From IMG/VR virus record IMGVR_UViG_3300009420_000010, positions 1 to 53,363 of that record: 53,363 nucleotides of DNA. One strand, given 5' to 3'. This document shows positions 1 to 53,363 of the stretch, in pieces. The stretch is from a virus. Positions within the stretch are counted from its first letter, which is position 1. Each line of letters begins with the position of its first letter. The translations under genes and the position numbers were made by a program. Under the pieces are notes generated by a model. It ran no database searches. It was not told where the DNA came from and saw only the letters and a list, made by a program, of their open reading frames with translations.

Positions 1-1
1 A

Positions 2-3000
2 AAGATTAATTGTACCATTTGTGAATGTACCTTGTGTAACTCCATTATCTACAATTGTTAATCCATTTGAATCTACTCGTGTAAATGTGTTTTGTGTATC
101 ACCTCTAAATAATGAACCTGTACCACTAAATACTGCTTTTTCTGAACCAGAACCATATAAACTCAACACTCCGTTGGTTAATACACTACCCGTTACACTT
201 CCACTAACTTGTGTTATTCCTTTACCACCAACCTCTACATAAGTGTTAGAATTTAAACCATCAAATATTTTTGATGTTGCTCCATAAATTGCTAATGTTT
301 TACTTGCATCAGCATTCTTTAAACTCATACCAGCAGAATCCAACACAACTTGTGTTGCAAAACTTAAATCTTGTGAAGCAGATGCTGGTGGATATGAACC
401 ACTAATTGTATCACCATCGATACCAGCTAAATCTCCACTAATAATATTAATCGTACCCGCAACAGTCAAAGTACTTCCATCATACTTGACATGATTATCA
501 CTTGAGTTACCAAGTAATAACTTACCAGTACCATCTACATAAAAACCATCACCATTATTATATGCGGTTGGAAGTGTTGTACCCAATGCGATTATTGGTG
601 TACTTGCACTTGATTCCATTTTAATTTTATTTGTACCTGTGGTTAAGATACTTAAATCACTTGCTTTAATTCCAAGTTTACCATTATCAAATTTTATATA
701 TTCGTTTGCTCCTGCTTTAGCGATAAAATCTCCATCACCCTCTGCATAAAATCCTTTGTTACTTCCACCTGTATCTGTAACACTTCCAACTCCACCAATT
801 TTTAAACTACCATTAGTACTTGAACCCTCTATAACGATTTTACCATTTGCAAATGATGCGGATTTCTGTGTACTTGATAATTGTAAATCTCCACTATTTG
901 CATCCAATGAGAATACAGTCGATTGAATATCTACATTATCTGATTTAATTTGTAATGAACCACCATCAACAATCATAAAGTTATTCGCATCTCCGAATAC
1001 TCTGAAGTGTCCGCCACCATCCATAAATACACCTTGACCACTTGTATCACTATCACTCGTGATTGTACCTAATGAGATTTTGTTAGTTGCGGCTGTACCA
1101 CTTCTACCAGATATTGTTAATCCTTCAGTTACTATTTCTAATGAATCTGTTTTTAAATCAAATCCACTTGAAGCATCATATGTAAAATATTCATCTGAAT
1201 CTTTATAAATTCTAAATTCGTGATTTCCATCATCACTACCAATTAAAATACCAGCAGTAGTTTCACTACCAAACGCGATGTTACCAATTGATAAGTAACT
1301 ATCCGTTGAAGTACTTGATAATTTCATTCTTGGTGCTGCTTTACTTCCAAACCCAATAGTAGATGTTGCACCACCTTTAATATTTATACCACCAGCTATA
1401 TTATCATCATACCCAACACTCATTGATGCTTGACCTGATGAGATTTCTACATTTGCTGCTTCTAACTCAAATGTATTAACATCGATAGTTACACCATCAC
1501 CACTTAAATTAGCTTGTGATGCGGTTATATGTAGATTACTTCCATCAAACTTTAATGCACTTGTACCATCACCGACATGAAATTTAGCAGTACCTGCTTC
1601 ATTTGACATATAGAATCCAGCATTTAAATCATTGATTCCTTTCTTACCACTTTTCAATATACCAGCATTTGAACTACCAGTCATTTGAATGTTTTGTATC
1701 GTGTGTTGTCCAACTTTTAATTTTGTTAGATTGTTAGTTTGGTCACCGATAACTTCAAAAGAACCATCCCCAAGACTCATTGATTTATGTAGTGAAGAAA
1801 TTTGTAAATCACCCTCACCCGCGTCAAGTTCAAATTTAGAAGAAGTTATGTGTAATTGATTATCATCAAATTTAATTGCACTTGTACCATCACCGATATG
1901 AAACTCTGCATCAGTATTGTTATTTGCTAACCAGAATCCCTCAGTTAAATCTGCTGCAGATGCTTTACCACTTCTTATAACACCTTGTGAATTACTACCT
2001 GTTATCTGAATTGCTTTTGATGAATCACTACCAAATTGTCCAAACCCTACTCCACTACTTTTCTGTCCAAATATAACTGCTCCATCTGCCAAGGACATTG
2101 ATTTGTGTGTAGATGATATCTGTAAATCACCCTCATTAGCATCAAGTTCGTAAGATTGTATCTTTTGTGTTAAAGTACCCCCATCATACTTTAAGAAATT
2201 ACCAGCATCACCAATATGAAATTCGGTATCCGTATTGTTATTTGCTATCCAAAATCCAGCAGTTGTGGATGTTGCTGATGTTTTACCTGATGCGATGTAT
2301 CCTTGAGTATCACTACCCTTGATTGTAATCTGTTTACTTGTAGTTCCACCGACTGTAATTGAAGCATCACTTCCTTCTTTCTTTAGTAATAAATCACCAT
2401 CTGCAAATGACATAGATTTGTGTGTTGATGATAATTCAAAATCTGTACCTACATTTATATCAAGTGATTTTGGATTTAAGGATATATTTCCACTTGAATC
2501 GTTAGAAATATTATAAGTACTTCCACCAACTTTCCAAGCACCAGTCGTGTACCAATAGTTATTATCATTTATGTGTAAACCATCGTTAGTACCACTTATA
2601 TCAACACCTAAAATTAATCTTTCTGAATCACTTGTGTTTACAAATAACTGACCTGTAATCGAACCAGTAGTTGCAGTTATACCCCCACTAAAGAAACCAT
2701 TCTCGGTGAAGATACCAAATCCAGGTGAAGTGTTTCCAAACAATAATCCACTACTTATTCCACTTAAATCACCTAACCTAACTTTTAAATCTACATCATA
2801 TATTCCACTACCCGTTCTCTCAACAATATCCATATAAGGTGTGGTTTCATCATTTGGATTTGCGTTTAATCTGATATAACCTGTGTTAAGTTTACCAGTC
2901 GATACGATTACTTGTGAACCACTATACGATTGTGAAACCGCTGGGGATTCTCCTAAAGAACCACTATCTCCTGTAACGCCTTGACCAAATGAACGAGTAA

Positions 3001-6000
3001 CAAATAGGTTACCCGCAAAATTAACATCGCTTGATATATCATCTCGCGAAGCACTATATACCTTTACATACTCTGTTGCAAAACCTGTACTCGATACTTT
3101 CTTTAATGATAAAATTTCACCCGATGAGAAACCAGTTACATTTGCAACTGACATTGTTTCTTGTGCTGCTGTATGTATCGCATTTACAGCAAATGCACTT
3201 GATGTTAAGACTGTAGAGTTTGCTACATATAATTGTCCACCAACCGCGTTGACAGATTCTTTCTCAAATACTGCAGTTGCCAATGTTCCACGAATCTTAG
3301 CATTCTCTACTTCTAAGAATCCACCTTGTGCGGCAGTTAATCTAAATCCACTACCTGCAACATCACTTGCAAATCCTGCAGATTCAATCGTACCATCTTG
3401 TCGGATAATCATATTACCACCAGATAATCTATCATTCGTGATAGTCCAACCAGCTATTTCATTACCCTCTCCACCAAGTTTTACTAATGTATCGGTAGAA
3501 CCTGTTCCTGCTCCATCATAAACTTTTAATCCATATAAATCTGATGCACTATCTGATATCTCTCCTAATCGTAAAACCTCATCACCCTCACTATCAAAAA
3601 CTTGAACCCTACTTGTGGATGAATCGATATCTAATCGTGTAGTATCTAATTTAAAAGTATCAGTTTTAATATCAATACCATCATCAAATATAAAATAATT
3701 TGTAGAGTTTTTAACAAACTCTGCTTGTGGATTAGAAGCATCCATACCGATAATAATACCAGCAGTACCACTTCCCTCATTACCAAAACTTGATTTTCCA
3801 CCCATCGTAATAAATGCATCAGTTCCATCACCAACCATTCTGATAGGATTACTACTATCAGGGCTTAAACTCATAGAATTATGTGTATTAGATAATTGTA
3901 ATGAACCAGCATCCAATTCAAGTTTAGTAGTTTTTATATCTAAACCATCATCAAATATAAAGTAATCAGTAGCACTCTTAACAAATTCAGCTTGTGGATT
4001 ACTTCCATCCATTCCAATTAATATTCCAGCAGTTCCACTACCCTCTTCTGTAAAACTTGTCTTACTACCCATTACCATAAATGAATCAGTAGCATTAGTT
4101 TGTAAAGTAATCGAATTACTACCTGAATTAAGTATAATTGCTTTTTCTAATCCATCTAATATTACATTACCATCACCCAAACTCATTGATTTTTGTGCTG
4201 ATGATATTTGTAAATCTCCTGTACCCGCATCTAACTCAAAGTTAAGTGTTTTCATATCTATACCATTATCGTATATAAAATATTCGGTTGCACTTTTTAC
4301 AAATTCAGCTTGTGGATTACTTCCATCCATCCCAATAATGATACCTGCAGTTCCACTACCTTGAGTACTATCCATACCCGTTTTACTACCCATAGTAATA
4401 AAGTTATCTGATGCTCCACCCACGATACTAATCTGATTACCCGTACCGACTGTTATTTTTTTGTTTGGCCCATCAAGTACAATAGATTGGTCTCCCAATG
4501 ACATTGATTTATGAGCACTTGATATTTGTAAATCACCACTATTCGCATCCATTTCAAATGTTTCTGTTTTTATATCAACATCTTGGTCAACTTTAAAATG
4601 ACCCGTTGAACCAACAAACGAAACTCGTGGTCTTGATACTGAATTTATATACCCAAGAAATATTCCGGTTTGTCCGTAACCCTTTGTAGATTGTCCAATA
4701 CTTAAAAATGGACTTGAACTATTGGCGTGTACTAATAATTGGTCGTTTGTACCTAACGACATCGAAGCATTTGTGGATGATAATCTAAATCCAGTCGAAG
4801 TAATATTAATATCTGTTACATCAATATCTACATCAGAACCAGTAATTGAGAAATTACCATTATTAAATTTTATACCACCATCATCATCACCAAATCTAAA
4901 GTTACCATCACCATCCATATAAATACCACTACCAGTTGCAAGTGTAATGGTGTGTGCTTGTTTTCCAATTCTTAATGTTGGTACTCCTGCACCCTCTAAT
5001 ATAACTCTACCATAAGAACCACTTTGTGCATTATGTCCAAGACTCATACTTGCTTCGGTTGTGGATAATTGTAATGTGGATGCTGCAATCTCAAGTTTTT
5101 GAGAATTAATATCTAAGTTACCACCATTAAATCTAATAAAATCTGTAGAATCTCCAACTGCAAATTCTGGGTCTGTGTTATTGTTTGCTAACCAAAATCC
5201 TGCGGTTGTAGATGTAGCGGAATCTTTACCTGTTGCAATGTATCCTTGTGTAGATGAACCTACAATCTCAATTAATTTATTAGTAGTTTTACCAACTTTA
5301 ATTTTATTGTTAGCACCATCAAGTATAATATTACCCTCACCCAATGACATAGAAGCGTTCGTTGAACTAATCTCTATATTACTTGCATCCAATTCTAATG
5401 AACCAACTTGGACTGTAAAATCACCATTGGTAAATTGTATCTTATCTCCACTTGCACTACCGATTAGGAAGTTAGCATCTCCATCAAAGAATATACCATT
5501 TCCACTATCGTATCTTGTAGGTGGTGTTTGTCCAAGTGAAATCTTACCAGTACCTGCAGATGATGCAGAAAAGGTTGTGGTTTGTAAATCAAATGTATCG
5601 GATTTAATCGTAAATGAACCACCATCTACCCTAAAGAAGTTTGTAGCATTTCCTACAACATTAAGTGCTCCACCCCCATCCATATAAATACCAGCAGTAC
5701 CATTTGTTGGACTAGATGGGCCTCCACTTGCACCCAATCTAATTATTCCATTTCCACTATCACCAGCACTATCCATAATGAGTGTTGTAGCATCTAAATC
5801 AAAAGTATCTGCTTTTATTTGGAATGCTCCACCACTCTGTCTTATAAAGTTATTTCCATCTTTTTGGAAATTAAAATCTCCACTACCACTTAGGAAAATA
5901 CCTGCAGCACTTAATGATGGTGTTCCACTACCAAGTGCAATGTTACCACCACCCGCAGTATTAATATCAAGTGTTGATGTATCTATTGTTAAATTCTTTG

Positions 6001-9000
6001 AGGCAATTTTAAAATCTGTACCATCGAATACTATATGTCCTCGTGATGATGAGTAGAAACTAAATTGTCCACTACCACTTAAAAATATTCCAGCCTGTTC
6101 TACTTTTTGTGGTATTGTAGAACCCATAGCAATCACACCACCATTAGATGATGATATGTGTAGTGTTGAAGTCTTTAATCCAAATTCTTCTGATTTGATA
6201 TCAAATGCTGTTCCGTTAAAAGAAATGTAATTAGATGCATCTCCAACTACTTCAAATTTTGTAGTTCCACCATCTGTACCTAAAATTACTCCTGCGGTAG
6301 ATTGGTTGAAATGTGAGAAAGATGTTTTACTTCCAATAACCAAAAACCTATCAGTTCCATCATCTTTCAATGTTATTGCATTTGCAGAACCAACTTGTAT
6401 AAATGAAGTAGAACCACCAACTAAATCTATCTTACCCTCACCTAAACTCATAGATGAATGTGTAGAAGATATTTCTAAATTATTAGCATCTAATTCGAAT
6501 TTCTCAACATCTATATCTACATCACTACCAACAATCCTAGCAGCAGATGAAGTTATTTCTCCACTTGATTTCAATATTAATTTATCGTTAGAACTTGATA
6601 TTGCAGTTTCTGTTAAACCAAATGATGCAATCGTACCTGTACCATTGACAGTTAAATTTCCACCAATAGTAGTAGTTCCTGATATACTTGTGTTACCATC
6701 AAATAAAGCACTTGAACCAGTTATATCCCCATTTTCTTTTACATTGAAATTTGAAGATGAGATAAACATATATCGTGGATGGTCAACTCCACCAATTGCG
6801 GGTGAACCACTTATGAAAATATTGTTACTATGGAATGAATGACTATCTGTAGTGAACCCACCAATTAAACCTTCTGATGCAGTAATACTTCCCTCAAATG
6901 TTGCACCACTTGCGATTAAGATACCATCCTTATCCACCATAAAACTTGGGCCCATTTTAATATAATAGTTATTTGGAGATTCTTCGGTCGGTGTAAAATC
7001 TATATAATACTCATCTCTTAATGCATCAAATGCTGCTGATGAATCACTGCCAGGCCCTTGGTCTGTTTTAAATATTGTAGAATTATCAGCATTTAATGTA
7101 ATGTTACTACCACTTATCTGACCATCTACAATTGCCCAATCACCGATGAAACCAGCGTTTGCAGTAATATCACCACTCATTGTAACATTACCCTCTGGAG
7201 TGACATGGAAATTACTTGAACTTATTTCTATATTACCACCACTACCACTTACAAATGCACTCGAACCACCTAAGAAAAAATTAGGTGTTAAAATATCTAC
7301 ATTACTACCACTTAATGTTGTAGTACCTGATGAGAATATTTCGATGTTACCATTTGAACCACTTACAAAAGAACTACCAGCTTGTCCTAAGAAGAACTGG
7401 TCGGTAACAACTTCAAATGTGCTTGGGTTTGTTCTAAATTTTAAATATCTATCTTGTGAAGTATGAGCATCTACTATCTCTAACCCAACTCCATCATAAT
7501 CTTCACTTGCAGTTAATCTATCCCCGATAGAACCACTCCACAATAAAAATCCACCCTTACTTTCTGCAATTGTTCTGTCAAACCCATTATATCCAATAGA
7601 CCGTAAGAATGCAGAAGATACTCCTGCCATCTCAAAACCACTACCTTGTGTAGAACCAATGTATAATGAACCACTAAGTAAGTTATCCTCACCATCGATA
7701 TTTAATGGTGCACCTGTAAATTCTATGTTTTGACCTATCGTGAATGTTTCTGCAATATTATTATTTACATCATAAAACTCTACTAAGAAATCATATAAAT
7801 CTGGTTGTTTGGGTAATGGATATGCCATCGGAAGTACTACCCTAAAGTAATCTGGATTAAAGTTTGTTTCTGCGTGTGGTCGTACAACTACATCATTTAT
7901 AATTGCCCTACCAGCATTTAATTTAAATTTTAATTTAAGAGTTGGACCAATATCACTCGGCGTTATGAACGTAGTATAAATACCTGGTATTGAACCCTCA
8001 TTTAAGTTATTATTCCCTATATCTACTTTACCTACTGATTGATATGTATCGGATAAAGTACCACCTATTAATGCTGCTTCCGATACCAATACATCTAACT
8101 CAAAATCTTTTTCTACATCATCGTTATCTTGTACTTTATCTTCCTTGAAATAATGTGCATTAAAAGTAATTGAATAAGGTACACCCTTTTCTAATGCAAA
8201 ACTACCCGATGTTGTAAGTTCAACTGATGAACCTACTGCATAGTTTGAACCACTAATCTCAATACCATCTAAAATCTTACTATCATTTCTTGCAGCAGTA
8301 CCACCATTTAACAACCAATAATTATCAACAATACTTTGAGTATGAAAATAACCTATATTTAAAAATCCATCTACACTATATGGGTCTATTAAAGTTTGTG
8401 GGGATTCGATTGTACCCTCATGTAGTAATTCAAAATCTCCAAGTGAACCTTGACTCTTTCCATAAATTTTTGTCTTGTAAACATCCCCACTAAATGTTCG
8501 TAGGTTTGCGACTGTTACATCAGCAAAAGAACGATTATGTGTTGCACTAAGTGATTGTTCAGGAAAAGGTGTATAAGACATTGTAACTTCAGATTGTCCA
8601 TTCCCAGCAACCTCGTCTGCTATAATTGGAACTGGTATTTTTTCTAATGTATCTTTTCTTGTAATAAAGAAATCATCTACTGGTACAATCGTTTCTTCAT
8701 TTAAAACTTTTTTAATACTTGTATGGAATGAAGTAGGTACATCAAACTCTTCTGCTGGATATTTAACTAAATCAATTTTTGGTGATTTAATAGTTAGAGT
8801 TGCACCAATTAATGCACTCGATGCCTTATCCTTTGTGGTTTCATTTGATTCTTCAAGTTGGTGTACTCTCATTGAGAATCTATCTTGTTCAGGTGATGAC
8901 CTTCTTACTAATCTCCCCCTTGACCTAAACCCAGAATTTCTAAATGGATTTGATTTTGATTTTTTACTTGATTTAAATATTTCATTTATTTGTCCAATCT

Positions 9001-9760
9001 GACCCAATCCCTCTGCTGTTGGATTCTTTGGAAATCCTGGTGGTGGAGCAATTGGTGCTGGTAGTGGTGTTAAATCTGGAGCAGGATTTGCTTCAATACT
9101 ACCACTCAATACAACTGAACCACTTGGTGCTAATTGTTCTATAAAAGGTTTAACAACTTCTGTGACAGTTACTCTTGGTTGTTGATAAAAGAAAATTGGT
9201 TGTGAATTAGGTAATGCCGCATTAATAAAAATTGGTCTTACATATCGTACATTATAAACACCTTGAAATTCTGTTGGAACATCTTGAGCATTTTGTGCAG
9301 TAAGTTGGTCTATAAATTCTTCGGATAAATTAGCTGGATTAATGTTTCCAAAACTTTTAGGGTCGGTTATCTGAGAATCAGTTATTTCATCTTTGTTGTT
9401 TTCTAAACCTGATATCTGTTGATAGTTAGTTTTAAGTTCCCCAACAATATACATAAAACCATCACCAGGTATAACATCATCATATACCTCTATTGATACA
9501 CGGCGTGCACCACCCTCAAGATAATTTGTTATTGCTTCAGTATAGACAGTGTTCCCACCCGCATCTAATATTTCAACTTTAAGTTCTACATTGTCTGCTA
9601 AGAAAGGTGAACCTGCAACTAAGAATGATGATTTACCTTGTGGTATTTGGTTTGGAAAATCGTAAACTTGAAAGTATTGGGAAGTTAACCCAGTCTCTTC
9701 GACAAGTATATCTATATCCTTTAAACCTTGATATTTGTTGATTCTCTTTAAGATTGCCAT
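2..9760 (-). CDS. Giant repeat-rich tail fibre/adhesin, partial (3' end beyond window)
   Basis: One uninterrupted reading frame begins at ATG 9758-9760 (MAILKRINKYQGLKD) and runs through the left edge without a stop, giving at least 3,253 residues. The N-terminal part (about 1-220) probably anchors to the virion. A Pro-rich linker follows (about 223-250), then a basic Ser/Arg patch. From about residue 700 the chain is Ser/Gly/Thr/Asp-rich with short beta-strand units. Between nucleotides 840 and 6480 about a dozen copies of a unit of roughly 100-110 residues repeat; each carries a variant of FELDAGxGDLQISSxHKSMSLGDG, followed by Gly-rich turns such as AGFWLANNNTDxEF. This suits a long trimeric beta-structured fibre. 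No enzymatic motif was seen. A TATAAATA box lies 65 bp upstream on the same strand. Receptor binding is inferred from composition and size only. Confidence 0.85.
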   Translation of the reverse strand, partial: MAILKRINKYQGLKDIDILVEETGLTSQYFQVYDFPNQIPQGKSSFLVAGSPFLADNVELKVEILDAGGNTVYTEAITNYLEGGARRVSIEVYDDVIPGDGFMYIVGELKTNYQQISGLENNKDEITDSQITDPKSFGNINPANLSEEFIDQLTAQNAQDVPTEFQGVYNVRYVRPIFINAALPNSQPIFFYQQPRVTVTEVVKPFIEQLAPSGSVVLSGSIEANPAPDLTPLPAPIAPPPGFPKNPTAEGLGQIGQINEIFKSSKKSKSNPFRNSGFRSRGRLVRRSSPEQDRFSMRVHQLEESNETTKDKASSALIGATLTIKSPKIDLVKYPAEEFDVPTSFHTSIKKVLNEETIVPVDDFFITRKDTLEKIPVPIIADEVAGNGQSEVTMSYTPFPEQSLSATHNRSFADVTVANLRTFSGDVYKTKIYGKSQGSLGDFELLHEGTIESPQTLIDPYSVDGFLNIGYFHTQSIVDNYWLLNGGTAARNDSKILDGIEISGSNYAVGSSVELTTSGSFALEKGVPYSITFNAHYFKEDKVQDNDDVEKDFELDVLVSEAALIGGTLSDTYQSVGKVDIGNNNLNEGSIPGIYTTFITPSDIGPTLKLKFKLNAGRAIINDVVVRPHAETNFNPDYFRVVLPMAYPLPKQPDLYDFLVEFYDVNNNIAETFTIGQNIEFTGAPLNIDGEDNLLSGSLYIGSTQGSGFEMAGVSSAFLRSIGYNGFDRTIAESKGGFLLWSGSIGDRLTASEDYDGVGLEIVDAHTSQDRYLKFRTNPSTFEVVTDQFFLGQAGSSFVSGSNGNIEIFSSGTTTLSGSNVDILTPNFFLGGSSAFVSGSGGNIEISSSNFHVTPEGNVTMSGDITANAGFIGDWAIVDGQISGSNITLNADNSTIFKTDQGPGSDSSAAFDALRDEYYIDFTPTEESPNNYYIKMGPSFMVDKDGILIASGATFEGSITASEGLIGGFTTDSHSFHSNNIFISGSPAIGGVDHPRYMFISSSNFNVKENGDITGSSALFDGNTSISGTTTIGGNLTVNGTGTIASFGLTETAISSSNDKLILKSSGEITSSAARIVGSDVDIDVEKFELDANNLEISSTHSSMSLGEGKIDLVGGSTSFIQVGSANAITLKDDGTDRFLVIGSKTSFSHFNQSTAGVILGTDGGTTKFEVVGDASNYISFNGTAFDIKSEEFGLKTSTLHISSSNGGVIAMGSTIPQKVEQAGIFLSGSGQFSFYSSSRGHIVFDGTDFKIASKNLTIDTSTLDINTAGGGNIALGSGTPSLSAAGIFLSGSGDFNFQKDGNNFIRQSGGAFQIKADTFDLDATTLIMDSAGDSGNGIIRLGASGGPSSPTNGTAGIYMDGGGALNVVGNATNFFRVDGGSFTIKSDTFDLQTTTFSASSAGTGKISLGQTPPTRYDSGNGIFFDGDANFLIGSASGDKIQFTNGDFTVQVGSLELDASNIEISSTNASMSLGEGNIILDGANNKIKVGKTTNKLIEIVGSSTQGYIATGKDSATSTTAGFWLANNNTDPEFAVGDSTDFIRFNGGNLDINSQKLEIAASTLQLSTTEASMSLGHNAQSGSYGRVILEGAGVPTLRIGKQAHTITLATGSGIYMDGDGNFRFGDDDGGIKFNNGNFSITGSDVDIDVTDINITSTGFRLSSTNASMSLGTNDQLLVHANSSSPFLSIGQSTKGYGQTGIFLGYINSVSRPRVSFVGSTGHFKVDQDVDIKTETFEMDANSGDLQISSAHKSMSLGDQSIVLDGPNKKITVGTGNQISIVGGASDNFITMGSKTGMDSTQGSGTAGIIIGMDGSNPQAEFVKSATEYFIYDNGIDMKTLNFELDAGTGDLQISSAQKSMSLGDGNVILDGLEKAIILNSGSNSITLQTNATDSFMVMGSKTSFTEEGSGTAGILIGMDGSNPQAEFVKSATDYFIFDDGLDIKTTKLELDAGSLQLSNTHNSMSLSPDSSNPIRMVGDGTDAFITMGGKSSFGNEGSGTAGIIIGMDASNPQAEFVKNSTNYFIFDDGIDIKTDTFKLDTTRLDIDSSTSRVQVFDSEGDEVLRLGEISDSASDLYGLKVYDGAGTGSTDTLVKLGGEGNEIAGWTITNDRLSGGNMIIRQDGTIESAGFASDVAGSGFRLTAAQGGFLEVENAKIRGTLATAVFEKESVNAVGGQLYVANSTVLTSSAFAVNAIHTAAQETMSVANVTGFSSGEILSLKKVSSTGFATEYVKVYSASRDDISSDVNFAGNLFVTRSFGQGVTGDSGSLGESPAVSQSYSGSQVIVSTGKLNTGYIRLNANPNDETTPYMDIVERTGSGIYDVDLKVRLGDLSGISSGLLFGNTSPGFGIFTENGFFSGGITATTGSITGQLFVNTSDSERLILGVDISGTNDGLHINDNNYWYTTGAWKVGGSTYNISNDSSGNISLNPKSLDINVGTDFELSSTHKSMSFADGDLLLKKEGSDASITVGGTTSKQITIKGSDTQGYIASGKTSATSTTAGFWIANNNTDTEFHIGDAGNFLKYDGGTLTQKIQSYELDANEGDLQISSTHKSMSLADGAVIFGQKSSGVGFGQFGSDSSKAIQITGSNSQGVIRSGKASAADLTEGFWLANNNTDAEFHIGDGTSAIKFDDNQLHITSSKFELDAGEGDLQISSLHKSMSLGDGSFEVIGDQTNNLTKLKVGQHTIQNIQMTGSSNAGILKSGKKGINDLNAGFYMSNEAGTAKFHVGDGTSALKFDGSNLHITASQANLSGDGVTIDVNTFELEAANVEISSGQASMSVGYDDNIAGGINIKGGATSTIGFGSKAAPRMKLSSTSTDSYLSIGNIAFGSETTAGILIGSDDGNHEFRIYKDSDEYFTYDASSGFDLKTDSLEIVTEGLTISGRSGTAATNKISLGTITSDSDTSGQGVFMDGGGHFRVFGDANNFMIVDGGSLQIKSDNVDIQSTVFSLDANSGDLQLSSTQKSASFANGKIVIEGSSTNGSLKIGGVGSVTDTGGSNKGFYAEGDGDFIAKAGANEYIKFDNGKLGIKASDLSILTTGTNKIKMESSASTPIIALGTTLPTAYNNGDGFYVDGTGKLLLGNSSDNHVKYDGSTLTVAGTINIISGDLAGIDGDTISGSYPPASASQDLSFATQVVLDSAGMSLKNADASKTLAIYGATSKIFDGLNSNTYVEVGGKGITQVSGSVTGSVLTNGVLSLYGSGSEKAVFSGTGSLFRGDTQNTFTRVDSNGLTIVDNGVTQGTFTNGTINL
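840..6480 (-). repeat. Tandem ~310-330 bp coding repeats in the giant fibre gene
   Basis: The encoded motif S(M/A)S(L/V)(G/A)xG, preceded by (D/N)LQ(I/L)SS, recurs near nucleotides 860, 1415, 1780, 2100, 2410, 3870, 4185, 4500, 4760, 5045, 5350 and 6445. Spacing is mostly about 310-330 bp, with some gaps and double-spaced intervals. Copies differ at many third positions, so they are old, diverged duplications rather than recent ones. The array could expand or contract by recombination and so tune fibre length. Confidence 0.8.
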
Positions 9761-9793
9761 TTAAGTGTGTACCTCGTTATAAAAGTAGTCCTA

Positions 9794-9801
9794 TATAAAT
9801 A
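9794..9801 (+). promoter_or_regulatory. Putative late promoter box TATAAATA (plus strand)
   Basis: An exact TATAAATA octamer 70 bp upstream of the ATG at 9864, in the gap between two divergent genes. T4-like phages start late transcription at this box with a gp55-type sigma factor, and a gp55-like gene is present at 40398-41120. The octamer is expected several times by chance in DNA this AT-rich, so position is the main support. Confidence 0.4.
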
Positions 9802-9824
9802 TTAAAATTTAAAATAATGATACT

Positions 9825-9832
9825 TATTTATA
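9825..9832 (-). promoter_or_regulatory. Putative late promoter box TATAAATA for the giant fibre gene
   Basis: TATTTATA on the plus strand, i.e. TATAAATA on the minus strand, 65 bp upstream of the giant fibre start codon in non-coding DNA. With the plus-strand copy at 9794 it forms an overlapping divergent pair. Same caveat about chance occurrence in AT-rich sequence. Confidence 0.45.
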
Positions 9833-9863
9833 TGTATAAGATGAGTATAAAGTGAGTATAAAA

Positions 9864-10037
9864 ATGAAAAAAAGATATAACTTCACATTAGATGAAGATG
9901 TTATGGAATGGCTAAAGTATTATTGTAAAGAGAATAGAACTAATTGTTCTTCTTTTATCAATCAAACATTGGGTAAGATGAAAGGTGGTTCTACACCTAA
10001 AGCTAAGATGCCATCAATCCCTACTAAATTTAACTGA
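9864..10037 (+). CDS. Small ribbon-helix-helix-like DNA-binding protein
   Basis: A 57-residue basic protein (MKKRYNFTLDEDVMEWLKYY...). The opening beta-strand KRYNFTLDED followed by two helices (about 10-22 and 26-38) with SSFINQTL is the pattern of Arc/CopG-type ribbon-helix-helix repressors. A GTG 12 bases upstream (9852) is an alternative start; I prefer the ATG because AGTGAG lies just upstream. It is one of only two plus-strand protein genes in the window and its 3' end overlaps the end of the SbcCD-like gene by 24 bp. It sits among divergent TATAAATA boxes, so a regulatory role at this junction is possible. The DNA target is unknown. Confidence 0.65.
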   Translation: MKKRYNFTLDEDVMEWLKYYCKENRTNCSSFINQTLGKMKGGSTPKAKMPSIPTKFN

Positions 10038-13000
10038 AGAACTACCATCAACTTTCTTAATCTCTAATAGAGTATCAACAAAATCTCTCATAGTTTCTAT
10101 GTGTGAAACTACCATTGTAAATTGAAATTGTGATTTCAAATATTGGAACAATTGTGAAACTGAGTTTAAATTTTCACTATCCATCGTTCCCCAACCTTCA
10201 TCAATAGCAAGGAAGTTACTTCGTGGTAAATTACTAACATTCATTAAACCAACTCTTATTGCAAGAGAACTAACGAATCGTTCCATACCACTTGATAATT
10301 CTAATGGCCAAACTCTATCATCATCATATACGATGTGAGTATCTATTTGTTTACCATCCATATTAAACACAATACTAAAATCAACTATCTGTGCAAGAAT
10401 ATCATTTACTGCACCCTCGACTGTGGGTAATGATTTACTAATCAAATCATAAGGAACACCATCTCGTTTAATTGCCTCAAGTAAGTATTGATATGCCTGA
10501 TGTGAATCTTCGAGTTCTTCTACTTTATTGATATTATCGTTGATTTGTGTTTCTTTAGTTTTCAATACTTGAATATCACCATGTAACGTAGTTAATTTTT
10601 TAGCAACCATATCTAACTGATAATCCAAATCATCATTGTTAGTCTGTAACTTATCAATTTCACTTTCTACTTGTGAATTAAATACAACATTCTGTTCTTG
10701 TGCTTTTGATTTTGTAATATCACTTGTGATTAAACTAAATTGGGCAATTATATTTTTTTGCTTTTCTTTTATAAGTGTTATATTAGATGTTATGTTATCG
10801 TGGTATCTACCCTTTTCATTTAATTGGTCAGATAATGTATCCAAATCTTTTTTAAATGCACGAACCTTGAATCTGGTCTGTATCTCATCTTCCATCAATT
10901 GTTTCTTTTGTAGATATTGTTGTGCAAGTAGTTTATCCTTATCAAGATTCTCTTTCGTTTGAATAGCATCTAATGTAAATGGATTACTCATACAATGTTT
11001 ACAATCTTCATCATGTGTTAAATTACCAAGCTTTTCAATCTTATCCAATTTAACCCTAACATCTGCTCTTAATTTATCTACTTCAATTTGAAACAAATCT
11101 ATTTCTTGTTCTAATTTTTCTAATTCAAAATACTTCTCATCTACACCATCAGTTTGATAGATTGCAATCTTATTCTCTATCTCTTGAGTTGCTTTTTCAA
11201 AGTCATATTGTTCAACCATATACTCATCTAATTTTAACTTGACATTATCCGATAATGTTGTTAACTTAGAGTGTTCCTTTTCTAAGGTATCTATAGGTCT
11301 TAATGTATCATCTACTGGTTTCAATCTTAATGTTTGATTCTTAATATTATCCAATACCGATTTTGCCTGTTTCTTCAATCCCGTCTCATCTGTCTTGAAA
11401 TCTGTTTCTTTTGCTTCAAGTAGAATCAACTCATCAGTTATATTAGCTAACTCACTATCATAGTCTGCTTTCTTAAAATCTTTCAAAAGTGTATTCACTT
11501 CTTTAATATCTTCAGATGCTTGTTGCCATAAAGTATCAAATATCTTCAATCCCATAAACTGGGATAATAACTCTTTACGTTCCTTTTGTGTTTTATCTAT
11601 AAAGACTGTAGAATTATTTTGTGAACTCATAGATGTAAGAATGAAATCCTCATAATTACCAATAACTCGTTTGATGTTATTTTGTGTAGTTCTTCGTTGG
11701 TCTCCATTTAATGATAACTTCTCACCAGTCTCATCTATCATCCAAAATTCTATATCAACTTTGACATGTCCAGTCCTTAGATTTATTTTACCTTTCTTCT
11801 CGATAAAATAATCCATACCATCTATTTCAAAGTTAACTTTACAATGTAATGTACTTTTTGCTTTATTGATAATATTATCAGCTTTAAATGTACGAGAACT
11901 CATATCAAATAGATTAAAACATAGAGCATCTAATAATGCAGATTTACCACTAGCGTTAGGAGCAAACAATCCAACTACACCATTTAGTTTTGTGAAATCT
12001 ACTACATTATCTTCTCCGTAACTAAACAAATTACTAAATTCAAATTTCTTTAATTTCCAACTTACATTTCGTTGGATATCTGCTTCGGGTACAACTGAAT
12101 TTAAATCGGTAAGTACTTTTTTTATCTTTATCATGGTGTCATCATCCACCATATAATTGCTATTTAAATACTCACTAATTAATTTATATTGATAACCTAC
12201 ATCTGCTACATCACCAATGTTTATTTTCTTATTTCGAATCTTATCCGTTGATAACCCATCTACTCGTGTTACAACTGATTCTTGAATCTTAGCCATTTTC
12301 CGAATCTTAGTCATTAACCTTTTTAATTGAGCAGGTTTTGTATTACTTACTCGTACCCGAACTCGTGGTTTATTTGGTAAATCACTTAAATCAGGTAACT
12401 TACCATTATCAATATCAATCGTATAATAACCATAATCATTATGTATCTCTATATACTCCGATTTGCGGGCAGGAACATCCCAAAGTAAATAACCCTTACC
12501 AATATCCTCTCCGTGATTTTGTTGTACTAACGAACCACAATAAGAAATAGTTTCTTCTTTATTTAAATGTTGTCTTTTGTGTATATCACCAAGTAATCCA
12601 AAATCATATCCTTTGAACATACTCATCTTTACTTTACTTGGTAACTTAAATCCCAAATCAGTTTCACTTCTATCGACTGTTCCATGAAACAATACAACTT
12701 TAGTATTATCTCCTGGAATATCTTTAGCTTTAATGTAATCGGATTCCTTATCCCAAACATCCCATACTACAAAATCAGTATCTGCAAATGTATATACACC
12801 TGTTCGTTTTAAATAATGTAAATTCGGATGATTTAAGTTTTCTACGATAGGTGTTAAACAATCCATTCTATTTAGATTATTTAGATTACAATCGTGATTT
12901 CCTGCAATAATAATTGTAGGACATATGTCTGCTAAATTTTTGAATAGTCGAGATAATTGGTCAATTAACTCTGGAGACATTTCGGTTTTACTATGTGCTA

Positions 13001-13175
13001 TATCACCACCAATATATGCAACTGCATTCTTTGGATTCTTTTTTACTTCCTCATACAGCCCATTAAATACTTGTTCGTATTCTTTATGCCTATTCAGATT
13101 TCTAATCTGTATGTCGGAAATATGGTGTATATATTTTAATTTTCTGAAAGGAACTTTAACTTTTTCCTGTATCAA
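10014..13175 (-). CDS. Fused SbcD/Mre11-SbcC/Rad50-like recombination nuclease (gp47-gp46 type)
   Basis: 1,053 residues. The first ~280 residues are a calcineurin-like phosphoesterase with the Mre11/gp47 motif series: HISDIQIR, GGDIAHS, IIAGNHDCN, LFHGTVD and LLGDIHKRQ. The rest is a Rad50/gp46-type SMC ATPase: Walker A GLFAPNASGKS (~402-412), long coiled coils, a zinc-hook CKHC (~725), ABC signature ELSSGMERF (~957) and Walker B FLAIDEGWG (~990). T4 and most bacteria encode these as two separate polypeptides, so the single-chain fusion is unusual. The expected role is end resection in recombination-dependent replication and host DNA breakdown. Start is TTG at 13175, preceded by AAAGGAG and overlapping the upstream stop (TTGA). 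Confidence 0.92.
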   Translation of the reverse strand: MIQEKVKVPFRKLKYIHHISDIQIRNLNRHKEYEQVFNGLYEEVKKNPKNAVAYIGGDIAHSKTEMSPELIDQLSRLFKNLADICPTIIIAGNHDCNLNNLNRMDCLTPIVENLNHPNLHYLKRTGVYTFADTDFVVWDVWDKESDYIKAKDIPGDNTKVVLFHGTVDRSETDLGFKLPSKVKMSMFKGYDFGLLGDIHKRQHLNKEETISYCGSLVQQNHGEDIGKGYLLWDVPARKSEYIEIHNDYGYYTIDIDNGKLPDLSDLPNKPRVRVRVSNTKPAQLKRLMTKIRKMAKIQESVVTRVDGLSTDKIRNKKINIGDVADVGYQYKLISEYLNSNYMVDDDTMIKIKKVLTDLNSVVPEADIQRNVSWKLKKFEFSNLFSYGEDNVVDFTKLNGVVGLFAPNASGKSALLDALCFNLFDMSSRTFKADNIINKAKSTLHCKVNFEIDGMDYFIEKKGKINLRTGHVKVDIEFWMIDETGEKLSLNGDQRRTTQNNIKRVIGNYEDFILTSMSSQNNSTVFIDKTQKERKELLSQFMGLKIFDTLWQQASEDIKEVNTLLKDFKKADYDSELANITDELILLEAKETDFKTDETGLKKQAKSVLDNIKNQTLRLKPVDDTLRPIDTLEKEHSKLTTLSDNVKLKLDEYMVEQYDFEKATQEIENKIAIYQTDGVDEKYFELEKLEQEIDLFQIEVDKLRADVRVKLDKIEKLGNLTHDEDCKHCMSNPFTLDAIQTKENLDKDKLLAQQYLQKKQLMEDEIQTRFKVRAFKKDLDTLSDQLNEKGRYHDNITSNITLIKEKQKNIIAQFSLITSDITKSKAQEQNVVFNSQVESEIDKLQTNNDDLDYQLDMVAKKLTTLHGDIQVLKTKETQINDNINKVEELEDSHQAYQYLLEAIKRDGVPYDLISKSLPTVEGAVNDILAQIVDFSIVFNMDGKQIDTHIVYDDDRVWPLELSSGMERFVSSLAIRVGLMNVSNLPRSNFLAIDEGWGTMDSENLNSVSQLFQYLKSQFQFTMVVSHIETMRDFVDTLLEIKKVDGSSSVKFSRD

Positions 13176-13381
13176 GAATACTCCTTTAGTATTTTTTTTA
13201 CTTTGGATAATTTCTTATTTTCACAAGTAATATCCCATGCAAATACTTTGCCATTTTTCTTATAATAACTATCTCTTGAAATTCCCAAATACACTTTTAT
13301 TTTCTTGTATGCCTTAGAATTAGTTATATACACTTTATGATGTCCTGCACCAAACTTCCATATGTTATCGTTTGTTTCCAT
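13172..13381 (-). CDS. Hypothetical basic protein, 69 aa
   Basis: A small Lys/Tyr-rich protein (METNDNIWKFGAG...) lodged between the primase and nuclease genes and overlapping both: ATG inside the primase end, stop overlapping the nuclease TTG. This tight coupling suggests co-translation with replication and recombination proteins. No recognised domain; nucleic-acid contact is possible from its charge only. Confidence 0.7.
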   Translation of the reverse strand: METNDNIWKFGAGHHKVYITNSKAYKKIKVYLGISRDSYYKKNGKVFAWDITCENKKLSKVKKILKEYS

Positions 13382-14288
13382 AAACTTTCATCCTCATTAA
13401 TTCTTTAAAATCAACTATATTAGATGATAACACGTGGTCAATCATTTGTAAATAACCTAAATCACTTGGGTCTTTACCCTGTAACTTTATGAACCTTACA
13501 TCGATATCCAACGCCTTTAGTTTAGATATTATTTCCAAAGATGACTTGTACGCATCATCGTCTAAAGAAATAACTATCTCTTTGACTCGCTTTTCGACTA
13601 TCTTATTATAAAGTTTAGGTAAAATTGTTTTTCCGAATAAGGGAATACTATTGTTTTTAATGGCCATAGCATCAAATACACCCTCACAAAGTATAATCGG
13701 TTCATCCCAATTCACATATAGGTCAAATCCGATGATATCCTTTTGTACGGGTGGATTCTTATACTTCATCCCGCCTTGATAGAAATCCCTACCAACGAAA
13801 TAATTTAATACTCCATCACTATCATATGATGGTATAATAATTCTATTCTGATATGTACCTGATAAACAATACCCTAAGTTATATCTGATAATATCTTCGT
13901 AAGATAATCCTCTCTCCATAACAAATTTTAATGCGTGTAACTTCTGTACTGAATCACCACCATTCCATAATGGTTTACATTCTTTGGGTAAGGTTACCGC
14001 GATTTCCTTTTTATCATCTTTCTTTTGGTAATATGTACTACCAGTAGCATCACTTAATTCTTTATATAATATATGATTTGCATTTATCTGTTTGAGTAAT
14101 TGAAATAGATTATGTCCACCTTGATTACTTACCCAACAATGCCACTTACCAGTCTCTATATTGACTTGTAATTTTTGTTTATGATGTGAAACAAATGGTG
14201 ACCAATACATATACTCATTTGTTTTCTTTAATTTTGTACCCTTAGATTTTAATGCTTTATCTAATATGTTTATAACTAACTGACTCAA
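13365..14288 (-). CDS. DNA primase, gp61/DnaG-like with TOPRIM domain
   Basis: 307 residues, close to T4 gp61. The N-terminus resembles a primase zinc-binding module but without a full Cys set (YMYWSPFVSHHK, then GKWHCWVSNQGGHNLFQ, about 27-65). TOPRIM motifs follow: ILCEGVFDAMA (~196) with the catalytic Glu and VISLDDDA (~240) with the Asp triad. NRIIIPSYDSDG before it matches the RNA-polymerase-basic region of DnaG-type primases. It would lay down RNA primers for the phage replisome. Start is TTG with GGGGAT upstream. Confidence 0.88.
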   Translation of the reverse strand: MSQLVINILDKALKSKGTKLKKTNEYMYWSPFVSHHKQKLQVNIETGKWHCWVSNQGGHNLFQLLKQINANHILYKELSDATGSTYYQKKDDKKEIAVTLPKECKPLWNGGDSVQKLHALKFVMERGLSYEDIIRYNLGYCLSGTYQNRIIIPSYDSDGVLNYFVGRDFYQGGMKYKNPPVQKDIIGFDLYVNWDEPIILCEGVFDAMAIKNNSIPLFGKTILPKLYNKIVEKRVKEIVISLDDDAYKSSLEIISKLKALDIDVRFIKLQGKDPSDLGYLQMIDHVLSSNIVDFKELMRMKVYGNKR

Positions 14289-14298
14289 TTAATCCCCA

Positions 14299-14523
14299 TT
14301 ATTTTTGATAATCTTCGTTATTATAATTCTTGTGTTGATTTTCTCTACACCACTTCTTTTGTAACCTTTTTAATTTTTTGTTTCCATACTCAGTAAGTTT
14401 TCCATTCTCATCACAAGTTTTATCATCAGCTAACATTTCTTTCAATATGTTAATTGAATCAATACTTGTTACAAAAGTATCATCGTATTCTTTACCATCT
14501 TCTGATATGGTTGTTACACTCAT
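14299..14523 (-). CDS. Hypothetical protein, 74 aa
   Basis: A charged protein (MSVTTISEDGKEYDD...KKLKRLQKKWCRENQHKN) between primase and nuclease-like genes; its start overlaps the end of the next upstream gene by 4 bp. Acidic N-terminal and basic C-terminal halves. No domain recognised. Confidence 0.65.
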   Translation of the reverse strand: MSVTTISEDGKEYDDTFVTSIDSINILKEMLADDKTCDENGKLTEYGNKKLKRLQKKWCRENQHKNYNNEDYQK

Positions 14524-14867
14524 TTAATAAGTTCCTCTAATTTTATTAAAAACCCCATAGATGTGTTATTATCTCCACCTGGTATTCTTTTAGGATTTAG
14601 TTTGGCAATTTTTTCCTTTAGTTTTTCTACTGACACTACATATACTTCTTCATCTTCAATAAAGTATGCCCAATAATCTGCTTGTGTAGTTCTAATACCA
14701 GAAGCTTTATTTCTTGATTCATACTCTATATAAACATTACCAGTATCTCTTGTCTTTCTATCAAACTTAACTTCTATTTTAGAATCCTCTAACATAGTAT
14801 GAAGTTTTGTTTCTCCTTTAAGTTTTCCGACACCCAAGTCATATTTAAAGTCTGATGAATATTCCAT
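14520..14867 (-). CDS. PD-(D/E)XK-like nuclease-fold protein, 115 aa
   Basis: IEVKFDRKTRDTGNVYIEYE (about residues 31-50) matches the core of PD-(D/E)XK nucleases, with the E-x-K catalytic pair and a following strand carrying Glu; TTQADYWAYF fits the conserved helix. The preceding Asp may be that of MLEDSK. Small phage proteins of this kind act as resolvase-like or DNA-degrading nucleases; the exact role is not determinable. It abuts a second nuclease-like gene (stop and start overlap at 14867). Confidence 0.7.
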   Translation of the reverse strand: MEYSSDFKYDLGVGKLKGETKLHTMLEDSKIEVKFDRKTRDTGNVYIEYESRNKASGIRTTQADYWAYFIEDEEVYVVSVEKLKEKIAKLNPKRIPGGDNNTSMGFLIKLEELIK

Positions 14868-15199
14868 TATTTAATAAGTTCTACAAATTCTTTTAGTTCT
14901 ATTACTGCGTAGGTCTTTGACCTGTTTCTTTTAAACACCACAACTGGTGTTCCTTTATGTGAGTATTCCTCTGCTTGTTCTAAGGCACTCCATATATTTA
15001 ATTTTTCGTGATTCTTACACTCGAATGAGTATGGTATAAGTTTACGGGCTGCAGGTGATAACTGAATATCCTCTCCACTTTCACCCATCGTTGTGGATTT
15101 AATATCATCTGATTCTAAATCTGTAAATGTTTCGAGAAGAAGTTCTCTTACTGAATTTTGTAGACGTTTGCCTTTGTTCTTTGCCGAACGAGTTTTCAT
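14867..15199 (-). CDS. Second PD-(D/E)XK-like endonuclease-fold protein, 110 aa
   Basis: Basic N-terminus (MKTRSAKNKGKRLQNSVRELLLE), then SGEDIQLSP (candidate catalytic Asp), YSFECKNHEKLNIWSALEQA (E-x-K, about 58-77) and PVVVFKRNRSKTYAVI. This series matches the PD-(D/E)XK family seen in many phage putative endonucleases. It is first of the replication operon, after a 216 bp non-coding gap rich in palindromes. It is not obviously a duplicate of the next gene outside the fold core. Confidence 0.72.
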   Translation of the reverse strand: MKTRSAKNKGKRLQNSVRELLLETFTDLESDDIKSTTMGESGEDIQLSPAARKLIPYSFECKNHEKLNIWSALEQAEEYSHKGTPVVVFKRNRSKTYAVIELKEFVELIK

Positions 15200-15415
15200 A
15201 GTGTATAACCTAAGTTAAAGTTAATATTAGTTATATTATTTAAAAGCTTTTAATTATTAGTTATTAATAAATATATTATAAATCTCTCAGAATGTAATTT
15301 TTATTTTTTAATTGGACGTAATAATTTCAGAGAAAAATAAGGTTGTGATTTTTCTTAGAACCTTTAATGTTAACATAACTATAGTTAATAATATATATCA
15401 GAACAAAAGCTCAAA
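15200..15415. other. Non-coding gap with three perfect palindromes
   Basis: A very AT-rich 216 bp stretch without a credible gene. It holds TTAAAAGCTTTTAA (15240-15253), ATGTTAACAT (15367-15376) and TAACTATAGTTA (15376-15387), the last two sharing one base. AAGGTT...AACCTT followed by ATTTTT (minus strand, near 15327-15353) could form a weak hairpin terminator after the metallopeptidase-like gene. It separates the envelope cassette from the replication genes, so it probably holds promoter and operator sites. Confidence 0.5.
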
Positions 15416-15811
15416 TTAGAATTTATCTTTCCATTTTCTATTATATTCTTGTTTAGCCCAATTCTCTGCTCTCTTTTCCCACTTGTTATCATCATATCTT
15501 CTAAAACCTTGTACATCAGCCATATCATCTGCTTGTTGATATTTCTTTAAGAACTTCTTCCTACCATATTTCTTAACCATATCAGCATGATGAATTTCGT
15601 GCAGAACACTTACAATAAATTCCTTGACATTTTTGTAAGATTTTCGTAAATTAATAATATCATTATCCCAATCATAATCACCATCATTATTACCCTTTAC
15701 GTTAAACTTCACTTTACTTCGTAATCCATAATATTCAACCAATTGAGAAGCAATGAATTGAAAATCAACTCGCTCCATCAGTAGATGTATTGTTGCTAAT
15801 TTAGGTATCAT
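15416..15811 (-). CDS. HExxH zinc metallopeptidase-like protein, 131 aa
   Basis: VLHEIHHADMVKKYG carries an HExxH zinc motif (about residues 90-94) on a predicted helix; a downstream acidic residue (for example in ADDMADVQG or KRAENWAKQ) could be the third ligand. Small size and layout resemble SprT- or IrrE-type minimal peptidase folds; peptidase activity is not proven. Start ATG at 15811 follows AAAGGATTAAA and overlaps the end of the phosphatase gene. No signal peptide, so it would act in the cytoplasm or on the virion. Confidence 0.65.
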   Translation of the reverse strand: MIPKLATIHLLMERVDFQFIASQLVEYYGLRSKVKFNVKGNNDGDYDWDNDIINLRKSYKNVKEFIVSVLHEIHHADMVKKYGRKKFLKKYQQADDMADVQGFRRYDDNKWEKRAENWAKQEYNRKWKDKF

Positions 15812-16419
15812 TTTAATCCTTTAAATAAAGCATCAGCAATTTTCTTTCCATACTTCTTATCAGATGGATAATGTGCTTTTCCAACTATTCTTGAGTGAGC
15901 AATCTCTTCCCCAAGTTCTTTATATAGTGTAGTATTACTTGGATTGTGTTTACTTAATATATCCGCGATTAGGTATCCTTGTATTGCATGACCACTTGGA
16001 TACGATGGTGTTTTCATACTATCAGTTTGTGTACCATTTAAATTAATACCATAGAACTCAGCAATCTGAAAGGGCCTTGGTCGATTATAATCATATTTCA
16101 AAGTCATAATCCACTTTACGGATTCGTGAATTACCTTATCAACATATTCACCAATTCCAAGTTCTTCTGCATAAGGTTTATATACATCCTTTACTTCTTC
16201 ATACTTCAGTACCAATTCTTCATTTAGTTTTAATGAACCCAAATACTTAACTTCATCTAATGTAGTAGAACTATCATTTGCGGGTGGTTGATACCGCGGC
16301 ATAATAATGTTCTCGTGAAAACTTGGTGTAGGTCTTGTAAACCTCTGTTTGTGTTTAGGCTTTATGGTTTCGGTATAAACCATAGATTGTAATTCAATCA
16401 ATTCTTTTAATTTTATCAT
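15808..16419 (-). CDS. PAP2-superfamily acid phosphatase
   Basis: About 203 residues with the PAP2/haloperoxidase signature triad: KYDYNRPRP (K-x6-RP), PSYPSGHA (PSGH, catalytic His) and SRIVGKAHYPSD (SR-x5-H-x3-D). These motifs bind phosphate or vanadate and hydrolyse phosphomonoesters such as lipid phosphates or nucleotides. There is no signal peptide and no membrane helix, unlike lipid phosphatases of the family. I place the start at ATG 16419, overlapping the preceding TGA (ATGA); a GTG at 16428 is the alternative. Its place beside holin-like genes suggests a role at the envelope, but substrate is unknown. Confidence 0.85.
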   Translation of the reverse strand: MIKLKELIELQSMVYTETIKPKHKQRFTRPTPSFHENIIMPRYQPPANDSSTTLDEVKYLGSLKLNEELVLKYEEVKDVYKPYAEELGIGEYVDKVIHESVKWIMTLKYDYNRPRPFQIAEFYGINLNGTQTDSMKTPSYPSGHAIQGYLIADILSKHNPSNTTLYKELGEEIAHSRIVGKAHYPSDKKYGKKIADALFKGLK

Positions 16420-16556
16420 CTTCCCCACTTTGGTTTGTTATCAACTTGTTTAGCTTTCCATTTTTTATGTTGATTGGCGGTCCGACCTTCAATCTTCCAT
16501 TTCTCATTTAATTTTTGTTTTCTTGCTTTTCTTGATTTTGCTGCTTTACTTGGCAC
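16416..16556 (-). CDS. Small very basic protein, 46 aa (GTG start)
   Basis: The frame VPSKAAKSRKARKQKLNEKW... reads from GTG 16554-16556 to TGA 16416-16418, with AAAGGA 8 bases upstream. It fills the gap between the holin-like and phosphatase genes, overlapping the first by 11 bp and the second as ATGA. About one third of residues are Lys or Arg, with Trp-containing repeats (NEKWK, HKKWK, KPKWG). Nucleic-acid or membrane-phosphate binding is possible. Not recognised. Confidence 0.65.
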   Translation of the reverse strand: MPSKAAKSRKARKQKLNEKWKIEGRTANQHKKWKAKQVDNKPKWGR

Positions 16557-16800
16557 TTGATTTTCCTTTAATAAAATTTAAATCATCGGTTATTCGATTT
16601 ATTTGTTCTAACAATTGTTCATGTCTCCTATCTCTTATTTCATCGCTACGATTCCACCTATCAATAAGTTTAATATTAATTTCTTCAACTTCAATAAGCT
16701 TACCTATTAACTGAGTTTTTAAGAATCTTAACATACCAAAGAACATAATAATAATAACTCCAACAATTCCCCATTCTTGTATCATAAATTTTTCTAACAT
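16546..16800 (-). CDS. Holin-like protein: N-terminal membrane helix plus amphipathic coil, 84 aa
   Basis: A single hydrophobic helix (about 10-26, GVIIIMFFGML) is followed by a charged amphipathic segment with coiled-coil periodicity (EEINIKLIDRW... LLEQINRITDDL). This resembles BhlA/UviB-type holins. ATG at 16800 is preceded by AGGAGAG. A second membrane protein gene directly upstream makes a holin pair plausible. Function is inferred. Confidence 0.6.
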   Translation of the reverse strand: MLEKFMIQEWGIVGVIIIMFFGMLRFLKTQLIGKLIEVEEINIKLIDRWNRSDEIRDRRHEQLLEQINRITDDLNFIKGKSSAK

Positions 16801-16814
16801 ACTACTCTCCTTTA

Positions 16815-17138
16815 TTAATCATCTGCATGTTCTAATAACTTATTATCATTCTCTTGGTTATTAAACCAGAAATCAACAACTTTACTAAAACTTGCTATAA
16901 ACCCACCTAACAACACCAATAGAATTTCCTTCCACTCTGGCATTAGGTCTTTTCCCTGTCCGATATAGAATAACATCAACATCAGTACACTCATAAATAT
17001 CACCATAATAATTAAAGATACGTACCACTTTCTAGCTTGACGATATTGTATAATCCCAACCAACTCTTTATTAATCCAATGTTTTTGGTCTTGGCGAGTG
17101 GTTACATCTTTTAACTTTGCTATTTTCTTATCAATCAT
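16815..17138 (-). CDS. Holin-like protein with two membrane helices, 107 aa
   Basis: Two hydrophobic segments (YVSLIIMVIFMSVLMLMLFYIG and EILLVLLGGFIASFSKVVDFWF) with a charged N-terminus and C-terminus. GGFIASFSKVVDFWF resembles the last segment of the 3TM phage holin family. Start at ATG 17138 overlaps the upstream TGA (ATGA); a TTG at 17150 also opens the frame. Probable pore former in the inner membrane. Confidence 0.6.
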   Translation of the reverse strand: MIDKKIAKLKDVTTRQDQKHWINKELVGIIQYRQARKWYVSLIIMVIFMSVLMLMLFYIGQGKDLMPEWKEILLVLLGGFIASFSKVVDFWFNNQENDNKLLEHADD

Positions 17139-17869
17139 TTCCAATCCCAAATTTTCAACGCATTATATGTCACACCAAATCCAATTACGGGTTCAGTTAA
17201 TCCAGTATTTTTATCATATTGTACTCCCACAAATGGCCCTATACTAAACTGATTTCTTGGTGGTTTCAGTTTAATGGTTTTTGCTGTACCACCATTCATC
17301 ACCACTCGATTCCCATCAGATTCCCAAACTCTATCTTCGTTATATGCTAAAAATTCATACTTCCCAACTTGGTCAATTATAGGTGCACCAAATGCTAAAT
17401 TTCCATCAAACCCAACATTAGTTTCTGAATCTACTATTGCGTTATTCTGTAATTTATATCCCATTCCACCAAACACTTTCATATAAGCATCTTGTGAACC
17501 AAACTCAAATTGAAACGGAATAGTATTCATATATGCTAATCCCAATTCTATCCCAAGACTATCGAGGTCATCTTTCAGATTTTTAATTTTCTGATTATAC
17601 TCGGTATTCCATTTTACTTGTTCGTAATATTTTACTTGTAAATTTTGAAGTTCATTGTGTTGGTCATTTGATAATACCCTCAAATACTCAACCTCTTGAT
17701 TTAAAGTATCTATCTCAACTTTGTTGACAGTTATTAATCCTTCTTGTCTACCTGAATCTTTGGTTAAAAAATCCATTTCTTGTTGTGCGTAATAATATCT
17801 TATACCCACAACAGCAGATATTATCAAGATGTTTAGTACAACACCAAAAATGGCATCTTTCTTAATCAT
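17135..17869 (-). CDS. Membrane-anchored coiled-coil protein with beta-rich C-terminal domain, 244 aa
   Basis: An N-terminal membrane helix (about 7-24, FGVVLNILIISAVVGI), a long coiled coil (about 30-105), then a beta-rich domain ending in alternating strands (FSIGPFVGVQYD... PVIGFGVTYNAL). The anchor-plus-periplasmic-coil layout is like an inner-membrane spanin, but the C-terminal domain looks like outer-membrane strands. It could bridge inner and outer membranes. Start ATG overlaps the preceding TAA (TAATG). Not assigned to a family. Confidence 0.6.
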   Translation of the reverse strand: MIKKDAIFGVVLNILIISAVVGIRYYYAQQEMDFLTKDSGRQEGLITVNKVEIDTLNQEVEYLRVLSNDQHNELQNLQVKYYEQVKWNTEYNQKIKNLKDDLDSLGIELGLAYMNTIPFQFEFGSQDAYMKVFGGMGYKLQNNAIVDSETNVGFDGNLAFGAPIIDQVGKYEFLAYNEDRVWESDGNRVVMNGGTAKTIKLKPPRNQFSIGPFVGVQYDKNTGLTEPVIGFGVTYNALKIWDWK

Positions 17870-18396
17870 TAGTCAAGTGTAGAGAGTGCATCATCAATAG
17901 CTTTTCTTACTGCTCCACCCAACTCTGTTTTGTTGAATGGTACATCTTCAGAGATTTGTAATCCTGTCGCTGTAATTGTTGTTGCAATTTCACCCTCACC
18001 TTTAGATGATTTAATGATACCTGATTTGGAATTTTCCAACTTAACTAATAACCTAACTTCTGTTTTAGTACTTCTACGATTAAATAATCCTACAATACTA
18101 AATGCTTCATTTGGTTTTCCAAGATACACTACTTCTACCGATGCTACGAAATCTGAATTATTATCATCAGTTAAAATATACCTTGTATCTGAAAATGCTT
18201 CTTGTAATAGTTGTCGAATACCAAATGTTATTCTTTCATCTTCAACTGTCACCCTATCAGAAACATCTACAAACTCTGATATTCTCAAAGTTGGTCTAAC
18301 TAAATCTTCACCCACAATTGCAGGTGTTGGTAAATCCTGTCCTTTTATGATTCCCATTATTATGAACCCTAAAAGAAATTTCATTACTATTCTCAT
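17869..18396 (-). CDS. Exported CsgG-like assembly/transport protein
   Basis: 175 residues from ATG 18394-18396, chosen because AAGGAG precedes it and a signal peptide starts there (MRIVMKFLLGFIIMGIIKGQ); the open frame extends upstream into the preceding gene. The mature part has the alternating strand-helix pattern of CsgG-type proteins: FGIRQLLQEAFSDTRY, SDFVASVEVVYLG, EVRLLVKLENSKSG, then GGAVRKAIDDALS at the C-terminus. CsgG-family proteins form outer-membrane export pores or accessory rings. No lipobox is visible, unlike the second CsgG-like protein at 19412. Family call is by pattern only. Confidence 0.55.
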   Translation of the reverse strand: MRIVMKFLLGFIIMGIIKGQDLPTPAIVGEDLVRPTLRISEFVDVSDRVTVEDERITFGIRQLLQEAFSDTRYILTDDNNSDFVASVEVVYLGKPNEAFSIVGLFNRRSTKTEVRLLVKLENSKSGIIKSSKGEGEIATTITATGLQISEDVPFNKTELGGAVRKAIDDALSTLD

Positions 18397-18406
18397 TTTA
18401 TTCTCC

Positions 18407-19402
18407 TTAAAAGTAAGTTCCAAATAATAAACTATACGTTTTACTTCTTTCGCCATAATCATTTACGACCGTATTTATACCCATTGAGAAGCCAAGATTC
18501 AATTTGAATGCTTGACCCACTTTCCAATCCATCGATATGGTTGGAAACATTATTATCGGACTTCTTAATAATAAATATCGTTCACCTGAATTATTACCCT
18601 CATAATATCGCATTATTGTGTATGCCATATAATTACTTATTAACAAATCCACATTACGAAATTTAAGTGGATAATTCATTCCATACACCACACTAATATT
18701 AGCAAAATTATATTCACTAACATTACCATACGTTCCAGTTATAACAATTGCTTCAGCCAATGGTTTTTGTAGGGATTTTGCGTAGGATATTGAAGCTAAC
18801 CAATCCCACCCCTCAAAAGTTTCAAAGGCTAATCCAGTACCATTTATTTGTACATTTTGTTTCTTAGCCTTAAATTTAAATCCTTGTCCGTATGTTACCG
18901 AACCCTTCCTTAAATCATCTGTAAAATTAAAATTACCATCATGTGTTCTACTACCATCAAAACTCTCCGAAGTATAAACACTATTAAATGAAGTTATCCA
19001 GTCGCCAGTTAACGAATCTCTTGTAGTACTCTGAATTGCATAATTCATTTGACCAGCATCAACCGAGATATCATCGGTTTTACTAAATTGTGAAGCAGCA
19101 CTACTTGCAATAACAGATGATAATATTTCTTCAGCAACTCGTACTGCACATGGAAATAAATCTTCAAAATCATTATAAACTGATTCTGCCCACGCTTCTA
19201 ATTCCCCATTTAAAACTTGTTCAAATGTAAAATATCTGGTACGATTATAATAAGTAACTTGAAATCCACCACTATCATCTTCTTGTAGTGAATACGACTC
19301 CTTAATCGTTGTCTGATTGCAGGGGTCAATATAACTATAGAAGAACGACTGGGCAGATATTGTACTACAAAGTAATACTAAGTATATTAATTTCTGCCAC
19401 AT
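18407..19402 (-). CDS. Putative outer-membrane beta-barrel protein, 331 aa
   Basis: Signal peptide MWQKLIYLVLLCSTISAQ, then an N-terminal region with two Cys (DPCNQTT and LFPCAVRV) that could pair in the periplasm. The C-terminal ~200 residues are alternating aromatic strands with the final residue Phe (SLLFGTYF), typical of the beta-barrel assembly signal. It lies between the two CsgG-like genes. The family is not recognised; candidates are an export channel partner or a surface receptor mask. Confidence 0.6.
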   Translation of the reverse strand: MWQKLIYLVLLCSTISAQSFFYSYIDPCNQTTIKESYSLQEDDSGGFQVTYYNRTRYFTFEQVLNGELEAWAESVYNDFEDLFPCAVRVAEEILSSVIASSAASQFSKTDDISVDAGQMNYAIQSTTRDSLTGDWITSFNSVYTSESFDGSRTHDGNFNFTDDLRKGSVTYGQGFKFKAKKQNVQINGTGLAFETFEGWDWLASISYAKSLQKPLAEAIVITGTYGNVSEYNFANISVVYGMNYPLKFRNVDLLISNYMAYTIMRYYEGNNSGERYLLLRSPIIMFPTISMDWKVGQAFKLNLGFSMGINTVVNDYGERSKTYSLLFGTYF

Positions 19403-19411
19403 TCATTTCTT

Positions 19412-20053
19412 TTACCAACCCTTACGGTCTAATGCTCGGATTGCATTAACAACAGCAGTTTCCATTGCTTTGTTACCTGCAGAACTTAAAGAACTTTGAT
19501 TAAACTCCATGTTAGGATTCATTAAAAATCCTTGGCCTGTAGTTTTAGCTCTACCTTGTCCACTACCAACAACATACTGGGTGTTTTCTAAATTAACTAA
19601 TTTAACTTGAATACCTATAATGGTTTCATTACTTGTTATTATTTTCCCACCTTTTATATCCTCAGTAAGATTTACTGCGAAATCATAAATGGTAACATAT
19701 CCCCAATATTTAGCTACATCAATTTTAGCGTTGTTTGCTTTTAAATCATTCAACATCATTAATTGATTATCTCTATCAGCCTCAATAAGATTGAATCTAC
19801 CTGTATAAGATGCCACATTTTCCATTTCTTGGGTAAGACCAAATGCAACCCTTTTTTCTGCAAGTTCTGGATATCTTTCTTCAAGTTCCTTATTAATCTT
19901 TAACTCTACGATTTTTAATCCGTCTACTTTGGTAATTTCTAATTCATCTACCGATTTCTGCTTTTCATACTCACCAACATATTGTTCAGTCGATACGGAT
20001 GCAGCACATCCTATCAACCCCATTAATAACAATACTGAGAATATCTTATTCAT
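19412..20053 (-). CDS. CsgG-like lipoprotein
   Basis: 213 residues with a lipoprotein signal peptide and lipobox LIGCAA (Cys at about 16). The mature domain has RVAFGLTQEMENVASYTGRFNLIEA, a helix carrying DRDNQLMMLNDL, WGYVTIYDFAVN, IGIQVKLVNLENTQYVVGSG and a final helix GNKAMETAVVNAIRAL. This order is that of CsgG/FlgO-type outer-membrane assembly proteins, where the protein inserts as an oligomeric pore or acts as a periplasmic accessory. Its start overlaps the end of the preceding gene by 4 bp. The call rests on motif order read by eye. Confidence 0.65.
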   Translation of the reverse strand: MNKIFSVLLLMGLIGCAASVSTEQYVGEYEKQKSVDELEITKVDGLKIVELKINKELEERYPELAEKRVAFGLTQEMENVASYTGRFNLIEADRDNQLMMLNDLKANNAKIDVAKYWGYVTIYDFAVNLTEDIKGGKIITSNETIIGIQVKLVNLENTQYVVGSGQGRAKTTGQGFLMNPNMEFNQSSLSSAGNKAMETAVVNAIRALDRKGW

Positions 20054-20406
20054 TGTTGTCTCCTATTTGACTTATTTTTACCATTATGGCCACCACCCCT
20101 TTTGCCTTTAGGTTTAGTGTATTCACCACTTTTTTTAACTTTACGTTTACCACCCCAAGTTCTCATTGGAACATCAGTTCCTCTTTGTGTTCGGTATCCG
20201 TATTTGTAATTTAACGCTGTAGATTGATGCCACAAATTTGGGTATCTATACCAACTATATCCTCTACCAAAATTAGAATCTTGATAAATTATTATATACT
20301 CGGCACTAACCTTTGTACTATCAGTTGGATAGACTGGTTTCATATCTACATTAGATATCCCCACCCCAATCACAATACCTAATAGTAATTCGAGTAATCC
20401 TATCAT
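20050..20406 (-). CDS. Small membrane-anchored protein with very basic C-terminus, 118 aa
   Basis: A hydrophobic N-terminus (MIGLLELLLGIVIGVGIS) acts as a signal or anchor. A Tyr/Trp-rich middle (YSWYRYPNLWHQSTALNYKYGYR) precedes a tail rich in Lys, Arg and Gly (KRGGGHNGKNKSNRRQQ). AAAGGA precedes the ATG. Such a tail could bind DNA, phospholipid head groups or lipopolysaccharide. Not recognised. Confidence 0.6.
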   Translation of the reverse strand: MIGLLELLLGIVIGVGISNVDMKPVYPTDSTKVSAEYIIIYQDSNFGRGYSWYRYPNLWHQSTALNYKYGYRTQRGTDVPMRTWGGKRKVKKSGEYTKPKGKRGGGHNGKNKSNRRQQ

Positions 20407-20421
20407 ATAATCCTTTCCGAC

Positions 20422-20832
20422 CTATCTAAAATCAGATAACGGGTCTTTTAATAATTTTTCCAATCGTTTAATCTCACCTTGTAATTTACTAATCTCATTT
20501 TCGAGTTTAATAATATCACCATCATAAGATTTAATCTTTGGGTTTTTTAGTTTATCAACTTTCTCACGAAGATATTGTAGTTCACTATCGTACCCTGCGA
20601 ATATCTCATCATACTTATTGAATTTTTCTGTTACGATTTCGATATCACTTGCATCTGCAAACCCTGTAACTACTTCTTCCAACGAATCAATGCGGGCAGT
20701 AAAACTATACCAACCAGCAATAGCGGTAGAAAGAAAAGTAACAATAGCAACAATGTTATTAATCGATAATCCAAACTTTTTCCCTTTAATCTCTTCAACG
20801 AGATTCTCTGCATCAACTATGTCTTTAGCCAT
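20422..20832 (-). CDS. Membrane protein with long C-terminal coiled coil, 136 aa
   Basis: A cytoplasmic N-terminus (MAKDIVDAENLVEEIKGKKFG), one membrane helix (about 24-42, INNIVAIVTFLSTAIAGWY), then heptad repeats (LQYLREKVDKLKN; IIKLENEISKLQGEIKRLEKLL). Layout resembles i-spanins or other membrane tethers. ATG follows AAGGAGTTAGTT. Confidence 0.6.
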   Translation of the reverse strand: MAKDIVDAENLVEEIKGKKFGLSINNIVAIVTFLSTAIAGWYSFTARIDSLEEVVTGFADASDIEIVTEKFNKYDEIFAGYDSELQYLREKVDKLKNPKIKSYDGDIIKLENEISKLQGEIKRLEKLLKDPLSDFR

Positions 20833-20847
20833 AACTAACTCCTTATT

Positions 20848-20910
20848 TTAACATTCGCAACACTTGCATTCACAAGTACTGCCACATTTACATTCTTTAC
20901 ATTCACACAT
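20848..20910 (-). CDS. Cysteine-rich microprotein, 20 aa with nine Cys
   Basis: The frame from ATG 20908-20910 encodes MCECKECKCGSTCECKCCEC. Cys occurs at positions 2, 4, 7, 9, 13, 15, 17, 18 and 20, alternating with Glu and Lys, as in metallothionein fragments. The start codon lies one base after the TAA of the PorV-like gene, and GTGGAG sits 8 bases upstream within that gene's last codons, so translation would be coupled. The next gene starts 16 bp downstream with its own AAGGAG. Metal or redox binding is likely from composition; the role is unknown. Confidence 0.65.
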   Translation of the reverse strand: MCECKECKCGSTCECKCCEC

Positions 20911-20911
20911 T

Positions 20912-21781
20912 TTATATCTCCACGTTTATTGTTAATTGAAAAGTATTACTCAATGGGAATGTTTCATCACCTATGATGTAACCCACTCCTATGTTGTAAC
21001 TTTGATATTTAAAATCTAAACCTACTGACGAATAATTTAACCCATACTCTACATCGTTATAGTATCCAATGTTAGTAGATAATAAATCTTTGTAATTATA
21101 TTTTAAACCCTGACCATGAGTGTACCACCCGTTGTATAAGTTCCATTGATTATAGAATCGAAATTGTTTTACTGGTACTGAAAATCCTACACTAAAACTT
21201 GTAGGTACTTCTGTTTTGTAATTATTAAACTCTGGTGCGGCTCCGAAATCTTTAATCATAATATCTAAATCAACTCGTTCCCATAGATTGTTGAAATGTA
21301 TTCCTGCATCTACGAGTAACCCAGTAGCGGATTCGGTATGTAATGTATGGTTAACAATTTTACCACCAAAACCTATAGCAATATTTTCCACTTTCTTTTT
21401 CTTGTGTTTTAACTTAGTACCCCAGCCTACATATGCAACAAGAGAGTTAGGTTCAAACCTTCCTGATATTGTCCCATACTCATCCGCGATGTTCTGTTCA
21501 CCATAATCAAAATATAATAAACTGAAGGTTATGTTTTTATACCCAACACCAACATAATTATATCCCATATCATCCGTGATGTTAGTTAACCAATTTACTC
21601 GGGTAAAACTTAAATCCACCAAACTATCAGTATTAAAGTAATTACGAGCAGGATTATGAAATGTCAATGATTGATTTCCTAAACTTGCTTCTTCTGCAGT
21701 TGGTGATAATGTTAATATTCTATTAACCTGTCCGAATAATGAACTACATAATAGTAAACTTAGTAATATTTTTTTCATCAT
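20912..21781 (-). CDS. PorV/PorQ-like outer-membrane beta-barrel protein
   Basis: 289 residues. Signal peptide MMKKILLSLLLCSSLFGQ, then LSPTAEEASLGNQSLTFHNPARNYFN, which matches the N-terminal hatch of FCB PorV/PorQ/UPF0164 proteins (a small-residue run followed by an NPA turn). The rest is alternating barrel strands ending in FQLTINVEI. PorV carries cargo from the T9SS translocon to the cell-surface attachment complex, and PorQ-like proteins have related roles. It sits 6 bp downstream of a protein with a T9SS sorting domain, supporting a functional pair. Family is fairly clear, paralog assignment is not. Confidence 0.7.
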   Translation of the reverse strand: MMKKILLSLLLCSSLFGQVNRILTLSPTAEEASLGNQSLTFHNPARNYFNTDSLVDLSFTRVNWLTNITDDMGYNYVGVGYKNITFSLLYFDYGEQNIADEYGTISGRFEPNSLVAYVGWGTKLKHKKKKVENIAIGFGGKIVNHTLHTESATGLLVDAGIHFNNLWERVDLDIMIKDFGAAPEFNNYKTEVPTSFSVGFSVPVKQFRFYNQWNLYNGWYTHGQGLKYNYKDLLSTNIGYYNDVEYGLNYSSVGLDFKYQSYNIGVGYIIGDETFPLSNTFQLTINVEI

Positions 21782-21787
21782 CTCTTC

Positions 21788-24418
21788 CTATTTCACGACC
21801 GTGAATTTGTTTGCTTTAATTCTCTTATCTGTCTCAAGAACAAATATATAAACACCTGGTTCTAACGATTGGTGTTGTTGATAAACACTTTCTTCAGGTA
21901 ACCAAACACTTGGTTGGTTATTAAAATCAAATGTATGAATACCTTGTGAAACTGATTCATCTAATAATGTACCTACATATTGTCCCATTGAATTTAATAT
22001 GTATATCTTTACATCGGTTAGTTCATCTACAAAGAACTGGAACTTAGTAGTTTCATCAAATGGATTTGGATAGTTATAAGTTAGTTCATCATCGTTTGGT
22101 TCACCACCACCGAATGCCCAATACTTATTCCATACCAATACTTTACCATCTTGTCTATCTACTAATAAGTCATTACCACTTGGGTCTCCCGCGGAATACT
22201 TTCCTACGAATTGCACATCTGCTTCAGTCCATTCCGAATCTGGAAAGTTTGCTTGAAAAATCATATTCAACGCAATCATTGGTTCATCTATCCAATACGT
22301 TTCAGGTGCGTTACCTGGTGAGTAATCCATACCACCAAAGGAAACTTTCTGATACCCAATATCATCTGCTTCATGTACGTTTACATAAGTAAACCATGGG
22401 CCTGGAAGAACATCCGTTTTCATATCTATAAATTTTAATTGATTAGTATTAAACTCTACTTCAAACTCAAATCCAGCAACTTGAATTGCTTTTAATTGTT
22501 CAGGTGTAATATATAATGGAACTTCTATTTGGTCACCACTTTGAACCCTGACAGTTGAATCTGCTGGCATTGTAAAAAACACATCGGGTGTAGATGATAC
22601 AATTTTATTTGCCCAAGTACCTGGTGCAGTACCACTGCCCCATCTATAAAATGTATTTCCGTTTACATTAATGTATCCATCACCATCTGTTTCATCAACT
22701 TTAGTACCAGTTGCATTAATATCTCCTGTAAAGAAATATGCCCAATCAGGAAGTGTAACATCTGGATTAGCATCACTACCATATGTAGATATACCTGCAC
22801 CTAAGTTTAAACTTAATGTATCTAATCCAGTCTGAATTGTATTCATAAGTGGGTTGATAACTTCTATCTGTCCAAATTGTAATGTTGCACTTTGGTCAAA
22901 ATCTGCATCAGGAAAGACTGTAAATTCATACTTCTGTGCTCCTAAACTCTCATACCAAACATAAGGAAATGGTTGATTATTTTCTCTTAAAGTATCTATC
23001 GTACCCCAATTCTCGTAAGAGTTTCCATTTAAGTGAGTGTAGTTTTCAAGTATCTGTGATGTATATGCCCATAAAAAATATGAGTCATTTAATTGAAATA
23101 CATCATCTCCATCAACATCTCCGATAAAGTATTCAACTGAATTTAAAGTATCAACTCCCACTACGGATTTAAATTTATTAGACTGAAAATTGAATGAGGC
23201 AATTGCATCATTAAGATTAGTAATTGCGTACCTATCAAGTTCGAGTTGAGTATGAGTTTCTATATTATCCTCAGCATCTGGTGGGAAAAATGAAACACGA
23301 TAATAATTGTTTCGTGGTAATTGAATATTAAAATATCCTCTATCATCTGTATATGTCGAATCATAATAACTAATTCCTAAGAATCCCTCACCTGGTAAAG
23401 TTTGCATTGCAGTTGTAGATTTATCATCATACCAAAATGTAGAAGTATGGTCACCAATTACATCATCGGATAAATCCTCATCTGCAGTATTTACATCATT
23501 AGGTATGCCTTCTATATTATACCAAGTGGAATAACTTGACGGATTACTAGCATCCAATTCAAATTTAATTTTCCAATATGGATAAGTTTTATCATCATCA
23601 GTACCATTACGTTGAGCGTATCTAAAGAATCCCTCAACATCTAAAAGTTTTGGATGAAGTGAAATATCTCCACGAGCTCCACCATCATAAGTTTCTTCTG
23701 TTCCCCAGTTACCATCGATGTAAACCTTGTAATCTAATAGATAGTCGTCTGAAGCGTAAGTGTAGTACCCCATTCCACCACTATAAAGTGTTGGTATTCT
23801 AAATGATTGTGGTTGAAAATTATCCACCACATCATCTATTTTAAAATTTAATTTTATTAATTGTTTCTGTACACCATTACCACCACCAAACTTAAAAGTG
23901 TTTCCGTTGTGTGATACCATAGTAATTCTTAACCAATCATATCGTGCATTCGCTTCTGATATTTCACTATTTGCAGTTTGAATTGAATCTATATACCCAA
24001 CATCAGAATAATGAACTACTTCATATGAGTAATCCGCACCCGCTGTAGAATCTCCCTCGGTTGCAGCTGATAAGTGAGAACCTTTTATTACTTCAGTATC
24101 ATTGTGGTCCCAATCGATTAAATCATTATCAAAGATTATATCTAATCTGAATGCAGTAATATCTGCACCATTATCATCAAGTGTAACTTCCATAGTCAGT
24201 ACACTATCTCTAAATGCATCAAAGTTATTGTTATATAAAGCGGGATTATTTGTATCATCCGCAAGATATGTCTGTAGTTGGAAAGTATCTGAGTCTCTCC
24301 ACCAAGTTTTTGGTAAATTATATTCACCTGTTTGCTTGATTCGAATTATTGGCTCTTGTGCCCACGAAAGGGAAAGTACCAATAATAGAACCATAGACTT
24401 TAAATATTTATTAAACAT
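21788..24418 (-). CDS. Secreted cohesin/dockerin-like protein with T9SS C-terminal sorting domain
   Basis: 876 residues. Signal peptide (MFNKYLKSMVLLLVLSLSWAQ), then beta-rich domains. Two dockerin-like Asp-rich loops occur: GDVDGDDVFQLNDS (~431) and DETDGDGYINVNG (~570). A cohesin-like domain follows (about 617-730; VRVQSGDQIEVPLYI, FEFEVEFNTNQLKFI). The last ~95 residues are a type A T9SS sorting domain: YNYPNPFDETTKFQF, VKIYILNSMGQYVGTLL, GIHTFDF, LEPGVYIFVLETD, ending KFTVVK. Known proteins with this domain cross the outer membrane by T9SS and attach at the surface. The gene is framed by phage baseplate genes upstream and envelope genes downstream, so it is phage-encoded. ATG is preceded by CTGGAG. 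Confidence 0.88.
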   Translation of the reverse strand: MFNKYLKSMVLLLVLSLSWAQEPIIRIKQTGEYNLPKTWWRDSDTFQLQTYLADDTNNPALYNNNFDAFRDSVLTMEVTLDDNGADITAFRLDIIFDNDLIDWDHNDTEVIKGSHLSAATEGDSTAGADYSYEVVHYSDVGYIDSIQTANSEISEANARYDWLRITMVSHNGNTFKFGGGNGVQKQLIKLNFKIDDVVDNFQPQSFRIPTLYSGGMGYYTYASDDYLLDYKVYIDGNWGTEETYDGGARGDISLHPKLLDVEGFFRYAQRNGTDDDKTYPYWKIKFELDASNPSSYSTWYNIEGIPNDVNTADEDLSDDVIGDHTSTFWYDDKSTTAMQTLPGEGFLGISYYDSTYTDDRGYFNIQLPRNNYYRVSFFPPDAEDNIETHTQLELDRYAITNLNDAIASFNFQSNKFKSVVGVDTLNSVEYFIGDVDGDDVFQLNDSYFLWAYTSQILENYTHLNGNSYENWGTIDTLRENNQPFPYVWYESLGAQKYEFTVFPDADFDQSATLQFGQIEVINPLMNTIQTGLDTLSLNLGAGISTYGSDANPDVTLPDWAYFFTGDINATGTKVDETDGDGYINVNGNTFYRWGSGTAPGTWANKIVSSTPDVFFTMPADSTVRVQSGDQIEVPLYITPEQLKAIQVAGFEFEVEFNTNQLKFIDMKTDVLPGPWFTYVNVHEADDIGYQKVSFGGMDYSPGNAPETYWIDEPMIALNMIFQANFPDSEWTEADVQFVGKYSAGDPSGNDLLVDRQDGKVLVWNKYWAFGGGEPNDDELTYNYPNPFDETTKFQFFVDELTDVKIYILNSMGQYVGTLLDESVSQGIHTFDFNNQPSVWLPEESVYQQHQSLEPGVYIFVLETDKRIKANKFTVVK

Positions 24419-24520
24419 TCAAAACTCCAGTAATGTGTTATTCTATCTGTATTAACCTTCCGGTCGCGGGTATGCTAACGGATATATGTGGGAATGTCTG
24501 TTCCTATAATAAATATAATA

Positions 24521-24528
24521 TATTTATA
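24521..24528 (-). promoter_or_regulatory. Putative late promoter box TATAAATA before the envelope cassette
   Basis: TATTTATA on the plus strand, in the 112 bp gap after the tail protein gene and 103 bp upstream of the T9SS-sorted protein start. It would drive the cassette from 24418 downward, timed with virion genes. The exact T4 late octamer and intergenic position support it; AT-rich composition weakens it. Confidence 0.45.
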
Positions 24529-24530
24529 AA

Positions 24531-25538
24531 TTAAACATCAAATCTAACAACTATTGAAGTTTGTGTCTCTTTAGATAACCTTACTGGTTTGGCTAATTTA
24601 CCAACTACCAATAATTCATTATTATCATTATACAAACCGACTGTTGTTAAATAAGGTTCGAAATCTGAATGTGTTACAAATCCCTCGTATTTTACTGCTG
24701 CATTATATTCATCTTTATAACTCCCAGTCCCATGTCCTGTAGGGTCTGAGTTAGGTGGAAAGAATTGTGAAATATTTTTACTACCCTTTCCTATAGATAT
24801 ACTACCACTCCGTTCAAATGTTGTACTTATGTTTGTTGTGGCATTATATTCGTTTGGTTCTAACGTAACAATATATTCATATTCGTATATTGTTTGTGTA
24901 GATTTATATTTTAAATCGTGTCCAGTATCAGTTCCAGCATTCCATAATGAACCTGTATCTGTGATTACTATCACACCATGCTCGTAAAAAGCGTTTCCTA
25001 CTTGAGAACCACTTCCGTTTGCATCCGCTTTATCATAATCCCATGATGATGATTTGTACGCTGCAAAACTTGATGAGTAATTGTAATCATAAATATTACC
25101 ATCACCATCATCTCTTAAATCATAGGTAACTCCACCAGTAGTTACATCCATTTGGATACTACCCGGCTTTACTTTTTCACCAAATAAGTTTCGTGGGATA
25201 GTAAATACTCGTGCACTACCACCTAATACTTTTTTAGTTTTTTTGTAATTGTTACTTCCGAATGTCCTTAAAGGTTCATCATTTTCATAATATAAGTTTT
25301 TAATCATAAAGTAATTTGGAATATCATAATATGTTCCAAATTCAAAACCACCACTTGCGTGGACATATCTACCGAAACTTTGTGAAGCGGCAGACCCAGT
25401 CATAAAATTATGAATAGAACCACTAACTGCTTTTAAAGTTAAATGTCCACTCCCACTACTAATATTAGTGAGAGTGAAGTTTTTAAAAACTTTAAAAGGT
25501 TTGATTGACTTATCGGACGGGTCAATGTTTTTTAACAT
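24531..25538 (-). CDS. Virion structural protein (tail tip), paralog A
   Basis: 335 residues, Gly/Ser/Asn-rich with beta-structure. The C-terminal segment TVGLYNDNNELLVVGKLAKPVRLS matches that of the next upstream gene (QVGLYNEDNELLAVAKLSKPIL), so the two are diverged tandem copies. Its place after baseplate genes suggests a tail-tip or fibre-attachment protein. Start ATG follows GGGGAAGGAT. Confidence 0.72.
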   Translation of the reverse strand: MLKNIDPSDKSIKPFKVFKNFTLTNISSGSGHLTLKAVSGSIHNFMTGSAASQSFGRYVHASGGFEFGTYYDIPNYFMIKNLYYENDEPLRTFGSNNYKKTKKVLGGSARVFTIPRNLFGEKVKPGSIQMDVTTGGVTYDLRDDGDGNIYDYNYSSSFAAYKSSSWDYDKADANGSGSQVGNAFYEHGVIVITDTGSLWNAGTDTGHDLKYKSTQTIYEYEYIVTLEPNEYNATTNISTTFERSGSISIGKGSKNISQFFPPNSDPTGHGTGSYKDEYNAAVKYEGFVTHSDFEPYLTTVGLYNDNNELLVVGKLAKPVRLSKETQTSIVVRFDV

Positions 25539-25550
25539 TATCCTTCCCCT

Positions 25551-26564
25551 TTAGAAGTCAAGTTTTACTTTTATAATAGCTTCTCTTGAATATGATTTTA
25601 ATATTGGTTTACTTAATTTTGCAACTGCCAACAACTCATTATCTTCATTATAAAGTCCAACTTGTGTAATGTACACTTTAGGGTCTTTAAAGAATGTTGA
25701 GTTTGTCATAGCTCCATCTGAACCTGTAAAGAAAGTTGGGTTAGAACTAAAGTTATACTTTTTATTATTAACCCTACAAAAGAAGTTAGTAGAACTAATT
25801 TCTTCTTCTCTACGAACTTGGAACTTCGTCCCAGTTACAATTTTATTAAAGAACTTTTTAGGATTATCATCAAATGAATCGGTACTTCTTGCAGTACCCA
25901 TTCCAGCGACGTCATCCATATGTGTTGCGTTTAATAATATAATCCCCAAATCAGGATAAAATGCTCCAATTGCTCCACCAGTTTGTGAAGCTGCTGCAGT
26001 TTTAATAACACCAGTTCCAGTCTCTAATGAACCCGAAACAATATTATACACTCTACCACCCTCATTGACTGTAGGATTATTTGTAGCACCACTATCATCA
26101 ATCAAGTGTGTCGTACCAACTTTAATTTCCCAATTACCAGGGTCAATCTTTTCTCTCATTCGTGCTCTGTTAAAACTAACAAAGTAGAAATCTTCAGATG
26201 CCGATGGCGAACTTGAAAAACTAAACTTTTCTGTTAGTGGTGGTAACAATACATTAGAAAATTGTCTATACATTGTTGCAGAATCTCTACCACCTGTTGT
26301 TAACTTTGTGGTGTTTCCTGCTGAACCACTTCCTTGAAAGTGAGCATATCCCAACGAAAATTGAATCTCTGCGGTTGAAGCATTAGTAGCGGGGTCTTGG
26401 TGATATATCGATAAGTGAGAACCTGTTACTTGTCCTTGTGAAGAAGCAGTATAAAATGCGGTCATTGTTCCACTTCCACCACTAAAAATACCACTCGATA
26501 TTTTAACTCGTTGGTTTTCCACTACATCATTTGAAAAATCGAATCTTGTAAATACTGACATCAT
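25551..26564 (-). CDS. Virion structural protein (tail tip), paralog B
   Basis: 337 residues (MMSVFTRFDFSNDVVENQ...) with the same C-terminal module as paralog A (VGLYNEDNELLAVAKLSKP) and similar overall length. The middle carries DDSGATNNPTVNEGGRVYNI and an FFTGSDG stretch. Divergence is high outside the ends. Probable baseplate-distal subunit. ATG follows AAGGAGTAG. Confidence 0.72.
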   Translation of the reverse strand: MMSVFTRFDFSNDVVENQRVKISSGIFSGGSGTMTAFYTASSQGQVTGSHLSIYHQDPATNASTAEIQFSLGYAHFQGSGSAGNTTKLTTGGRDSATMYRQFSNVLLPPLTEKFSFSSSPSASEDFYFVSFNRARMREKIDPGNWEIKVGTTHLIDDSGATNNPTVNEGGRVYNIVSGSLETGTGVIKTAAASQTGGAIGAFYPDLGIILLNATHMDDVAGMGTARSTDSFDDNPKKFFNKIVTGTKFQVRREEEISSTNFFCRVNNKKYNFSSNPTFFTGSDGAMTNSTFFKDPKVYITQVGLYNEDNELLAVAKLSKPILKSYSREAIIKVKLDF

Positions 26565-26571
26565 CTACTCC

Positions 26572-27327
26572 TTATAGTGTACTCTGGTCGGCTTTTATCG
26601 TAACTGCCACATTGTATGTAGCACCTGTTGATAATCCCACGACCGTTATATTGGTTGAAGTATCTGTTGTTACTGAACGAGAAACAAGATTTACTGAATG
26701 TCCAGATAAAGTGATTGAACGCTTTCTCTCTTCTTCATTTAGGAATACTGGTGTTGTTGCACCCGTGTTCATTTGTAAATCTGCTATATCTTCTTTTTGT
26801 ATGAAATCAAATTCATTCATAAGTGCTGCTGCTCCAAATTTTTGAGCTGCTCCAAGCTTAAGTTTTTTACTCTTTCGTCTCTTTTTATTCTTCCTAATGA
26901 TTACTGGTGTTAAGTTAGCGATAGTAGCATCGTGTAATACGAAACTATAACCACCTTCAGCATCACTACCATTTCTTGTATTTGGTGTAATGGTCTGGGT
27001 AATACCAGGTCCATTAAAAACCAATGATGGTGATGGAACTTCCAAGATAGGAAGTTTCGCAGTATTCTTTGGAAGAGATACTAATTTATATCTTAATATT
27101 TGATTCTCATCTACAAATGCTTCTAATAACGGCATGTTTTCAATCACTGCGCCATAATAATTAGAACCATTAGGATGTGCTGTATCCCACAAACGATAAT
27201 CGATTTCATCGTCTGCTAAAGCAAATTTCGTTATTTTGAACTCGTCTTGACCTCTTGCGAGTAATTCTCGACCTTTCTTCGTAAGAACGGCATCGACGGT
27301 TACGCTTGTGTTATTTAAAAATCCCAT
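26572..27327 (-). CDS. Virion structural protein, 251 aa
   Basis: The N-terminus (SVTVDAVLTKKGRELLARGQDEFKITKFALADDEIDYRLWD) is a familiar opening in structural proteins of marine T4-like phages. A basic patch RKNKKRRKSKKLKLG lies at about 144-158. The C-terminal part is beta-rich (SITLSGHSVNLVSRSV; YNVAVTIKADQSTL). AACAGGAGT precedes the ATG. It likely joins the tail tip or baseplate; exact role unknown. Confidence 0.75.
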   Translation of the reverse strand: MGFLNNTSVTVDAVLTKKGRELLARGQDEFKITKFALADDEIDYRLWDTAHPNGSNYYGAVIENMPLLEAFVDENQILRYKLVSLPKNTAKLPILEVPSPSLVFNGPGITQTITPNTRNGSDAEGGYSFVLHDATIANLTPVIIRKNKKRRKSKKLKLGAAQKFGAAALMNEFDFIQKEDIADLQMNTGATTPVFLNEEERKRSITLSGHSVNLVSRSVTTDTSTNITVVGLSTGATYNVAVTIKADQSTL

Positions 27328-27395
27328 TTTTTTTACTCCTGTTGAATTGAACTAAGATGGATAGCGTTCATATATAAATATAAGAATGCAAAGTT

Positions 27396-30300
27396 TTACT
27401 CTACTTTTAATTTAGAATCACCAGGTTCTTGTGTTACCAACCTTGAAGGTGTAGTAATCGTTATTTCAACTGGGTCTAATCCATCTATCGTGTTGTTTTT
27501 TGTTAAATTGCTACCTTTATAGAATAACCTAAATAGTGATGAATCAAGTGCTACACTCGTGTATGAACTTCTTTCGTATGATGCACTAAATTGGTAATTC
27601 CCATTGTACTCTGTATGATATCCATATCCCTTTGCTATTGAATCCGATAATGAACTCGTATAGTAAGGAACTTTAATATCATTATGTTCTGATAATCTTG
27701 AAGCAGTGATAAAAGGTTGCACCGCTTCTTCAAATGTTATATCTATATCACCGAATGTAATACTTGCTGTTGCATAAAGTGATTGGAATGGTGTTCTTGG
27801 GTCTATCTCTGCTATCTTATTTAATGTTGGATTCCCAAGTATTCCAATTGAACCACTATCCATTGTATATAAATTAATTTCACCCTCATATAAAGGTAAT
27901 GTACCCGAAAGTGTAAATGGATTAGGTGCTGCAGAACTACTTAACCTACTTGATAATTGTATTCCATCTCCAAATTGATTAGCATTTTCATAATATGTAT
28001 TTTCGAAACTTGGTACTTTACCCACTACCTGTTTACTTCTCTCTAAAATATTTGGTTCTATTAATAAACCAAGTGTTGCATTTGTTCTTGCTGGGACCAT
28101 ATTCCTTAATTGACTCCAAATACTTCCATCAAAGAAAGTTATGATTCTCATATAATCCCAAAAGTTATTTGAACGACTATACTTTTTCCAATACTCTCGC
28201 TGTACTCTCTCTAATCCTCGATAGGTATCAGCATATTGGTCTCTTGGGTCACCAATTTCATTATCAAGGTTTATATCTGCTAAGGAATACATTATATCTT
28301 CATTCACTACATCAGTAGGTGAAAAGAATATACCAAGTTTATTACTATCTGTTGGTGCAAAATCCATTGATGACTGTTCAACTCTAATGTTTGATGATAA
28401 GTTACCACTTAGTTTAGTTGCCTCACTTCTAATCTTTGTTGCGTTTCTTCTTTGAGGTCCAATGTTTGGAACTCTTAATTTTTCTTGGTCTACTAAACTT
28501 CTAAATGGATTACCACTAAAGTTAACTGCACTTGCACTTGTATGATAAGATGTTTTATATGATTTATCATCTACCGATTCTGGTAAAGTATTTAAATCAG
28601 TATTATCATTTATTGGTAATCTAAATATCATATTATCATAAGCAGAACTTGTAGTATTACCATTATAACTTTTTGGTGCTTGGACATGATTATCAAATAC
28701 ACTTTGTGATAATGGTTCACTCCACAATCTAAACTCCATCATTGAACCACTAAACCTTGTACCAAATTCTCCGTTACCACCTATATAAAATGTACCATCA
28801 GTATGGAACGCATTATTAAATGCTGCTCCAGCAGAAGCATTTCCATCTATACTTACACTCTCACTTGTTTGATATAAAATAACTTGCCTTGTAGCATCAT
28901 ATTGTTTTGATGTTAACTGATATGTTATATCTTGTGCGTTTGCATCTGTTACTAAATCTAATCCACTCTGTGATACTCGTGTTAACATCACACTCCACAT
29001 ATCATTATTATAAAATGGTTGTAGTGATGATGTCATAAATTGAATACCTGTTGATGCAGATACACTAAATCTTAACTTACCATAAGAATCGGTTGCTCCG
29101 TTATCTTGTAATTGAATTGCAAAACTATGATTACCAACACCTTTCTGAACAATTGTCATATCCTTTGAAGTGGGTGCTCTAAATCTAAATTCTATAGTTT
29201 CTGGTTTAATTCCACTCGTACCATCATCTTGCCAAGGGAATTTTAAATACTCACTCGATTTAAAATCCGCAGCATAACTAAATTTTCGTTTTATTTCATA
29301 ACTAACACTATCATTTAAATCTGGTCCACCATACTCTCGGATTCTTAGTATTGAACTTGGAATACCATAACAATTTATCAACCCTTTCATCGCTCGTTGG
29401 TTACCCTTGTTCTTCATAAAGAACGGCATATTAGCTAAAATTCGTTTCCATATCTCTTCGGTTAATTCTTCTTGTGGTGATTCATATTTATCTGCACCAT
29501 CTGCGGTTTTACCTAACAAGTATTCGGGTAAGATAACTAAATCATTTCCGCTATCAACTTCAAATCCCATACTCTTCGCTACTTCGCGAACTATATCTTT
29601 TGAAATGCCCTCTGATAATTTATTACTCTTTTCATTTATATCCGTGAAGTGTCTAATATAAGACCATATCTCATCAAATTGTTGTCCAGTCATATCCATA
29701 AAATCTAAGAATACTTTATTCTCTGTATCACTCGCCACATGAAGTGGTAAATTATTTACTAAACTATTTTGGTTATAAGTATCAAATTCTTTTGCATATC
29801 CAGTCCAAGTATCAAACCAAGTAGTGAATGTTGAACCACTTGTATGTTCTAACGTAAAGTCTGTACCATCTGCTCTTGAACCACTTGTCTTAGGCCATGA
29901 GGCAGTATAATATTCACCAACTGAACTTGTAGCGTAACTTGATGAGACAGTATATAGATAATTTTCATATGGGTCGAAACTATTTACCACTTGACGTTTC
30001 TTCATATTTATACTAGCTCGTGTATCTGCTGACGAAGATATGTTTATTAAATTATGTGAATCTGTTTTATATCCCTCTATTAATGTTATTTTCTTTTTAA
30101 AATTTCGTAGTCTATTTTCTGCTCCACCAAAGTTAATAAAGTTTCCAAACCCATAATCCGTTCGGTCTAAACCAATTGCATCAGTTCGTTTAGAATAATC
30201 AATTGATAATTGCACATCTAATAAACTACTTGAATGAATATAATTTGTAATATCTTCCTGAACTTGTGTATCAGTTCCAATTAAATCATCATACTTTTTA

Positions 30301-32414
30301 TAATTAGTACTTCTAAAATTGATTGGATTTGTTGTTGAGTTTAAATTTGGAACTCTTAAAAATAATACTTCAGGAGTTTCTTCTACAAACTTTGTTAATT
30401 TTACCATATCTTCATATGGCTCCATTTTTTCTTCTACGAAATAAACTAAATCATTTTTCTCAATCGTTTCTGGTAATGGTGAATATGTTTTAATATATCG
30501 TGCAGTTCTATCTGCCACATCACGTATCGGTAATTTCTTATCACTATCAGGAACTGATGATTTGGGTGCATCAAGTACATTTATACATAAGTGATACCCC
30601 TCTTTAGTAACCATGTAAGTATTTAATCTGGTTACTTTATTTTTTCTAAAAGTTAAAAACATATCGGTGAATACATCATTAAATCTATCTTCACCACTAT
30701 GGTCTGCTTTATTTGCTCCTTCTTCATATGAAGTATCAACTCTTATTCTATTATAATCCATTATCTCAACAACCTTAGCTGTAAAATCAATGGGTACTTG
30801 AGTGAACACATCAATTGGAACTAATTCGTTTTCAAATGTTACGACAGTTTTAAATTTTAGAATAGACTCTTCATCAGTAGCAAAATCTTCAATTATTTCT
30901 TTTGTAATTGGTCTTGGTCTTTCATCAACAATATATTCGTTATCTGGTTCAAGTGGTGATGCCGGAAGTCTATCTGCCGGAACATTTTCATCTTCTGGTA
31001 TGTTATTAATTACTTCTGCAAGTACTTCTTCAGCAGAATTATCAGTATTGACTGTGGTACTTGAACCGCCTCCGCCACTATCTTCAAAATCTTCAGATAA
31101 TCTTAACATATTAATTCTTTTATCTCTATTCTCTAAGAAATGAGTAATACTATTCCACTTACCAAGTGTTGCAGATGTTACATTATTAGCAATAATAGTA
31201 TGATGTTTATCCAGTATTAGATTCCAAACATCTAATGCTCCAGCTTTAAACTCAGTACCAACTTCATTTGCTAAGTACCATTTACCTTGATGTTTAATTG
31301 GGTGATGGTCTGTAGTGGTAAGATTTTTGTAACGAACTAATTTATCTCCATAAGGTCGATTATCCTTAACTACCTTTAATACTTTTGCGTAACCTTGTTC
31401 GGTTTTAACTTTCATACCAGGTCTCATCATCTTGATTGGAATGGTACGATTATTACTTAATTTAATTTTTGTATCCCCAGTAAAACAAACACTTCCATAC
31501 TCATCATTATCTCTATAATCTTCGTAATCTTGGTCAGGACCGGGTGTTGCTTCTAATATTTCTCGTACTGCAACAGGTTCTTTATCGATAGTAGTTTTTA
31601 CAATATCATTGAATAATACTTTTTTATCCTTAGGTCTTGGAGAATTTCTATTTCCCTTATCAACTAAAACTTGAGTTTCTTTCTTAACCTTAATCTCTAC
31701 CATTTTAGTTTCGGTTAATGTGTATTCATACATACCCTTAATAATAATATCACCACCCACCATAGCATCTGTGAACCCTCTTTCGGATTGTCCAGGAGTA
31801 AGTATTAAAACATTACCATCAGTTTTGTCAAATCTGATTGTCCCAGCACCAGAACCACCTTTTCTATTCGGAACATAAACAAAATCTTTATTTATACCAG
31901 CAAAATTCTTACGATATGGTATATTATTAATTAATTGAATATCTACCTTTACTTCATTTTTTGATGGTGAAACTTCTTTCACCACATATTTCATTTCTTT
32001 TGCATATAACTCTTCTAAAGTTTGATTTGTTGGTGTTTCCCCACCTTTGAAAAATCTTGTTTTGCCATTGATAACCTTAGTGGATATTTTTCCCATATTG
32101 ATGTATCCCTCATCGTTCACCATAATGGTTTTCTTTTGTCCAGCTAATCTTCTAAGGAAAAGATACTTTACTTTGAACTCACCTGAATCATATCCTAAAT
32201 CTCTGATGTGGCCACCAATATCTAAATCAATTGTATTATCATTACGGAATAATACATCACCCGTACTAAGAATATCATCTTCCAATAATGTATCTTCCAT
32301 ATCATAGACATAGAAATGTATAAAATCATTAGGGTCTCTACCAAAACCACTAAACAATCTTTTTGGATATTCTAATTGTTCTCTATCTTTTTCAGTTAAG
32401 CCAAATTGTAACAT
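27396..32414 (-). CDS. Large baseplate/tail-tip protein with Hint and LamG-like domains
   Basis: 1,672 residues. A Hint (hedgehog/intein) domain is inserted at about 310-412: it begins CFTGDTKIKLSN (block A, Cys310), has TTTDHHPI (block B) and ends NLILDKHHTIIANN. A flexible acidic, Gly/Ser-rich stretch follows. A LamG/concanavalin-like domain spans about 1068-1241 (IEFRFRAPTSKDMTIVQKG to MMEFRLWSEPLSQSVFDNH). The C-terminal part is Ser/Tyr-rich. Its position among wedge genes suggests a baseplate-periphery or tail-tip role, with LamG for carbohydrate contact. The Hint end lacks the usual His-Asn followed by Cys/Ser/Thr, so full splicing is doubtful, while N-terminal cleavage stays possible. 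Confidence 0.8.
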   Translation of the reverse strand: MLQFGLTEKDREQLEYPKRLFSGFGRDPNDFIHFYVYDMEDTLLEDDILSTGDVLFRNDNTIDLDIGGHIRDLGYDSGEFKVKYLFLRRLAGQKKTIMVNDEGYINMGKISTKVINGKTRFFKGGETPTNQTLEELYAKEMKYVVKEVSPSKNEVKVDIQLINNIPYRKNFAGINKDFVYVPNRKGGSGAGTIRFDKTDGNVLILTPGQSERGFTDAMVGGDIIIKGMYEYTLTETKMVEIKVKKETQVLVDKGNRNSPRPKDKKVLFNDIVKTTIDKEPVAVREILEATPGPDQDYEDYRDNDEYGSVCFTGDTKIKLSNNRTIPIKMMRPGMKVKTEQGYAKVLKVVKDNRPYGDKLVRYKNLTTTDHHPIKHQGKWYLANEVGTEFKAGALDVWNLILDKHHTIIANNVTSATLGKWNSITHFLENRDKRINMLRLSEDFEDSGGGGSSTTVNTDNSAEEVLAEVINNIPEDENVPADRLPASPLEPDNEYIVDERPRPITKEIIEDFATDEESILKFKTVVTFENELVPIDVFTQVPIDFTAKVVEIMDYNRIRVDTSYEEGANKADHSGEDRFNDVFTDMFLTFRKNKVTRLNTYMVTKEGYHLCINVLDAPKSSVPDSDKKLPIRDVADRTARYIKTYSPLPETIEKNDLVYFVEEKMEPYEDMVKLTKFVEETPEVLFLRVPNLNSTTNPINFRSTNYKKYDDLIGTDTQVQEDITNYIHSSSLLDVQLSIDYSKRTDAIGLDRTDYGFGNFINFGGAENRLRNFKKKITLIEGYKTDSHNLINISSSADTRASINMKKRQVVNSFDPYENYLYTVSSSYATSSVGEYYTASWPKTSGSRADGTDFTLEHTSGSTFTTWFDTWTGYAKEFDTYNQNSLVNNLPLHVASDTENKVFLDFMDMTGQQFDEIWSYIRHFTDINEKSNKLSEGISKDIVREVAKSMGFEVDSGNDLVILPEYLLGKTADGADKYESPQEELTEEIWKRILANMPFFMKNKGNQRAMKGLINCYGIPSSILRIREYGGPDLNDSVSYEIKRKFSYAADFKSSEYLKFPWQDDGTSGIKPETIEFRFRAPTSKDMTIVQKGVGNHSFAIQLQDNGATDSYGKLRFSVSASTGIQFMTSSLQPFYNNDMWSVMLTRVSQSGLDLVTDANAQDITYQLTSKQYDATRQVILYQTSESVSIDGNASAGAAFNNAFHTDGTFYIGGNGEFGTRFSGSMMEFRLWSEPLSQSVFDNHVQAPKSYNGNTTSSAYDNMIFRLPINDNTDLNTLPESVDDKSYKTSYHTSASAVNFSGNPFRSLVDQEKLRVPNIGPQRRNATKIRSEATKLSGNLSSNIRVEQSSMDFAPTDSNKLGIFFSPTDVVNEDIMYSLADINLDNEIGDPRDQYADTYRGLERVQREYWKKYSRSNNFWDYMRIITFFDGSIWSQLRNMVPARTNATLGLLIEPNILERSKQVVGKVPSFENTYYENANQFGDGIQLSSRLSSSAAPNPFTLSGTLPLYEGEINLYTMDSGSIGILGNPTLNKIAEIDPRTPFQSLYATASITFGDIDITFEEAVQPFITASRLSEHNDIKVPYYTSSLSDSIAKGYGYHTEYNGNYQFSASYERSSYTSVALDSSLFRLFYKGSNLTKNNTIDGLDPVEITITTPSRLVTQEPGDSKLKVE

Positions 32415-32417
32415 TCA

Positions 32418-33053
32418 TTAATCCCCAGTCGTTTTTGCTAATATATCTGCAACTGCATCTGCAGATTTTTTACCTTGTTTCTCACTATCAAGTAATCCAC
32501 TAGCATTTTTAGCTCGTTCACTAATTTCTTCTTTGTTCGCTTGAATATTTGCAAGTTCTTCTTCCACATTTGGATATGGCTCTGGAAGTTCATTCGTAAC
32601 TGCAATTGAATTTTGTAATTGTTTCATAGTTACATCTAATGTTTGATTGAGTATATCTTGCTCTTCTATTTTACTTCTTAAATCTGTTTTCATCAAGTTG
32701 AGTTCTGCTTCAGTCATAATTGGTTCTTCGATTTCCCTCGGCATAATTTCTAAAAATTGTAAATCATCCCCGAAGTGTCTAATCGTATCTCCCGTTGTTG
32801 CAGATTTTTGCTCAACATTGAGTCGAACATATTGATAATCTTCCGTTAAAGTTTGTCCTGGTTTTTTTGGGTCCTCGTAAGATAACAAGAAACCATTTTC
32901 ATCTCGTAACGGATTTAAAGCATCAATTGCAGAACCACTTATTGCAGCTCTATTCTTTTCTTCTTCAACGGCTTTTAAATGTTTTTGTTCATCCGCATCT
33001 TGTACATTGCGATAAAAATCTTTACTCTTAGCCTGTTCATACGTTAAAGGCAT
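32418..33053 (-). CDS. Coiled-coil virion-associated protein, 211 aa
   Basis: Charged, mostly helical protein (MPLTYEQAKSKDFYRNVQDADEQK...). A helix pair about 115-185 has heptad character (EAELNLMKTDLRSKIEEQDIL; VEEELANIQANKEEI). It is tightly packed between two structural genes. No family recognised; a connector or chaperone of the neighbouring large proteins is possible. Confidence 0.65.
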   Translation of the reverse strand: MPLTYEQAKSKDFYRNVQDADEQKHLKAVEEEKNRAAISGSAIDALNPLRDENGFLLSYEDPKKPGQTLTEDYQYVRLNVEQKSATTGDTIRHFGDDLQFLEIMPREIEEPIMTEAELNLMKTDLRSKIEEQDILNQTLDVTMKQLQNSIAVTNELPEPYPNVEEELANIQANKEEISERAKNASGLLDSEKQGKKSADAVADILAKTTGD

Positions 33054-33054
33054 T

Positions 33055-34233
33055 TTACCTCACCACTTTAAATTCATAATCATCATCGTATATCATAGAA
33101 GTTTGATTCACACCACTACCACTAACGACCTTAACTTCAAATCTATAAAATCTTTCGGGTTGGAAACCATCCATCCATACATTAAAGTAATTACCACTTG
33201 AATCACAACTAACTATTGAGCCTGTACTAAATGGTATTATTACATCCTCGGTATGAGCATCCTTTACTGAATAATATGTACCTTGTCCCATTGCAGTAGT
33301 ACCTTGTGGTAAAGTTTTAATTGTTAATGCTGCGGGAGTTGTCTCAAATCCTCTTGTTGGATATAATTCTCTACCCACAACTCTAAACTTTACTTTTGAT
33401 TTCTCTTTGTATTCAGGCCTCATGTTTTGAAAGTAAACTGTCAACCTATCTAAATCAGTTGCTGCTAATTCACCCAAACTTCCTGTGTTCCATGATGAAT
33501 CATCCCACTCCACTTCTAACTTTGGCGGAAAGATTGTGTGGGTTTCTCTTGAAAAGAATTTCAAATTACCAAGTGGTGTTGAATTTCCCTCTGCAGAACC
33601 AGTTGCTGTTGTGGGGTCAAATATAGAATATAAACTTTGACTGGTTGCTGTATTATTTCTTTTTACAATAAATCCATCATTTGGAAATACTGAACTTGAA
33701 TAGATATGATTCTTAACTAAATCTGTTACATCCATTCTTATATCTCGTGTTTCATAAACTAAATCAAATGATGATGAAACATTATATGAGCTATCTAAAC
33801 TTGAAGTGTACCAAGTACCACCTTGTGTTGTACTACCACTAACCCATTCAGTTTTCTCGGTATCATTATCACGATACTTCCAACTCGCACCATCACTTAA
33901 TACAGGGTCTCTATCTAATGTTCCTGTTCCACCAGTCCAACTTCCACTAACCATATAGGTTTCTAATGTTTGTTCGGTAGCAAGTTCTGTTGAAGTTGCA
34001 TCATATAAGTTTAAAAAATATTTTGCACCAACTGGTATTATTCCACTTGCTACGGATGATGAGATATAACTATAATCAAATTTTAATAATGCTCTTGATA
34101 CACTAATTGTTGTACCTGAAGAATTAACATTTTTTGAAACCTCTAATATCTCATCTAAACCTGTATTAATTGAAGATGTGATATTGCCTTGATAAATTGT
34201 TGTATCTGTTATTGGGTATTCAAAATAAAACAT
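33055..34233 (-). CDS. DNRLRE-like beta-sandwich virion protein, 392 aa
   Basis: The first half follows the DNRLRE-type pattern: ITDTTIYQGN, SRALLKFDYSYI, YFLNLYDATSTEL and VSGSWTGGTGTLDRDP with DGASWKYRDN. The C-terminal half is an Ig-like region (KVKFRVVGRELYP; YRFEVKVVSGSG). Such domains occur in surface and tail proteins. Its ATG overlaps the end of the gp6-like gene, so it belongs to the baseplate operon. Confidence 0.7.
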   Translation of the reverse strand: MFYFEYPITDTTIYQGNITSSINTGLDEILEVSKNVNSSGTTISVSRALLKFDYSYISSSVASGIIPVGAKYFLNLYDATSTELATEQTLETYMVSGSWTGGTGTLDRDPVLSDGASWKYRDNDTEKTEWVSGSTTQGGTWYTSSLDSSYNVSSSFDLVYETRDIRMDVTDLVKNHIYSSSVFPNDGFIVKRNNTATSQSLYSIFDPTTATGSAEGNSTPLGNLKFFSRETHTIFPPKLEVEWDDSSWNTGSLGELAATDLDRLTVYFQNMRPEYKEKSKVKFRVVGRELYPTRGFETTPAALTIKTLPQGTTAMGQGTYYSVKDAHTEDVIIPFSTGSIVSCDSSGNYFNVWMDGFQPERFYRFEVKVVSGSGVNQTSMIYDDDYEFKVVR

Positions 34234-36203
34234 TAAATATCTCCTACTACTCTACCCTCAATATCTAAATTGGGGAATTTAAGTTCAAATATACTTGGGT
34301 CAAGTGATGAGTAAATAATTCCATCTTTTGTTGCTGATTGTAAATCATATACGTGTCCACTATATCCATTCTCAGTTCTCCACTTGTTCTCGACAACCAC
34401 CATTTGTTTTTGTGGATTATCATCTTCGGGTGGAACAACACTTGCAACTCCGTCAACTAACGATATTGTATATGCAATATCACTTAAAATTATCGGTTGA
34501 TTAATTTGCCACTTTTGAATATTAAAATGATTCTTTACGGCATCAATACATTTTAATAGTACTGAATTTTTATTAAATCCTCTTTGAGTAATAATTGAAA
34601 ATCTCGCACCAATATTAATTGTGTAACCATCTTTAATATTTATTGCATCAGTTAGTATTCTATATTGTGATAAGTAAACTCTAAGATTTTGTTTAACTGC
34701 TGCATTCAATGCAACTAACTTTCTATTCCTATCATATCCCAATACATACATATTTAATGCTAATGGATTAGGTATTGTTGTTATGTTTTTCTCTCTAACA
34801 ATCTTACCATCCTTTACAATAGTTTGAGTATTCTGTTCTAATTGTTCATCTTGTACAATATGTACTTTAGCAACATTACCATACTTCTGTGGTAATGAAT
34901 AAACTCTTGTTATATAATCTTCTTTAGTAACTGCTCTATTTTGTGAATTAAAATATGCTAATGCATTCTGTCTAATTTCTTCTGCAGATTCACCACTACT
35001 TCCACCAGTTGCAGGTTCTTTATTCGTAATACTAATACTCGTCTTAACATCTTTTACACTATCAGCATCTAATCCCTCTTCATTTAATGTTGTAGAAAGA
35101 CTATCATTATTTTTCAATTCACCTGAAAGAATATTATCTTCTATTGCTCCACCATATGTATAATTCACAGTCAATGTAATATTACTTGGTGCTTGTCCAA
35201 AAGCTTTTGTTTTTAAAAAGTTACTTGGGTCAAATGATGCATCAAGTTTACTAACACCAGTTCCTAATGATGAACCAACATTGTCTGGGTTTGGAACTAA
35301 TTCTTCATCTGCATTTGTAGATGTTCCTGCTCCAAATCTCAATTCTGATTTACCATCACTTCTTGTATAGGTTGTAAATCTGTTTGCAGTTTTAATTAAC
35401 TTTAACATATAAGGTGCATCTGCAGCGTTAGCAGAAACATCCGGTGTGGTTGTTGCGTTATTTTCTGCTGATGAAAAGACTGTATCTTGTGCTAAGAAAG
35501 GAACTTCATGCCAAGTATTCCCATCATCATCAACCATACTTAAAATCTGTATTACTCGTTCTTTACTTAAAATAACTTTATCAAATTTAATCCCTTCCCC
35601 AAATGTAAAATTCTCGGAAGTTTTTGTACCAGATTCTAATAAACATTTTTTAGTTAATGTAAAGTGTGTTGGTGTGTCACTATCATATTGTGATATTTTT
35701 TCTACTCGCGAATCAAGTGATGAAGATGTTTTAAAATTAACATCATCTAACAATCTAAAAGTTCTACCTGTCTTTGATGAGAATAAACTATCAGCGTTAA
35801 CCATTAATGCATAATCTAAATCAGGTGTTACATCTGTACCATCATCTTCTGCTGGTACTTCAATTGTTATTTCTGAAAGTACTGATGCTGGATGAGATAG
35901 TTTTGGTTTATACCCAAATGATTGTGCAATCTTATAAATATTTTTCTTTTCTTCCGCAGCATGTAATAGTGTTTCTCGATATTGTGTATCGATATAAAAA
36001 GATAATGTATCACCAACATATGCTGCCATTTCAATAAACATCATACCTGGTGAAGATTCATTGAAATCATTATATGCAGTTGGATAATAAGATTTAGCGT
36101 ATTCTAATAAATTAGCTCTTATGGACGTAAACTCCCTACCAATATATCTAATATCTCTTTTTTCTTTTTTATTACTTAGCCCATAATCTACATCATTAGC
36201 CAT
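34233..36203 (-). CDS. Baseplate wedge protein, gp6/J-like
   Basis: 656 residues, near the 660 of T4 gp6. The N-terminal motif series (RDIRYIGREFTSIRANLLEYAKSYYPTAYNDFNESSPGMMFIEMAAYVGDTLSFYID) is characteristic of gp6/gpJ wedge proteins. SAEEIRQNALAYFNSQNRAVTKEDYITRVY in the middle is the other well-conserved block. It forms the dimeric ring joining the wedges around the hub. Directly downstream of the gp25-like gene, as in many myoviruses. Confidence 0.9.
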   Translation of the reverse strand: MANDVDYGLSNKKEKRDIRYIGREFTSIRANLLEYAKSYYPTAYNDFNESSPGMMFIEMAAYVGDTLSFYIDTQYRETLLHAAEEKKNIYKIAQSFGYKPKLSHPASVLSEITIEVPAEDDGTDVTPDLDYALMVNADSLFSSKTGRTFRLLDDVNFKTSSSLDSRVEKISQYDSDTPTHFTLTKKCLLESGTKTSENFTFGEGIKFDKVILSKERVIQILSMVDDDGNTWHEVPFLAQDTVFSSAENNATTTPDVSANAADAPYMLKLIKTANRFTTYTRSDGKSELRFGAGTSTNADEELVPNPDNVGSSLGTGVSKLDASFDPSNFLKTKAFGQAPSNITLTVNYTYGGAIEDNILSGELKNNDSLSTTLNEEGLDADSVKDVKTSISITNKEPATGGSSGESAEEIRQNALAYFNSQNRAVTKEDYITRVYSLPQKYGNVAKVHIVQDEQLEQNTQTIVKDGKIVREKNITTIPNPLALNMYVLGYDRNRKLVALNAAVKQNLRVYLSQYRILTDAINIKDGYTINIGARFSIITQRGFNKNSVLLKCIDAVKNHFNIQKWQINQPIILSDIAYTISLVDGVASVVPPEDDNPQKQMVVVENKWRTENGYSGHVYDLQSATKDGIIYSSLDPSIFELKFPNLDIEGRVVGDI

Positions 36204-36205
36204 TG

Positions 36206-36658
36206 TTATCCTCCTGAGTTAAAATTGAATGTTATCGTTTCTGGGGAATCAGGGTCATCGACAGTTACGACAAATTCTAAAGTAACCACTACTTGGTTTG
36301 GGTTTTGTTTATCTTGTACCACAAAAACATTTTGTGCTTTTATATAAGGTAACCATGCTTCTAAAGCTTCGTGGATTGCTTCTTCAATCCTATCACTTAA
36401 ATCTTCACCAACTTGTTCAAATAATAATGATGGTAAGTTACTACCAAAATTAGGTTGACCTACGCGTTCACCTTTTTGAGTTAACAATAAATTTTTAATA
36501 TTAGAAAATGCTTGTTCCTTGACCGTTTTAGCTCTTGGAAAAAATCCAACATTATCTCCCTTATATGTTAACGGAAATGTACACCCGAAGAATGAATCTT
36601 CATCTTCATTAATCTGTGTGACAGATGGGTTATTGGTTAAGTTTACATTTTCTGGCAT
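36206..36658 (-). CDS. Baseplate wedge protein, gp25-like (lysozyme-fold family)
   Basis: 150 residues (T4 gp25 is 132). The core FSNIKNLLLTQKGERVGQPNFGSNLPSLLFEQ is the conserved block of the gp25/W family, followed by a helix IEEAIHEALEAWLPYI and the beta-hairpin VVVTLEFVV. gp25 caps the sheath end at the baseplate and starts sheath assembly. Its stop and the gp6-like start are separated by 2 bp. Confidence 0.92.
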   Translation of the reverse strand: MPENVNLTNNPSVTQINEDEDSFFGCTFPLTYKGDNVGFFPRAKTVKEQAFSNIKNLLLTQKGERVGQPNFGSNLPSLLFEQVGEDLSDRIEEAIHEALEAWLPYIKAQNVFVVQDKQNPNQVVVTLEFVVTVDDPDSPETITFNFNSGG

Positions 36659-37155
36659 TATTTGTTACTCTTCATCTTATCATGTTTCATTAATTTACTA
36701 TAATCTTTTGTCAACGCGTTAACTAAACTCTCAGGTAATTGGTCTGAAGAAACTCCTGCTTGTTTCATCGTTTGTACTGCTCCAACTTTTCTAGCAGTTT
36801 CTTTATCTCCACCAAGACCACCTTCCCCATAACCTAATAGTTCCGTTGCTCGTGTTGAATCAAATACTCCACCACCCATTGTTGGATACTCATCAGTATC
36901 CCCTTTACCTAACCCAACAGTCTCATTTAGAATGCTGTTTAATGATTCGTTTGATGTATAGTTAACGGGGTCTCGTTTTTTTACAACTTTCTTTTGAATC
37001 GGTTTCTTCTTCACGATTGGTGCGGTTGATTTGAGAGTAGTACGTTTAGCTTTCAAACTATTTATTCCCTCAGTAATAAATATCTGTTTGACCTCTTTTT
37101 GTACTTCTCTACGCACAACTTCTTGTATTATTTTTACTAATTCTTTTTTAGTCAT
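36658..37155 (-). CDS. Lys-rich virion-associated protein, 165 aa
   Basis: The N-terminal helix (KKELVKIIQEVVRREVQKEVKQIF) is amphipathic, then a long basic, low-complexity region (KAKRTTLKSTAPIVKKKPIQKKVVKKRD). The C-terminal region holds a GKGDTDEYPTMGGGVFDSTRA segment common in small phage structural proteins. Stop and gp25-like ATG overlap by one base. Role unknown. Confidence 0.7.
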   Translation of the reverse strand: MTKKELVKIIQEVVRREVQKEVKQIFITEGINSLKAKRTTLKSTAPIVKKKPIQKKVVKKRDPVNYTSNESLNSILNETVGLGKGDTDEYPTMGGGVFDSTRATELLGYGEGGLGGDKETARKVGAVQTMKQAGVSSDQLPESLVNALTKDYSKLMKHDKMKSNK

Positions 37156-37166
37156 TTCTAACTCCT

Positions 37167-37619
37167 TTATCCTGGTACATTGTAACCTGCAAATGGTAAA
37201 GGTGCTGGTGCTGATGGAAATAATCCACTTACCTGTCCCATGTGGTTTTTAAAACTCATTATTAATTGTTCTATAAAATCTTCTATTGTTGCATTTGCTG
37301 CTCCCATTGGAACATATCCTGCAGTTATTCCTGGTACGATTACAGTCGAACCCGATGCCGTAACTCCACCCAACCAATATAATTTTAATCCATTATCAAG
37401 TTGGATTGGAAATGGTGTTACACCATAAGATGAAAAACACAATTTCAACATTACTTCTAATCCTGCCACATTACCACTAGCTAATGGAGCGGGTGGTGCC
37501 GTACCAATTGTCATTCCAGTCTTAACACATTTATCATATGATTCGGCAATTACTTTAGCCATATCATCACCTGCGTCTATACCTTGTTTATACTCAGCTC
37601 TAAATATATCCCAACTCAT
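37167..37619 (-). CDS. Hypothetical virion protein, 150 aa
   Basis: Starts MSWDIFRAEYKQGIDAGDDMAKVIAESYDKCVKTG, then Gly/Ala/Pro-rich (GTAPPAPLASG; PSAPAPLPFAGYNVPG). The order (helix, Pro/Ala linker, small-residue region, helix FIEQLIMSFKNHMGQV) recurs in T4-like marine phages next to spike genes. It probably joins the central hub; exact function unknown. Confidence 0.65.
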   Translation of the reverse strand: MSWDIFRAEYKQGIDAGDDMAKVIAESYDKCVKTGMTIGTAPPAPLASGNVAGLEVMLKLCFSSYGVTPFPIQLDNGLKLYWLGGVTASGSTVIVPGITAGYVPMGAANATIEDFIEQLIMSFKNHMGQVSGLFPSAPAPLPFAGYNVPG

Positions 37620-37653
37620 ATTTTCCTCTGAAATTCTATTCCATTCTTCTTCA

Positions 37654-38781
37654 TTACTCTACCACATTATTTGGACTTTTTATTTGAGCCAAGGTGGATT
37701 TTAAACTTGCTAATATTGGTGCACCAGGTCCAACAATTACGGGTCCTGTTGGTGCTAACAAACCAGTTTCAATTAATGTTAAGATATCATTTAATTTTGA
37801 TTCAAGTATTGCTCCCAATACCATTGGTTCTGTTGCTTGAATACTACCAATCTTAGTTACAGGAGATTCAATAACAACTTCTTTTGCTGCTGTTAAGGAA
37901 ATGTTATTGTTACTAAACAATCCAATATCTCCACCATTCTTTGTATTAAAAATAATTCTATCCGAACTTAGTAAAATGTTTTTACCCTCATATGGTGGTG
38001 GTGTTAATTGACTTGCAGTACCAGGTGTAAATTCTAATGGTTGATTAGTAGTGATATATACACTCGAACCATCTGTATCGATTACTTCTTTAATTGGTAC
38101 TTTCTTATCACCCTCTTTAGTTTGTCCGGCGTTTAAAATAATATTTGGGGATTCCAGATTTTCATTTTTAATATCACTACCCAATCTGATAGTGTTTCCA
38201 AATCTACCCTCAATAATAACATCACCCTCACTTGGTAAAATTTTTCTTGCATCAGCATCTGCTGTCATATAGTATCCGAGATTTACTGAAGTGTCATCTT
38301 GTTCATTTGCAGTATCTATTTTTTCTGATACTAAGGTATCTTTTGATTTACCTTTACTCAATCCATGTTGTGTATTAAAATTTGGATTACCAAAAAAGTT
38401 TATTTGGGTTGTATAAAATAATTGCCCAAGATACTTTACACCAATTACAATCTCACCAATTATTGGTGTTGTTTGAATCTGTGGATTCAATGGTTTATAA
38501 TCATTTAACTTATCAATGTTTAATCCAACTTCAGAAATTACAAACCTACCCTTTACCCCACCGAGATAAGTATAATCGGGCCCATCACTCCCTTGTGGGA
38601 AAGAGTTTTTTGTATCATCTAAATGTACCTCTAATATTTCTAAAGGTTCTAACTCATAAAACTTACCATCTTCAGATGATATTTCTTTTATTAATCGTAA
38701 AGTAGATTCAACATTTTGTACTCTATTACCCATGATTGGACCTGATTTAGTCCCAACATTTGGTTTTATATTATACGACAT
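37654..38781 (-). CDS. Baseplate central spike/hub protein (gp5/VgrG-like)
   Basis: 375 residues. An OB-fold-like N-terminal half (VKGRFVISEVGLN; PIIGEIVIGVKYLGQLFYTT) is followed by beta-helix-like strands: GNTIRLGSDIKNENLESPNIILNAG, ILLSSDRIIFNTKNGGDIGLFS, NISLTAAKEVVIESPVTKIGS. This OB-plus-beta-prism layout matches spike proteins of contractile tails. No lysozyme domain is present, unlike T4 gp5. It would form the trimeric needle under the tail tube. Confidence 0.78.
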   Translation of the reverse strand: MSYNIKPNVGTKSGPIMGNRVQNVESTLRLIKEISSEDGKFYELEPLEILEVHLDDTKNSFPQGSDGPDYTYLGGVKGRFVISEVGLNIDKLNDYKPLNPQIQTTPIIGEIVIGVKYLGQLFYTTQINFFGNPNFNTQHGLSKGKSKDTLVSEKIDTANEQDDTSVNLGYYMTADADARKILPSEGDVIIEGRFGNTIRLGSDIKNENLESPNIILNAGQTKEGDKKVPIKEVIDTDGSSVYITTNQPLEFTPGTASQLTPPPYEGKNILLSSDRIIFNTKNGGDIGLFSNNNISLTAAKEVVIESPVTKIGSIQATEPMVLGAILESKLNDILTLIETGLLAPTGPVIVGPGAPILASLKSTLAQIKSPNNVVE

Positions 38782-39161
38782 TAATTATCTAATTTTGCAG
38801 TTATGTTATCCGAATGGTCTTGAAGTTCCTCGACCGTGCTTTTAATATTATTCATTAATTGTTCTTTTTCTCTATCACTCAACATAAAGTTATCATCATC
38901 ATCACCTTTACTATTAGCAGTTGCCATTCTCTGTACAATGGTTGCTAACTTAACAAGTTGTTCATCGTTCTTTACGTTGATTTCTAAATACTCTTTCAAC
39001 ATAGGAATTATCTGCACAGCGGTATCACCATCCTTGATGAACCCAACTACCTCTTTCATTAGAACTTCTAATTGAATTTTGTTTTTGTTTGAGTTATCAT
39101 AAATGTCTTTAAATACATCTGATAAAGTTTTTCCCTCGAATACTTCAAAGTCTATTGCCAT
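38781..39161 (-). CDS. Hypothetical helical protein, 126 aa
   Basis: Acidic, helical protein (MAIDFEVFEGKTLSDVFKDIYDNSNKNK) with DREKEQLMNNIKSTVEELQD near the C-terminus. It is the first gene of the minus-strand tail module, read from TAGGTAGAATTATG, and its stop overlaps the spike ATG. Possibly a tail-assembly factor. Confidence 0.65.
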   Translation of the reverse strand: MAIDFEVFEGKTLSDVFKDIYDNSNKNKIQLEVLMKEVVGFIKDGDTAVQIIPMLKEYLEINVKNDEQLVKLATIVQRMATANSKGDDDDNFMLSDREKEQLMNNIKSTVEELQDHSDNITAKLDN

Positions 39162-39216
39162 AATTCTACCTATATTGTTACAATAATAAATATCAAATTC
39201 TTAAAAAATTGGTGTA

Positions 39217-39224
39217 TATAAATA
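39217..39224 (+). promoter_or_regulatory. Putative late promoter box TATAAATA for the plus-strand membrane protein
   Basis: Exact TATAAATA on the plus strand in the gap between divergent genes, 94 bp upstream of the ATG at 39318. The leader carries CGGGAGATATAACC before the start codon. Same caveat about AT content. Confidence 0.45.
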
Positions 39225-39317
39225 TATACCCAAAAATATTTCCTAATATATACAATAGTTATATTATGTCGGTAACAATTTCCGACTAATTGATTAACTA
39301 ACGGGAGATATAACCAT

Positions 39318-39539
39318 ATGAAGGAAATCATAACACTCGTAAAAGGCTGGGTAGATGACATTGCTCAACTACTTATGTCGTTTGTAGCCATTGGTGCGGT
39401 TTCTGAAGTAATATTCGGAAGCGGTATTTTCGGCGTTAATGTTATTGGTAACCTAACAGCAATAATTAATAATTTTGGCGAATCAGGTTTCGCTGGATTA
39501 GTAGCTTTATTGGTGTTGGTGGGTTTATTCCGTAAGTAG
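39318..39539 (+). CDS. Small membrane protein with two hydrophobic helices, 73 aa
   Basis: Starts MKEIITLVKGWVDD, then helix one (about 15-35, IAQLLMSFVAIGAVSEVIFG), a Gly/Asn loop (FGVNVIGNLTAIINNFGESG) and helix two (about 57-71, FAGLVALLVLVGLF), ending RK. GGGAG lies 10 bases before the ATG. It stands alone on the plus strand between two minus-strand operons, with its own TATAAATA box and a strong hairpin terminator just after it, implying a separate, probably abundant transcript. Topology fits a holin, a membrane-bound virion component or a small pilin-like subunit; nothing in the sequence decides which. Confidence 0.75.
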   Translation: MKEIITLVKGWVDDIAQLLMSFVAIGAVSEVIFGSGIFGVNVIGNLTAIINNFGESGFAGLVALLVLVGLFRK

Positions 39540-39560
39540 TACTATATCGGATAGATAACT

Positions 39561-39590
39561 AAGGGGGAGCTTATCCGGCTCTCCCTTTTT
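39561..39590 (+). terminator. Intrinsic terminator after the 73-aa membrane protein
   Basis: Stem GGGGGAGC (39563-39570), loop TTATCCG, GCTCTCCC (39578-39585) with one G-T pair, then five T. A-T pairs at 39561-39562 extend the stem. The minus-strand GH6 gene ends at 39589, so this hairpin can also separate the two convergent transcripts. Confidence 0.8.
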
Positions 39591-40401
39591 AGTTTATAAG
39601 AGATAAGGTTTTTTCAGCATCAAATCTACCAGCTTTAGGCCAACCATTTACGGCACCATCACTTTCACCTGGTGTTTTAATCCAAAGATAAGCATCACAA
39701 CTTCTTGATGAAGTTCTGATTGTTGGTTTTTCTCCAAGTTTCATTTCTTCTGGATTAAAGGTTTCCCATACTTCAGTACCATTCCTTGATGTATCTATAA
39801 TATAATTTAAATCGGTTCTATCGGAAACTTTATCACCCCATCGAATACATTTATCCGTAGTAACAAAGTTACTTACATTAACTGAAAAGCCTTTTATCTT
39901 ATTATCATTAAAAAGATTTAAATAAGTAGACGCATCTCCAACCTTTAACCAATTGGGATGTCCTATATCAAGATAAATTTGTGCACTACATTGTGATAAG
40001 AGTTTTAAAGATTTTCTGATTAACCTTGTTCGACTTGTTCGTTGAAAGAAATTCATCCTTCTCATATGTGGAATAGCATCAGGTTCGAATATTACTATTG
40101 GTTTATATGAACCAATACCTTTTGCAATATCTCCAATATATTTTATATATTGTTTATCAGATAACCCACCCTTTGAATGTCCACCTACATCTCTACCAGG
40201 TATAGCATATAAAACTATAATAGGTTGGTATGGATGTGCTCTTCTACATAATCTTCGTATTCTTGTTGTAACTCGTTTGAGTGGTTTTTTAGGATTACTT
40301 ATTATCCAAAAAGAATTTGGTTGTGATGTAATCGCTTTTAATTGTGGATATTCATCGGTATTTATTTTCCGATAATCCCAATCTTGTTTATAGAGTTTCA
40401 C
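39589..40401 (-). CDS. Glycoside hydrolase family 6-like protein
   Basis: 270 residues matching the GH6 (cellulase/cellobiohydrolase) core in order: PIIVLYAIPGRDVGGHSKGG with the Asp after GR (~71), SDKQYIKYIGDIAKGIG, PIVIFEPDAIP with the EPDA acid (~106), AQIYLDIGHPNWL, GFSVNVSNFVTTDKCIRWG, YIIDTSRNGTEVWE and LWIKTPGESDGAVNGWP. Both Asp positions that act in GH6 inversion are present. Known GH6 enzymes cut beta-1,4-glucans. There is no signal peptide, carbohydrate-binding module or linker, so the protein is a compact catalytic domain made in the cytoplasm, released by lysis or carried in the virion. Its 3-bp end overlap with the late sigma gene places it in that operon. Confidence 0.88.
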   Translation of the reverse strand: MKLYKQDWDYRKINTDEYPQLKAITSQPNSFWIISNPKKPLKRVTTRIRRLCRRAHPYQPIIVLYAIPGRDVGGHSKGGLSDKQYIKYIGDIAKGIGSYKPIVIFEPDAIPHMRRMNFFQRTSRTRLIRKSLKLLSQCSAQIYLDIGHPNWLKVGDASTYLNLFNDNKIKGFSVNVSNFVTTDKCIRWGDKVSDRTDLNYIIDTSRNGTEVWETFNPEEMKLGEKPTIRTSSRSCDAYLWIKTPGESDGAVNGWPKAGRFDAEKTLSLIN

Positions 40402-41120
40402 TCAAACCAACTACCAGTTCGTTTAGTATCAACTGAACCAGTAGCTACATAAGCCTTGTGTAGATTATTATGATGTTTCTTCATCACATTAATTACACGA
40501 GTAATGTGTTGTGTATTAGAACCCGTCATCTCACGAATAAGAATGTATAATGCTTTCTTATTAAAGTTATCAATATTATGTCTCATATCAATTAACTCCA
40601 CTACAGAATTAGCAACATCCAAATCTTTCTTTCGTTTAAAGACTGTTGTTAAATTATTTCTCCAATAATCCGCAAGTTGTTCTATATATTCCATTGCCAT
40701 AGATTTAGATTCCTTACCTCGAAGTTCTCCGACAGGGTCTCTTTTATAATCCATTACATCTTCAGAATCATGTTGTTTCATCTTCTTGTAGTTATTGTTG
40801 TTATGTAAAATTAAATAATTCTTAGCAACAATACTAAAGTATGAAAAAGCTTTTCCCTTACCTTCAGCAAATTTGTGGATGTTCATATATAAGAATGATA
40901 CCACTTCGTGTTTCACATCATCCGATGGAACATCAAAGTAATAAAATTTAAATGTATGAATTATATTCTCAGCAAGTTTCTCAAATGGTGTGCGAATATG
41001 TTCATTGTAAATTCGTTGTTTCATATGAGCACGAGTTTCTTTATTCAATCTGACGATTGCATCTTCAGTTCCTTGATGAAAGTAATATCGTGGTGATGTC
41101 TTTTTTGCTTTTGGTGGCAT
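40398..41120 (-). CDS. Late-transcription sigma factor, gp55-like
   Basis: 240 residues (T4 gp55 is 185). The block ENIIHTFKFYYFDVPSDDVKHEVVSFLYMNIHKFAEGKGKAFSYFSIVAKNYLI is the region 2-like signature shared by T4-type late sigma factors; the C-terminal helices (ALYILIREMTGSNTQHITRVINVMKKH) are a likely helix-turn-helix. gp55 directs core RNA polymerase to TATAAATA boxes, several of which lie at plausible places here. It overlaps the GH6 gene downstream by 4 bp. Confidence 0.85.
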   Translation of the reverse strand: MPPKAKKTSPRYYFHQGTEDAIVRLNKETRAHMKQRIYNEHIRTPFEKLAENIIHTFKFYYFDVPSDDVKHEVVSFLYMNIHKFAEGKGKAFSYFSIVAKNYLILHNNNNYKKMKQHDSEDVMDYKRDPVGELRGKESKSMAMEYIEQLADYWRNNLTTVFKRKKDLDVANSVVELIDMRHNIDNFNKKALYILIREMTGSNTQHITRVINVMKKHHNNLHKAYVATGSVDTKRTGSWFE

Positions 41121-41381
41121 TTATATATCCTCTATTGTTAATTTATTTAAATCATTGACCGTATCTTTAATTGCTGTAAAGACTGTTCCGATATCATCAT
41201 CGGATTCAAACTTACCCTCAGAATCTAATTCTGCAAGTGTTCGTTGTGTTAAAATAATTTGTGCCGAGAAGTTCTCAACCCAATCTTCTAACCTTTCTAC
41301 TTTTTGTATTTGATTATATGTTGTCCAACTTAGGGCTATACAAACTATTACAAATACCCCAAGCAATATTTCTACTACCAT
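41121..41381 (-). CDS. Membrane-anchored coiled-coil protein, 86 aa
   Basis: An N-terminal membrane helix (VVEILLGVFVIVCIALSWTTY) then a coiled coil (IQKVERLEDWVENFSAQIILTQRTLAEL) and an acidic tail. Start overlaps the HD gene stop by one base and its end touches the sigma gene. Role unknown. Confidence 0.65.
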   Translation of the reverse strand: MVVEILLGVFVIVCIALSWTTYNQIQKVERLEDWVENFSAQIILTQRTLAELDSEGKFESDDDIGTVFTAIKDTVNDLNKLTIEDI

Positions 41382-42154
41382 TATTTATCTCCAAACAACT
41401 CGTTAAATAACTCTTTAGCATTTTCACCTTTGAGTTTAGTATCAACTTCTGTTGCAACTGCATTTTTGATGTTACCAACTGATTTAGCAACTCGTTTAGT
41501 TTCTTTTTTATCTCCACGCTTCCATTCATCAGATTCTATAAATGTTGCCATCATATCTGCTTGGTGTAATATTCGTGATATATGACTTCGTAATCCAGTC
41601 TCTGGTAAGAACGTCATTAAGTATTTTTTATTTGCATCTTCATACATCCCATCTGTTAACATTAAACCCATATATTCGTTTTCTGTTAAAGGTATTTGAA
41701 AATGTTGAAGTAAATAAAATGCTCTATCCGTTACTGTCATATAAGGTAATTCAGGGTTGTGTGTATAAATCTTACCTTGATTCTTCCTATGCCAATCTGA
41801 TTCATTTGGTATATAGTAATCATAATCTAAATTACCTACTTTACCTAAGTCGTGATGTAATGCAGCAAAGATTAATTCTTCATCTGTAAAATCAATTTCT
41901 GCTCCCTTTTCTTCCCACAACTTTTTTACTGATTGTGAAAAATCTACAATGTGTAATACGTGTTCTACATATCCACCCACCATAGCATTGTGATAATGTT
42001 CCTTTGCACTTGCTGGTGCTAACATCATCCTATCCTCGAAATAATCATACATCTTATTTAATTTCTCAAGTCGTTCACCCGAGAAATTCATAGTGATAAT
42101 ATTTCGCAGTGAGTTGTAATTCTCTTGTATTTTTTCTGCTGTTAAACTCTTCAT
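41381..42154 (-). CDS. HD-domain metal-dependent phosphohydrolase
   Basis: 257 residues. HD motif series: YVEHVLHIVDFS (first His), ALHHDLGKVG (His-Asp, about 98-107) and SRILHQADMMATF (later His/Asp). HD proteins hydrolyse nucleotides or act on nucleic-acid termini; many phages use them in nucleotide turnover or against cyclic-nucleotide defence, but the substrate here is unknown. First gene after a sigma70-type promoter, so it may be early, and it is followed by the late sigma factor. Confidence 0.85.
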   Translation of the reverse strand: MKSLTAEKIQENYNSLRNIITMNFSGERLEKLNKMYDYFEDRMMLAPASAKEHYHNAMVGGYVEHVLHIVDFSQSVKKLWEEKGAEIDFTDEELIFAALHHDLGKVGNLDYDYYIPNESDWHRKNQGKIYTHNPELPYMTVTDRAFYLLQHFQIPLTENEYMGLMLTDGMYEDANKKYLMTFLPETGLRSHISRILHQADMMATFIESDEWKRGDKKETKRVAKSVGNIKNAVATEVDTKLKGENAKELFNELFGDK

Positions 42155-42187
42155 ATTATTTATATATCTCCAATTTTAGTATGACTT

Positions 42188-42217
42188 AATATAAGGCTTT
42201 TTCCCTATACAAGTCAA
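42188..42217 (-). promoter_or_regulatory. Sigma70-type promoter before HD hydrolase and late sigma operon
   Basis: Minus-strand -35 TTGACT (42212-42217), 18 bp spacer, -10 TATATT (42188-42193). The spacer carries GTATAGG and AAAAAGCCT, nearly the same as in the promoter at 51946-51975, and an A-run with ACAC precedes both -35 boxes. A near-duplicate sequence at two unrelated genes strongly supports a real promoter. It puts the late sigma factor under early or middle control. Confidence 0.85.
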
Positions 42218-42226
42218 GTGTTTTTT

Positions 42227-43066
42227 TCATTTTATTGAATTTAAATAAGAACCGCCGATATTCCAAAATAAGGTTTTACCTTTTAAGTTCTGTATATTAT
42301 TCTCTAACCAATACCATTGTTTCTTGTCCCAAAATTCGTTACAATCAAATGGTACTTTATAGTCATCCATCATATCATCAAATGCATATGGTGATTTTTC
42401 GAGTAGTATGTTTTTTAAATCACCTGCGTGATTCTCATTTAAAATCTTTTTTGTTGATGAGAATGCACTCATCGTGATTGAATAAACTTTTTTTGATTTG
42501 GCAGATAATTTCCACCAATCATCATTGTATTCTAAAAACTCTTTTATTAATCCACTTGCAGTAACACCACTTCCGATACTAACTATAAGATTATCATATT
42601 CATTTTCTTCTAAAACTTGTTTCATTCTCTCACCCATGTAATTAATATATGCTGGATGATTAAACGCGTATGGTAATTGTTGCCAACCATTTTCTTTTGC
42701 TTGGGTGTTTAATTTATTTTGCATAAACGCCATCATGTTGGGTCTCATAGGATGTAGAGTTCCCCCATTACCCACAACTCTTTCTAATAATATTTGTGGA
42801 AACCTTTGGGTATCTGGATAAGCAGAAATAAATTCTATTCCATATTCTTTACATAAACCACTCAGTACCCAACCTGTCCAACTTCCATATACTGATAAAT
42901 GTGTTAGTGGTTTTGTTTTATCTATATCAGCACTCTCTAATATTCTTCGGATACCATCTATCTTTGCCCATCGTGGATAATTAATACCATCACCAACTAA
43001 ATCATCTCGTTTAACATCTACATCAATACCACTTAGTTTATAGGTTTCTATTGGTGTTTCTATCAT
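42227..43066 (-). CDS. PLP-dependent enzyme, ACC deaminase/D-cysteine desulfhydrase-like fold
   Basis: About 279 residues. Fold-type II PLP pattern: TPIETYKLSGIDVDVKRDDLVGDGINYPRWAKIDGIRRIL, where the Lys in WAKIDG is the candidate Schiff-base residue, then SVYGSWTGWVLSGL, and the Gly-rich phosphate loop SIGSGVTASG near 170. Usual relatives deaminate or desulfhydrate small amino acids. It is last in an overlapping four-gene operon with an amidotransferase, a thymidylate-synthase-fold enzyme and a methyltransferase. Start at ATG 43066 gives an ATGA overlap; ATG 43072 is possible. Confidence 0.75.
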   Translation of the reverse strand: MIETPIETYKLSGIDVDVKRDDLVGDGINYPRWAKIDGIRRILESADIDKTKPLTHLSVYGSWTGWVLSGLCKEYGIEFISAYPDTQRFPQILLERVVGNGGTLHPMRPNMMAFMQNKLNTQAKENGWQQLPYAFNHPAYINYMGERMKQVLEENEYDNLIVSIGSGVTASGLIKEFLEYNDDWWKLSAKSKKVYSITMSAFSSTKKILNENHAGDLKNILLEKSPYAFDDMMDDYKVPFDCNEFWDKKQWYWLENNIQNLKGKTLFWNIGGSYLNSIK

Positions 43067-44568
43067 GCCCATTTATTAAATCCACTTTCAGTTCCACTCA
43101 AAGTATCTCTCATACCTTTATGTTTGAAACCAAATATTTTTTCAAAGTTATCTCCTATACAATGAAATAGTTTTTTTCTATTTCTAAAATTTAAATCTCT
43201 ATCATTAAGAATTAAATCTTCTATATAGTCTTTAAAGTTTGTTCCCTTTTGAAATGCTCTTTTCTCTTGGTCACATACTTCATCTGGTAAGTGGCCACGA
43301 AATGCTTCAGCAAGTGGTTTCTTCCATTGGTTACCACCATTATCCAATACTGGCTGATTCAAGTTTGTGGTGTAATTTAAAAAATCCAAATCGAAGAATG
43401 GACATCTTAATTCGATTGTTCCATAGTTCATAAAAATATTATTACCACGAAGTAAATTACCATAGTATTGTTTTTCAAACATCTTTTTTCTTACATCACT
43501 CCAGTCAGGTTTCTTACTGAACATTCTTACCATACCATATGAACCATACGCCTCATCAGAACCTTCCCCACTAAACGCAACCTTAACCCCATCCTTTGCC
43601 ATTTGTTCTGCAACATAACTTTGTAAAATACCAACTTCCATTTGGACTGTTGATGGATATTCTATAACCCTAATTGTTTCTAAAAATTTTCTTTTTATTT
43701 CTTCTGGGTCTCTTGGTATCTCAACCTCAACCAATGGTACATCAATATGTTTTGCAACCATTCTTGCAAACATTAAATCTCTTGAATCTTCATCGAACTT
43801 GACTGTATAAGATACTATATCAGGTACTTTCTTACTTAACAAATAAGTAATCACACTTGAATCAATTCCACCACTCAAACAAGTTGCAACCTTAACATCA
43901 CTTAATAATCTTTTTTCAATAGCGTTATCCAATAACTCATATGTTTTTTTATTCACTTCATCTTGGTCAAATTCTTTTACTTCATATTTCGAAAAACTAA
44001 AATAATAATCTTTCTCAATATGTATTGTTCCAGTTTCAGTTCCTATTGTAACCACCGAATTTTTTGGTACAAACTTACATTCTGCTTGTGGTAATATTTT
44101 TAGTATGGATTTCATTTCAGATGCTACTATAATATTCGTATCATTATTGTAAATATATAATGGTATCTTACCAACCCAATCTCTCGATAGAATTAATTGA
44201 TTAGTCATTGTATCGTGTAGTGCAAAACTAAACATACCATCTAATCTTGGTAACTCATTCTCCTTATACAAATATAAAATTATTTCCGAATCACTATTAC
44301 TAAAAAATCTATAACCTCGTTCTTCATATTCTTTTCTTAATTGTGGATAGTTCCATATCTCACCATTAACTACAAGTGCATAATCATTCCATACGAATGG
44401 TTGATTCCCATCTGAACTAACATCATTAATACTTAAACGATTATGTCCAAGTATAACATTACCACTCTGATAAATTTCTCTGTTGTCTCTACCTCGATGT
44501 TCAATCTCCTGTAACATCACCTCTACATCATCTTCTGTATAACCAATAGTACTAACTATTCCACACAC
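43063..44568 (-). CDS. Asparagine-synthase-like glutamine amidotransferase
   Basis: 501 residues, two domains. The class II glutaminase: Cys2 (MCGIVSTIG), HNRLSINDVS, LVVNGEIWNY, SNSDSE and RLDGMFSFALHD. The synthase: PP-loop ATCLSGGIDSSV (~229-236) and AFSGEGSDEAYGSYGMVRM. All catalytic motifs of AsnB are intact, so it should release ammonia from glutamine and use ATP to activate a carboxylate. AsnB-like genes occur in several T4-like phages. Here the overlaps on both sides suggest a pathway role beyond asparagine making, for example amidation of a modified base, but the substrate is not visible. Confidence 0.9.
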   Translation of the reverse strand: MCGIVSTIGYTEDDVEVMLQEIEHRGRDNREIYQSGNVILGHNRLSINDVSSDGNQPFVWNDYALVVNGEIWNYPQLRKEYEERGYRFFSNSDSEIILYLYKENELPRLDGMFSFALHDTMTNQLILSRDWVGKIPLYIYNNDTNIIVASEMKSILKILPQAECKFVPKNSVVTIGTETGTIHIEKDYYFSFSKYEVKEFDQDEVNKKTYELLDNAIEKRLLSDVKVATCLSGGIDSSVITYLLSKKVPDIVSYTVKFDEDSRDLMFARMVAKHIDVPLVEVEIPRDPEEIKRKFLETIRVIEYPSTVQMEVGILQSYVAEQMAKDGVKVAFSGEGSDEAYGSYGMVRMFSKKPDWSDVRKKMFEKQYYGNLLRGNNIFMNYGTIELRCPFFDLDFLNYTTNLNQPVLDNGGNQWKKPLAEAFRGHLPDEVCDQEKRAFQKGTNFKDYIEDLILNDRDLNFRNRKKLFHCIGDNFEKIFGFKHKGMRDTLSGTESGFNKWA

Positions 44569-45238
44569 TAAGCAACTCCCTCACATTTTTCTTTTCGTTA
44601 TTCATATCCCCAATATGTACCGAACCGCCAATTGTGGTAACTCGTTTTAATTTTAAATTTGCTTGTTCACATAAGAACTTACCTAATTCACACAACGCCA
44701 TCCAATCAGCATAACCACTTTTACTAATTCTCATACTACGAAAGAATGCTGTTAAATACAATCCATCTTTTCGTGGTTTTAAATCTATCGATAATAAACA
44801 TGGCATTCCACTCATAGTTTTTCTACCATCTGATTTTGGGTCATAGATACTCATTGCAATTGTTTTACTATTCTTATGTTCTTTTAATCTTTTAATAACT
44901 TGTTCTATTTGATTAAAACTATTATCCCAATTAATCATTCTACCCCAATAAGTTTTATTCCACTTTACTTTGATATCATTCTGTTTGTATTGTAACTCAT
45001 CCATAAACGGATGTTCTGTTGGTTTAACAAATGTAACTGAACTTGCATAATCTATTCTATCATCACCAAAGATTTCTCTGAATACTCCATCAAATTTTAT
45101 ATCGACATCGAAGTTATCTTCTATCTCTACCGACATATTAATACTTTCATTCATCACATCTTTGTTACCATTTGCTAAAAGATACTCGTGTGATTGTATC
45201 CAAGCATCTGTTGGTGAGTTTGCTTTAATTATTATCAT
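44552..45238 (-). CDS. Thymidylate-synthase-fold enzyme, candidate dCMP hydroxymethylase
   Basis: 228 residues. GMPCLLSIDLKPRKDG (~142) carries the catalytic Cys of the thymidylate synthase family; FFRSMRISKSGYADWMALCELGKFLCEQANL aligns with the RSCDVFLGLPFN block, and VTTIGGSVHIGDMN with the following GD-H block. In my alignment Asp (of GYAD) sits where thymidylate synthase has Asn177, the change that makes T4 gp42 use dCMP rather than dUMP; Arg sits where the fold usually has Asp169. So it may act on dCMP. The length is short for a thymidylate synthase. Overlaps the methyltransferase and amidotransferase genes. Confidence 0.7.
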   Translation of the reverse strand: MIIIKANSPTDAWIQSHEYLLANGNKDVMNESINMSVEIEDNFDVDIKFDGVFREIFGDDRIDYASSVTFVKPTEHPFMDELQYKQNDIKVKWNKTYWGRMINWDNSFNQIEQVIKRLKEHKNSKTIAMSIYDPKSDGRKTMSGMPCLLSIDLKPRKDGLYLTAFFRSMRISKSGYADWMALCELGKFLCEQANLKLKRVTTIGGSVHIGDMNNEKKNVRELLSVWNS

Positions 45239-46854
45239 CTTTTATAGTACACAAATATAGGTTCAAATTTATAAACATTATTATCATATTGTACTGAATT
45301 TAATATTCCAGTCTTACTTGGGTCTAAGCCAATCATCCTTGTCATTAACATTTTTAGCTTTCCTTTATACTCACAACCAAGCTCTTCTAATATTTTTCTA
45401 CTATCACCCTCTAAATCATAGTAGGTATTTGCTCCTATCTTTATACTAGCGATGTTCCAAAGGATATATCTATCTCGTTTGAGATACTCATACGCAGTTC
45501 GTAAAGTGGGTTCTAAGAAGTTATCTCTCCAGTCTTGATACTCACTATAGGCTTTGAACGACTGATTCTCATCTTGGGAATATTGTTCACGATTAAAGTA
45601 TGGTGGCGAAGTAAATACTACATCCAACTTACCTTTATATTTTTGAAATGCTGGATTGTTAGATATTAATTCACTCCCATCACTAAATACTTCATACGTG
45701 TTTGATTGTTTCTCTACATCAAAAAACTTATTGAAGTTATCAGAAAAATCATCAACACAATTACTATTATAGAAATCAGCAACTGCTTGATATCTACCTA
45801 AGTTATCTGGGTTAGGGTCTGTACCTACATAATGAATATTCTTACGAGAACTCATTGCTCCTAATATTCTACCACCCCAACCTGCGGATGGGTCATAGAT
45901 ATGAAATTTTTGTTCTTGATTTTCTATATGATTTGTAAATTTTTCATACAAAAGTTTAGCAGTTAATGGTGGAAAGTTTACTGCAGGTTGTCCACACGCT
46001 AATCTAAACACTTGTAATATCTTTGGAAAGATTCCGATAGTTTTGTCATAATGTCTAATCAAATATAAGAACTTAGTTACATTACCAGTCTTACTCGTTT
46101 CGCTTGAAACTATATCTGGTATGTTACTTAATTGTGTATCATTCAAGTAACCACTATCTTTACACTCTTGTACTTCCTCTGCAGTTAAATAAACATTTCC
46201 ATGTCCTTTAAACTCTTCATTCATTGTACCATAATTACCGACAGTATTTTCTTTTACTCTTGCAAGTACAATACCTGTATCTTTGTATTTACCAGTAAAC
46301 ACTTTACCCTCGTGTACATCTCTAATAAACTCTTTACCAGTCTGTCCATTCCAAAATGGATTCTCATCTTTCTTGGTTACAATACTTCTACTCCAACTAT
46401 ACATAGAATCTTTCTTTACTGCTCTACGCATAATGTGAACAAACTTATCTTCTAACTCTGGGTCACCAAAGTGGTCGTATATAGATAATCCATTATCGGC
46501 TGATGCACCAATACTGATTTTTGTTTTTAACATTGTTGGGAAGAATTGATTAACACTACTTGCATCTTTATTGAAGTTTTTAATTATACCAAGTGATTCA
46601 TCATCACCAGTATTATCTTCAATTAAATAATTACAAGGATTGTCTTTTAATTTTTTGAATTTTTGAATAATACCATCTTCATCTCTACCGATTACAGGTG
46701 GTGTTCCATACTCATCCCATTGAGTAGTTACTTCTTGTCTTAGCAATCGTGCCCACTCATTGAAATCCTCTACTGACATCTCTAACAACTTATGATAAGT
46801 CGTATTTGATTTAAACTCAGAGAACTTACTTCTCTCATAAAACCATTTTTTCAT
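45235..46854 (-). CDS. DNA methyltransferase (SPPY-type) with N-terminal extension
   Basis: 539 residues. The C-terminal half has the AdoMet motif DPSAGWGGRILGA (~320), HYVGTDPNP, and the catalytic VVFTSPPYFNREQYS (~413), placing it among N4-cytosine or N6-adenine methylases. The first ~290 residues contain no methyltransferase motif and may recognise DNA or a partner. First gene of the overlapping operon that ends with the PLP enzyme. It may protect phage DNA from host restriction or act with the base-modifying enzymes after it. Confidence 0.82.
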   Translation of the reverse strand: MKKWFYERSKFSEFKSNTTYHKLLEMSVEDFNEWARLLRQEVTTQWDEYGTPPVIGRDEDGIIQKFKKLKDNPCNYLIEDNTGDDESLGIIKNFNKDASSVNQFFPTMLKTKISIGASADNGLSIYDHFGDPELEDKFVHIMRRAVKKDSMYSWSRSIVTKKDENPFWNGQTGKEFIRDVHEGKVFTGKYKDTGIVLARVKENTVGNYGTMNEEFKGHGNVYLTAEEVQECKDSGYLNDTQLSNIPDIVSSETSKTGNVTKFLYLIRHYDKTIGIFPKILQVFRLACGQPAVNFPPLTAKLLYEKFTNHIENQEQKFHIYDPSAGWGGRILGAMSSRKNIHYVGTDPNPDNLGRYQAVADFYNSNCVDDFSDNFNKFFDVEKQSNTYEVFSDGSELISNNPAFQKYKGKLDVVFTSPPYFNREQYSQDENQSFKAYSEYQDWRDNFLEPTLRTAYEYLKRDRYILWNIASIKIGANTYYDLEGDSRKILEELGCEYKGKLKMLMTRMIGLDPSKTGILNSVQYDNNVYKFEPIFVYYKR

Positions 46855-46880
46855 TTATTACCTGTTGTATTTTTTATTTT

Positions 46881-47477
46881 TTATTTATTGTTGTATGACA
46901 CAAAAGTATCATCTGGCACTCTTGATATTTGAGCAATATCGAACTTGTATGGTTTTGTACCTGGTGATTCCAAGATGTCTATACGATTTACAAATCTTGC
47001 GTTCATTGTATCTTTTACTTGGTACATACCATCTTTACCGTCAGTTCCCTTTAAGAGAATAAAGTCGCCGTAATCTAACCAACCACCCCAGCGTTTCAAA
47101 AGATTCCTACTAACCGCTATGTATCGGTACTCACTAGCTTTGTGTACCCGTATTCGCGTTCCATCCGCGAGAATGTTCGGTGTGGAGTCTGTTTGATACG
47201 AAACTGGATGATACATCGTTACTACCACATCCATCCCCTCAAGGTTATGTTCCGAAACTAAATTGTTTAGTTTCTGATTATCCTCTTTCAAGTTCACCAA
47301 AGTTTCTTGATGAAAACTCTTGTAATTATCAAAAATCGTTGTCCATACGAAACCATTAAATATCACTAAGGCTATAAAAGCCAAACTTGAATATGTTCTT
47401 ATATTTTTCATTACTGATTCATATGAATCGTCATTTCCACTCGTATATAAATATCTAGCTAACTTGTTAAAATTCAT
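46881..47477 (-). CDS. Membrane-anchored 3D-domain protein, possible lysis or wall enzyme
   Basis: 198 residues. N-terminal membrane helix (about 30-50, SLAFIALVIFNGFVWTTIF), a short coiled stretch, then a 3D/double-psi barrel domain: VVTMYHPVSYQTDSTPNILADGTRI, YIAVSRNLL, WLDYGDFILLKG, and TMNARFVNRIDIL with the Asp. This domain occurs in lytic transglycosylases of the MltA/SleB-associated type. It is anchored with the domain outside the cytoplasm and could degrade peptidoglycan. Holin-like genes are elsewhere in the window. Confidence 0.72.
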   Translation of the reverse strand: MNFNKLARYLYTSGNDDSYESVMKNIRTYSSLAFIALVIFNGFVWTTIFDNYKSFHQETLVNLKEDNQKLNNLVSEHNLEGMDVVVTMYHPVSYQTDSTPNILADGTRIRVHKASEYRYIAVSRNLLKRWGGWLDYGDFILLKGTDGKDGMYQVKDTMNARFVNRIDILESPGTKPYKFDIAQISRVPDDTFVSYNNK

Positions 47478-47791
47478 TTTATTTGTATCCCTTTAATATA
47501 TTCAGATTGATTTTCATCTATGTAATGTTGTATCACAAAGGCTTCTACTATATGAGTAAAGAACCAAAAGAATGCCAACATTGGCACAAATATCTGAACG
47601 TCTAAGTTTAATTTACTTACCCCTACCCAAGTTAGAAGCATCATTCCGATTGTTTTAGTTAAGAAACTTATGCCAGAAAATCCTAATGACATTACACTAC
47701 CTCTTTGTACCACCACATATATCCCAACCAATAAGTGCATTAGATTGAGAACTACAGGAGCAAGAATACCTAACAAAATATATTCTACCAT
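47474..47791 (-). CDS. Membrane protein with several helices, 105 aa
   Basis: From ATG 47789-47791 (MVEYILLGILAPVVLNLMHLL...). Three hydrophobic segments (ILAPVVLNLMHLLVGIYVVV, FLTKTIGMMLLTWVGV, FVPMLAFFWFFTHIVEAFVI). The open frame runs further upstream but that part is inside the tmRNA, so the later ATG is right. Stop overlaps the next start by 4 bp. Function unknown. Confidence 0.7.
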   Translation of the reverse strand: MVEYILLGILAPVVLNLMHLLVGIYVVVQRGSVMSLGFSGISFLTKTIGMMLLTWVGVSKLNLDVQIFVPMLAFFWFFTHIVEAFVIQHYIDENQSEYIKGIQIK

Positions 47792-47825
47792 TTTAAATAT
47801 AACCTTTTCATTTTTTATTGTTTTG

Positions 47826-48166
47826 TGGAGCTGGCGGGAGTCGAACCCGCGTCCAGTCTGCTTTTTCCAAAGGGTCATTCACAACTTAGTGAGATTCCAA
47901 ATAAGTAGTTATCTCCAACCCACTTCACCATTTTACACAGAATGGCTTAACTGAAAGATTAAGTTTAACTCCAACCTATAAAAAGAGTGGTCTACCGATG
48001 TCGACATCTTATCTTACTATCGGTGTCATAAGTAAGATGTTACGCGTAAGCGTAAGTTAAATTAGCTTGTGTGCCAATTAATCAAAGTGAACCTTTTGTA
48101 GCGAGTCTTGTTCAAACTCCGTTGCACCCAAGTGTCAAATAACACCTGTCGATACCAAGCAGCCCC
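47826..48166 (-). ncRNA. ssrA: Transfer-messenger RNA (tmRNA)
   Basis: A 341-nt one-piece tmRNA. The 5' end GGGGCUG pairs with 3' CAGCUCC, followed by discriminator A (47826). The T-arm reads GCGGGTTCGACTCCCGC, and the 5' part has GGTATCGACAGG, the usual tmRNA D-like segment. CCA is not encoded. tmRNA with SmpB frees ribosomes stalled on broken messages and tags the products for degradation. No smpB is visible in this window, so it would rely on host SmpB. It lies between small phage genes on the same strand. Confidence 0.95.
48040..48066 (-). other. tmRNA tag reading frame, deduced tag ANLTYAYA
   Basis: Within the tmRNA, the frame GCT...TAA encodes ANLTYAYA and then stops. With the tRNA-borne Ala it would give AANLTYAYA. 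It begins with Ala-Asn as in common tags and ends in Tyr-Ala rather than the common Ala-Ala. The resume codon is inferred from position and the Ala-Asn opening; a second frame (AHKLI then stop) is possible but less tag-like. Confidence 0.65.
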
Positions 48167-48173
48167 ATACTAC

Positions 48174-48329
48174 TTAATCATTTTCCACATCATCATCGTC
48201 ATCACCCCAAAAACCTTCGCCTTCGATTTCAACTTCATATGATAATGTTTCTAATAAATCTTCTACTATACCCCAATCCTCTTCATTGTAGGCTTTTTCT
48301 AATTTTTTCTTTATTTCCGCAAGTGACAT
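48174..48329 (-). CDS. Small acidic protein, 51 aa
   Basis: Reads MSLAEIKKKLEKAYNEEDWG and ends in a run of Asp and Glu (GDDDDDVEND). ATG is at 48327-48329, preceded by AAAGGAGTAACGA. It stops 8 bp before the tmRNA 5' end, so the two share a transcript or the tmRNA promoter lies inside it. The acidic tail could mimic DNA. Not recognised. Confidence 0.7.
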   Translation of the reverse strand: MSLAEIKKKLEKAYNEEDWGIVEDLLETLSYEVEIEGEGFWGDDDDDVEND

Positions 48330-48333
48330 TTCG

Positions 48334-48540
48334 TTACTCCTTTGTTGTAGGTGTAAATATCACAAGTTTCAATAATAAGTATAATCCTATACTCTGTAAA
48401 ATCGTCAATGTTGGTAATCCAAATACAGGCATTATCCAATTCCACAATGCCCAAAAAGGAACAAAAAATAATAGTGTTGCCAATATTATAAGTCCAGCAC
48501 CAAACAATCCTAACATAGTATCCCAACCTTTATAACTCAT
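48334..48540 (-). CDS. Small membrane protein, 68 aa
   Basis: Start at ATG 48540 after AGGAG; a TTG two codons earlier is an alternative. Two hydrophobic segments (LGLFGAGLIILATLLFFVPFW and PTLTILQSIGLYLLLKLVIF) and a polar C-terminus TPTTKE. Function unknown. Confidence 0.65.
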   Translation of the reverse strand: MSYKGWDTMLGLFGAGLIILATLLFFVPFWALWNWIMPVFGLPTLTILQSIGLYLLLKLVIFTPTTKE

Positions 48541-48573
48541 GTTCAACTCCTATATTAGATTTGTAATAACCCA

Positions 48574-48717
48574 TCATCTCGTAATCCTATCTAATTCAAC
48601 CCATGCTCCCATACCTTGAGTGAACTGATACATCACATATAGTAATATACATCCTGCTCCAAGTTTAAGACTTGTAATTATGATATCAAATACCATCTCT
48701 ACTTTATCTGGTTTCAC
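48574..48717 (-). CDS. Small membrane protein, 47 aa (GTG start)
   Basis: Reads VKPDKVEMVFDIIITSLKLG, then GAGCILLYVMYQFTQG as a membrane helix and WVELDRITR. GTG at 48715-48717 overlaps the preceding TAG by one base, with GAGG upstream inside the previous gene. Supported by this coupling and by filling an otherwise empty gap. Confidence 0.6.
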   Translation of the reverse strand: MKPDKVEMVFDIIITSLKLGAGCILLYVMYQFTQGMGAWVELDRITR

Positions 48718-48920
48718 TAAATTACCTCTACAATTTTAGATTCTTTTGCTACTTTAACTTCAAAGGGATATGGTGAATCTTTTAATGTTTCATTTACCTT
48801 TGCTTCTGCTACTGATACAGAATCACACTCAACTAAAAATGCTCTACGAGTTTTCTTTTCTCGTACTCCATTCTTCGTTGGGATTTCTTCTGTAAATATT
48901 ACTTGTGTTTCAAAATACAT
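48717..48920 (-). CDS. DUF4494-like small protein, 67 aa
   Basis: MYFETQVIFTEEIPTKNGVREKKTRRAFLVECDSVSVAEAKV follows the pattern of DUF4494 (aromatic-x-x-V strand, Lys-rich turn, LV strand, AEA helix), a family I recall from Bacteroidota and their phages. Function of the family is unknown. Fits an FCB-type host. Confidence 0.6.
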   Translation of the reverse strand: MYFETQVIFTEEIPTKNGVREKKTRRAFLVECDSVSVAEAKVNETLKDSPYPFEVKVAKESKIVEVI

Positions 48921-48972
48921 AACCTGTACTCCTTGTTTGTTTAGTGGTTTATTATTAAACCTTGTTTGTAAA

Positions 48973-49455
48973 TCATAAATAGTTTCTAACTCCCGTTCCT
49001 ATCAATTGTTCATAAAACTTACCCTCAATATCATGCCACACATAGGGTGCAGTTTCTACATCTTTGAGACCTTCATCCCAACCATACTGTCCATACCACT
49101 CAAAATCTTTTCTTAATAGGTTAGCTCTGTGTGATGAATGTATTCGCTCATCACCTATCCAATGTGGTATTACTAAATCATCAACAGCATAGAATTTCAT
49201 ATTGTTATTGTATCCACGATTAATCCACTCTGTAATAATAATATTAGTATAGTGTTTTAATGCTGGTACATATGCTTTCCACATAACACTACAAGGATGA
49301 TTAACCCACCCCTTATATGGTTTCCCATCTTTTCTTGGTTTCTGTTCGATAGCATTTAAAATCTGCATACCCTCAACTCGTTGTTTACCAAGTCTACGCC
49401 AATCTAATACTTTGGCTGATTTTTCAAAATCACTATATGGTAAAAATGTTTGCAT
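48973..49455 (-). CDS. Pyrimidine-dimer DNA glycosylase-like protein
   Basis: 160 residues. MQTFLPYSDFEKSAKVLDWRRLGKQRVEGMQIL is the N-terminal signature of the pyrimidine-dimer glycosylase family (MSMEG_6728 type), related to T4 DenV. WVNHPCSVMWKAYVPALKHYTNIIITEW and HRANLLRKD are further conserved blocks. It should remove UV damage from phage DNA, sensible for a marine phage in surface light. No catalytic N-terminal Thr as in DenV. Confidence 0.75.
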   Translation of the reverse strand: MQTFLPYSDFEKSAKVLDWRRLGKQRVEGMQILNAIEQKPRKDGKPYKGWVNHPCSVMWKAYVPALKHYTNIIITEWINRGYNNNMKFYAVDDLVIPHWIGDERIHSSHRANLLRKDFEWYGQYGWDEGLKDVETAPYVWHDIEGKFYEQLIGTGVRNYL

Positions 49456-49577
49456 TAATATTCAGGTCTCCTTCCGAAATCGTTTTTCTCGATTCGTTTT
49501 TGTAAGTGTTTTCCGTATTGGTACATAAAATACATATTACGAAGTTTACCCAAAATGGATTTTATTTTTTCAATCAT
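49455..49577 (-). CDS. Small basic protein, 40 aa
   Basis: MIEKIKSILGKLRNMYFMYQ...FGRRPEY, reading from ATG 49575-49577 that overlaps the previous gene's end by 8 bp (ATGATTGA). Amphipathic N-terminal helix. Function unknown. Confidence 0.55.
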   Translation of the reverse strand: MIEKIKSILGKLRNMYFMYQYGKHLQKRIEKNDFGRRPEY

Positions 49578-49800
49578 CTTGCCAGTTGCCTTCGTGAAAC
49601 CCATCCGCGAAATGTTTAACACTTCCACTCGATTCTGTTGGTGTTGCAAAATCATCATCACCATATGGATTGGGTGTTGATGAGTTTTCTTTCTTACCAA
49701 AGATTTTCTCCCAATTATCATCATACCTTTTCTTGTCTGATGTTCTTGGTGCTGAACCTTTGGTTGTACCCGAATCGTAGATTGATTTCTTCTTACTCAT
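49570..49800 (-). CDS. Hypothetical hydrophilic protein, 76 aa
   Basis: MSKKKSIYDSGTTKGSAPRTSDKKRYDDNWEKIF, rich in Lys, Ser, Asp and Gly; likely disordered. GFHEGNWQDD ends it. Tightly packed between neighbours. Not recognised. Confidence 0.6.
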   Translation of the reverse strand: MSKKKSIYDSGTTKGSAPRTSDKKRYDDNWEKIFGKKENSSTPNPYGDDDFATPTESSGSVKHFADGFHEGNWQDD

Positions 49801-50043
49801 TTATAAATGTTCTTGATAACACTCATATTCACAATAGTATTTAACTATCGCACCCTTACGTTCTAACCGATTGGTTTTCGGGCCATTCTTTAAATATACG
49901 GGTATCTCACTTAAATCTGAATAAGATGGTATCCAATATTTTTTAAATTTAACTTCTTTAATTTTACCACAACCAACACACTTGCGTCTAATTGCTTCAA
50001 CTATTGGTCTTTTGTTACTTGGTCTACCTTTGAATCCAGCCAT
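49801..50043 (-). CDS. Small zinc-finger-like protein, 80 aa
   Basis: Basic start MAGFKGRPSNKRP, then RRKCVGCGKIKEVKF and KYYCEYECYQEHL: two CxxC/CxxxC pairs that could hold one zinc. Stop and next start abut. Possible DNA- or RNA-binding accessory protein. Confidence 0.65.
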   Translation of the reverse strand: MAGFKGRPSNKRPIVEAIRRKCVGCGKIKEVKFKKYWIPSYSDLSEIPVYLKNGPKTNRLERKGAIVKYYCEYECYQEHL

Positions 50044-50324
50044 TATTTATTCTTCCTTACGATTGGTTTATCATCTGTTAATGAACGAGGCATTCCTAAA
50101 AATTCCTCTATTCGTTTTAATCTTCCACTTGGTGTAACTCTTCCTTCTAAGACAGTCAACTCCCCATTTTCCATTTGGATAATAGCTTGTTGAAACCCTC
50201 TTTGTATAATTATATCATATACTGAAGTAGTCAACCAATAGAAATTCATTATTACTAAGATTATCCAAAGTGGAACTTTTGTATCCATCATCTTTAGAAA
50301 TCTATTCCATAATCTAATTCTCAT
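50043..50324 (-). CDS. Membrane-anchored small protein, 93 aa
   Basis: A membrane helix (about 18-34, VPLWIILVIMNFYWLTT) with a basic start (MRIRLWNRFLKMMDTK) and a C-terminal soluble part (VLEGRVTPSGRLKRIEEFLGMP). Start overlaps the preceding gene by one base. Function unknown. Confidence 0.6.
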   Translation of the reverse strand: MRIRLWNRFLKMMDTKVPLWIILVIMNFYWLTTSVYDIIIQRGFQQAIIQMENGELTVLEGRVTPSGRLKRIEEFLGMPRSLTDDKPIVRKNK

Positions 50325-50325
50325 A

Positions 50326-50916
50326 TTATTTTCCTATACAACATTTTTTGAACTTCTTACCACTACCACAAGGACAAGGTTCATTCCTGCCCACGGCCTT
50401 TTTACTTATAATAGGTTGTGGTTTATCTTCCCTATCAAATATTGTTAACCCATTTAAATGGTCAATCTCATGTTGAACACATATGGTTTCTAACAATCTT
50501 AATTCGTCATTTTCGGCATCATGTTTTTCCCAACTACCTTTACCATCACTTCCACTTAATGCTCCACTAAACACCCAACCACTCTCTTCCTGTGCGGTTT
50601 GTATATGTATGGTTTCATATCGTTTGGTATGACAACCTTTCTTTGGGAAAGATAGACATCCCTCATAATAAGGTATCTCATTTTCTTTTGAAAGTATTTT
50701 TGGGTTAATTAAGATAATCGGTTCGCGAACATTAAGTACAGCAACAGCAGCATCAATACCAACTTGATTAGCAGCCAACCCGATGCCATCCCCTCGTTCA
50801 TTAAGTATCTTAAATAGTTCTGCGGCAATTTCAAGTCCTTCTTCAACTGAAACCTCTCTTAACTTTTTGTGGATAACTGGGTTATCGTGTTTAAAACAAT
50901 CAACTACCTTATTCAT
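50326..50916 (-). CDS. def: Peptide deformylase fused to a C-terminal SEC-C zinc motif
   Basis: 196 residues. The three deformylase motifs are intact: [10 protein letters not shown] (~43-50), EGCLSFP (~84) with the metal Cys, and [10 protein letters not shown] (~147-153) with the two His and Glu. The enzyme removes formyl from nascent N-terminal Met. Residues ~178-193 are a SEC-C motif, [16 protein letters not shown], the zinc module at SecA C-termini that binds ribosomes or SecB; I do not know it as a usual deformylase tail. Phage deformylases are known, mainly from cyanophages. A 28-residue membrane protein gene overlaps its start. Confidence 0.92.
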
Positions 50917-51002
50917 TAAAATCCAGGTTTATTACTATCGTTAATATCACTTAATTTTACTGCAATGTAAATCAGTAAACATACTACTAAAAATTCAAAC
51001 AT
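50916..51002 (-). CDS. 28-aa membrane microprotein
   Basis: [20 protein letters not shown] then a polar tail DSNKPGF. ATG 51000-51002 overlaps the upstream stop (ATGTTTGA) and its TAA overlaps the deformylase ATG (TAATG), so it lies in a translationally coupled chain. One membrane helix. Function unknown. Confidence 0.55.
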
Positions 51003-51267
51003 TACGCTCTAATATTGGTCGGCCACCTTCTTTGCTCTTAGTAACCAATGGTTCATTTTTTCCATCTGATGATTTATTATCTGTAATAAATCTTCCTTTA
51101 AGATAATCCTTAACTAACCCCTTTTCAACCTTCCTACGAATTTTAAAATCTTCGTAAGACTCATCTTCCAATCGTTTATCACCTTTAAGTACTTCACCTA
51201 CTTTAAACCTATTTCCAGTCTCCACAGCGGAAGTTACGGAATCTATTATTTTATCTAAACTACCCAA
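50995..51267 (-). CDS. Hypothetical protein, 90 aa (TTG start with strong ribosome site)
   Basis: Reads MGSLDKIIDSVTSAVETGNRFKVGEVLKGD and has a charged helix-rich body. It starts at TTG 51265-51267, which a perfect AAAGGAGGT 6 bases upstream makes convincing although the codon is unusual. No family recognised. Confidence 0.7.
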   Translation of the reverse strand: MGSLDKIIDSVTSAVETGNRFKVGEVLKGDKRLEDESYEDFKIRRKVEKGLVKDYLKGRFITDNKSSDGKNEPLVTKSKEGGRPILERNV

Positions 51268-51418
51268 CTTCGACCTCCTTTAGTTTACCTAATGAACCAC
51301 TACCAGTTACTTTAAGATACGCTTCAGCATCTTCTTTATTCTCCGCAAGGAAAGTGTATCCCTCGTCAGTAGTCCATTTTTTGTAATGGTCGAATTGACC
51401 TTTTACTTTTTTACTCAT
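51260..51418 (-). CDS. Small hypothetical protein, 52 aa
   Basis: MSKKVKGQFDHYKKWTTDEG...AEAYLKVTGSGSLG, from ATG 51416-51418; its end overlaps the TTG start of the next gene. The pattern (YTFLAENKEDAEAYLK) resembles short phage proteins with one beta-hairpin and helix. Function unknown. Confidence 0.65.
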   Translation of the reverse strand: MSKKVKGQFDHYKKWTTDEGYTFLAENKEDAEAYLKVTGSGSLGKLKEVEVG

Positions 51419-51420
51419 AA

Positions 51421-51894
51421 CTATTTATCCTCAGTTATATGATTAAGAAAATCTTGTTGTTTCTTAGCAGCTTTTTTTAGAATTTGTTTTTCTTTATAAG
51501 TTGCAACAAGTATCGCATCTTTAGTACGACGTTTAATTCGTTTCTTAGGTTTAGAAGCCTTAGTGGGTTTTAATGTACCCTTTAACTTTTTCACCTCTTT
51601 ACCTTTATGAAAGACGTTACCATCTTTATCTACAAACTCAGCCATCCAATGCCAACCTGCTGGTCGTCCTGTTGGTTTGTATGTACGTATAGACTCCATT
51701 GATTCGGGGAATTGTTTAGCAACTTGTCCCATTAAACATCGAGAACAAACTACTGATGTAGCAGTCTCTCCCACATTCCTTACGGGTATGTGGCAGTGAG
51801 TACAATCCATATAATTTACATTTTCTTGAAAAGGATATATTACTTCCTTACTCACTACATATCCCCCTGCTTTTTCAAATATTGTTTGTGACAT
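51421..51894 (-). CDS. Zinc-ribbon-like basic protein, 157 aa
   Basis: MDCTHCHIPVRNVGETATSVVCSRCLMG carries two CxxC pairs (about residues 31-55), a zinc ribbon. The C-terminal half is Lys/Arg-rich (KPTKASKPKKRIKRRTKD). First gene after a sigma70-type promoter, so likely early; possible transcription or nucleic-acid-binding role. AAAGGAGTTAAAT precedes the ATG. Confidence 0.7.
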   Translation of the reverse strand: MSQTIFEKAGGYVVSKEVIYPFQENVNYMDCTHCHIPVRNVGETATSVVCSRCLMGQVAKQFPESMESIRTYKPTGRPAGWHWMAEFVDKDGNVFHKGKEVKKLKGTLKPTKASKPKKRIKRRTKDAILVATYKEKQILKKAAKKQQDFLNHITEDK

Positions 51895-51945
51895 ATTTAA
51901 CTCCTTTATTTATTTGTTTATTTGTCAATTTTTATTTATTACTTT

Positions 51946-51975
51946 AATATAAGGCTTTTTGCCTATACGAGTCAA
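51946..51975 (-). promoter_or_regulatory. Sigma70-type promoter before the zinc-ribbon gene
   Basis: Minus-strand -35 TTGACT (51970-51975), 18 bp spacer, -10 TATATT (51946-51951), followed by AAAG. An A-run precedes the -35. The spacer matches closely the promoter at 42188-42217. Supports a conserved early-promoter class. Confidence 0.88.
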
Positions 51976-52003
51976 GTGTTTTTTTTAATTAATTTTACCG
52001 ACA

Positions 52004-52222
52004 TTAAGCTTCCCCTACTGAACCAGATTTAATACCCTCTGCTAACAACATCTCCAACCAATCATCGGTTTTCAAATTTTCTGTAATCTTGTGTATTTCT
52101 TTATCCACTATAAGTTCAAACTCTATCAAATCATCTATCAATTTAGTACACATCGCATTAACCTCACCATCTGATTCAAGTTCAATCTTTTCCAATCGTG
52201 TTATTATTTCTGTTATTCTCAC
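52004..52222 (-). CDS. Hypothetical helical protein, 72 aa
   Basis: MRITEIITRLEKIELESDGEVNAM... mostly helical and acidic, with a GTG start at 52222 preceded by CGGAGATG. It lies upstream of the promoter at 51946 and just downstream of the tRNA. Function unknown. Confidence 0.6.
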   Translation of the reverse strand: MRITEIITRLEKIELESDGEVNAMCTKLIDDLIEFELIVDKEIHKITENLKTDDWLEMLLAEGIKSGSVGEA

Positions 52223-52245
52223 TTTTCATCTCCGTTTATATTTTG

Positions 52246-52319
52246 AGTGCTGGGTCGGATTTGAACCGACGAACAATGGATTTGCAATCCACCCCATTAG
52301 ACCACTCTGGCACCAGCAC
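52246..52319 (-). tRNA. tRNA-Cys (GCA)
   Basis: 74 nt. Acceptor GTGCTGG pairs with CCAGCAC; discriminator U as usual for tRNA-Cys. Anticodon loop reads TTGCAAA (anticodon GCA). T-arm GTCGG/TTCAAAT/CCGAC. CCA is not encoded. It overlaps the end of the SWIM gene by 23 bp. Confidence 0.93.
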
Positions 52320-52569
52320 GGCCTCTGCTATCTGCCACCCGTTGTTCTAATTTTTTACTCTGTATCTCAATAATATGTTTACAATACTTCTTCTTAAATT
52401 TTCTTCGGTACATAAATGCTGGACAATCACATGCCCATTCTATTCGAGATGCATCAAATCGAATATCATATTTCTTATTTGGTATAGTGTAATGTTCCCA
52501 ACCATAATCATCGATGATTACACCATCAAATGTCTTTACTATCAAATCTACTAATTCTTGATTATTCAT
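52297..52569 (-). CDS. SWIM-type zinc-finger protein, 90 aa
   Basis: MNNQELVDLIVKTFDGVI..., then a SWIM motif CDCPAFMYRRKFKKKYCKHI (about 47-66): CxC followed by CxH, a zinc finger that binds DNA or proteins. The last ~8 residues read into the tRNA gene. Its ATG is only about 9 bases from the -10 box of the promoter at 52578-52607, suggesting a nearly leaderless message. Confidence 0.68.
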   Translation of the reverse strand: MNNQELVDLIVKTFDGVIIDDYGWEHYTIPNKKYDIRFDASRIEWACDCPAFMYRRKFKKKYCKHIIEIQSKKLEQRVADSRGRAGARVV

Positions 52570-52577
52570 ATGCCTTT

Positions 52578-52607
52578 AATATAAGTATAAACTAGCCAAA
52601 GAGTCAA
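52578..52607 (-). promoter_or_regulatory. Sigma70-type promoter before the SWIM gene and tRNA
   Basis: Minus-strand -35 TTGACT (52602-52607), 18 bp spacer, -10 TATATT (52578-52583), with AAAAAAGTAC before the -35 and AAAGGC after the -10. Same boxes and spacing as the promoters at 42188 and 51946, though the spacer sequence differs. Probably transcribes SWIM protein and tRNA-Cys together. Confidence 0.85.
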
Positions 52608-52801
52608 GTACTTTTTTCACTTTTTTTATTTAAATCTTTTTCGTCTTTTATTACGTCATCATTCCCCAAGTTAAAACAAACGGAATCATCTGTCATCCAT
52701 ACTTCATAACCCATTCTTACGAGTGCCGAAATCAGGTCATTAACATCTTGTCTATCACAATCACCAATGTCATTAAATGTGGTTAGTTTTATTGATTTCA
52801 T
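52604..52801 (-). CDS. Hypothetical small protein, 65 aa
   Basis: MKSIKLTTFNDIGDCDRQDVNDLISALVRMGYEVWM..., a compact alpha/beta domain with a charged tail. Its 3' end overlaps the promoter before the SWIM gene. Its start overlaps the preceding gene by 4 bp. Not recognised. Confidence 0.62.
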   Translation of the reverse strand: MKSIKLTTFNDIGDCDRQDVNDLISALVRMGYEVWMTDDSVCFNLGNDDVIKDEKDLNKKSEKST

Positions 52802-53229
52802 TTCTTATACTTTTTATCCTGCTTGTTTAAATACCATTCTTTAGTTGGGTTATCTTCACTTGTATTCCATACTGCCTTTTTAATCAACTCATCAATTGGT
52901 TTATCCTCTTCACCAAATCTCGCATGCGATTCCCGCAACACATATAACTCTGTATTTAAATTTTGAGCAATTTCTTTTAATACTAAATAATCTTCGGTAA
53001 GATTTAAATCCCCATACCATACTTTACCATGACCTGGCATTAATATATTAGCATTGAATATAATTAAATCATCAGGATGCATATTCCTATATCCGGATTT
53101 ACTGCCACCTATCATTCTGCCATTATGAAAACTATGTGCATTAAAAAATTGTTGTACTTCTTGTACTGATATAGATGGTTTGAAATCACTTGGATACTCA
53201 CCAGCTAATTTTATTGTTTTGTCAATCAT
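52798..53229 (-). CDS. Hypothetical phage protein, 143 aa
   Basis: Start at ATG 53227-53229 (MIDKTIKLAGEYPSD); the frame extends upstream to TTG 53262 but that is inside the preceding gene. Notable segments: GRMIGGSKSGYRN, KVWYGDLNLTEDYLVLKEIAQNL and TELYVLRESHARFG. The WYGDLNLTEDY block recurs, as I recall, in aquatic phage proteins of unknown function. No catalytic motif assigned. Confidence 0.65.
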   Translation of the reverse strand: MIDKTIKLAGEYPSDFKPSISVQEVQQFFNAHSFHNGRMIGGSKSGYRNMHPDDLIIFNANILMPGHGKVWYGDLNLTEDYLVLKEIAQNLNTELYVLRESHARFGEEDKPIDELIKKAVWNTSEDNPTKEWYLNKQDKKYKK

Positions 53230-53230
53230 A

Positions 53231-53363
53231 CTAATCCCATAAATTAAATAAGTGTTTTCCAATCAATTCAAATGAACGTTGGGAACTCTTTGTTAGCTTC
53301 TTTACATCTTCTTTATCTTCGTAATCGTAATTCTGAATTGTCTTTGCACATTTCAATCCATAA
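53231..53363 (-). CDS. Partial CDS at right edge, C-terminal 43 aa
   Basis: Open frame entering from the right edge, ending ...KSSQRSFELIGKHLFNLWD, stop TAG at 53231-53233, one base before the next ATG. The visible part is Lys-rich and helical (YDYEDKEDVKKLTK). Too short to identify. Confidence 0.6.
   Translation of the reverse strand, partial: YGLKCAKTIQNYDYEDKEDVKKLTKSSQRSFELIGKHLFNLWD

Follow-up and report, generated by a model that had tools for sequence, protein, structure and literature searches.

Background

CsgG is the curli secretion lipoprotein (PDB codes 4q79, 4uv2 and 6si7). In the PelC-PelB exopolysaccharide exporter (PDB code 9h80), PelC, which is also a lipoprotein, assembles into a ring of 12 subunits underneath the barrel of PelB (PMC12141448). 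Phage curli pores and, separately, phage cargos of the type IX secretion system (T9SS) are already known: marine phages (pelagiphage, Melnitz) carry curli T8SS clusters with CsgG (PMC7029224, PMC9004378, PMC9599517), and cryophages encode T9SS type A sorting domains on cargo proteins (PMC7468147).

The window analysed here comes from a marine phage and is the whole stretch of 53,363 nucleotides of the IMG/VR virus record IMGVR_UViG_3300009420_000010. It contains a block in which a pair of CsgG-like proteins, a predicted outer-membrane barrel and a T9SS cargo are encoded together (Table 1), and no description of such a gene block was found in the open-access literature. Related loci fall into two remote phage groups, called window-type and immuto-like, the cultured relative being Flavobacterium phage immuto (gp14-gp19).

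Organization of the gene block

The trio claimed in the preliminary description, two CsgG-like proteins flanking a barrel-like protein, is real: G213, B331 and G175 are three consecutive genes of the minus strand with spacings of 9 and 10 bases. Most neighbouring genes of the block have gaps of -16 to 15 bases, which suggests that it forms one operon. The G175 open reading frame extends from 17869 to 18462 (197 aa) and overlaps B331 by 56 bases; its true start is most likely at 18396, where the export signal begins.

Among the small neighbours, CC136 is kept in 25/25 window-type loci, to which its matches are confined, and is probably anchored in the inner membrane, judging from its sequence. 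CC244 shows a weak match to DUF6808 and also has matches in window-type loci only, and S118 is present in few relatives.

Table 1. Genes of the block and their predicted products, with positions in the window
Gene	Position	Strand	Product and basis
T876	21788..24418	-	Exported, 876 aa; cohesin-like domain; at the C terminus a T9SS type A sorting domain; profile matches
P289	20912..21781	-	PorV/PorQ-family outer-membrane protein; window-type lineage only; NF033709, PDB PorV profile match
CC136	20422..20832	-	One predicted transmembrane segment and coiled coil; sequence and coiled-coil matches
S118	20050..20406	-	Small exported or membrane protein, variable; ORF
G213	19412..20053	-	Predicted CsgG-fold lipoprotein, 213 aa; AF2, PDB comparison, lipobox-like motif
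B331	18407..19402	-	331 aa; signal peptide, small Y.[YF].DPC...PC domain, linker, predicted 11-12-strand barrel; AF2, PDB comparison
G175	17869..18396	-	Second CsgG-like exported protein, 175 aa, no lipobox; homologue of G213 by hhalign
CC244	17135..17869	-	Inner-membrane anchor, coiled coil and C-terminal domain; sequence
TM111	16815..17150	-	Two-TM, holin-like (by eye); also in immuto-like phages
TM84	16546..16800	-	Small one-TM protein; ORF and sequence

The CsgG-like proteins G213 and G175

The lipobox of G213 is L13-I-G-C16-A-A, as had been claimed. A lipobox-like motif is present in all 13 window-type sequences, and is recognisable in 8 of the 15 immuto-type ones, the other seven having none.

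In the structure comparison by VIA of the AlphaFold2 model of G213, which is of moderate quality (pLDDT 70.2, pTM 0.64), the first eight matches were CsgG entries (Z 11.9-13.2), with 4q79_A at Z 13.2 over 166 residues and 3.6 Å. The top Foldseek match was PelC (5t0z, E 1e-7), chains of which scored lower than CsgG in VIA (Z 9.4-9.7). G213 is predicted from this model to carry the CsgG core fold, and the same model also places it among PelC-type folds.

At the level of sequence, none of the three proteins of the trio could be assigned significantly to a family of Pfam, PHROGs or NCBIfam. Among PDB sequence profiles G213 had no significant match, and those of G175 (E 0.6 at best) and B331 (E 2.3) were weak and to unrelated proteins. 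The Pfam CsgG family PF03783, searched at E<=10, was matched neither in the window record nor in immuto or one MAG, and the curli C-loop and TM1 motifs occurred in 0/28 G213 relatives; in the reference set of 11 CsgG sequences both are present in three curli-type references (L070, L075 and L093). The two segments of G213 that match the pore hairpins of CsgG are shorter than in L070, the sole reference, with 26 residues instead of 32 and 29 instead of 41, and the model has no second TM2 strand. The profile match of CsgG with G213 is weak: it reached 1.4%, and with a wider alignment 27% (score 32, none of 40 shuffles exceeding 20.1).

Since neither protein is found by Pfam CsgG and the curli-pore motifs are lacking in G213, a CsgG pore is not supported, and a PelBC-like lipoprotein ring with a separate barrel fits better. 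Together with the shorter hairpin segments, this makes the CsgG-type outer-membrane channel proposed earlier doubtful; B331 could instead supply the membrane part.

The homology of G213 and G175 was detected by hhalign (97.5%, E 7.6e-12) and was stronger in deeper alignments (98.5%, E 2.2e-15, score 100), the column-shuffled controls (n=40) scoring at most 19.8. The direct profile match of G175 to CsgG is weak and unstable, reaching 72.5% with the window-type alignment and 5.4% with the wider one. G175 may thus be regarded as CsgG-like by homology, on the basis of its relationship to G213 and this weak direct match. Of the shared CsgG core that had been proposed for the pair, the mutual similarity and the predicted fold of G213 stand, and G175 is linked to CsgG through homology.

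The barrel protein B331

The barrel proposed for the middle protein is upheld by its model, which is of moderate quality (mean pLDDT 60.5) and in which the strands span residues 138-330 and B331 is predicted to adopt an up-and-down outer-membrane β-barrel fold. Its VIA matches include CymA (Z 16.4) and the autotransporter EspP (Z 16.3), with OmpG also placed above PelB (9h80_M, Z 12.4); PelC of that entry, 9h80_A, is in the G213 list with Z 9.4. The model is similar to outer-membrane barrels of any simple kind, so that the likeness to PelB is not specific. The amyloid secretion barrel FapF was among the best Foldseek matches, and in the BFVD search a peptidase-domain phage protein was the single match at E<=0.001, followed by various phage porins. 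The Y.[YF].DPC motif with a second PC is present in 30/30 B331 sequences, and the immuto-type proteins have linkers rich in N/S/T/G.

The T9SS cargo T876 and the PorV/PorQ-family protein P289

T876 is encoded upstream of the trio. Its T9SS type A sorting domain matches TIGR04183 with 26.8 bits (cut-off 23), as do 26/26 relatives at E<=0.01; the score for the Pfam model PF18962 is 18.2, below the cut-off of 27. The Cohesin match of the window protein does not reach the Pfam cut-off; 24/26 relatives match at E<=0.01. With a signal peptide seen by eye and the C-terminal sorting domain, T876 is predicted from its sequence to be a T9SS type A cargo. Its sorting tag has the form NYPNPF, which may point to a host in the FCB group outside the Bacteroidota, for example Marinimicrobia.

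P289 scores 90.1 bits against NF033709, right at the threshold of 90, and 22/23 relatives match this model at E<=0.001. A profile comparison also links it to PorV in the solved structure of the T9SS translocon (E 7e-9 over 67 profile positions), while NF033710, the T9SS equivalog for PorV itself, is not reached (48.9 vs a cut-off of 250). P289 is thus a probable member of the PorV/PorQ family; this family includes members not tied to T9SS. P289 was found in 0/60 immuto-like loci.

Conservation and distribution

T876-type cargo, G213, B331 and G175 occur together and in this order in 25/25 window-type and 60/60 immuto-like loci with enough flank, which correspond to 8 and 20 G213 clusters at 95% identity, respectively; the count does not include 12/37 window-type and 20/80 immuto-like loci, in which the flanks were too short or genes were truncated. 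The iterated HMMs of G213 and G175 cross-hit, choosing one and the same ORF in 18/148 loci, and the count therefore demands separate ORFs. Two loci have a weak match to the T876 model between B331 and G175. The four genes are always together in the two remote phage groups, the window lineage adding P289, and since the order is kept in every relative with enough flank, the arrangement of the trio is more than chance.

A tblastn search of 50,697 phage records found G213 matches in four immuto records only, and no match for T876, P289 or B331. Genome scans reduced 154 candidate stretches to two MAG contigs, both judged to be misbinned phage. Among 296 Bacteroidota genomes the query A1 retrieved the MAG G001 and, as a weak match, a lipoprotein start of 61 residues; among 395 such genomes G001 was the sole match of A4, and A6 gave a weak match of 27 residues in addition to G001. 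A G213 relative was found in 1/395 Bacteroidota genomes, on a contig judged misbinned from this phage group.

Proposed function

The reading favoured here, to which we give about an even chance, is an envelope module of the infected cell with a ring and a barrel, which alters the outer membrane and presents a T9SS cargo; this estimate does not extend to its final purpose. Because T876, P289, G213, B331 and G175 all have export signals, their place of action would be the envelope of the host rather than the virus particle. In the manner of PelC and PelB, a ring of G213, which is a lipoprotein in the window lineage, would lie beneath the outer membrane, B331 would be the barrel within it, and G175 would add a second ring or a cap in the periplasm. 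T876 would leave through Sec and the presumed host type IX translocon, its C-terminal tag being handled by the host PorV or, in the window lineage, by P289, and would then be displayed on the cell surface. The net effect is most likely, if tentatively, that the infected cell has an altered surface, for superinfection exclusion or for adhesion; a part in opening the outer membrane at lysis is a possibility that we hold with less confidence.

In a more specialised form, which is possible and rather doubtful, the block would encode an outer-membrane machine dedicated to a T9SS substrate, with its own cargo, a PorV-like shuttle, and a CsgG-fold ring and barrel anchoring or assembling the cargo at the surface. 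A lysis module, in which the CsgG-fold protein, the barrel and the inner-membrane coiled-coil neighbours open the outer membrane late, as spanins or as a gated pore, is unlikely; the gated-pore version corresponds to the pinholin-like idea published for the CsgG of Melnitz. It draws on a GH19 endolysin ORF (phrog_181 and PF00182) in the fetched flank of 48/80 immuto-like loci, mostly 0.3-2.2 kb from the block, on a Phage_holin_4_1 protein in locus L163, and on a two-TM protein common to both phage groups, TM111 being matched in an immuto-like locus (L135:8710-9057) with 32% over 74 aa and E 1e-17 for the pair. However, the remaining 32/80 loci have no endolysin in the fetched flank, in cultured immuto it lies ~27 kb from the block, and phrog_181 has no match in 13 window-type records, which are possibly fragments. 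As for the FCB-type spanins of the preliminary description, indirect support comes from the inner-membrane anchor that adjoins the outer-membrane lipoprotein, CC136 being restricted to window-type loci, and from the endolysins close to the block in immuto-like contigs; the lipobox missing in the seven immuto-type sequences mentioned above counts against them. The spanin reading is weakly supported, given also the strict pairing with a T9SS cargo, and lysis leaves this cargo and the PorV-family protein unexplained.

Curli-like or polymer secretion, in which G213, G175 and B331 would make up an independent pore for some other product, similar to the pelagiphage curli clusters, is distinctly unlikely. 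The CsgG fold of G213, the high place of FapF among the matches of B331 and the linkers of immuto-type B331 would agree with it, whereas the unmatched Pfam family and the missing curli motifs speak against it, and no fibre gene was recognised in the block. That host genes were picked up by chance and have no function for the phage is very improbable: Cohesin, PorV and the T9SS tag do belong to families of bacteria, but the order is strict in two remote phage groups and the lone relative of G213 in 395 Bacteroidota genomes is on the contig judged misbinned.

That two remote groups keep a CsgG-fold pair, a barrel and a T9SS cargo in one fixed order suggests a common reworking of the envelope of T9SS-bearing hosts. 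Cultured immuto, which grows on Flavobacterium sp. LMO8, carries the block, and its role in exclusion, adhesion or outer-membrane opening is directly testable. If the dedicated T9SS machine were true, it would represent a new use of the CsgG fold, and we know of no earlier viral T9SS partner protein.

Comparison with known systems

G213 resembles CsgG in its predicted fold and, in the window lineage, in being a lipoprotein; it differs in having no Pfam CsgG match, C-loop or TM1 motif and in its shorter hairpin segments. The phage block has two paralogues and a separate barrel, and no CsgE, CsgF, CsgA or CsgB was recognised. TraT, the surface exclusion lipoprotein (9fs5), a decameric outer-membrane lipoprotein, is a low-ranking match of G213 (Z 8.5), and the fold common to the two shows no shared function.

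In PelC-PelB, the PelC fold is related to G213 and both 9h80 chains are among the matches of G213 and B331. The barrel of PelB consists of 16 strands, and its TPR domains keep the ring in place (PMC12141448), whereas B331 has 11-12 predicted strands with no TPR seen, and the G213 ring is a proposal. The cryophage cargos are enzyme and PA14-domain proteins, and the accessible part of that paper mentions no PorV-family or CsgG-like partner (PMC7468147). The pelagiphage and Melnitz clusters have recognisable CsgG and CsgF, whereas the proteins described here are remote relatives, accompanied by a barrel and a T9SS cargo and carried by other phage groups.

Organization of the block

The window, an IMG/VR virus record of 53,363 bases, encodes a baseplate wedge, a primase and SbcC-like proteins, and is therefore a tailed phage. 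Its block (Table) runs from T876, an 876-residue T9SS cargo with a cohesin-like domain, through P289, a protein of the PorV/PorQ family, to a trio made of the lipoprotein G213, the predicted outer-membrane protein B331 and the exported protein G175. The trio has intergenic gaps of 9 and 10 bases; at its ends, G213 shares 4 bases with the preceding gene, and G175 a single base with the following one. The G175 reading frame opens at 18462, while its export signal starts at 18396, so the shorter gene is taken as the probable one. By eye, all five proteins start with export signals, which argues against a role in the virion. Other features of the phage are also listed.

Features of the window and of related loci
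Feature	Position	Strand	Remark
T876	21788-24418		upstream of the trio; C-terminal T9SS type A sorting domain
P289	20912-21781	minus	PorV/PorQ family
G213	19412-20053	minus	CsgG-fold lipoprotein
B331	18407-19402	minus	331-residue barrel protein
G175	17869-18396	minus	as taken
PAP2-family phosphatase	15808-16428	minus	directly downstream of the block; Pfam 1.1e-9
Large tail-region protein	27396-32414	minus	intein or Hint-like stretch (CFTGDTKIKL...), by eye only
Asparagine-synthase-like gene	43063-44568	minus	by eye only
tmRNA	47825-48166	minus	phage-encoded; tag peptide GTQANLTYAYA
Peptide-deformylase-like gene	50326-50916	minus	by eye only
tRNA-Cys	52245-52319
Exported C-type lectin matches by the block	L135:11025-12692; L124:10737-13034; L063:8782-9780		similar C-terminal end by eye

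G213 and G175

By profile comparison G213 and G175 are related proteins (97.5%, E 7.6e-12; 98.5%, E 2.2e-15 with deeper alignments). Their score of 100 compares with at most 19.8 in forty column-shuffled controls, and other families of the same region reach at most 4.6% against either. The G213 model, built from 28 relatives (pLDDT 70.2, pTM 0.64), shows the order strand-helix-strand-helix-three long strands-helix. Foldseek ranks PelC (5t0z, E 1e-7) and CsgG (4uv2, E 3.9e-7) at the top, and in VIA-align, with 999 chains aligned, eight CsgG entries lead (Z 13.2 to 11.9), followed by Cj1090c (11.1), XCC0632 (10.8), PelC (9.7) and FlgT (9.4), so that the predicted structure supports a CsgG core. 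G175 matches curli- and HfaB-type CsgG directly in one alignment (72.5%, E 3.3e-5) but only at 5.4% in a wider one, and its CsgG-like nature, as put forward in the preliminary description for both proteins, is thus suggested mainly by homology to G213.

The outer-membrane channel suggested there as a possibility is not supported as a CsgG-type pore, and by the features compared G213 falls outside CsgG proper: searched with PF03783 at E<=10, the window record, immuto and one metagenome-assembled genome (MAG) all lack a match, and the curli C-loop and TM1 motifs of three curli-type references occur in none of the 28 G213 relatives. The hairpin segments are shorter, at 26 and 29 versus 32 and 41 in L070, the sole reference measured, and may still form a short hairpin. 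All 28 relatives carry YP[ED]L..[KA]RV.

B331, T876 and P289

The 331-residue protein, earlier described as barrel-like, is indeed modelled as a barrel (30 rows) with eleven strands across residues 138–330; pLDDT is mostly 70–84 over residues 141 to 260, with a mean of 60.5. The nearest solved barrels are CymA (Z 16.4), EspP (16.3) and OmpG (14.7), and FapF also ranks high in Foldseek. Each of the 30 rows contains Y.[YF].DPC followed by another PC pair, probably marking a disulfide-bound N-terminal domain. Immuto-type rows contain long N/S/T/G-rich linkers.

The T9SS type A sorting domain of T876 scores 26.8 bits (cut-off 23) and is matched by all 26 relatives; the cohesin score of 21.9 is below the Pfam cut-off of 24.1, with E<=0.01 in 24/26 relatives. 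P289 is barely at its family cut-off (90.1 vs 90), 22/23 relatives match the family, and over 67 positions its profile matches the PorV chain in the solved structure of the T9SS translocon (E 7e-9). It has no tblastn match in 50,697 phage records.

Distribution

The block is shared by two remote phage groups. The window-type group comprises 36 IMG/VR loci by G213 (38 by alignment) and two MAG contigs, L066 (labelled Flavobacteriales) and L067 (Gammaproteobacteria), judged to be misbinned contigs of these phages. The immuto-type group comprises the cultured Flavobacterium phage immuto and 113 IMG/VR stretches, 80 of them kept. The immuto block consists of gp14, gp15 (cohesin 5.9e-9, T9SS tag 2.4e-8), gp16 (one TM by eye), gp17 (G213; 30% identical over 98%), gp18 (B331) and gp19 (G175). 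The cargo, G213, B331 and G175 follow in this order in 25/25 window-type and 60/60 immuto-type loci with enough flank (12/37 and 20/80 were omitted for short flanks or cut genes), many of them close kin, as they represent only 8 and 20 G213 clusters at 95% identity. P289 is present in all 25 of the former and none of the latter.

Profile searches covered Bacteroidota, other phyla being reached through a pattern-based scan of genome contigs. Among 395 sampled Bacteroidota genomes, the deep G213 profile matches one, a MAG with a contig judged to be misbinned phage, and B331 matches the same MAG besides one weak 27-residue match; the family is not seen outside phages in this sample.

Possible function and comparison with known systems

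A less likely explanation links the block to lysis. In 48/80 immuto-type loci the fetched flank contains a GH19 endolysin (phrog_181, PF00182), mostly at a distance of 0.3–2.2 kb to one side of the block or the other; GH19 enzymes are regarded as the endolysins of flavophages (PMC8776804). L163 adds a Phage_holin_4_1 protein, and a two-TM protein is common to immuto-type phages and the window (32% over 74 residues, E 1e-17). However, the enzyme is absent from the fetched flank of 32/80 loci, is ~27 kb from the block in immuto itself, and phrog_181 has no match in 13 window-type records, possibly fragments. The exported C-type lectin proteins adjoining the block in some immuto-type loci fit surface display as well.

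The likeliest purpose of the block would be surface modification of the infected cell, with T876 exported via the host T9SS, P289 acting as a shuttle in the window-type lineage and G175 as a periplasmic partner.

Pelagiphages and the OM43 phage Melnitz encode CsgG and CsgF, whose proposed roles include sibling capture and, at the other extreme, participation in lysis (PMC9004378, PMC7029224, PMC9599517). Cryophage encodes T9SS cargos (PMC7468147), and in gut phages T9SS sorting domains are noted close to BACON proteins (PMC6949934). In the open-access literature, no publication was found on the combined block or a viral PorV-family protein. In PelBC, twelve copies of the lipoprotein PelC make up a ring that holds PelB by its stalk and TPR domains (PMC12141448); by analogy, G213 may assemble into a ring beneath the outer membrane, at its inner face, with B331 as the barrel in the place of PelB.

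Follow-up and report, generated by a model that had tools for sequence, protein, structure and literature searches.

The locus and its genes

The DNA analysed here, called the window throughout, is the whole of the 53,363-nt virus record IMGVR_UViG_3300009420_000010, a 53-kb fragment. On its minus strand, two neighbouring open reading frames encode proteins of 876 and 289 aa, with 6 bp between them, at the positions and with the spacing given in an earlier note on this DNA. They stand at the head of a series of genes for envelope-type proteins:

24507..24528, minus strand: possible late-promoter-like motif (TATAAATA...ATATTTATTAT), weak; from the sequence, partly conserved 5' of the cargo gene in relatives
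21788..24418, minus strand: T9SS cargo of 876 aa with signal peptide, cohesin-type module and type A C-terminal sorting domain (CTD); from TIGR04183, homologues and cohesin fold
22120..22555, minus strand: cohesin-like module of the cargo, from residue 622, end approximate; from Pfam Cohesin and Foldseek
21788..22072, minus strand: T9SS type A CTD of the cargo, residues 783-876; from TIGR04183 and invariant residues
20912..21781, minus strand: PorV/PorQ-family outer-membrane protein of 289 aa, candidate dedicated shuttle; from NF033709, PDB PorV, adjacency and a phage-only clade
20422..20832, minus strand: one-TM, coiled-coil protein of 136 aa; from the sequence, syntenic in relatives, positional counterpart immuto gp016
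20050..20406, minus strand: small protein of 118 aa, present in only some relatives; from synteny
19412..20053, minus strand: lipoprotein of 213 aa (LIGC lipobox) with a CsgG/PelC-type fold; from Foldseek, hhalign and immuto gp017 (5e-48)
18407..19402, minus strand: exported protein of 331 aa, perhaps an outer-membrane component, with an N-terminal YxYxDPC motif; from a signal peptide read by eye, conservation and immuto gp018 (4e-14)
17869..18462, minus strand: exported protein of 197 aa, homologue of the 213-aa lipoprotein; from hhalign (95.9%, E 5e-9) and immuto gp019 (1e-15)
17135..17869, minus strand: protein of 244 aa with an N-terminal TM, a coiled coil and a conserved C-terminal domain (weak DUF6808); from DUF6808 and synteny

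The pair sits between baseplate and other phage genes and is repeated in dozens of viral contigs, which supports the assumption of the earlier note that this is phage and not host DNA. That the phage is lytic, which the note also took for granted, is not established by a 53-kb fragment; no integrase was noticed among its annotated parts. The motif 5' of the cargo gene and the location beside tail genes, both weak indications, suggest that the cluster is expressed late.

Several other features of the minus strand deserve mention in their own right. An open frame with many near-repeats (2-9760; 3,253 codons or more) runs off the contig end and is probably a giant tail fibre or adhesin. A tail-region protein of 1,672 aa (27396-32414) includes a Hint-type (Vint) autoprocessing domain (residues 309-418, 67.7 bits), which could be an intein-like or self-cleaving element. 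Genes for host metabolism and protein maturation are represented by an asparagine synthase (43063-44568), a thymidylate synthase-like protein (44552-45238) and a peptide deformylase with a SEC-C tail (50326-50916).

The T9SS cargo

The C-terminus of the 876-aa protein matches the NCBIfam model TIGR04183 over residues 783-874 (26.8 bits vs a cut-off of 23, E 3.8e-6); Pfam PF18962 scores under its threshold (18.2 bits vs 27). TIGR04183 is matched by all 31 cargo homologues (best E 1e-9), whose alignment shows no variation in YPNPF, in the residues of G-x-Y-x-F or in the terminal KFT, so that a chance origin of the CTD can be excluded. The HMM comparison thus bears out the clear sorting domain that had been read from the sequence. 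The Sec signal peptide, MFNKYLKSMVLLLVLSLSWAQ, was recognised by eye and lies in an N-terminus that is hydrophobic in the aligned homologues; all signal peptides of the module and the lipobox were assigned by eye.

The predicted structure of the cargo is of low confidence (mean pLDDT 54). Within it, the CTD, for which a seven-strand Ig-like fold is expected, is modelled as six strands over residues 789-873, and Foldseek finds cohesins (E 1e-8, target TM ~0.7). The Pfam Cohesin model remains slightly under its cut-off in the window protein (21.9 bits vs 24.1, residues 622-669) and is passed by relatives at 36-46 bits. Of the two modules proposed earlier, the cohesin-like one is therefore upheld by Foldseek and by the relatives, while the dockerin-like one, based on reading only, finds no library match in the window protein.

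The PorV/PorQ-family neighbour

The PorV/PorQ-like character ascribed to the 289-aa protein is retained at the level of the family. The family model NF033709 is reached marginally (90.1 bits vs a cut-off of 90) and matches 32 of 33 homologues at E<=1e-3, and a profile of the protein finds the solved PorV structure 6h3i in the PDB (E=1.4e-14). The equivalog cut-offs for PorV proper (NF033710, 48.9 bits vs 250) and PorQ proper (NF033711, 55.2 bits vs 220) are both missed, which makes the protein a relative of PorV and PorQ and not an orthologue of either. It is also short, with 289 aa compared to ~370-435 aa for host PorV open reading frames, and its profile is weakly similar to TodX-type channels. 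In a tree with host PorV and its paralogues, the 33 phage PorV-like proteins form a single clade (support 1.0) apart from host PorV; the rooting of this tree is not settled, and neither, hence, is the nearest host group.

Conservation of the gene pair

Relatives of the cargo were found in 58 viral loci, some of which are near-identical phages from different samples. They comprise 31 distinct cargo proteins (window included) with 56-85% identity to that of the window. A PorV-like gene follows the cargo gene in 48 of 48 phage loci, a count taking in loci with at least 900 bases downstream of the cargo gene, at an intergenic distance of -4 to 243 bases. Viewed from the other side, the cargo gene is located directly upstream in 62 of 63 PorV-like loci, the sole exception being a 4.2-kb fragment (L288) with broken frames upstream. 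Compared with three relatives, the cargo has a dN/dS of 0.16-0.18 and the PorV-like protein one of 0.14-0.23, indicative of purifying selection. Adjacency this strict under such selection speaks against stray gene capture, and strict pairing, low dN/dS and the single phage clade together mark the pair as an old phage possession.

The accompanying envelope genes

The pair belongs to a larger module in the order cargo, PorV-like protein, one-TM protein, CsgG/PelC-fold lipoprotein, Cys-containing exported protein, CsgG-like paralogue and TM-coiled-coil protein. The genes downstream of the pair (136, 213, 331, 197 and 244 aa) recur in almost all loci, and the order is unchanged at cargo identities as low as 56%. 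DUF6808 stays under its cut-off in the 244-aa protein (18.2 bits) and exceeds it in a relative from contig L156 (29.1 vs 24.4).

Searched against the PDB with Foldseek, a model of the 213-aa lipoprotein (pLDDT 66.5) retrieves PelC (E 2e-7) and CsgG (E 3e-6); the similarity is a fold-level resemblance only (TM 0.4-0.5 to CsgG, PelC slightly better). An hhalign comparison of the family with CsgG covers nearly the full length (probability 89%, E 2e-6). This link emerged with a more diverse alignment and the structure search, whereas a single-sequence comparison had aligned the signal peptide only. The Pfam CsgG model gave no sequence match to the module proteins even at permissive E, and hhalign comparisons of the module families with CsgE, CsgF and the HTVC008M curli proteins yielded nothing. 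A curli operon proper was rejected, as CsgF, CsgE and curlin are missing; a neutrophil TPR protein that the lipoprotein profile retrieved from the PDB was judged to be a chance hit. CsgG and PelC are both ring-forming outer-membrane lipoproteins, and a phage-built envelope ring of lipoproteins is thus plausible on the basis of the modelled fold.

Distant relatives, the cultured phage immuto and the host

The wider module extends beyond the close relatives. Three viral contigs (L153, L156 and L157) encode a CTD cargo with little sequence similarity to that of the window, a small TM protein, the lipoprotein and the DPC-motif protein; the paralogue is clearest in L153 and L157. No cultured phage was matched when the window's cargo and PorV-like proteins served as queries, and the cultured Flavobacterium phage vB_FspM_immuto (NC_055915) nevertheless shows the same order in gp015-gp019: cohesin-CTD cargo, small TM protein, lipoprotein family, DPC-motif protein and paralogue. 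TIGR04183 is matched by its gp015 with 44.8 bits, and members of the window families are recognised in gp017 (5e-48), gp018 (4e-14) and gp019 (1e-15). One clear CTD cargo apiece was present in all 11 phage records tested.

Immuto differs from the window in several respects. Its cargo sequence is split across gp014 and gp015, gp017 is devoid of the lipobox cysteine of the 213-aa protein, and no counterpart of the 244-aa protein was found. Above all, a PorV-like gene was found neither in its 160-kb genome nor in the records of L156, L157 and L153, which are possibly fragments. Its absence there implies that the PorV-like gene is not essential to the wider module; judged from these gene contents, the marine clade of the window has either gained the protein or kept it.

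Two variations were seen among the distant modules. Related exported proteins with C-type-lectin-like sequence lie beside them in L164 (10527-11525) and L153 (11089-12072); immuto gp013 is annotated in this way, and the proteins would add one more surface component to this system. In L157 (9659-11332) and L153 (9659-11092), a long linker rich in Gly, Ser and Asn separates the N-terminal motif of the DPC-motif protein from its C-terminal domain.

No SprA translocon was found in the window, nor in five further phage records (81-160 kb), and the cargo should consequently leave the cell via the T9SS of the host. Immuto, the sole cultured phage with the wider module, infects Flavobacterium, and the one bacterial genome containing a contig of a relative phage is a Flavobacteriales MAG with SprA and PorV, linked to the phage by binning only. 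These associations are in line with the host lineage with a T9SS presupposed in the earlier note and make a T9SS-bearing host of Bacteroidota type plausible for the window phage.

The window also harbors a tmRNA (47823-48166, minus strand). Its tag, GTQANLTYAYA, is unlike the Flavobacteriales GENNYALAA type and is without the ALAA-type end seen in the Flavobacteriales tmRNAs examined. Separately, the Flavobacteriales MAG contains a second, shorter tmRNA with the tag ADTSVLALAA (L209, contig C23 of G011, 7011-7352); it has 342 nt, equal to that of the window, and lies on a contig without a match to the window proteins compared.

Proposed mechanism and alternative explanations

The make-up of this strictly conserved marine phage cluster suggests that the phage rebuilds the surface of the infected cell, and the module probably serves to remodel the outer surface of a T9SS-bearing, Bacteroidota-type host. 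The 876-aa cargo would be exported by Sec, its type A CTD would be recognised by the host T9SS, and it would pass out through host SprA. The phage PorV-family barrel would act as dedicated shuttle or surface anchor of the cargo; being encoded directly downstream, it would render the phage independent of the single PorV shared by host cargos. Such a private shuttle could secure export if host PorV is busy, or keep the cargo at the surface. An accompanying envelope assembly is probably formed by the two TM-coiled-coil proteins together with the CsgG/PelC-type lipoproteins and the exported protein with the DPC motif. Display of the cargo on the infected cell is likely, and the displayed cohesin-type protein would most likely alter cell-phage or cell-cell interaction late in infection; its purpose could be to exclude superinfection, to bring cells into contact via cohesin-type modules or to assist egress. 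A more elaborate version, in which a private branch of the T9SS consists of a PorV-type shuttle matched to one phage cargo, together with a phage CsgG/PelC-type ring and a cohesin-bearing coat, is possible but rather doubtful.

Against display with a private shuttle stand the small size of the 289-aa protein, its position barely at the family cut-off and its distance from PorV, as well as the fact that hosts export their type A cargos with one common PorV and without private shuttles (PMC12618676). The service of all type A CTDs by host PorV, and the same distance, also speak for a small outer-membrane channel or receptor decoy, with the cargo using host PorV. The weak TodX-type similarity and immuto, whose cargo keeps its CTD in a phage without the PorV-like gene, point in this direction, too. 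Adjacency in 48 of 48 loci and a PorV/PorQ-family match far stronger than that to channels argue for the shuttle, leaving the channel or decoy with a modest chance of being right.

The envelope genes could alternatively form a lysis or egress module, in which TM-coiled-coil, CsgG/PelC-fold and outer-membrane proteins build a spanin-like or pore device against the thick Bacteroidota envelope while the T9SS protein loosens coats. Such a device would accord with the late position beside tail genes, the rings formed by CsgG-family lipoproteins, the holin-like look of the one-TM small protein gp016 of immuto, and weak matches of the 244-aa protein to Rz-like proteins or LysB; the spanin matches, however, are not significant (E 0.04-0.15). 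Moreover, the best-conserved of the long proteins, a multi-domain CTD cargo for display, has no lytic domain, and the annotated endolysin of immuto is encoded ~6 kb off, outside the cluster. A lytic function is therefore unlikely.

Virion structural genes, with the cargo decorating the virion or serving as a tail adhesin and with the CTD as a by-product of ancestry, are a highly improbable explanation. Tail-region genes (335, 337 and 1672 aa) do lie immediately upstream, and cohesin-type modules could serve in fibres, but Sec-type signal peptides and the lipobox take several members out of the cytoplasm, where virions are assembled, the full CTD is conserved, and the partners are of envelope type. 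Incidental host DNA or recent capture of a host gene, conceivable because the cargo and PorV families are otherwise bacterial, is ruled out for practical purposes by the synteny of the block in dozens of viral contigs, by phage-only clades such as that of the PorV-like proteins, and by the lipoprotein family, which is absent from 146 of 148 Flavobacteriales genomes searched, the two matches being the phage contig of one MAG and a weak partial one.

Relation to known systems

In F. johnsoniae, type A cargos all use a single host PorV, while type B adhesins have a private PorP/SprF shuttle that is often encoded directly downstream; for type B T9SS adhesins, a substrate gene followed immediately by the gene of its private shuttle is a proven arrangement (PMC12618676). 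The phage pair resembles SprB-SprF and Fjoh_3952-3951 (PMC12618676) in having a CTD substrate, here an adhesin-like cargo, followed by an outer-membrane shuttle gene. Unlike SprB-SprF, it combines a type A CTD with a PorV-family partner and is phage-encoded, and by analogy it may be described as the type B layout built with type A parts. With host PorV and the type A cargos of Bacteroidota it shares the CTD and outer-membrane protein families; host PorV, in contrast, is single, larger and not linked to any one cargo, and the phage protein stands in a separate clade and scores under the PorV and PorQ cut-offs.

Phage-encoded T9SS cargo was already reported in 2020 for Cryophage, with superinfection exclusion proposed (PMC7468147). 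As far as the available part of that report goes, Cryophage shares with the window type A sorting domains on phage-encoded proteins; its cargos are enzymes (endoglucanase, GH39) and a PA14 protein whose genes are highly variable between variants, and no shuttle or envelope module is mentioned there, as opposed to the one conserved cargo and fixed operon of the window (PMC7468147). Curli secretion genes are known from pelagimyophages, e.g. CsgF/CsgG of HTVC008M (PMC7029224), and from a T4-like virus of marine Bacteroidetes (PMC7198788). Like the window, these phages place a CsgG-type lipoprotein beside exported proteins in one operon, and a surface role (sibling capture, attachment) has been proposed for them (PMC7029224, PMC7198788). 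The window, on the other hand, is without recognisable CsgF or curlin, its exported protein would use the T9SS, and its resemblance to CsgG is remote.

The display proposed in the earlier note is strengthened insofar as a T9SS substrate and a PorV-family candidate shuttle do stand side by side in phage DNA. Its statement that no such phage system had been described does not hold for the T9SS cargo, given Cryophage (PMC7468147), and stands for the PorV-family partner and the combined module, on which no report was found among open-licence papers. Phage T9SS cargo and phage CsgG genes are therefore known individually, and the PorV-family partner and the combined module are apparently new. The concept, phage modification of the cell surface, is likewise familiar; the secretion pathway and the gene set have not been described together.

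Bacteroidota are major degraders of marine algal matter. If the proposed reading is true, phages would seize a whole secretion pathway of this group to redesign the surface of the infected cell, and a dedicated type A shuttle would provide a natural experiment on the choice of cargo by PorV-family proteins.

Follow-up and report, generated by a model that had tools for sequence, protein, structure and literature searches.

The window analysed here is the whole 53,363-nt stretch of IMG/VR virus record IMGVR_UViG_3300009420_000010, and it shares 99.98% identity with a portion of an 82-kb contig from this phage. The locus of interest is an operon that begins with an HD-domain phosphohydrolase-like gene, continues with the small gene g86 and a sigma-like gene, and ends with a gene for a GH6 protein (Table 1). 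On its far side, a terminator-like hairpin and the convergent gene g73 separate the GH6 gene from g126, which opens a block of baseplate genes. In this block, the gp25-like and gp6-like genes yielded baseplate matches in PHROGs.

Table 1. Features of the GH6 locus in the window
Feature	Position	Strand	Basis or remark
Baseplate block: hub/spike-like, g150, g165, gp25-like and gp6-like wedge genes	34233..38781	-	PHROGs, synteny
g126, conserved 126-aa gene, far edge of the cargo slot, opens the baseplate block	38781..39161	-	
g73, 73-aa putative membrane protein, convergent to GH6, part of the slot	39318..39539	+	conserved
Terminator-like hairpin, 11-bp stem, between GH6 and g73	39561..39587	.	
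GH6 endo-beta-1,4-glucanase-type catalytic domain, 270 aa, GTG start	39589..40401	-	Pfam, PDB phmmer, AF2 fold, residue conservation
Third key Asp D248, GESDG motif	codon 39660-39658	-	GH6 alignment
Key residue D108, EPDA motif	codon 40080-40078	-	GH6 alignment
Key residue D71, RDVGG motif	codon 40191-40189	-	GH6 alignment
Conserved 240-aa sigma-like protein upstream of GH6, overlaps the GH6 start by 4 nt	40398..41120	-	
g86, small protein, GH6 operon	41121..41381	-	synteny in about 20 clade A loci
HD-domain phosphohydrolase-like, first gene of the operon	41381..42154	-	weak Pfam HD match; immuto orthologue annotated phosphohydrolase
40-bp sigma70-type promoter element, TTGACT-18-TATATT, before the GH6-ending operon	42186..42225	-	0 mismatches to motif

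The order HD, g86, sigma-like, GH6, g73 (on the other strand), g126, hub, g150, g165, gp25, gp6 was found in about two dozen close loci. The cultured relative Flavobacterium phage vB_FspM_immuto (Immutovirus) has the same order from HD, g86, sigma and g126 through the hub gene to gp25 and gp6, but its slot contains neither GH6 nor g73, and gp117, its orthologue of g126, follows directly after the sigma-like gene. The orthologues of gp6, the sigma-like gene and g126 are collinear in immuto, showing that an Immutovirus-like order of baseplate and replication genes is shared, and the best-conserved genes of the window are about 40% identical to those of immuto. The sigma-like protein is conserved in immuto and also in Microcystis phage Mel-JY01. 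In the latter, the block opens in the same way with the sigma-like gene, g126 and the hub gene, but GH6 is missing, and a gene annotated as chitinase is found just behind the hub gene.

The assignment of the last gene of the operon to GH6, which had been proposed in a preliminary description of the locus from the sequence alone, was borne out by three lines of evidence. A profile search, one of the checks suggested there, matched PF01341 to residues 16-252 with E=1.3e-40 and 140.5 bits, the cut-off being 27. In phmmer searches against the PDB, Mycobacterium tuberculosis Cel6 (1up0) was found with E=2.8e-43 and Thermobifida fusca E2 (1tml) with E=2.6e-26. The structure prediction, likewise suggested earlier, was performed with AlphaFold2 from 35 phage sequences and yielded a model with a pLDDT of 86.9 and a pTM of 0.88. 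Foldseek matched it to M. tuberculosis Cel6 with E=4.9e-25 and a TM score of 0.87, and VIA-align superimposed it on 1up0 over 268 residues at 2.5 Å (Z 31.4), so that the distorted TIM-barrel fold of the family is present. Searches with the protein in PHROGs and NCBIfam gave no GH6 match, PADLOC reported nothing, and a search for a lysin domain found only the GH6 domain. The open reading frame encodes a full GH6 domain, and a chance resemblance is excluded. Among the structural matches, endoglucanases (Z 30-31) ranked above cellobiohydrolases (Z 24-26), and the phage protein is nearer to the former in length as well. Because endoglucanases are the top fold matches and the protein has only 270 residues, an open, endo-acting cleft would be expected.

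The active site is whole. Both key Asp residues of the preliminary description, D71 and D108, are invariant in 93 of 93 full-length viral relatives from IMG/VR and in 79 of 79 cellular sequences, and ten active-site residues, including all three key Asp, are intact in every one of the 93 viral proteins. We take D108 to be the equivalent of the catalytic acid D117 of T. fusca Cel6A and D71 that of the neighbouring Asp D79. Alignment to 1tml placed K242, E246, W151 and D145 in the active site as well; together with D248 these presumably correspond to T. fusca K259, E263, W162, D156 and D265, respectively. The dN/dS ratios between GH6 relatives were 0.04-0.31, and thus selection on the phage gene is purifying.

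One conserved subsite position is different. A Trp that is present in all 79 cellular sequences, and that we take from the alignment to 1tml to be W231 of T. fusca Cel6A, is replaced by Thr in 22 of 22 clade A proteins and by His or Ile in 36 other phage proteins. A literature search for T. fusca Cel6A mutants found none. In addition, a Lys in the SKGG loop is nearly constant in the phages and rare in cellular relatives. A substrate shift is therefore possible, and the replacement of the Trp implies that the substrate may not be plain cellulose, which speaks against the reading that we prefer below. Taken together with the loss of disulfides described in the next paragraph, the lost Trp and the gained Lys might indicate a cytosolic GH6 subfamily whose specificity has changed towards a bacterial envelope glycan that is not a known GH6 substrate, perhaps peptidoglycan or a lipid-linked precursor, and which would serve in lysis or takeover; we regard this version as unlikely.

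Textbooks describe GH6 as a family of secreted cellulases, yet of the hallmarks of secretion the export signal is absent from the phage proteins and the conserved disulfides are incomplete in most of them. The preliminary description had noted that a signal peptide, a linker and a binding module were missing, and this was confirmed. In the window, an in-frame stop directly precedes the GTG, so no longer GH6 start is possible. Strongly hydrophobic N-termini were found in 0 of 93 viral versus 55 of 80 cellular proteins. The GH6 domain begins at residues 1-23 in 98 of 99 viral proteins, compared with about residue 40 or later in all 80 cellular relatives. The first disulfide pair is present in none of 93 viral versus 75 of 79 cellular sequences, the second in 9 of 93 versus 79 of 79, and neither is complete in 84 of the 93 viral proteins. 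As judged from these sequences, the phage GH6 looks like a cytosolic version of a normally secreted enzyme, and since a protein folding in the cytoplasm would be expected to lack disulfides, it reads as adapted to folding there. The difference is clear in comparison with M. tuberculosis Cel6 (CelA1, 1up0/1uoz) and other bacterial GH6 endoglucanases. These are like the phage protein in fold (Z 31), active-site residues and endo-type length, but they have a signal peptide, are secreted and contain two disulfides, whereas the phage protein has neither pair, is about 35% identical and has Thr in place of the subsite Trp.

Relatives of the gene were found almost exclusively in uncultured viruses and in cells. 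A first pass through IMG/VR found 46 loci; a scan guided by a profile found 187, the best 80 of which were retained. Among cultured phages, only 3 of 50,697 records matched, namely two of Streptomyces phage Gilgamesh and a faecal contig, and their GH6 proteins were 30-35% identical. The best cellular relatives among the matches listed were 37-41% identical and are mostly secreted enzymes of Actinomycetota and some candidate phyla. When 81 dereplicated sequences were placed in a maximum-likelihood tree, the 43 from phages formed one side of a branch with a support of 100/100, and the two sequences from the phage collection grouped with cellular GH6. A single origin of the phage branch is likely from this tree, the loci of which were fetched with phage-derived patterns and from lists of the best 80, a choice that bears on this claim. 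The earlier remark that GH6 is not a usual phage gene thus applies to isolates, but not to the uncultured viruses with their 187 loci. Viral GH6 is also not unprecedented: it has been reported from Mariana Trench sediment viromes as an auxiliary gene of carbon metabolism (PMC8725595). What is new here is the phage-only, presumably cytosolic branch together with its hotspot, neither of which was found in the part of the literature that was searched.

The Mariana Trench genes, compared here by their description, likewise lie on viral contigs and are presented as auxiliary genes for the use of algal cellulose (PMC8725595). If the same applied to the window, GH6 would supply the host with sugars from environmental cellulose, and that published interpretation is the point in its favour. 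However, an enzyme that lacks an export signal has no exit from the cell and could not reach external cellulose before lysis, which makes feeding of the host highly improbable.

The position of GH6 in the genomes was found to be variable. In other phages, the gene lies between a conserved gene and gp32-like/UvsX-like replication genes, or beside a peptide deformylase gene, and, with the baseplate-side, replication-side and peptide-deformylase neighbourhoods, it has settled in at least three contexts. To characterize the slot of the window lineage, 79 new loci were fetched by the sigma-like gene, and both sides of the slot were present in 71. GH6 together with g73 occupied the slot in 10 of these, g73 alone in 34, other genes in 21, and in 6 it was empty. 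The other cargo comprised a DNA methyltransferase, an HNH protein plus sigma region 4, GmrSD_N/NsnA-like genes, lipoproteins and unknowns; this diversity spans loci L204-L282. The region from the sigma-like gene to the baseplate block is thus a cargo hotspot, and GH6 is accessory cargo and no core late gene. More generally, the phage-only branch is optional cargo of many uncultured aquatic phages.

Two candidate partners were rejected. The gene g73, considered as a dedicated partner in the manner of a holin, is 73-100% conserved across the 80 viral loci listed, but 72 of 80 loci among the matches listed have no GH6 nearby, and no match was found in cultured phages. For the replication-context phages, c1 was considered; it is a core gene in immuto, which lacks GH6, and GH6 was present at this replication-side site in 6 of the 80 c1 loci listed.

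The proximity of clade A GH6 to the baseplate block, directly upstream of it, could suggest that the enzyme is a virion component, namely a depolymerase on the tail that breaches the capsule during entry. A parallel exists in Gilgamesh gp72, an annotated GH6 protein of a cultured phage that is encoded among minor tail genes. However, gp72 has 444 aa with an N-terminal extension and is outside the marine phage branch. The protein of the window is a stand-alone GH6 domain with no structural domain, trimerisation domain or extension, its genomic place varies between phages and is far from the tail genes in some, and related phages have the same baseplate block without GH6. A role in the virion is therefore distinctly unlikely.

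The preliminary description had placed GH6 beside a late sigma factor and had noted that such timing would fit release at lysis or packing in virions. Neither the late sigma label nor the late timing could be upheld. The sigma-like neighbour matched the PHROG of late sigma factors only below threshold (E=0.5), a PDB profile search gave no match, and its AlphaFold2 model is all-helical with low confidence (pLDDT 62), so that the label is unproven. Instead, a sigma70-type element heads the operon. The 82-kb contig has 10 copies of it with up to 9 mismatches, against 13-14 mismatches for the best hits in shuffled sequences, and a 120-kb relative has a similar number. In clade A loci the element precedes the HD gene. 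For the L007 group, where the start of this gene is called further upstream, the stretch covered includes only the beginning of the element. Near-identical copies, about ten per genome, were observed in loci L056-L059 and L050-L055, and in the window at 51944-51983 (-) in addition to the one in Table 1. Copies precede other genes as well, but none was found in front of the window's tail genes. In the window, the late promoter of T4 type, TATAAATA, was not enriched (15 found versus 12.6 expected). Given the TTGACT/TATATT element and the lack of enrichment of a T4-like late promoter, the operon looks sigma70-driven, and its promoter looks early rather than late. The location of GH6 in the replication region or beside peptide deformylase in other phages also argues against late timing.

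An early promoter could point to a function in the living infected cell, such as cytosolic trimming of sugar intermediates of host or phage, e.g., lipid-linked oligosaccharides, in the course of remodelling surface glycans or taking over the host. The cytosolic, disulfide-poor character of the protein, the replication-region or accessory context in other phages, and the methyltransferase and defence-like genes that share the slot would fit such a function, as would the clusters of sugar-nucleotide and glycosyltransferase genes in immuto and in the relative G003. GH6 is, however, unlinked to the glycosyltransferase cluster, and we know of no intracellular beta-1,4-glucan in these hosts that could be the substrate. 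Overall, activity inside the living cell appears rather unlikely. Early transcription leaves a role in lysis possible, because an enzyme that lacks an export signal remains confined to the cytoplasm for as long as the membrane is closed. In the marine myophage Melnitz, a proposed endolysin is under an early promoter (PMC9004378).

The window probably derives from a large T4-related phage of marine Bacteroidota-type hosts. A host of this type with a type IX secretion system is suggested by the Flavobacterium phage relatives and by two genes of the window: one for a protein of 876 aa that combines a signal peptide with a T9SS type A sorting domain (20912-24418 (-); TIGR04183, above cut-off), and, directly after it, one for a PorV/PorQ-family outer-membrane protein (NF033709, 90.1 bits at a cut-off of 90). 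The phage thus apparently carries cargo for type IX secretion along with a PorV-like component. Alternatively, Marinimicrobia or other such groups may be the hosts. Several other features were observed. The window contains a complete tmRNA gene (47825-48166 (-)) with the tag GTQANLTYAYA, and the tag of G003 is GDSQPSYAYAA. A 1672-aa tail-region protein (27396-32414 (-)) contains a Hint (Vint) domain (PF14623, E=1.4e-18) together with a stretch that weakly resembles lectins, and a PAP2-family phosphatase-like protein is encoded at 15808-16428 (-) (PF01569, E=1.1e-9). The 120-kb relative encodes a TonB-dependent receptor-like protein (L055:5270-8056 -) and a type IV pilin-like protein (L055:17057-17491 -). 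In G003, a long run of sugar-nucleotide/glycosyltransferase-like genes, judged by eye, extends over about 59-83 kb (L052-L053) and is comparable to the annotated cluster of immuto.

If GH6 acts at lysis, it could be the lysin itself, i.e., it could replace the endolysin after having been re-tuned to the beta-1,4 bonds of peptidoglycan. A search for six common peptidoglycan hydrolase families in 14 large GH6 contigs gave one clear match (GH19, in G007), no homologue of the immuto and Mel-JY01 lysins was found in the contigs of the window phage, and the altered subsite residues would agree with a new substrate. However, the contigs searched are fragments, so that absence of a lysin from them is no proof; the nearest relatives of the protein are glucanases; and close phages without GH6 must lyse without it. 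Furthermore, at least one GH6-carrying phage, G007, has a GH19-type lysin in addition to GH6, and thus GH6 need not be the cell-wall lysin. Replacement of the endolysin is consequently quite improbable.

We tentatively favour, as more probable than any of the others but slightly less likely right than wrong, the reading that the protein is an active, inverting GH6 endo-beta-1,4-glucanase that is optional phage cargo and is released at lysis against a beta-1,4-glucan of the host. The enzyme would be made in the cytoplasm during infection, would be trapped there as long as the membrane is intact, and would be set free together with the progeny at lysis. It could then cut beta-1,4-linked glucan around the burst cell, be it exopolysaccharide, a cellulose-like matrix or capsule, and this would free virions and help them to reach new hosts. 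Release at lysis is deduced solely from the missing export signal, and the early-looking promoter of the operon as well as the replication or accessory neighbours in other phages speak against it. Bacterial GH6 enzymes act on beta-1,4-glycans, and a capsule or matrix substrate, as proposed in the preliminary description, is plausible. A precedent for an envelope glucan as substrate is CslZ of Streptomyces, a GH6 protein that is encoded with the genes for the synthesis of a cellulose-like envelope glucan (PMC9040799). CslZ also lacks a binding module, but it is a lipoprotein of the cell itself and not a phage gene (PMC9040799).

Taken together, a widespread phage-only branch of GH6 has dropped export and disulfides and has kept the whole active site, which implies that a glucanase has some task during infection. 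It also argues against the view that such genes feed the host from environmental cellulose, since the enzyme cannot leave the cell before lysis. The finding raises the question of whether marine phages carry enzymes that break down the glucan matrix around their hosts when the cells lyse.

Follow-up and report, generated by a model that had tools for sequence, protein, structure and literature searches.

A lineage of phages with a tmRNA whose peptide tag ends in Tyr-Ala instead of Ala-Ala

Do phages that carry a transfer-messenger RNA (tmRNA) keep ribosome rescue yet alter the destruction of what is rescued? The question arises from a 53 kb IMG/VR virus record with T4-like genes, including those for a baseplate wedge protein and an SbcC-like exonuclease; the whole of this analyzed stretch is hereafter called the window. 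ARAGORN finds one tmRNA in it, at 47825-48166 on the minus strand. The Rfam model RF00023 matches 47823-48166 of the same strand with 84.4 bits (E = 2.3e-31), far above chance and above the model cut-off of 47 bits. This match spans model positions 1-374, i.e. the entire molecule. The two methods together bear out the initial annotation of a complete tmRNA. The CCA end is absent from the genomic sequence. The gene is contained in a same-strand gene array and has the following parts and neighbors:

47825-48166, minus strand: one-piece tmRNA (ssrA) gene of 342 nt (ARAGORN, RF00023 and a 17-sequence alignment)
48160-48166, minus strand: 5' strand of the acceptor stem, GGGGCUG, with G3 opposite a U of the 3' strand (alanine identity)
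47827-47833, minus strand: 3' strand of the acceptor stem, CAGCUCC (17-sequence alignment)
47834-47850, minus strand: T arm of the tRNA-like domain, GCGGG-TTCGACT-CCCGC, its stem showing compensatory changes across relatives
48076-48080, minus strand: UAAUU 5' of the resume codon, with the A at -4 invariant across the family (alignment A1)
48073-48075, minus strand: resume codon GGC (Gly), directly after UAAUU
48040-48075, minus strand: tag frame GTQANLTYAYA with stop TAA (ARAGORN coding part 92-127; frame confirmed by comparison)
48174-48329, minus strand: small acidic ORF of 51 aa that ends just ahead of the tmRNA (read from the sequence)
47474-47792, minus strand: hydrophobic ORF downstream of the tmRNA, function not assigned, kept in the contigs of several relatives
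46881-47477, minus strand: lineage-marker ORF near the tmRNA, function not assigned, used as the query for finding relatives

Elsewhere the window codes for a metallophosphatase and an SMC/SbcC-like ATPase in one ORF (10014-13175), resembling a fusion of SbcD and SbcC (gp47-gp46), and for a peptide deformylase carrying a C-terminal SEC-C motif (50326-50916). A repetitive frame of more than 3250 residues, open at the left end (2-9760), is probably a tail fibre.

Comparison with relatives supports the identity of the RNA. RNAalifold predicts 67 base pairs over 17 sequences, and in 37 of these pairs at least one sequence differs at both partners; the predicted structures are nested only, and the RF00023 model covers the region without pseudoknots. 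The G3-U70 alanine-identity pair is G-U in all 17 sequences. All features tested identify the molecule as a tmRNA, among them conserved helices with compensatory changes, the A at -4 and a tag frame that is open up to its stop.

The tag had been deduced initially as ANLTYAYA. Its ending stands, while its start has to be moved three codons upstream to give GTQANLTYAYA. The GGC frame specifies a peptide of 9-11 residues ending in [YFV]AYA in 17/17 aligned genes. The other tag reading frames were rejected, as they have no common end among these 17 related genes; hence the resume codon does not lie in another frame, a possibility raised at the outset.

Relatives were gathered through a protein encoded near the tmRNA and through three kinds of DNA pattern. 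The first pattern fixed the YAYA end, the second nothing but the stretch ahead of the resume codon, and the third just the two termini of the molecule plus TTGG where translation resumes, so that the last two are unbiased as to the tag end. Membership of the lineage was defined by shared proteins in the tmRNA neighborhood. The IMG/VR scans place about 25 further contigs in the same lineage, with 12 distinct tags in all: GTQANLTYAYA, GNTANYAYA, GTQFNYAYA, GTEFNYAYA, GNTANFAYA, GNYANVAYA, GNMSNFAYA, GTYSNVAYA, GNQVNFAYA, DNQVNFAYA, GNTYNFAYA and GNYNTYNVAYA. All of these end in [YFV]-A-Y-A and vary in their N-terminal half; the resume codon is Gly in 11 of the 12 tag types and Asp in the other. 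The C-terminal Ala-Ala of a ClpXP-type degron is thus absent from the lineage, with 12/12 tags ending in Tyr-Ala. The alanine codons of the tag vary synonymously (GCT, GCC, GCG), the penultimate tyrosine is always TAC, and TAA, TAG and TGA all occur as stops of the frame. In the tag-unbiased scans, which covered contigs with an ARAGORN tag or a resume-like context, the AYA end was seen only in contigs with proteins common to the window phage. The only exception near the lineage is a sister phage (L080:1501-1907, IMGVR_UViG_3300020470_001980), whose tmRNA has a 34-residue tag, GEALLAGLIIDWHLAEYDSVEPVVDYQPSYAYAA, ending in SYAYAA. The non-canonical end of the lineage is correct and not the result of decay. 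Neither Microcystis phage Mel-JY01 nor Flavobacterium phage immuto, both among the nearest known phages, carries a full tmRNA. As to tRNA genes, a longer, near-identical contig codes for a tRNA-Ala(TGC) (L295:6547-6620), and in another contig the tmRNA is flanked by tRNA-Thr and tRNA-Tyr(GTA) (L121:7223-7730).

The conserved end could have its origin in the RNA, in the host or in the peptide. At the RNA level, GCUUACG of the tag is predicted to pair with a downstream CGUAAGC in a hairpin (columns 117-137 of alignment A1), so that the nucleotide conservation of the AYA codons is partly structural. Were this the whole explanation, AYA would be a by-product of the pairing and the peptide end functionless. 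One compensatory change in L152, along with wobble changes, is in keeping with such a hairpin. Nevertheless, the stop and the last alanine codon fall mostly within its loop, and yet the frame always stops there, using three different stops. Moreover, the residue before AYA is limited to Y, F and V, and the genes of the window and of the L306 type appear to differ in hairpin register while both keep AYA. We hence regard a purely structural origin as unlikely. An untranslated RNA that serves as a decoy by tying up SmpB, AlaRS or EF-Tu is more improbable still. It has a precedent in phage DS6A, whose tmRNA gene is reduced to little beyond the tRNA-like domain, a similar molecule being known to inhibit tmRNA (PMC4131195), and a huge phage related to the lineage's scans (L070) has what looks like a tag-less gene of the same sort. 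However, conservation of the tag frame, resume triplet and stop over the 12 tags would be of no use to a decoy.

A weightier alternative, to which we give a serious but less than even chance, is that AYA is a normal degron in the real host, i.e. that A-aromatic-A ends are in use in the host, through its tmRNA or a ClpX variant, and are mirrored by the phage. Ends of this form are known in Mollicutes (PMC9382460) and are seen in unrelated phages (see below). Against this, a pattern scan of one genome each of 84,980 prokaryote species (GTDB-wide) found no TAATYGG...YAYA tmRNA across these roughly 85,000 bacterial and archaeal species: none of its 15 matches had a tRNA-like 3' end downstream, the pattern covering YAYA alone among the [YFV]AYA ends and TAATYGG alone among resume contexts. 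Among 90 sampled Bacteroidia genomes, 81 have a strong tmRNA match, and 80 loci that were read gave 71 ARAGORN tags, nine loci without such a tag being left out. All 71 readable tags end in AA (65 read directly; six misplaced reads, in L233, L239, L254, L267, L274 and L284, re-read by eye). The Tyr-Ala end of the phage tag, to which the initial annotation had drawn attention, is thus a real departure from these tags. One of them, GNNYSYAYAA, demonstrates that a YAYAA end occurs in a cell and offers the mirrored-host reading some support. A pattern search of 395 Bacteroidota genomes was also empty; it carries little weight since its fixed T-arm distance misses the longer Bacteroidota tmRNAs.

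The force of the Bacteroidia comparison depends on the host. Two features hint at a host in the Bacteroidia, namely resumption at a Gly codon and the relatedness to Flavobacterium phages; Shine-Dalgarno usage weakens this candidate. Such sites precede 47% of the window genes, against 14% expected by chance, and 37-89% of the genes in relatives versus 3% in Flavobacterium phage immuto. Bacteroidia seldom use Shine-Dalgarno sites. Hence, the host is probably to be sought outside the typical or sampled Bacteroidia, which favors a mirrored tag in that host.

The remaining reading, for which we see an about even chance, is that of a functional phage tmRNA with a selected and altered degron, one that ClpXP would recognize less well or that a different protease would read. 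Under such a scheme, the host AlaRS would charge the phage tmRNA with alanine, and the charged RNA, working with the host SmpB, would enter ribosomes that have stalled on broken mRNAs in the infected cell. A host SmpB is presumed because no SmpB gene was found by PF01668 in the 14 phage fragments, i.e. the window and 13 related contigs, all of them genome fragments; this extends the earlier remark that no smpB lies near the tmRNA. The nascent chain would then gain Ala-GTQANLTYAYA, whose terminal Ala-Tyr-Ala, maintained by selection, would stand in place of the Ala-Ala usual in a ClpX degron. The tagged proteins would then most probably be handled unlike those tagged by the host, through slower degradation by ClpXP or through another protease. 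The conserved end suggests that the virus may alter the fate of the proteins it tags. The YAYAA end of the sister phage L080 speaks against this reading.

Studies on E. coli indicate what the substitution might do. ClpX contacts the terminal Ala-Ala and the carboxylate; substitutions of the penultimate or last alanine raise the Km with little effect on the Vmax (PMC7652416). Given this rise in Km, the AYA end is expected to be a poorer signal for ClpX, provided that the host enzyme behaves like that of E. coli. A complete escape from ClpXP is not implied, since ssrA variants without the terminal Ala-Ala (LVA, AAV) remain ClpXP substrates in E. coli (PMC9382460). A precedent for another protease is provided by the Mollicutes, where tags ending in NYAFA are reported to be degraded mainly by Lon (PMC9382460). 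The initial idea that the phage tmRNA might free ribosomes without marking the products for destruction is supported in part: the non-AA end is borne out, but A-aromatic-A ends act as true degrons in Mollicutes.

Other viral tmRNAs recovered in the unbiased scans mostly end in AA, e.g. GETRFALAA, GEVSTLALAA and GEFEYALAA; long tags ending in AVAA or LMAA were also seen, and one viral tag ends in AVA. A separate search for tmRNAs ending in A[YF]A, with any resume codon, returned the same lineage and three other tag types: ATAQYAFA (four contigs), ANMQYAFA and ATLNNAPRAYAFA. These YAFA-ended tags are on contigs L310, L311, L312, L313, L314 and L315, from phages unrelated to the lineage, and share the ending described for Mollicute tags. 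A-aromatic-A ends therefore recur in unrelated phages. The ATAQYAFA and ANMQYAFA contigs carry phage-typical genes, namely those for tail fibres, ribonucleotide reductase and HNH endonucleases; the ATLNNAPRAYAFA contig is typed weakly as phage by a phage-type phosphoesterase. We tentatively raise the more doubtful possibility that several unrelated phage lineages independently swapped the Ala-Ala degron for A-aromatic-A (AYA/AFA), uncoupling rescue from ClpXP destruction or redirecting the tagged proteins to another protease.

In its architecture the phage RNA resembles the one-piece tmRNA of Bacteroidota (Gly resume codon, e.g. GENNYALAA), with which it shares the G3-U70 acceptor stem, the T arm, a tag of 9-11 aa and the UAAUUGGC resume context. 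It is distinguished from these by being phage-carried, by a length of about 330-355 nt as against about 350-400 nt, and by a tag ending in AYA rather than ALAA or AMAA. Phage-borne tmRNAs are also present in the mycobacteriophage Bxz1 group, Streptomyces phage Tomas and Bacillus phage G, and are thought to depend on the host SmpB. The tag of Tomas is annotated as DNSNVAFALAA, with an ordinary LAA end, whereas the end in the lineage described here is a conserved non-AA one. A further parallel is with the NYAFA tags of Mollicutes such as Mesoplasma florum: 7 of the 12 phage tags have the same Asn-aromatic-Ala-aromatic-Ala pattern, the resemblance being one of similarity only, as the lineage ends in [YFV]AYA and not in exact N-Y-A-F-A. 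The Mollicute tags are, however, cellular, long and found in bacteria without ClpXP, whereas those of the lineage belong to marine phages and end in AYA. The laboratory ssrA variants AAV and LVA likewise alter the terminal Ala-Ala but are engineered, while the variant in the lineage is natural and conserved. What is new is that a phage lineage has conserved a tag end other than AA, with parallels in other phages. Our search, with the subscription literature mostly outside it, found no published account of such an end in a phage tmRNA. The combination of a drifting N-terminal half with a fixed protease-facing end makes the purpose of a phage tmRNA directly testable, and the lineage would supply natural degron variants for protein-degradation tools.

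The scans also brought up viral tmRNAs with unusually long tags. In L163, L182, L192, L199 and L202, the tags are of about 30 residues or more, exceeding most bacterial tags, and in L071 (IMGVR_UViG_3300033145_000529) an apparent 39-residue tag ends in ALATV. The 484 kb genome of an uncultured phage (LR756508.1; L068/L070) codes for a tmRNA with a long tag ending in KPAAV and has, elsewhere, a 112-nt gene resembling the tRNA-like domain without a tag region.
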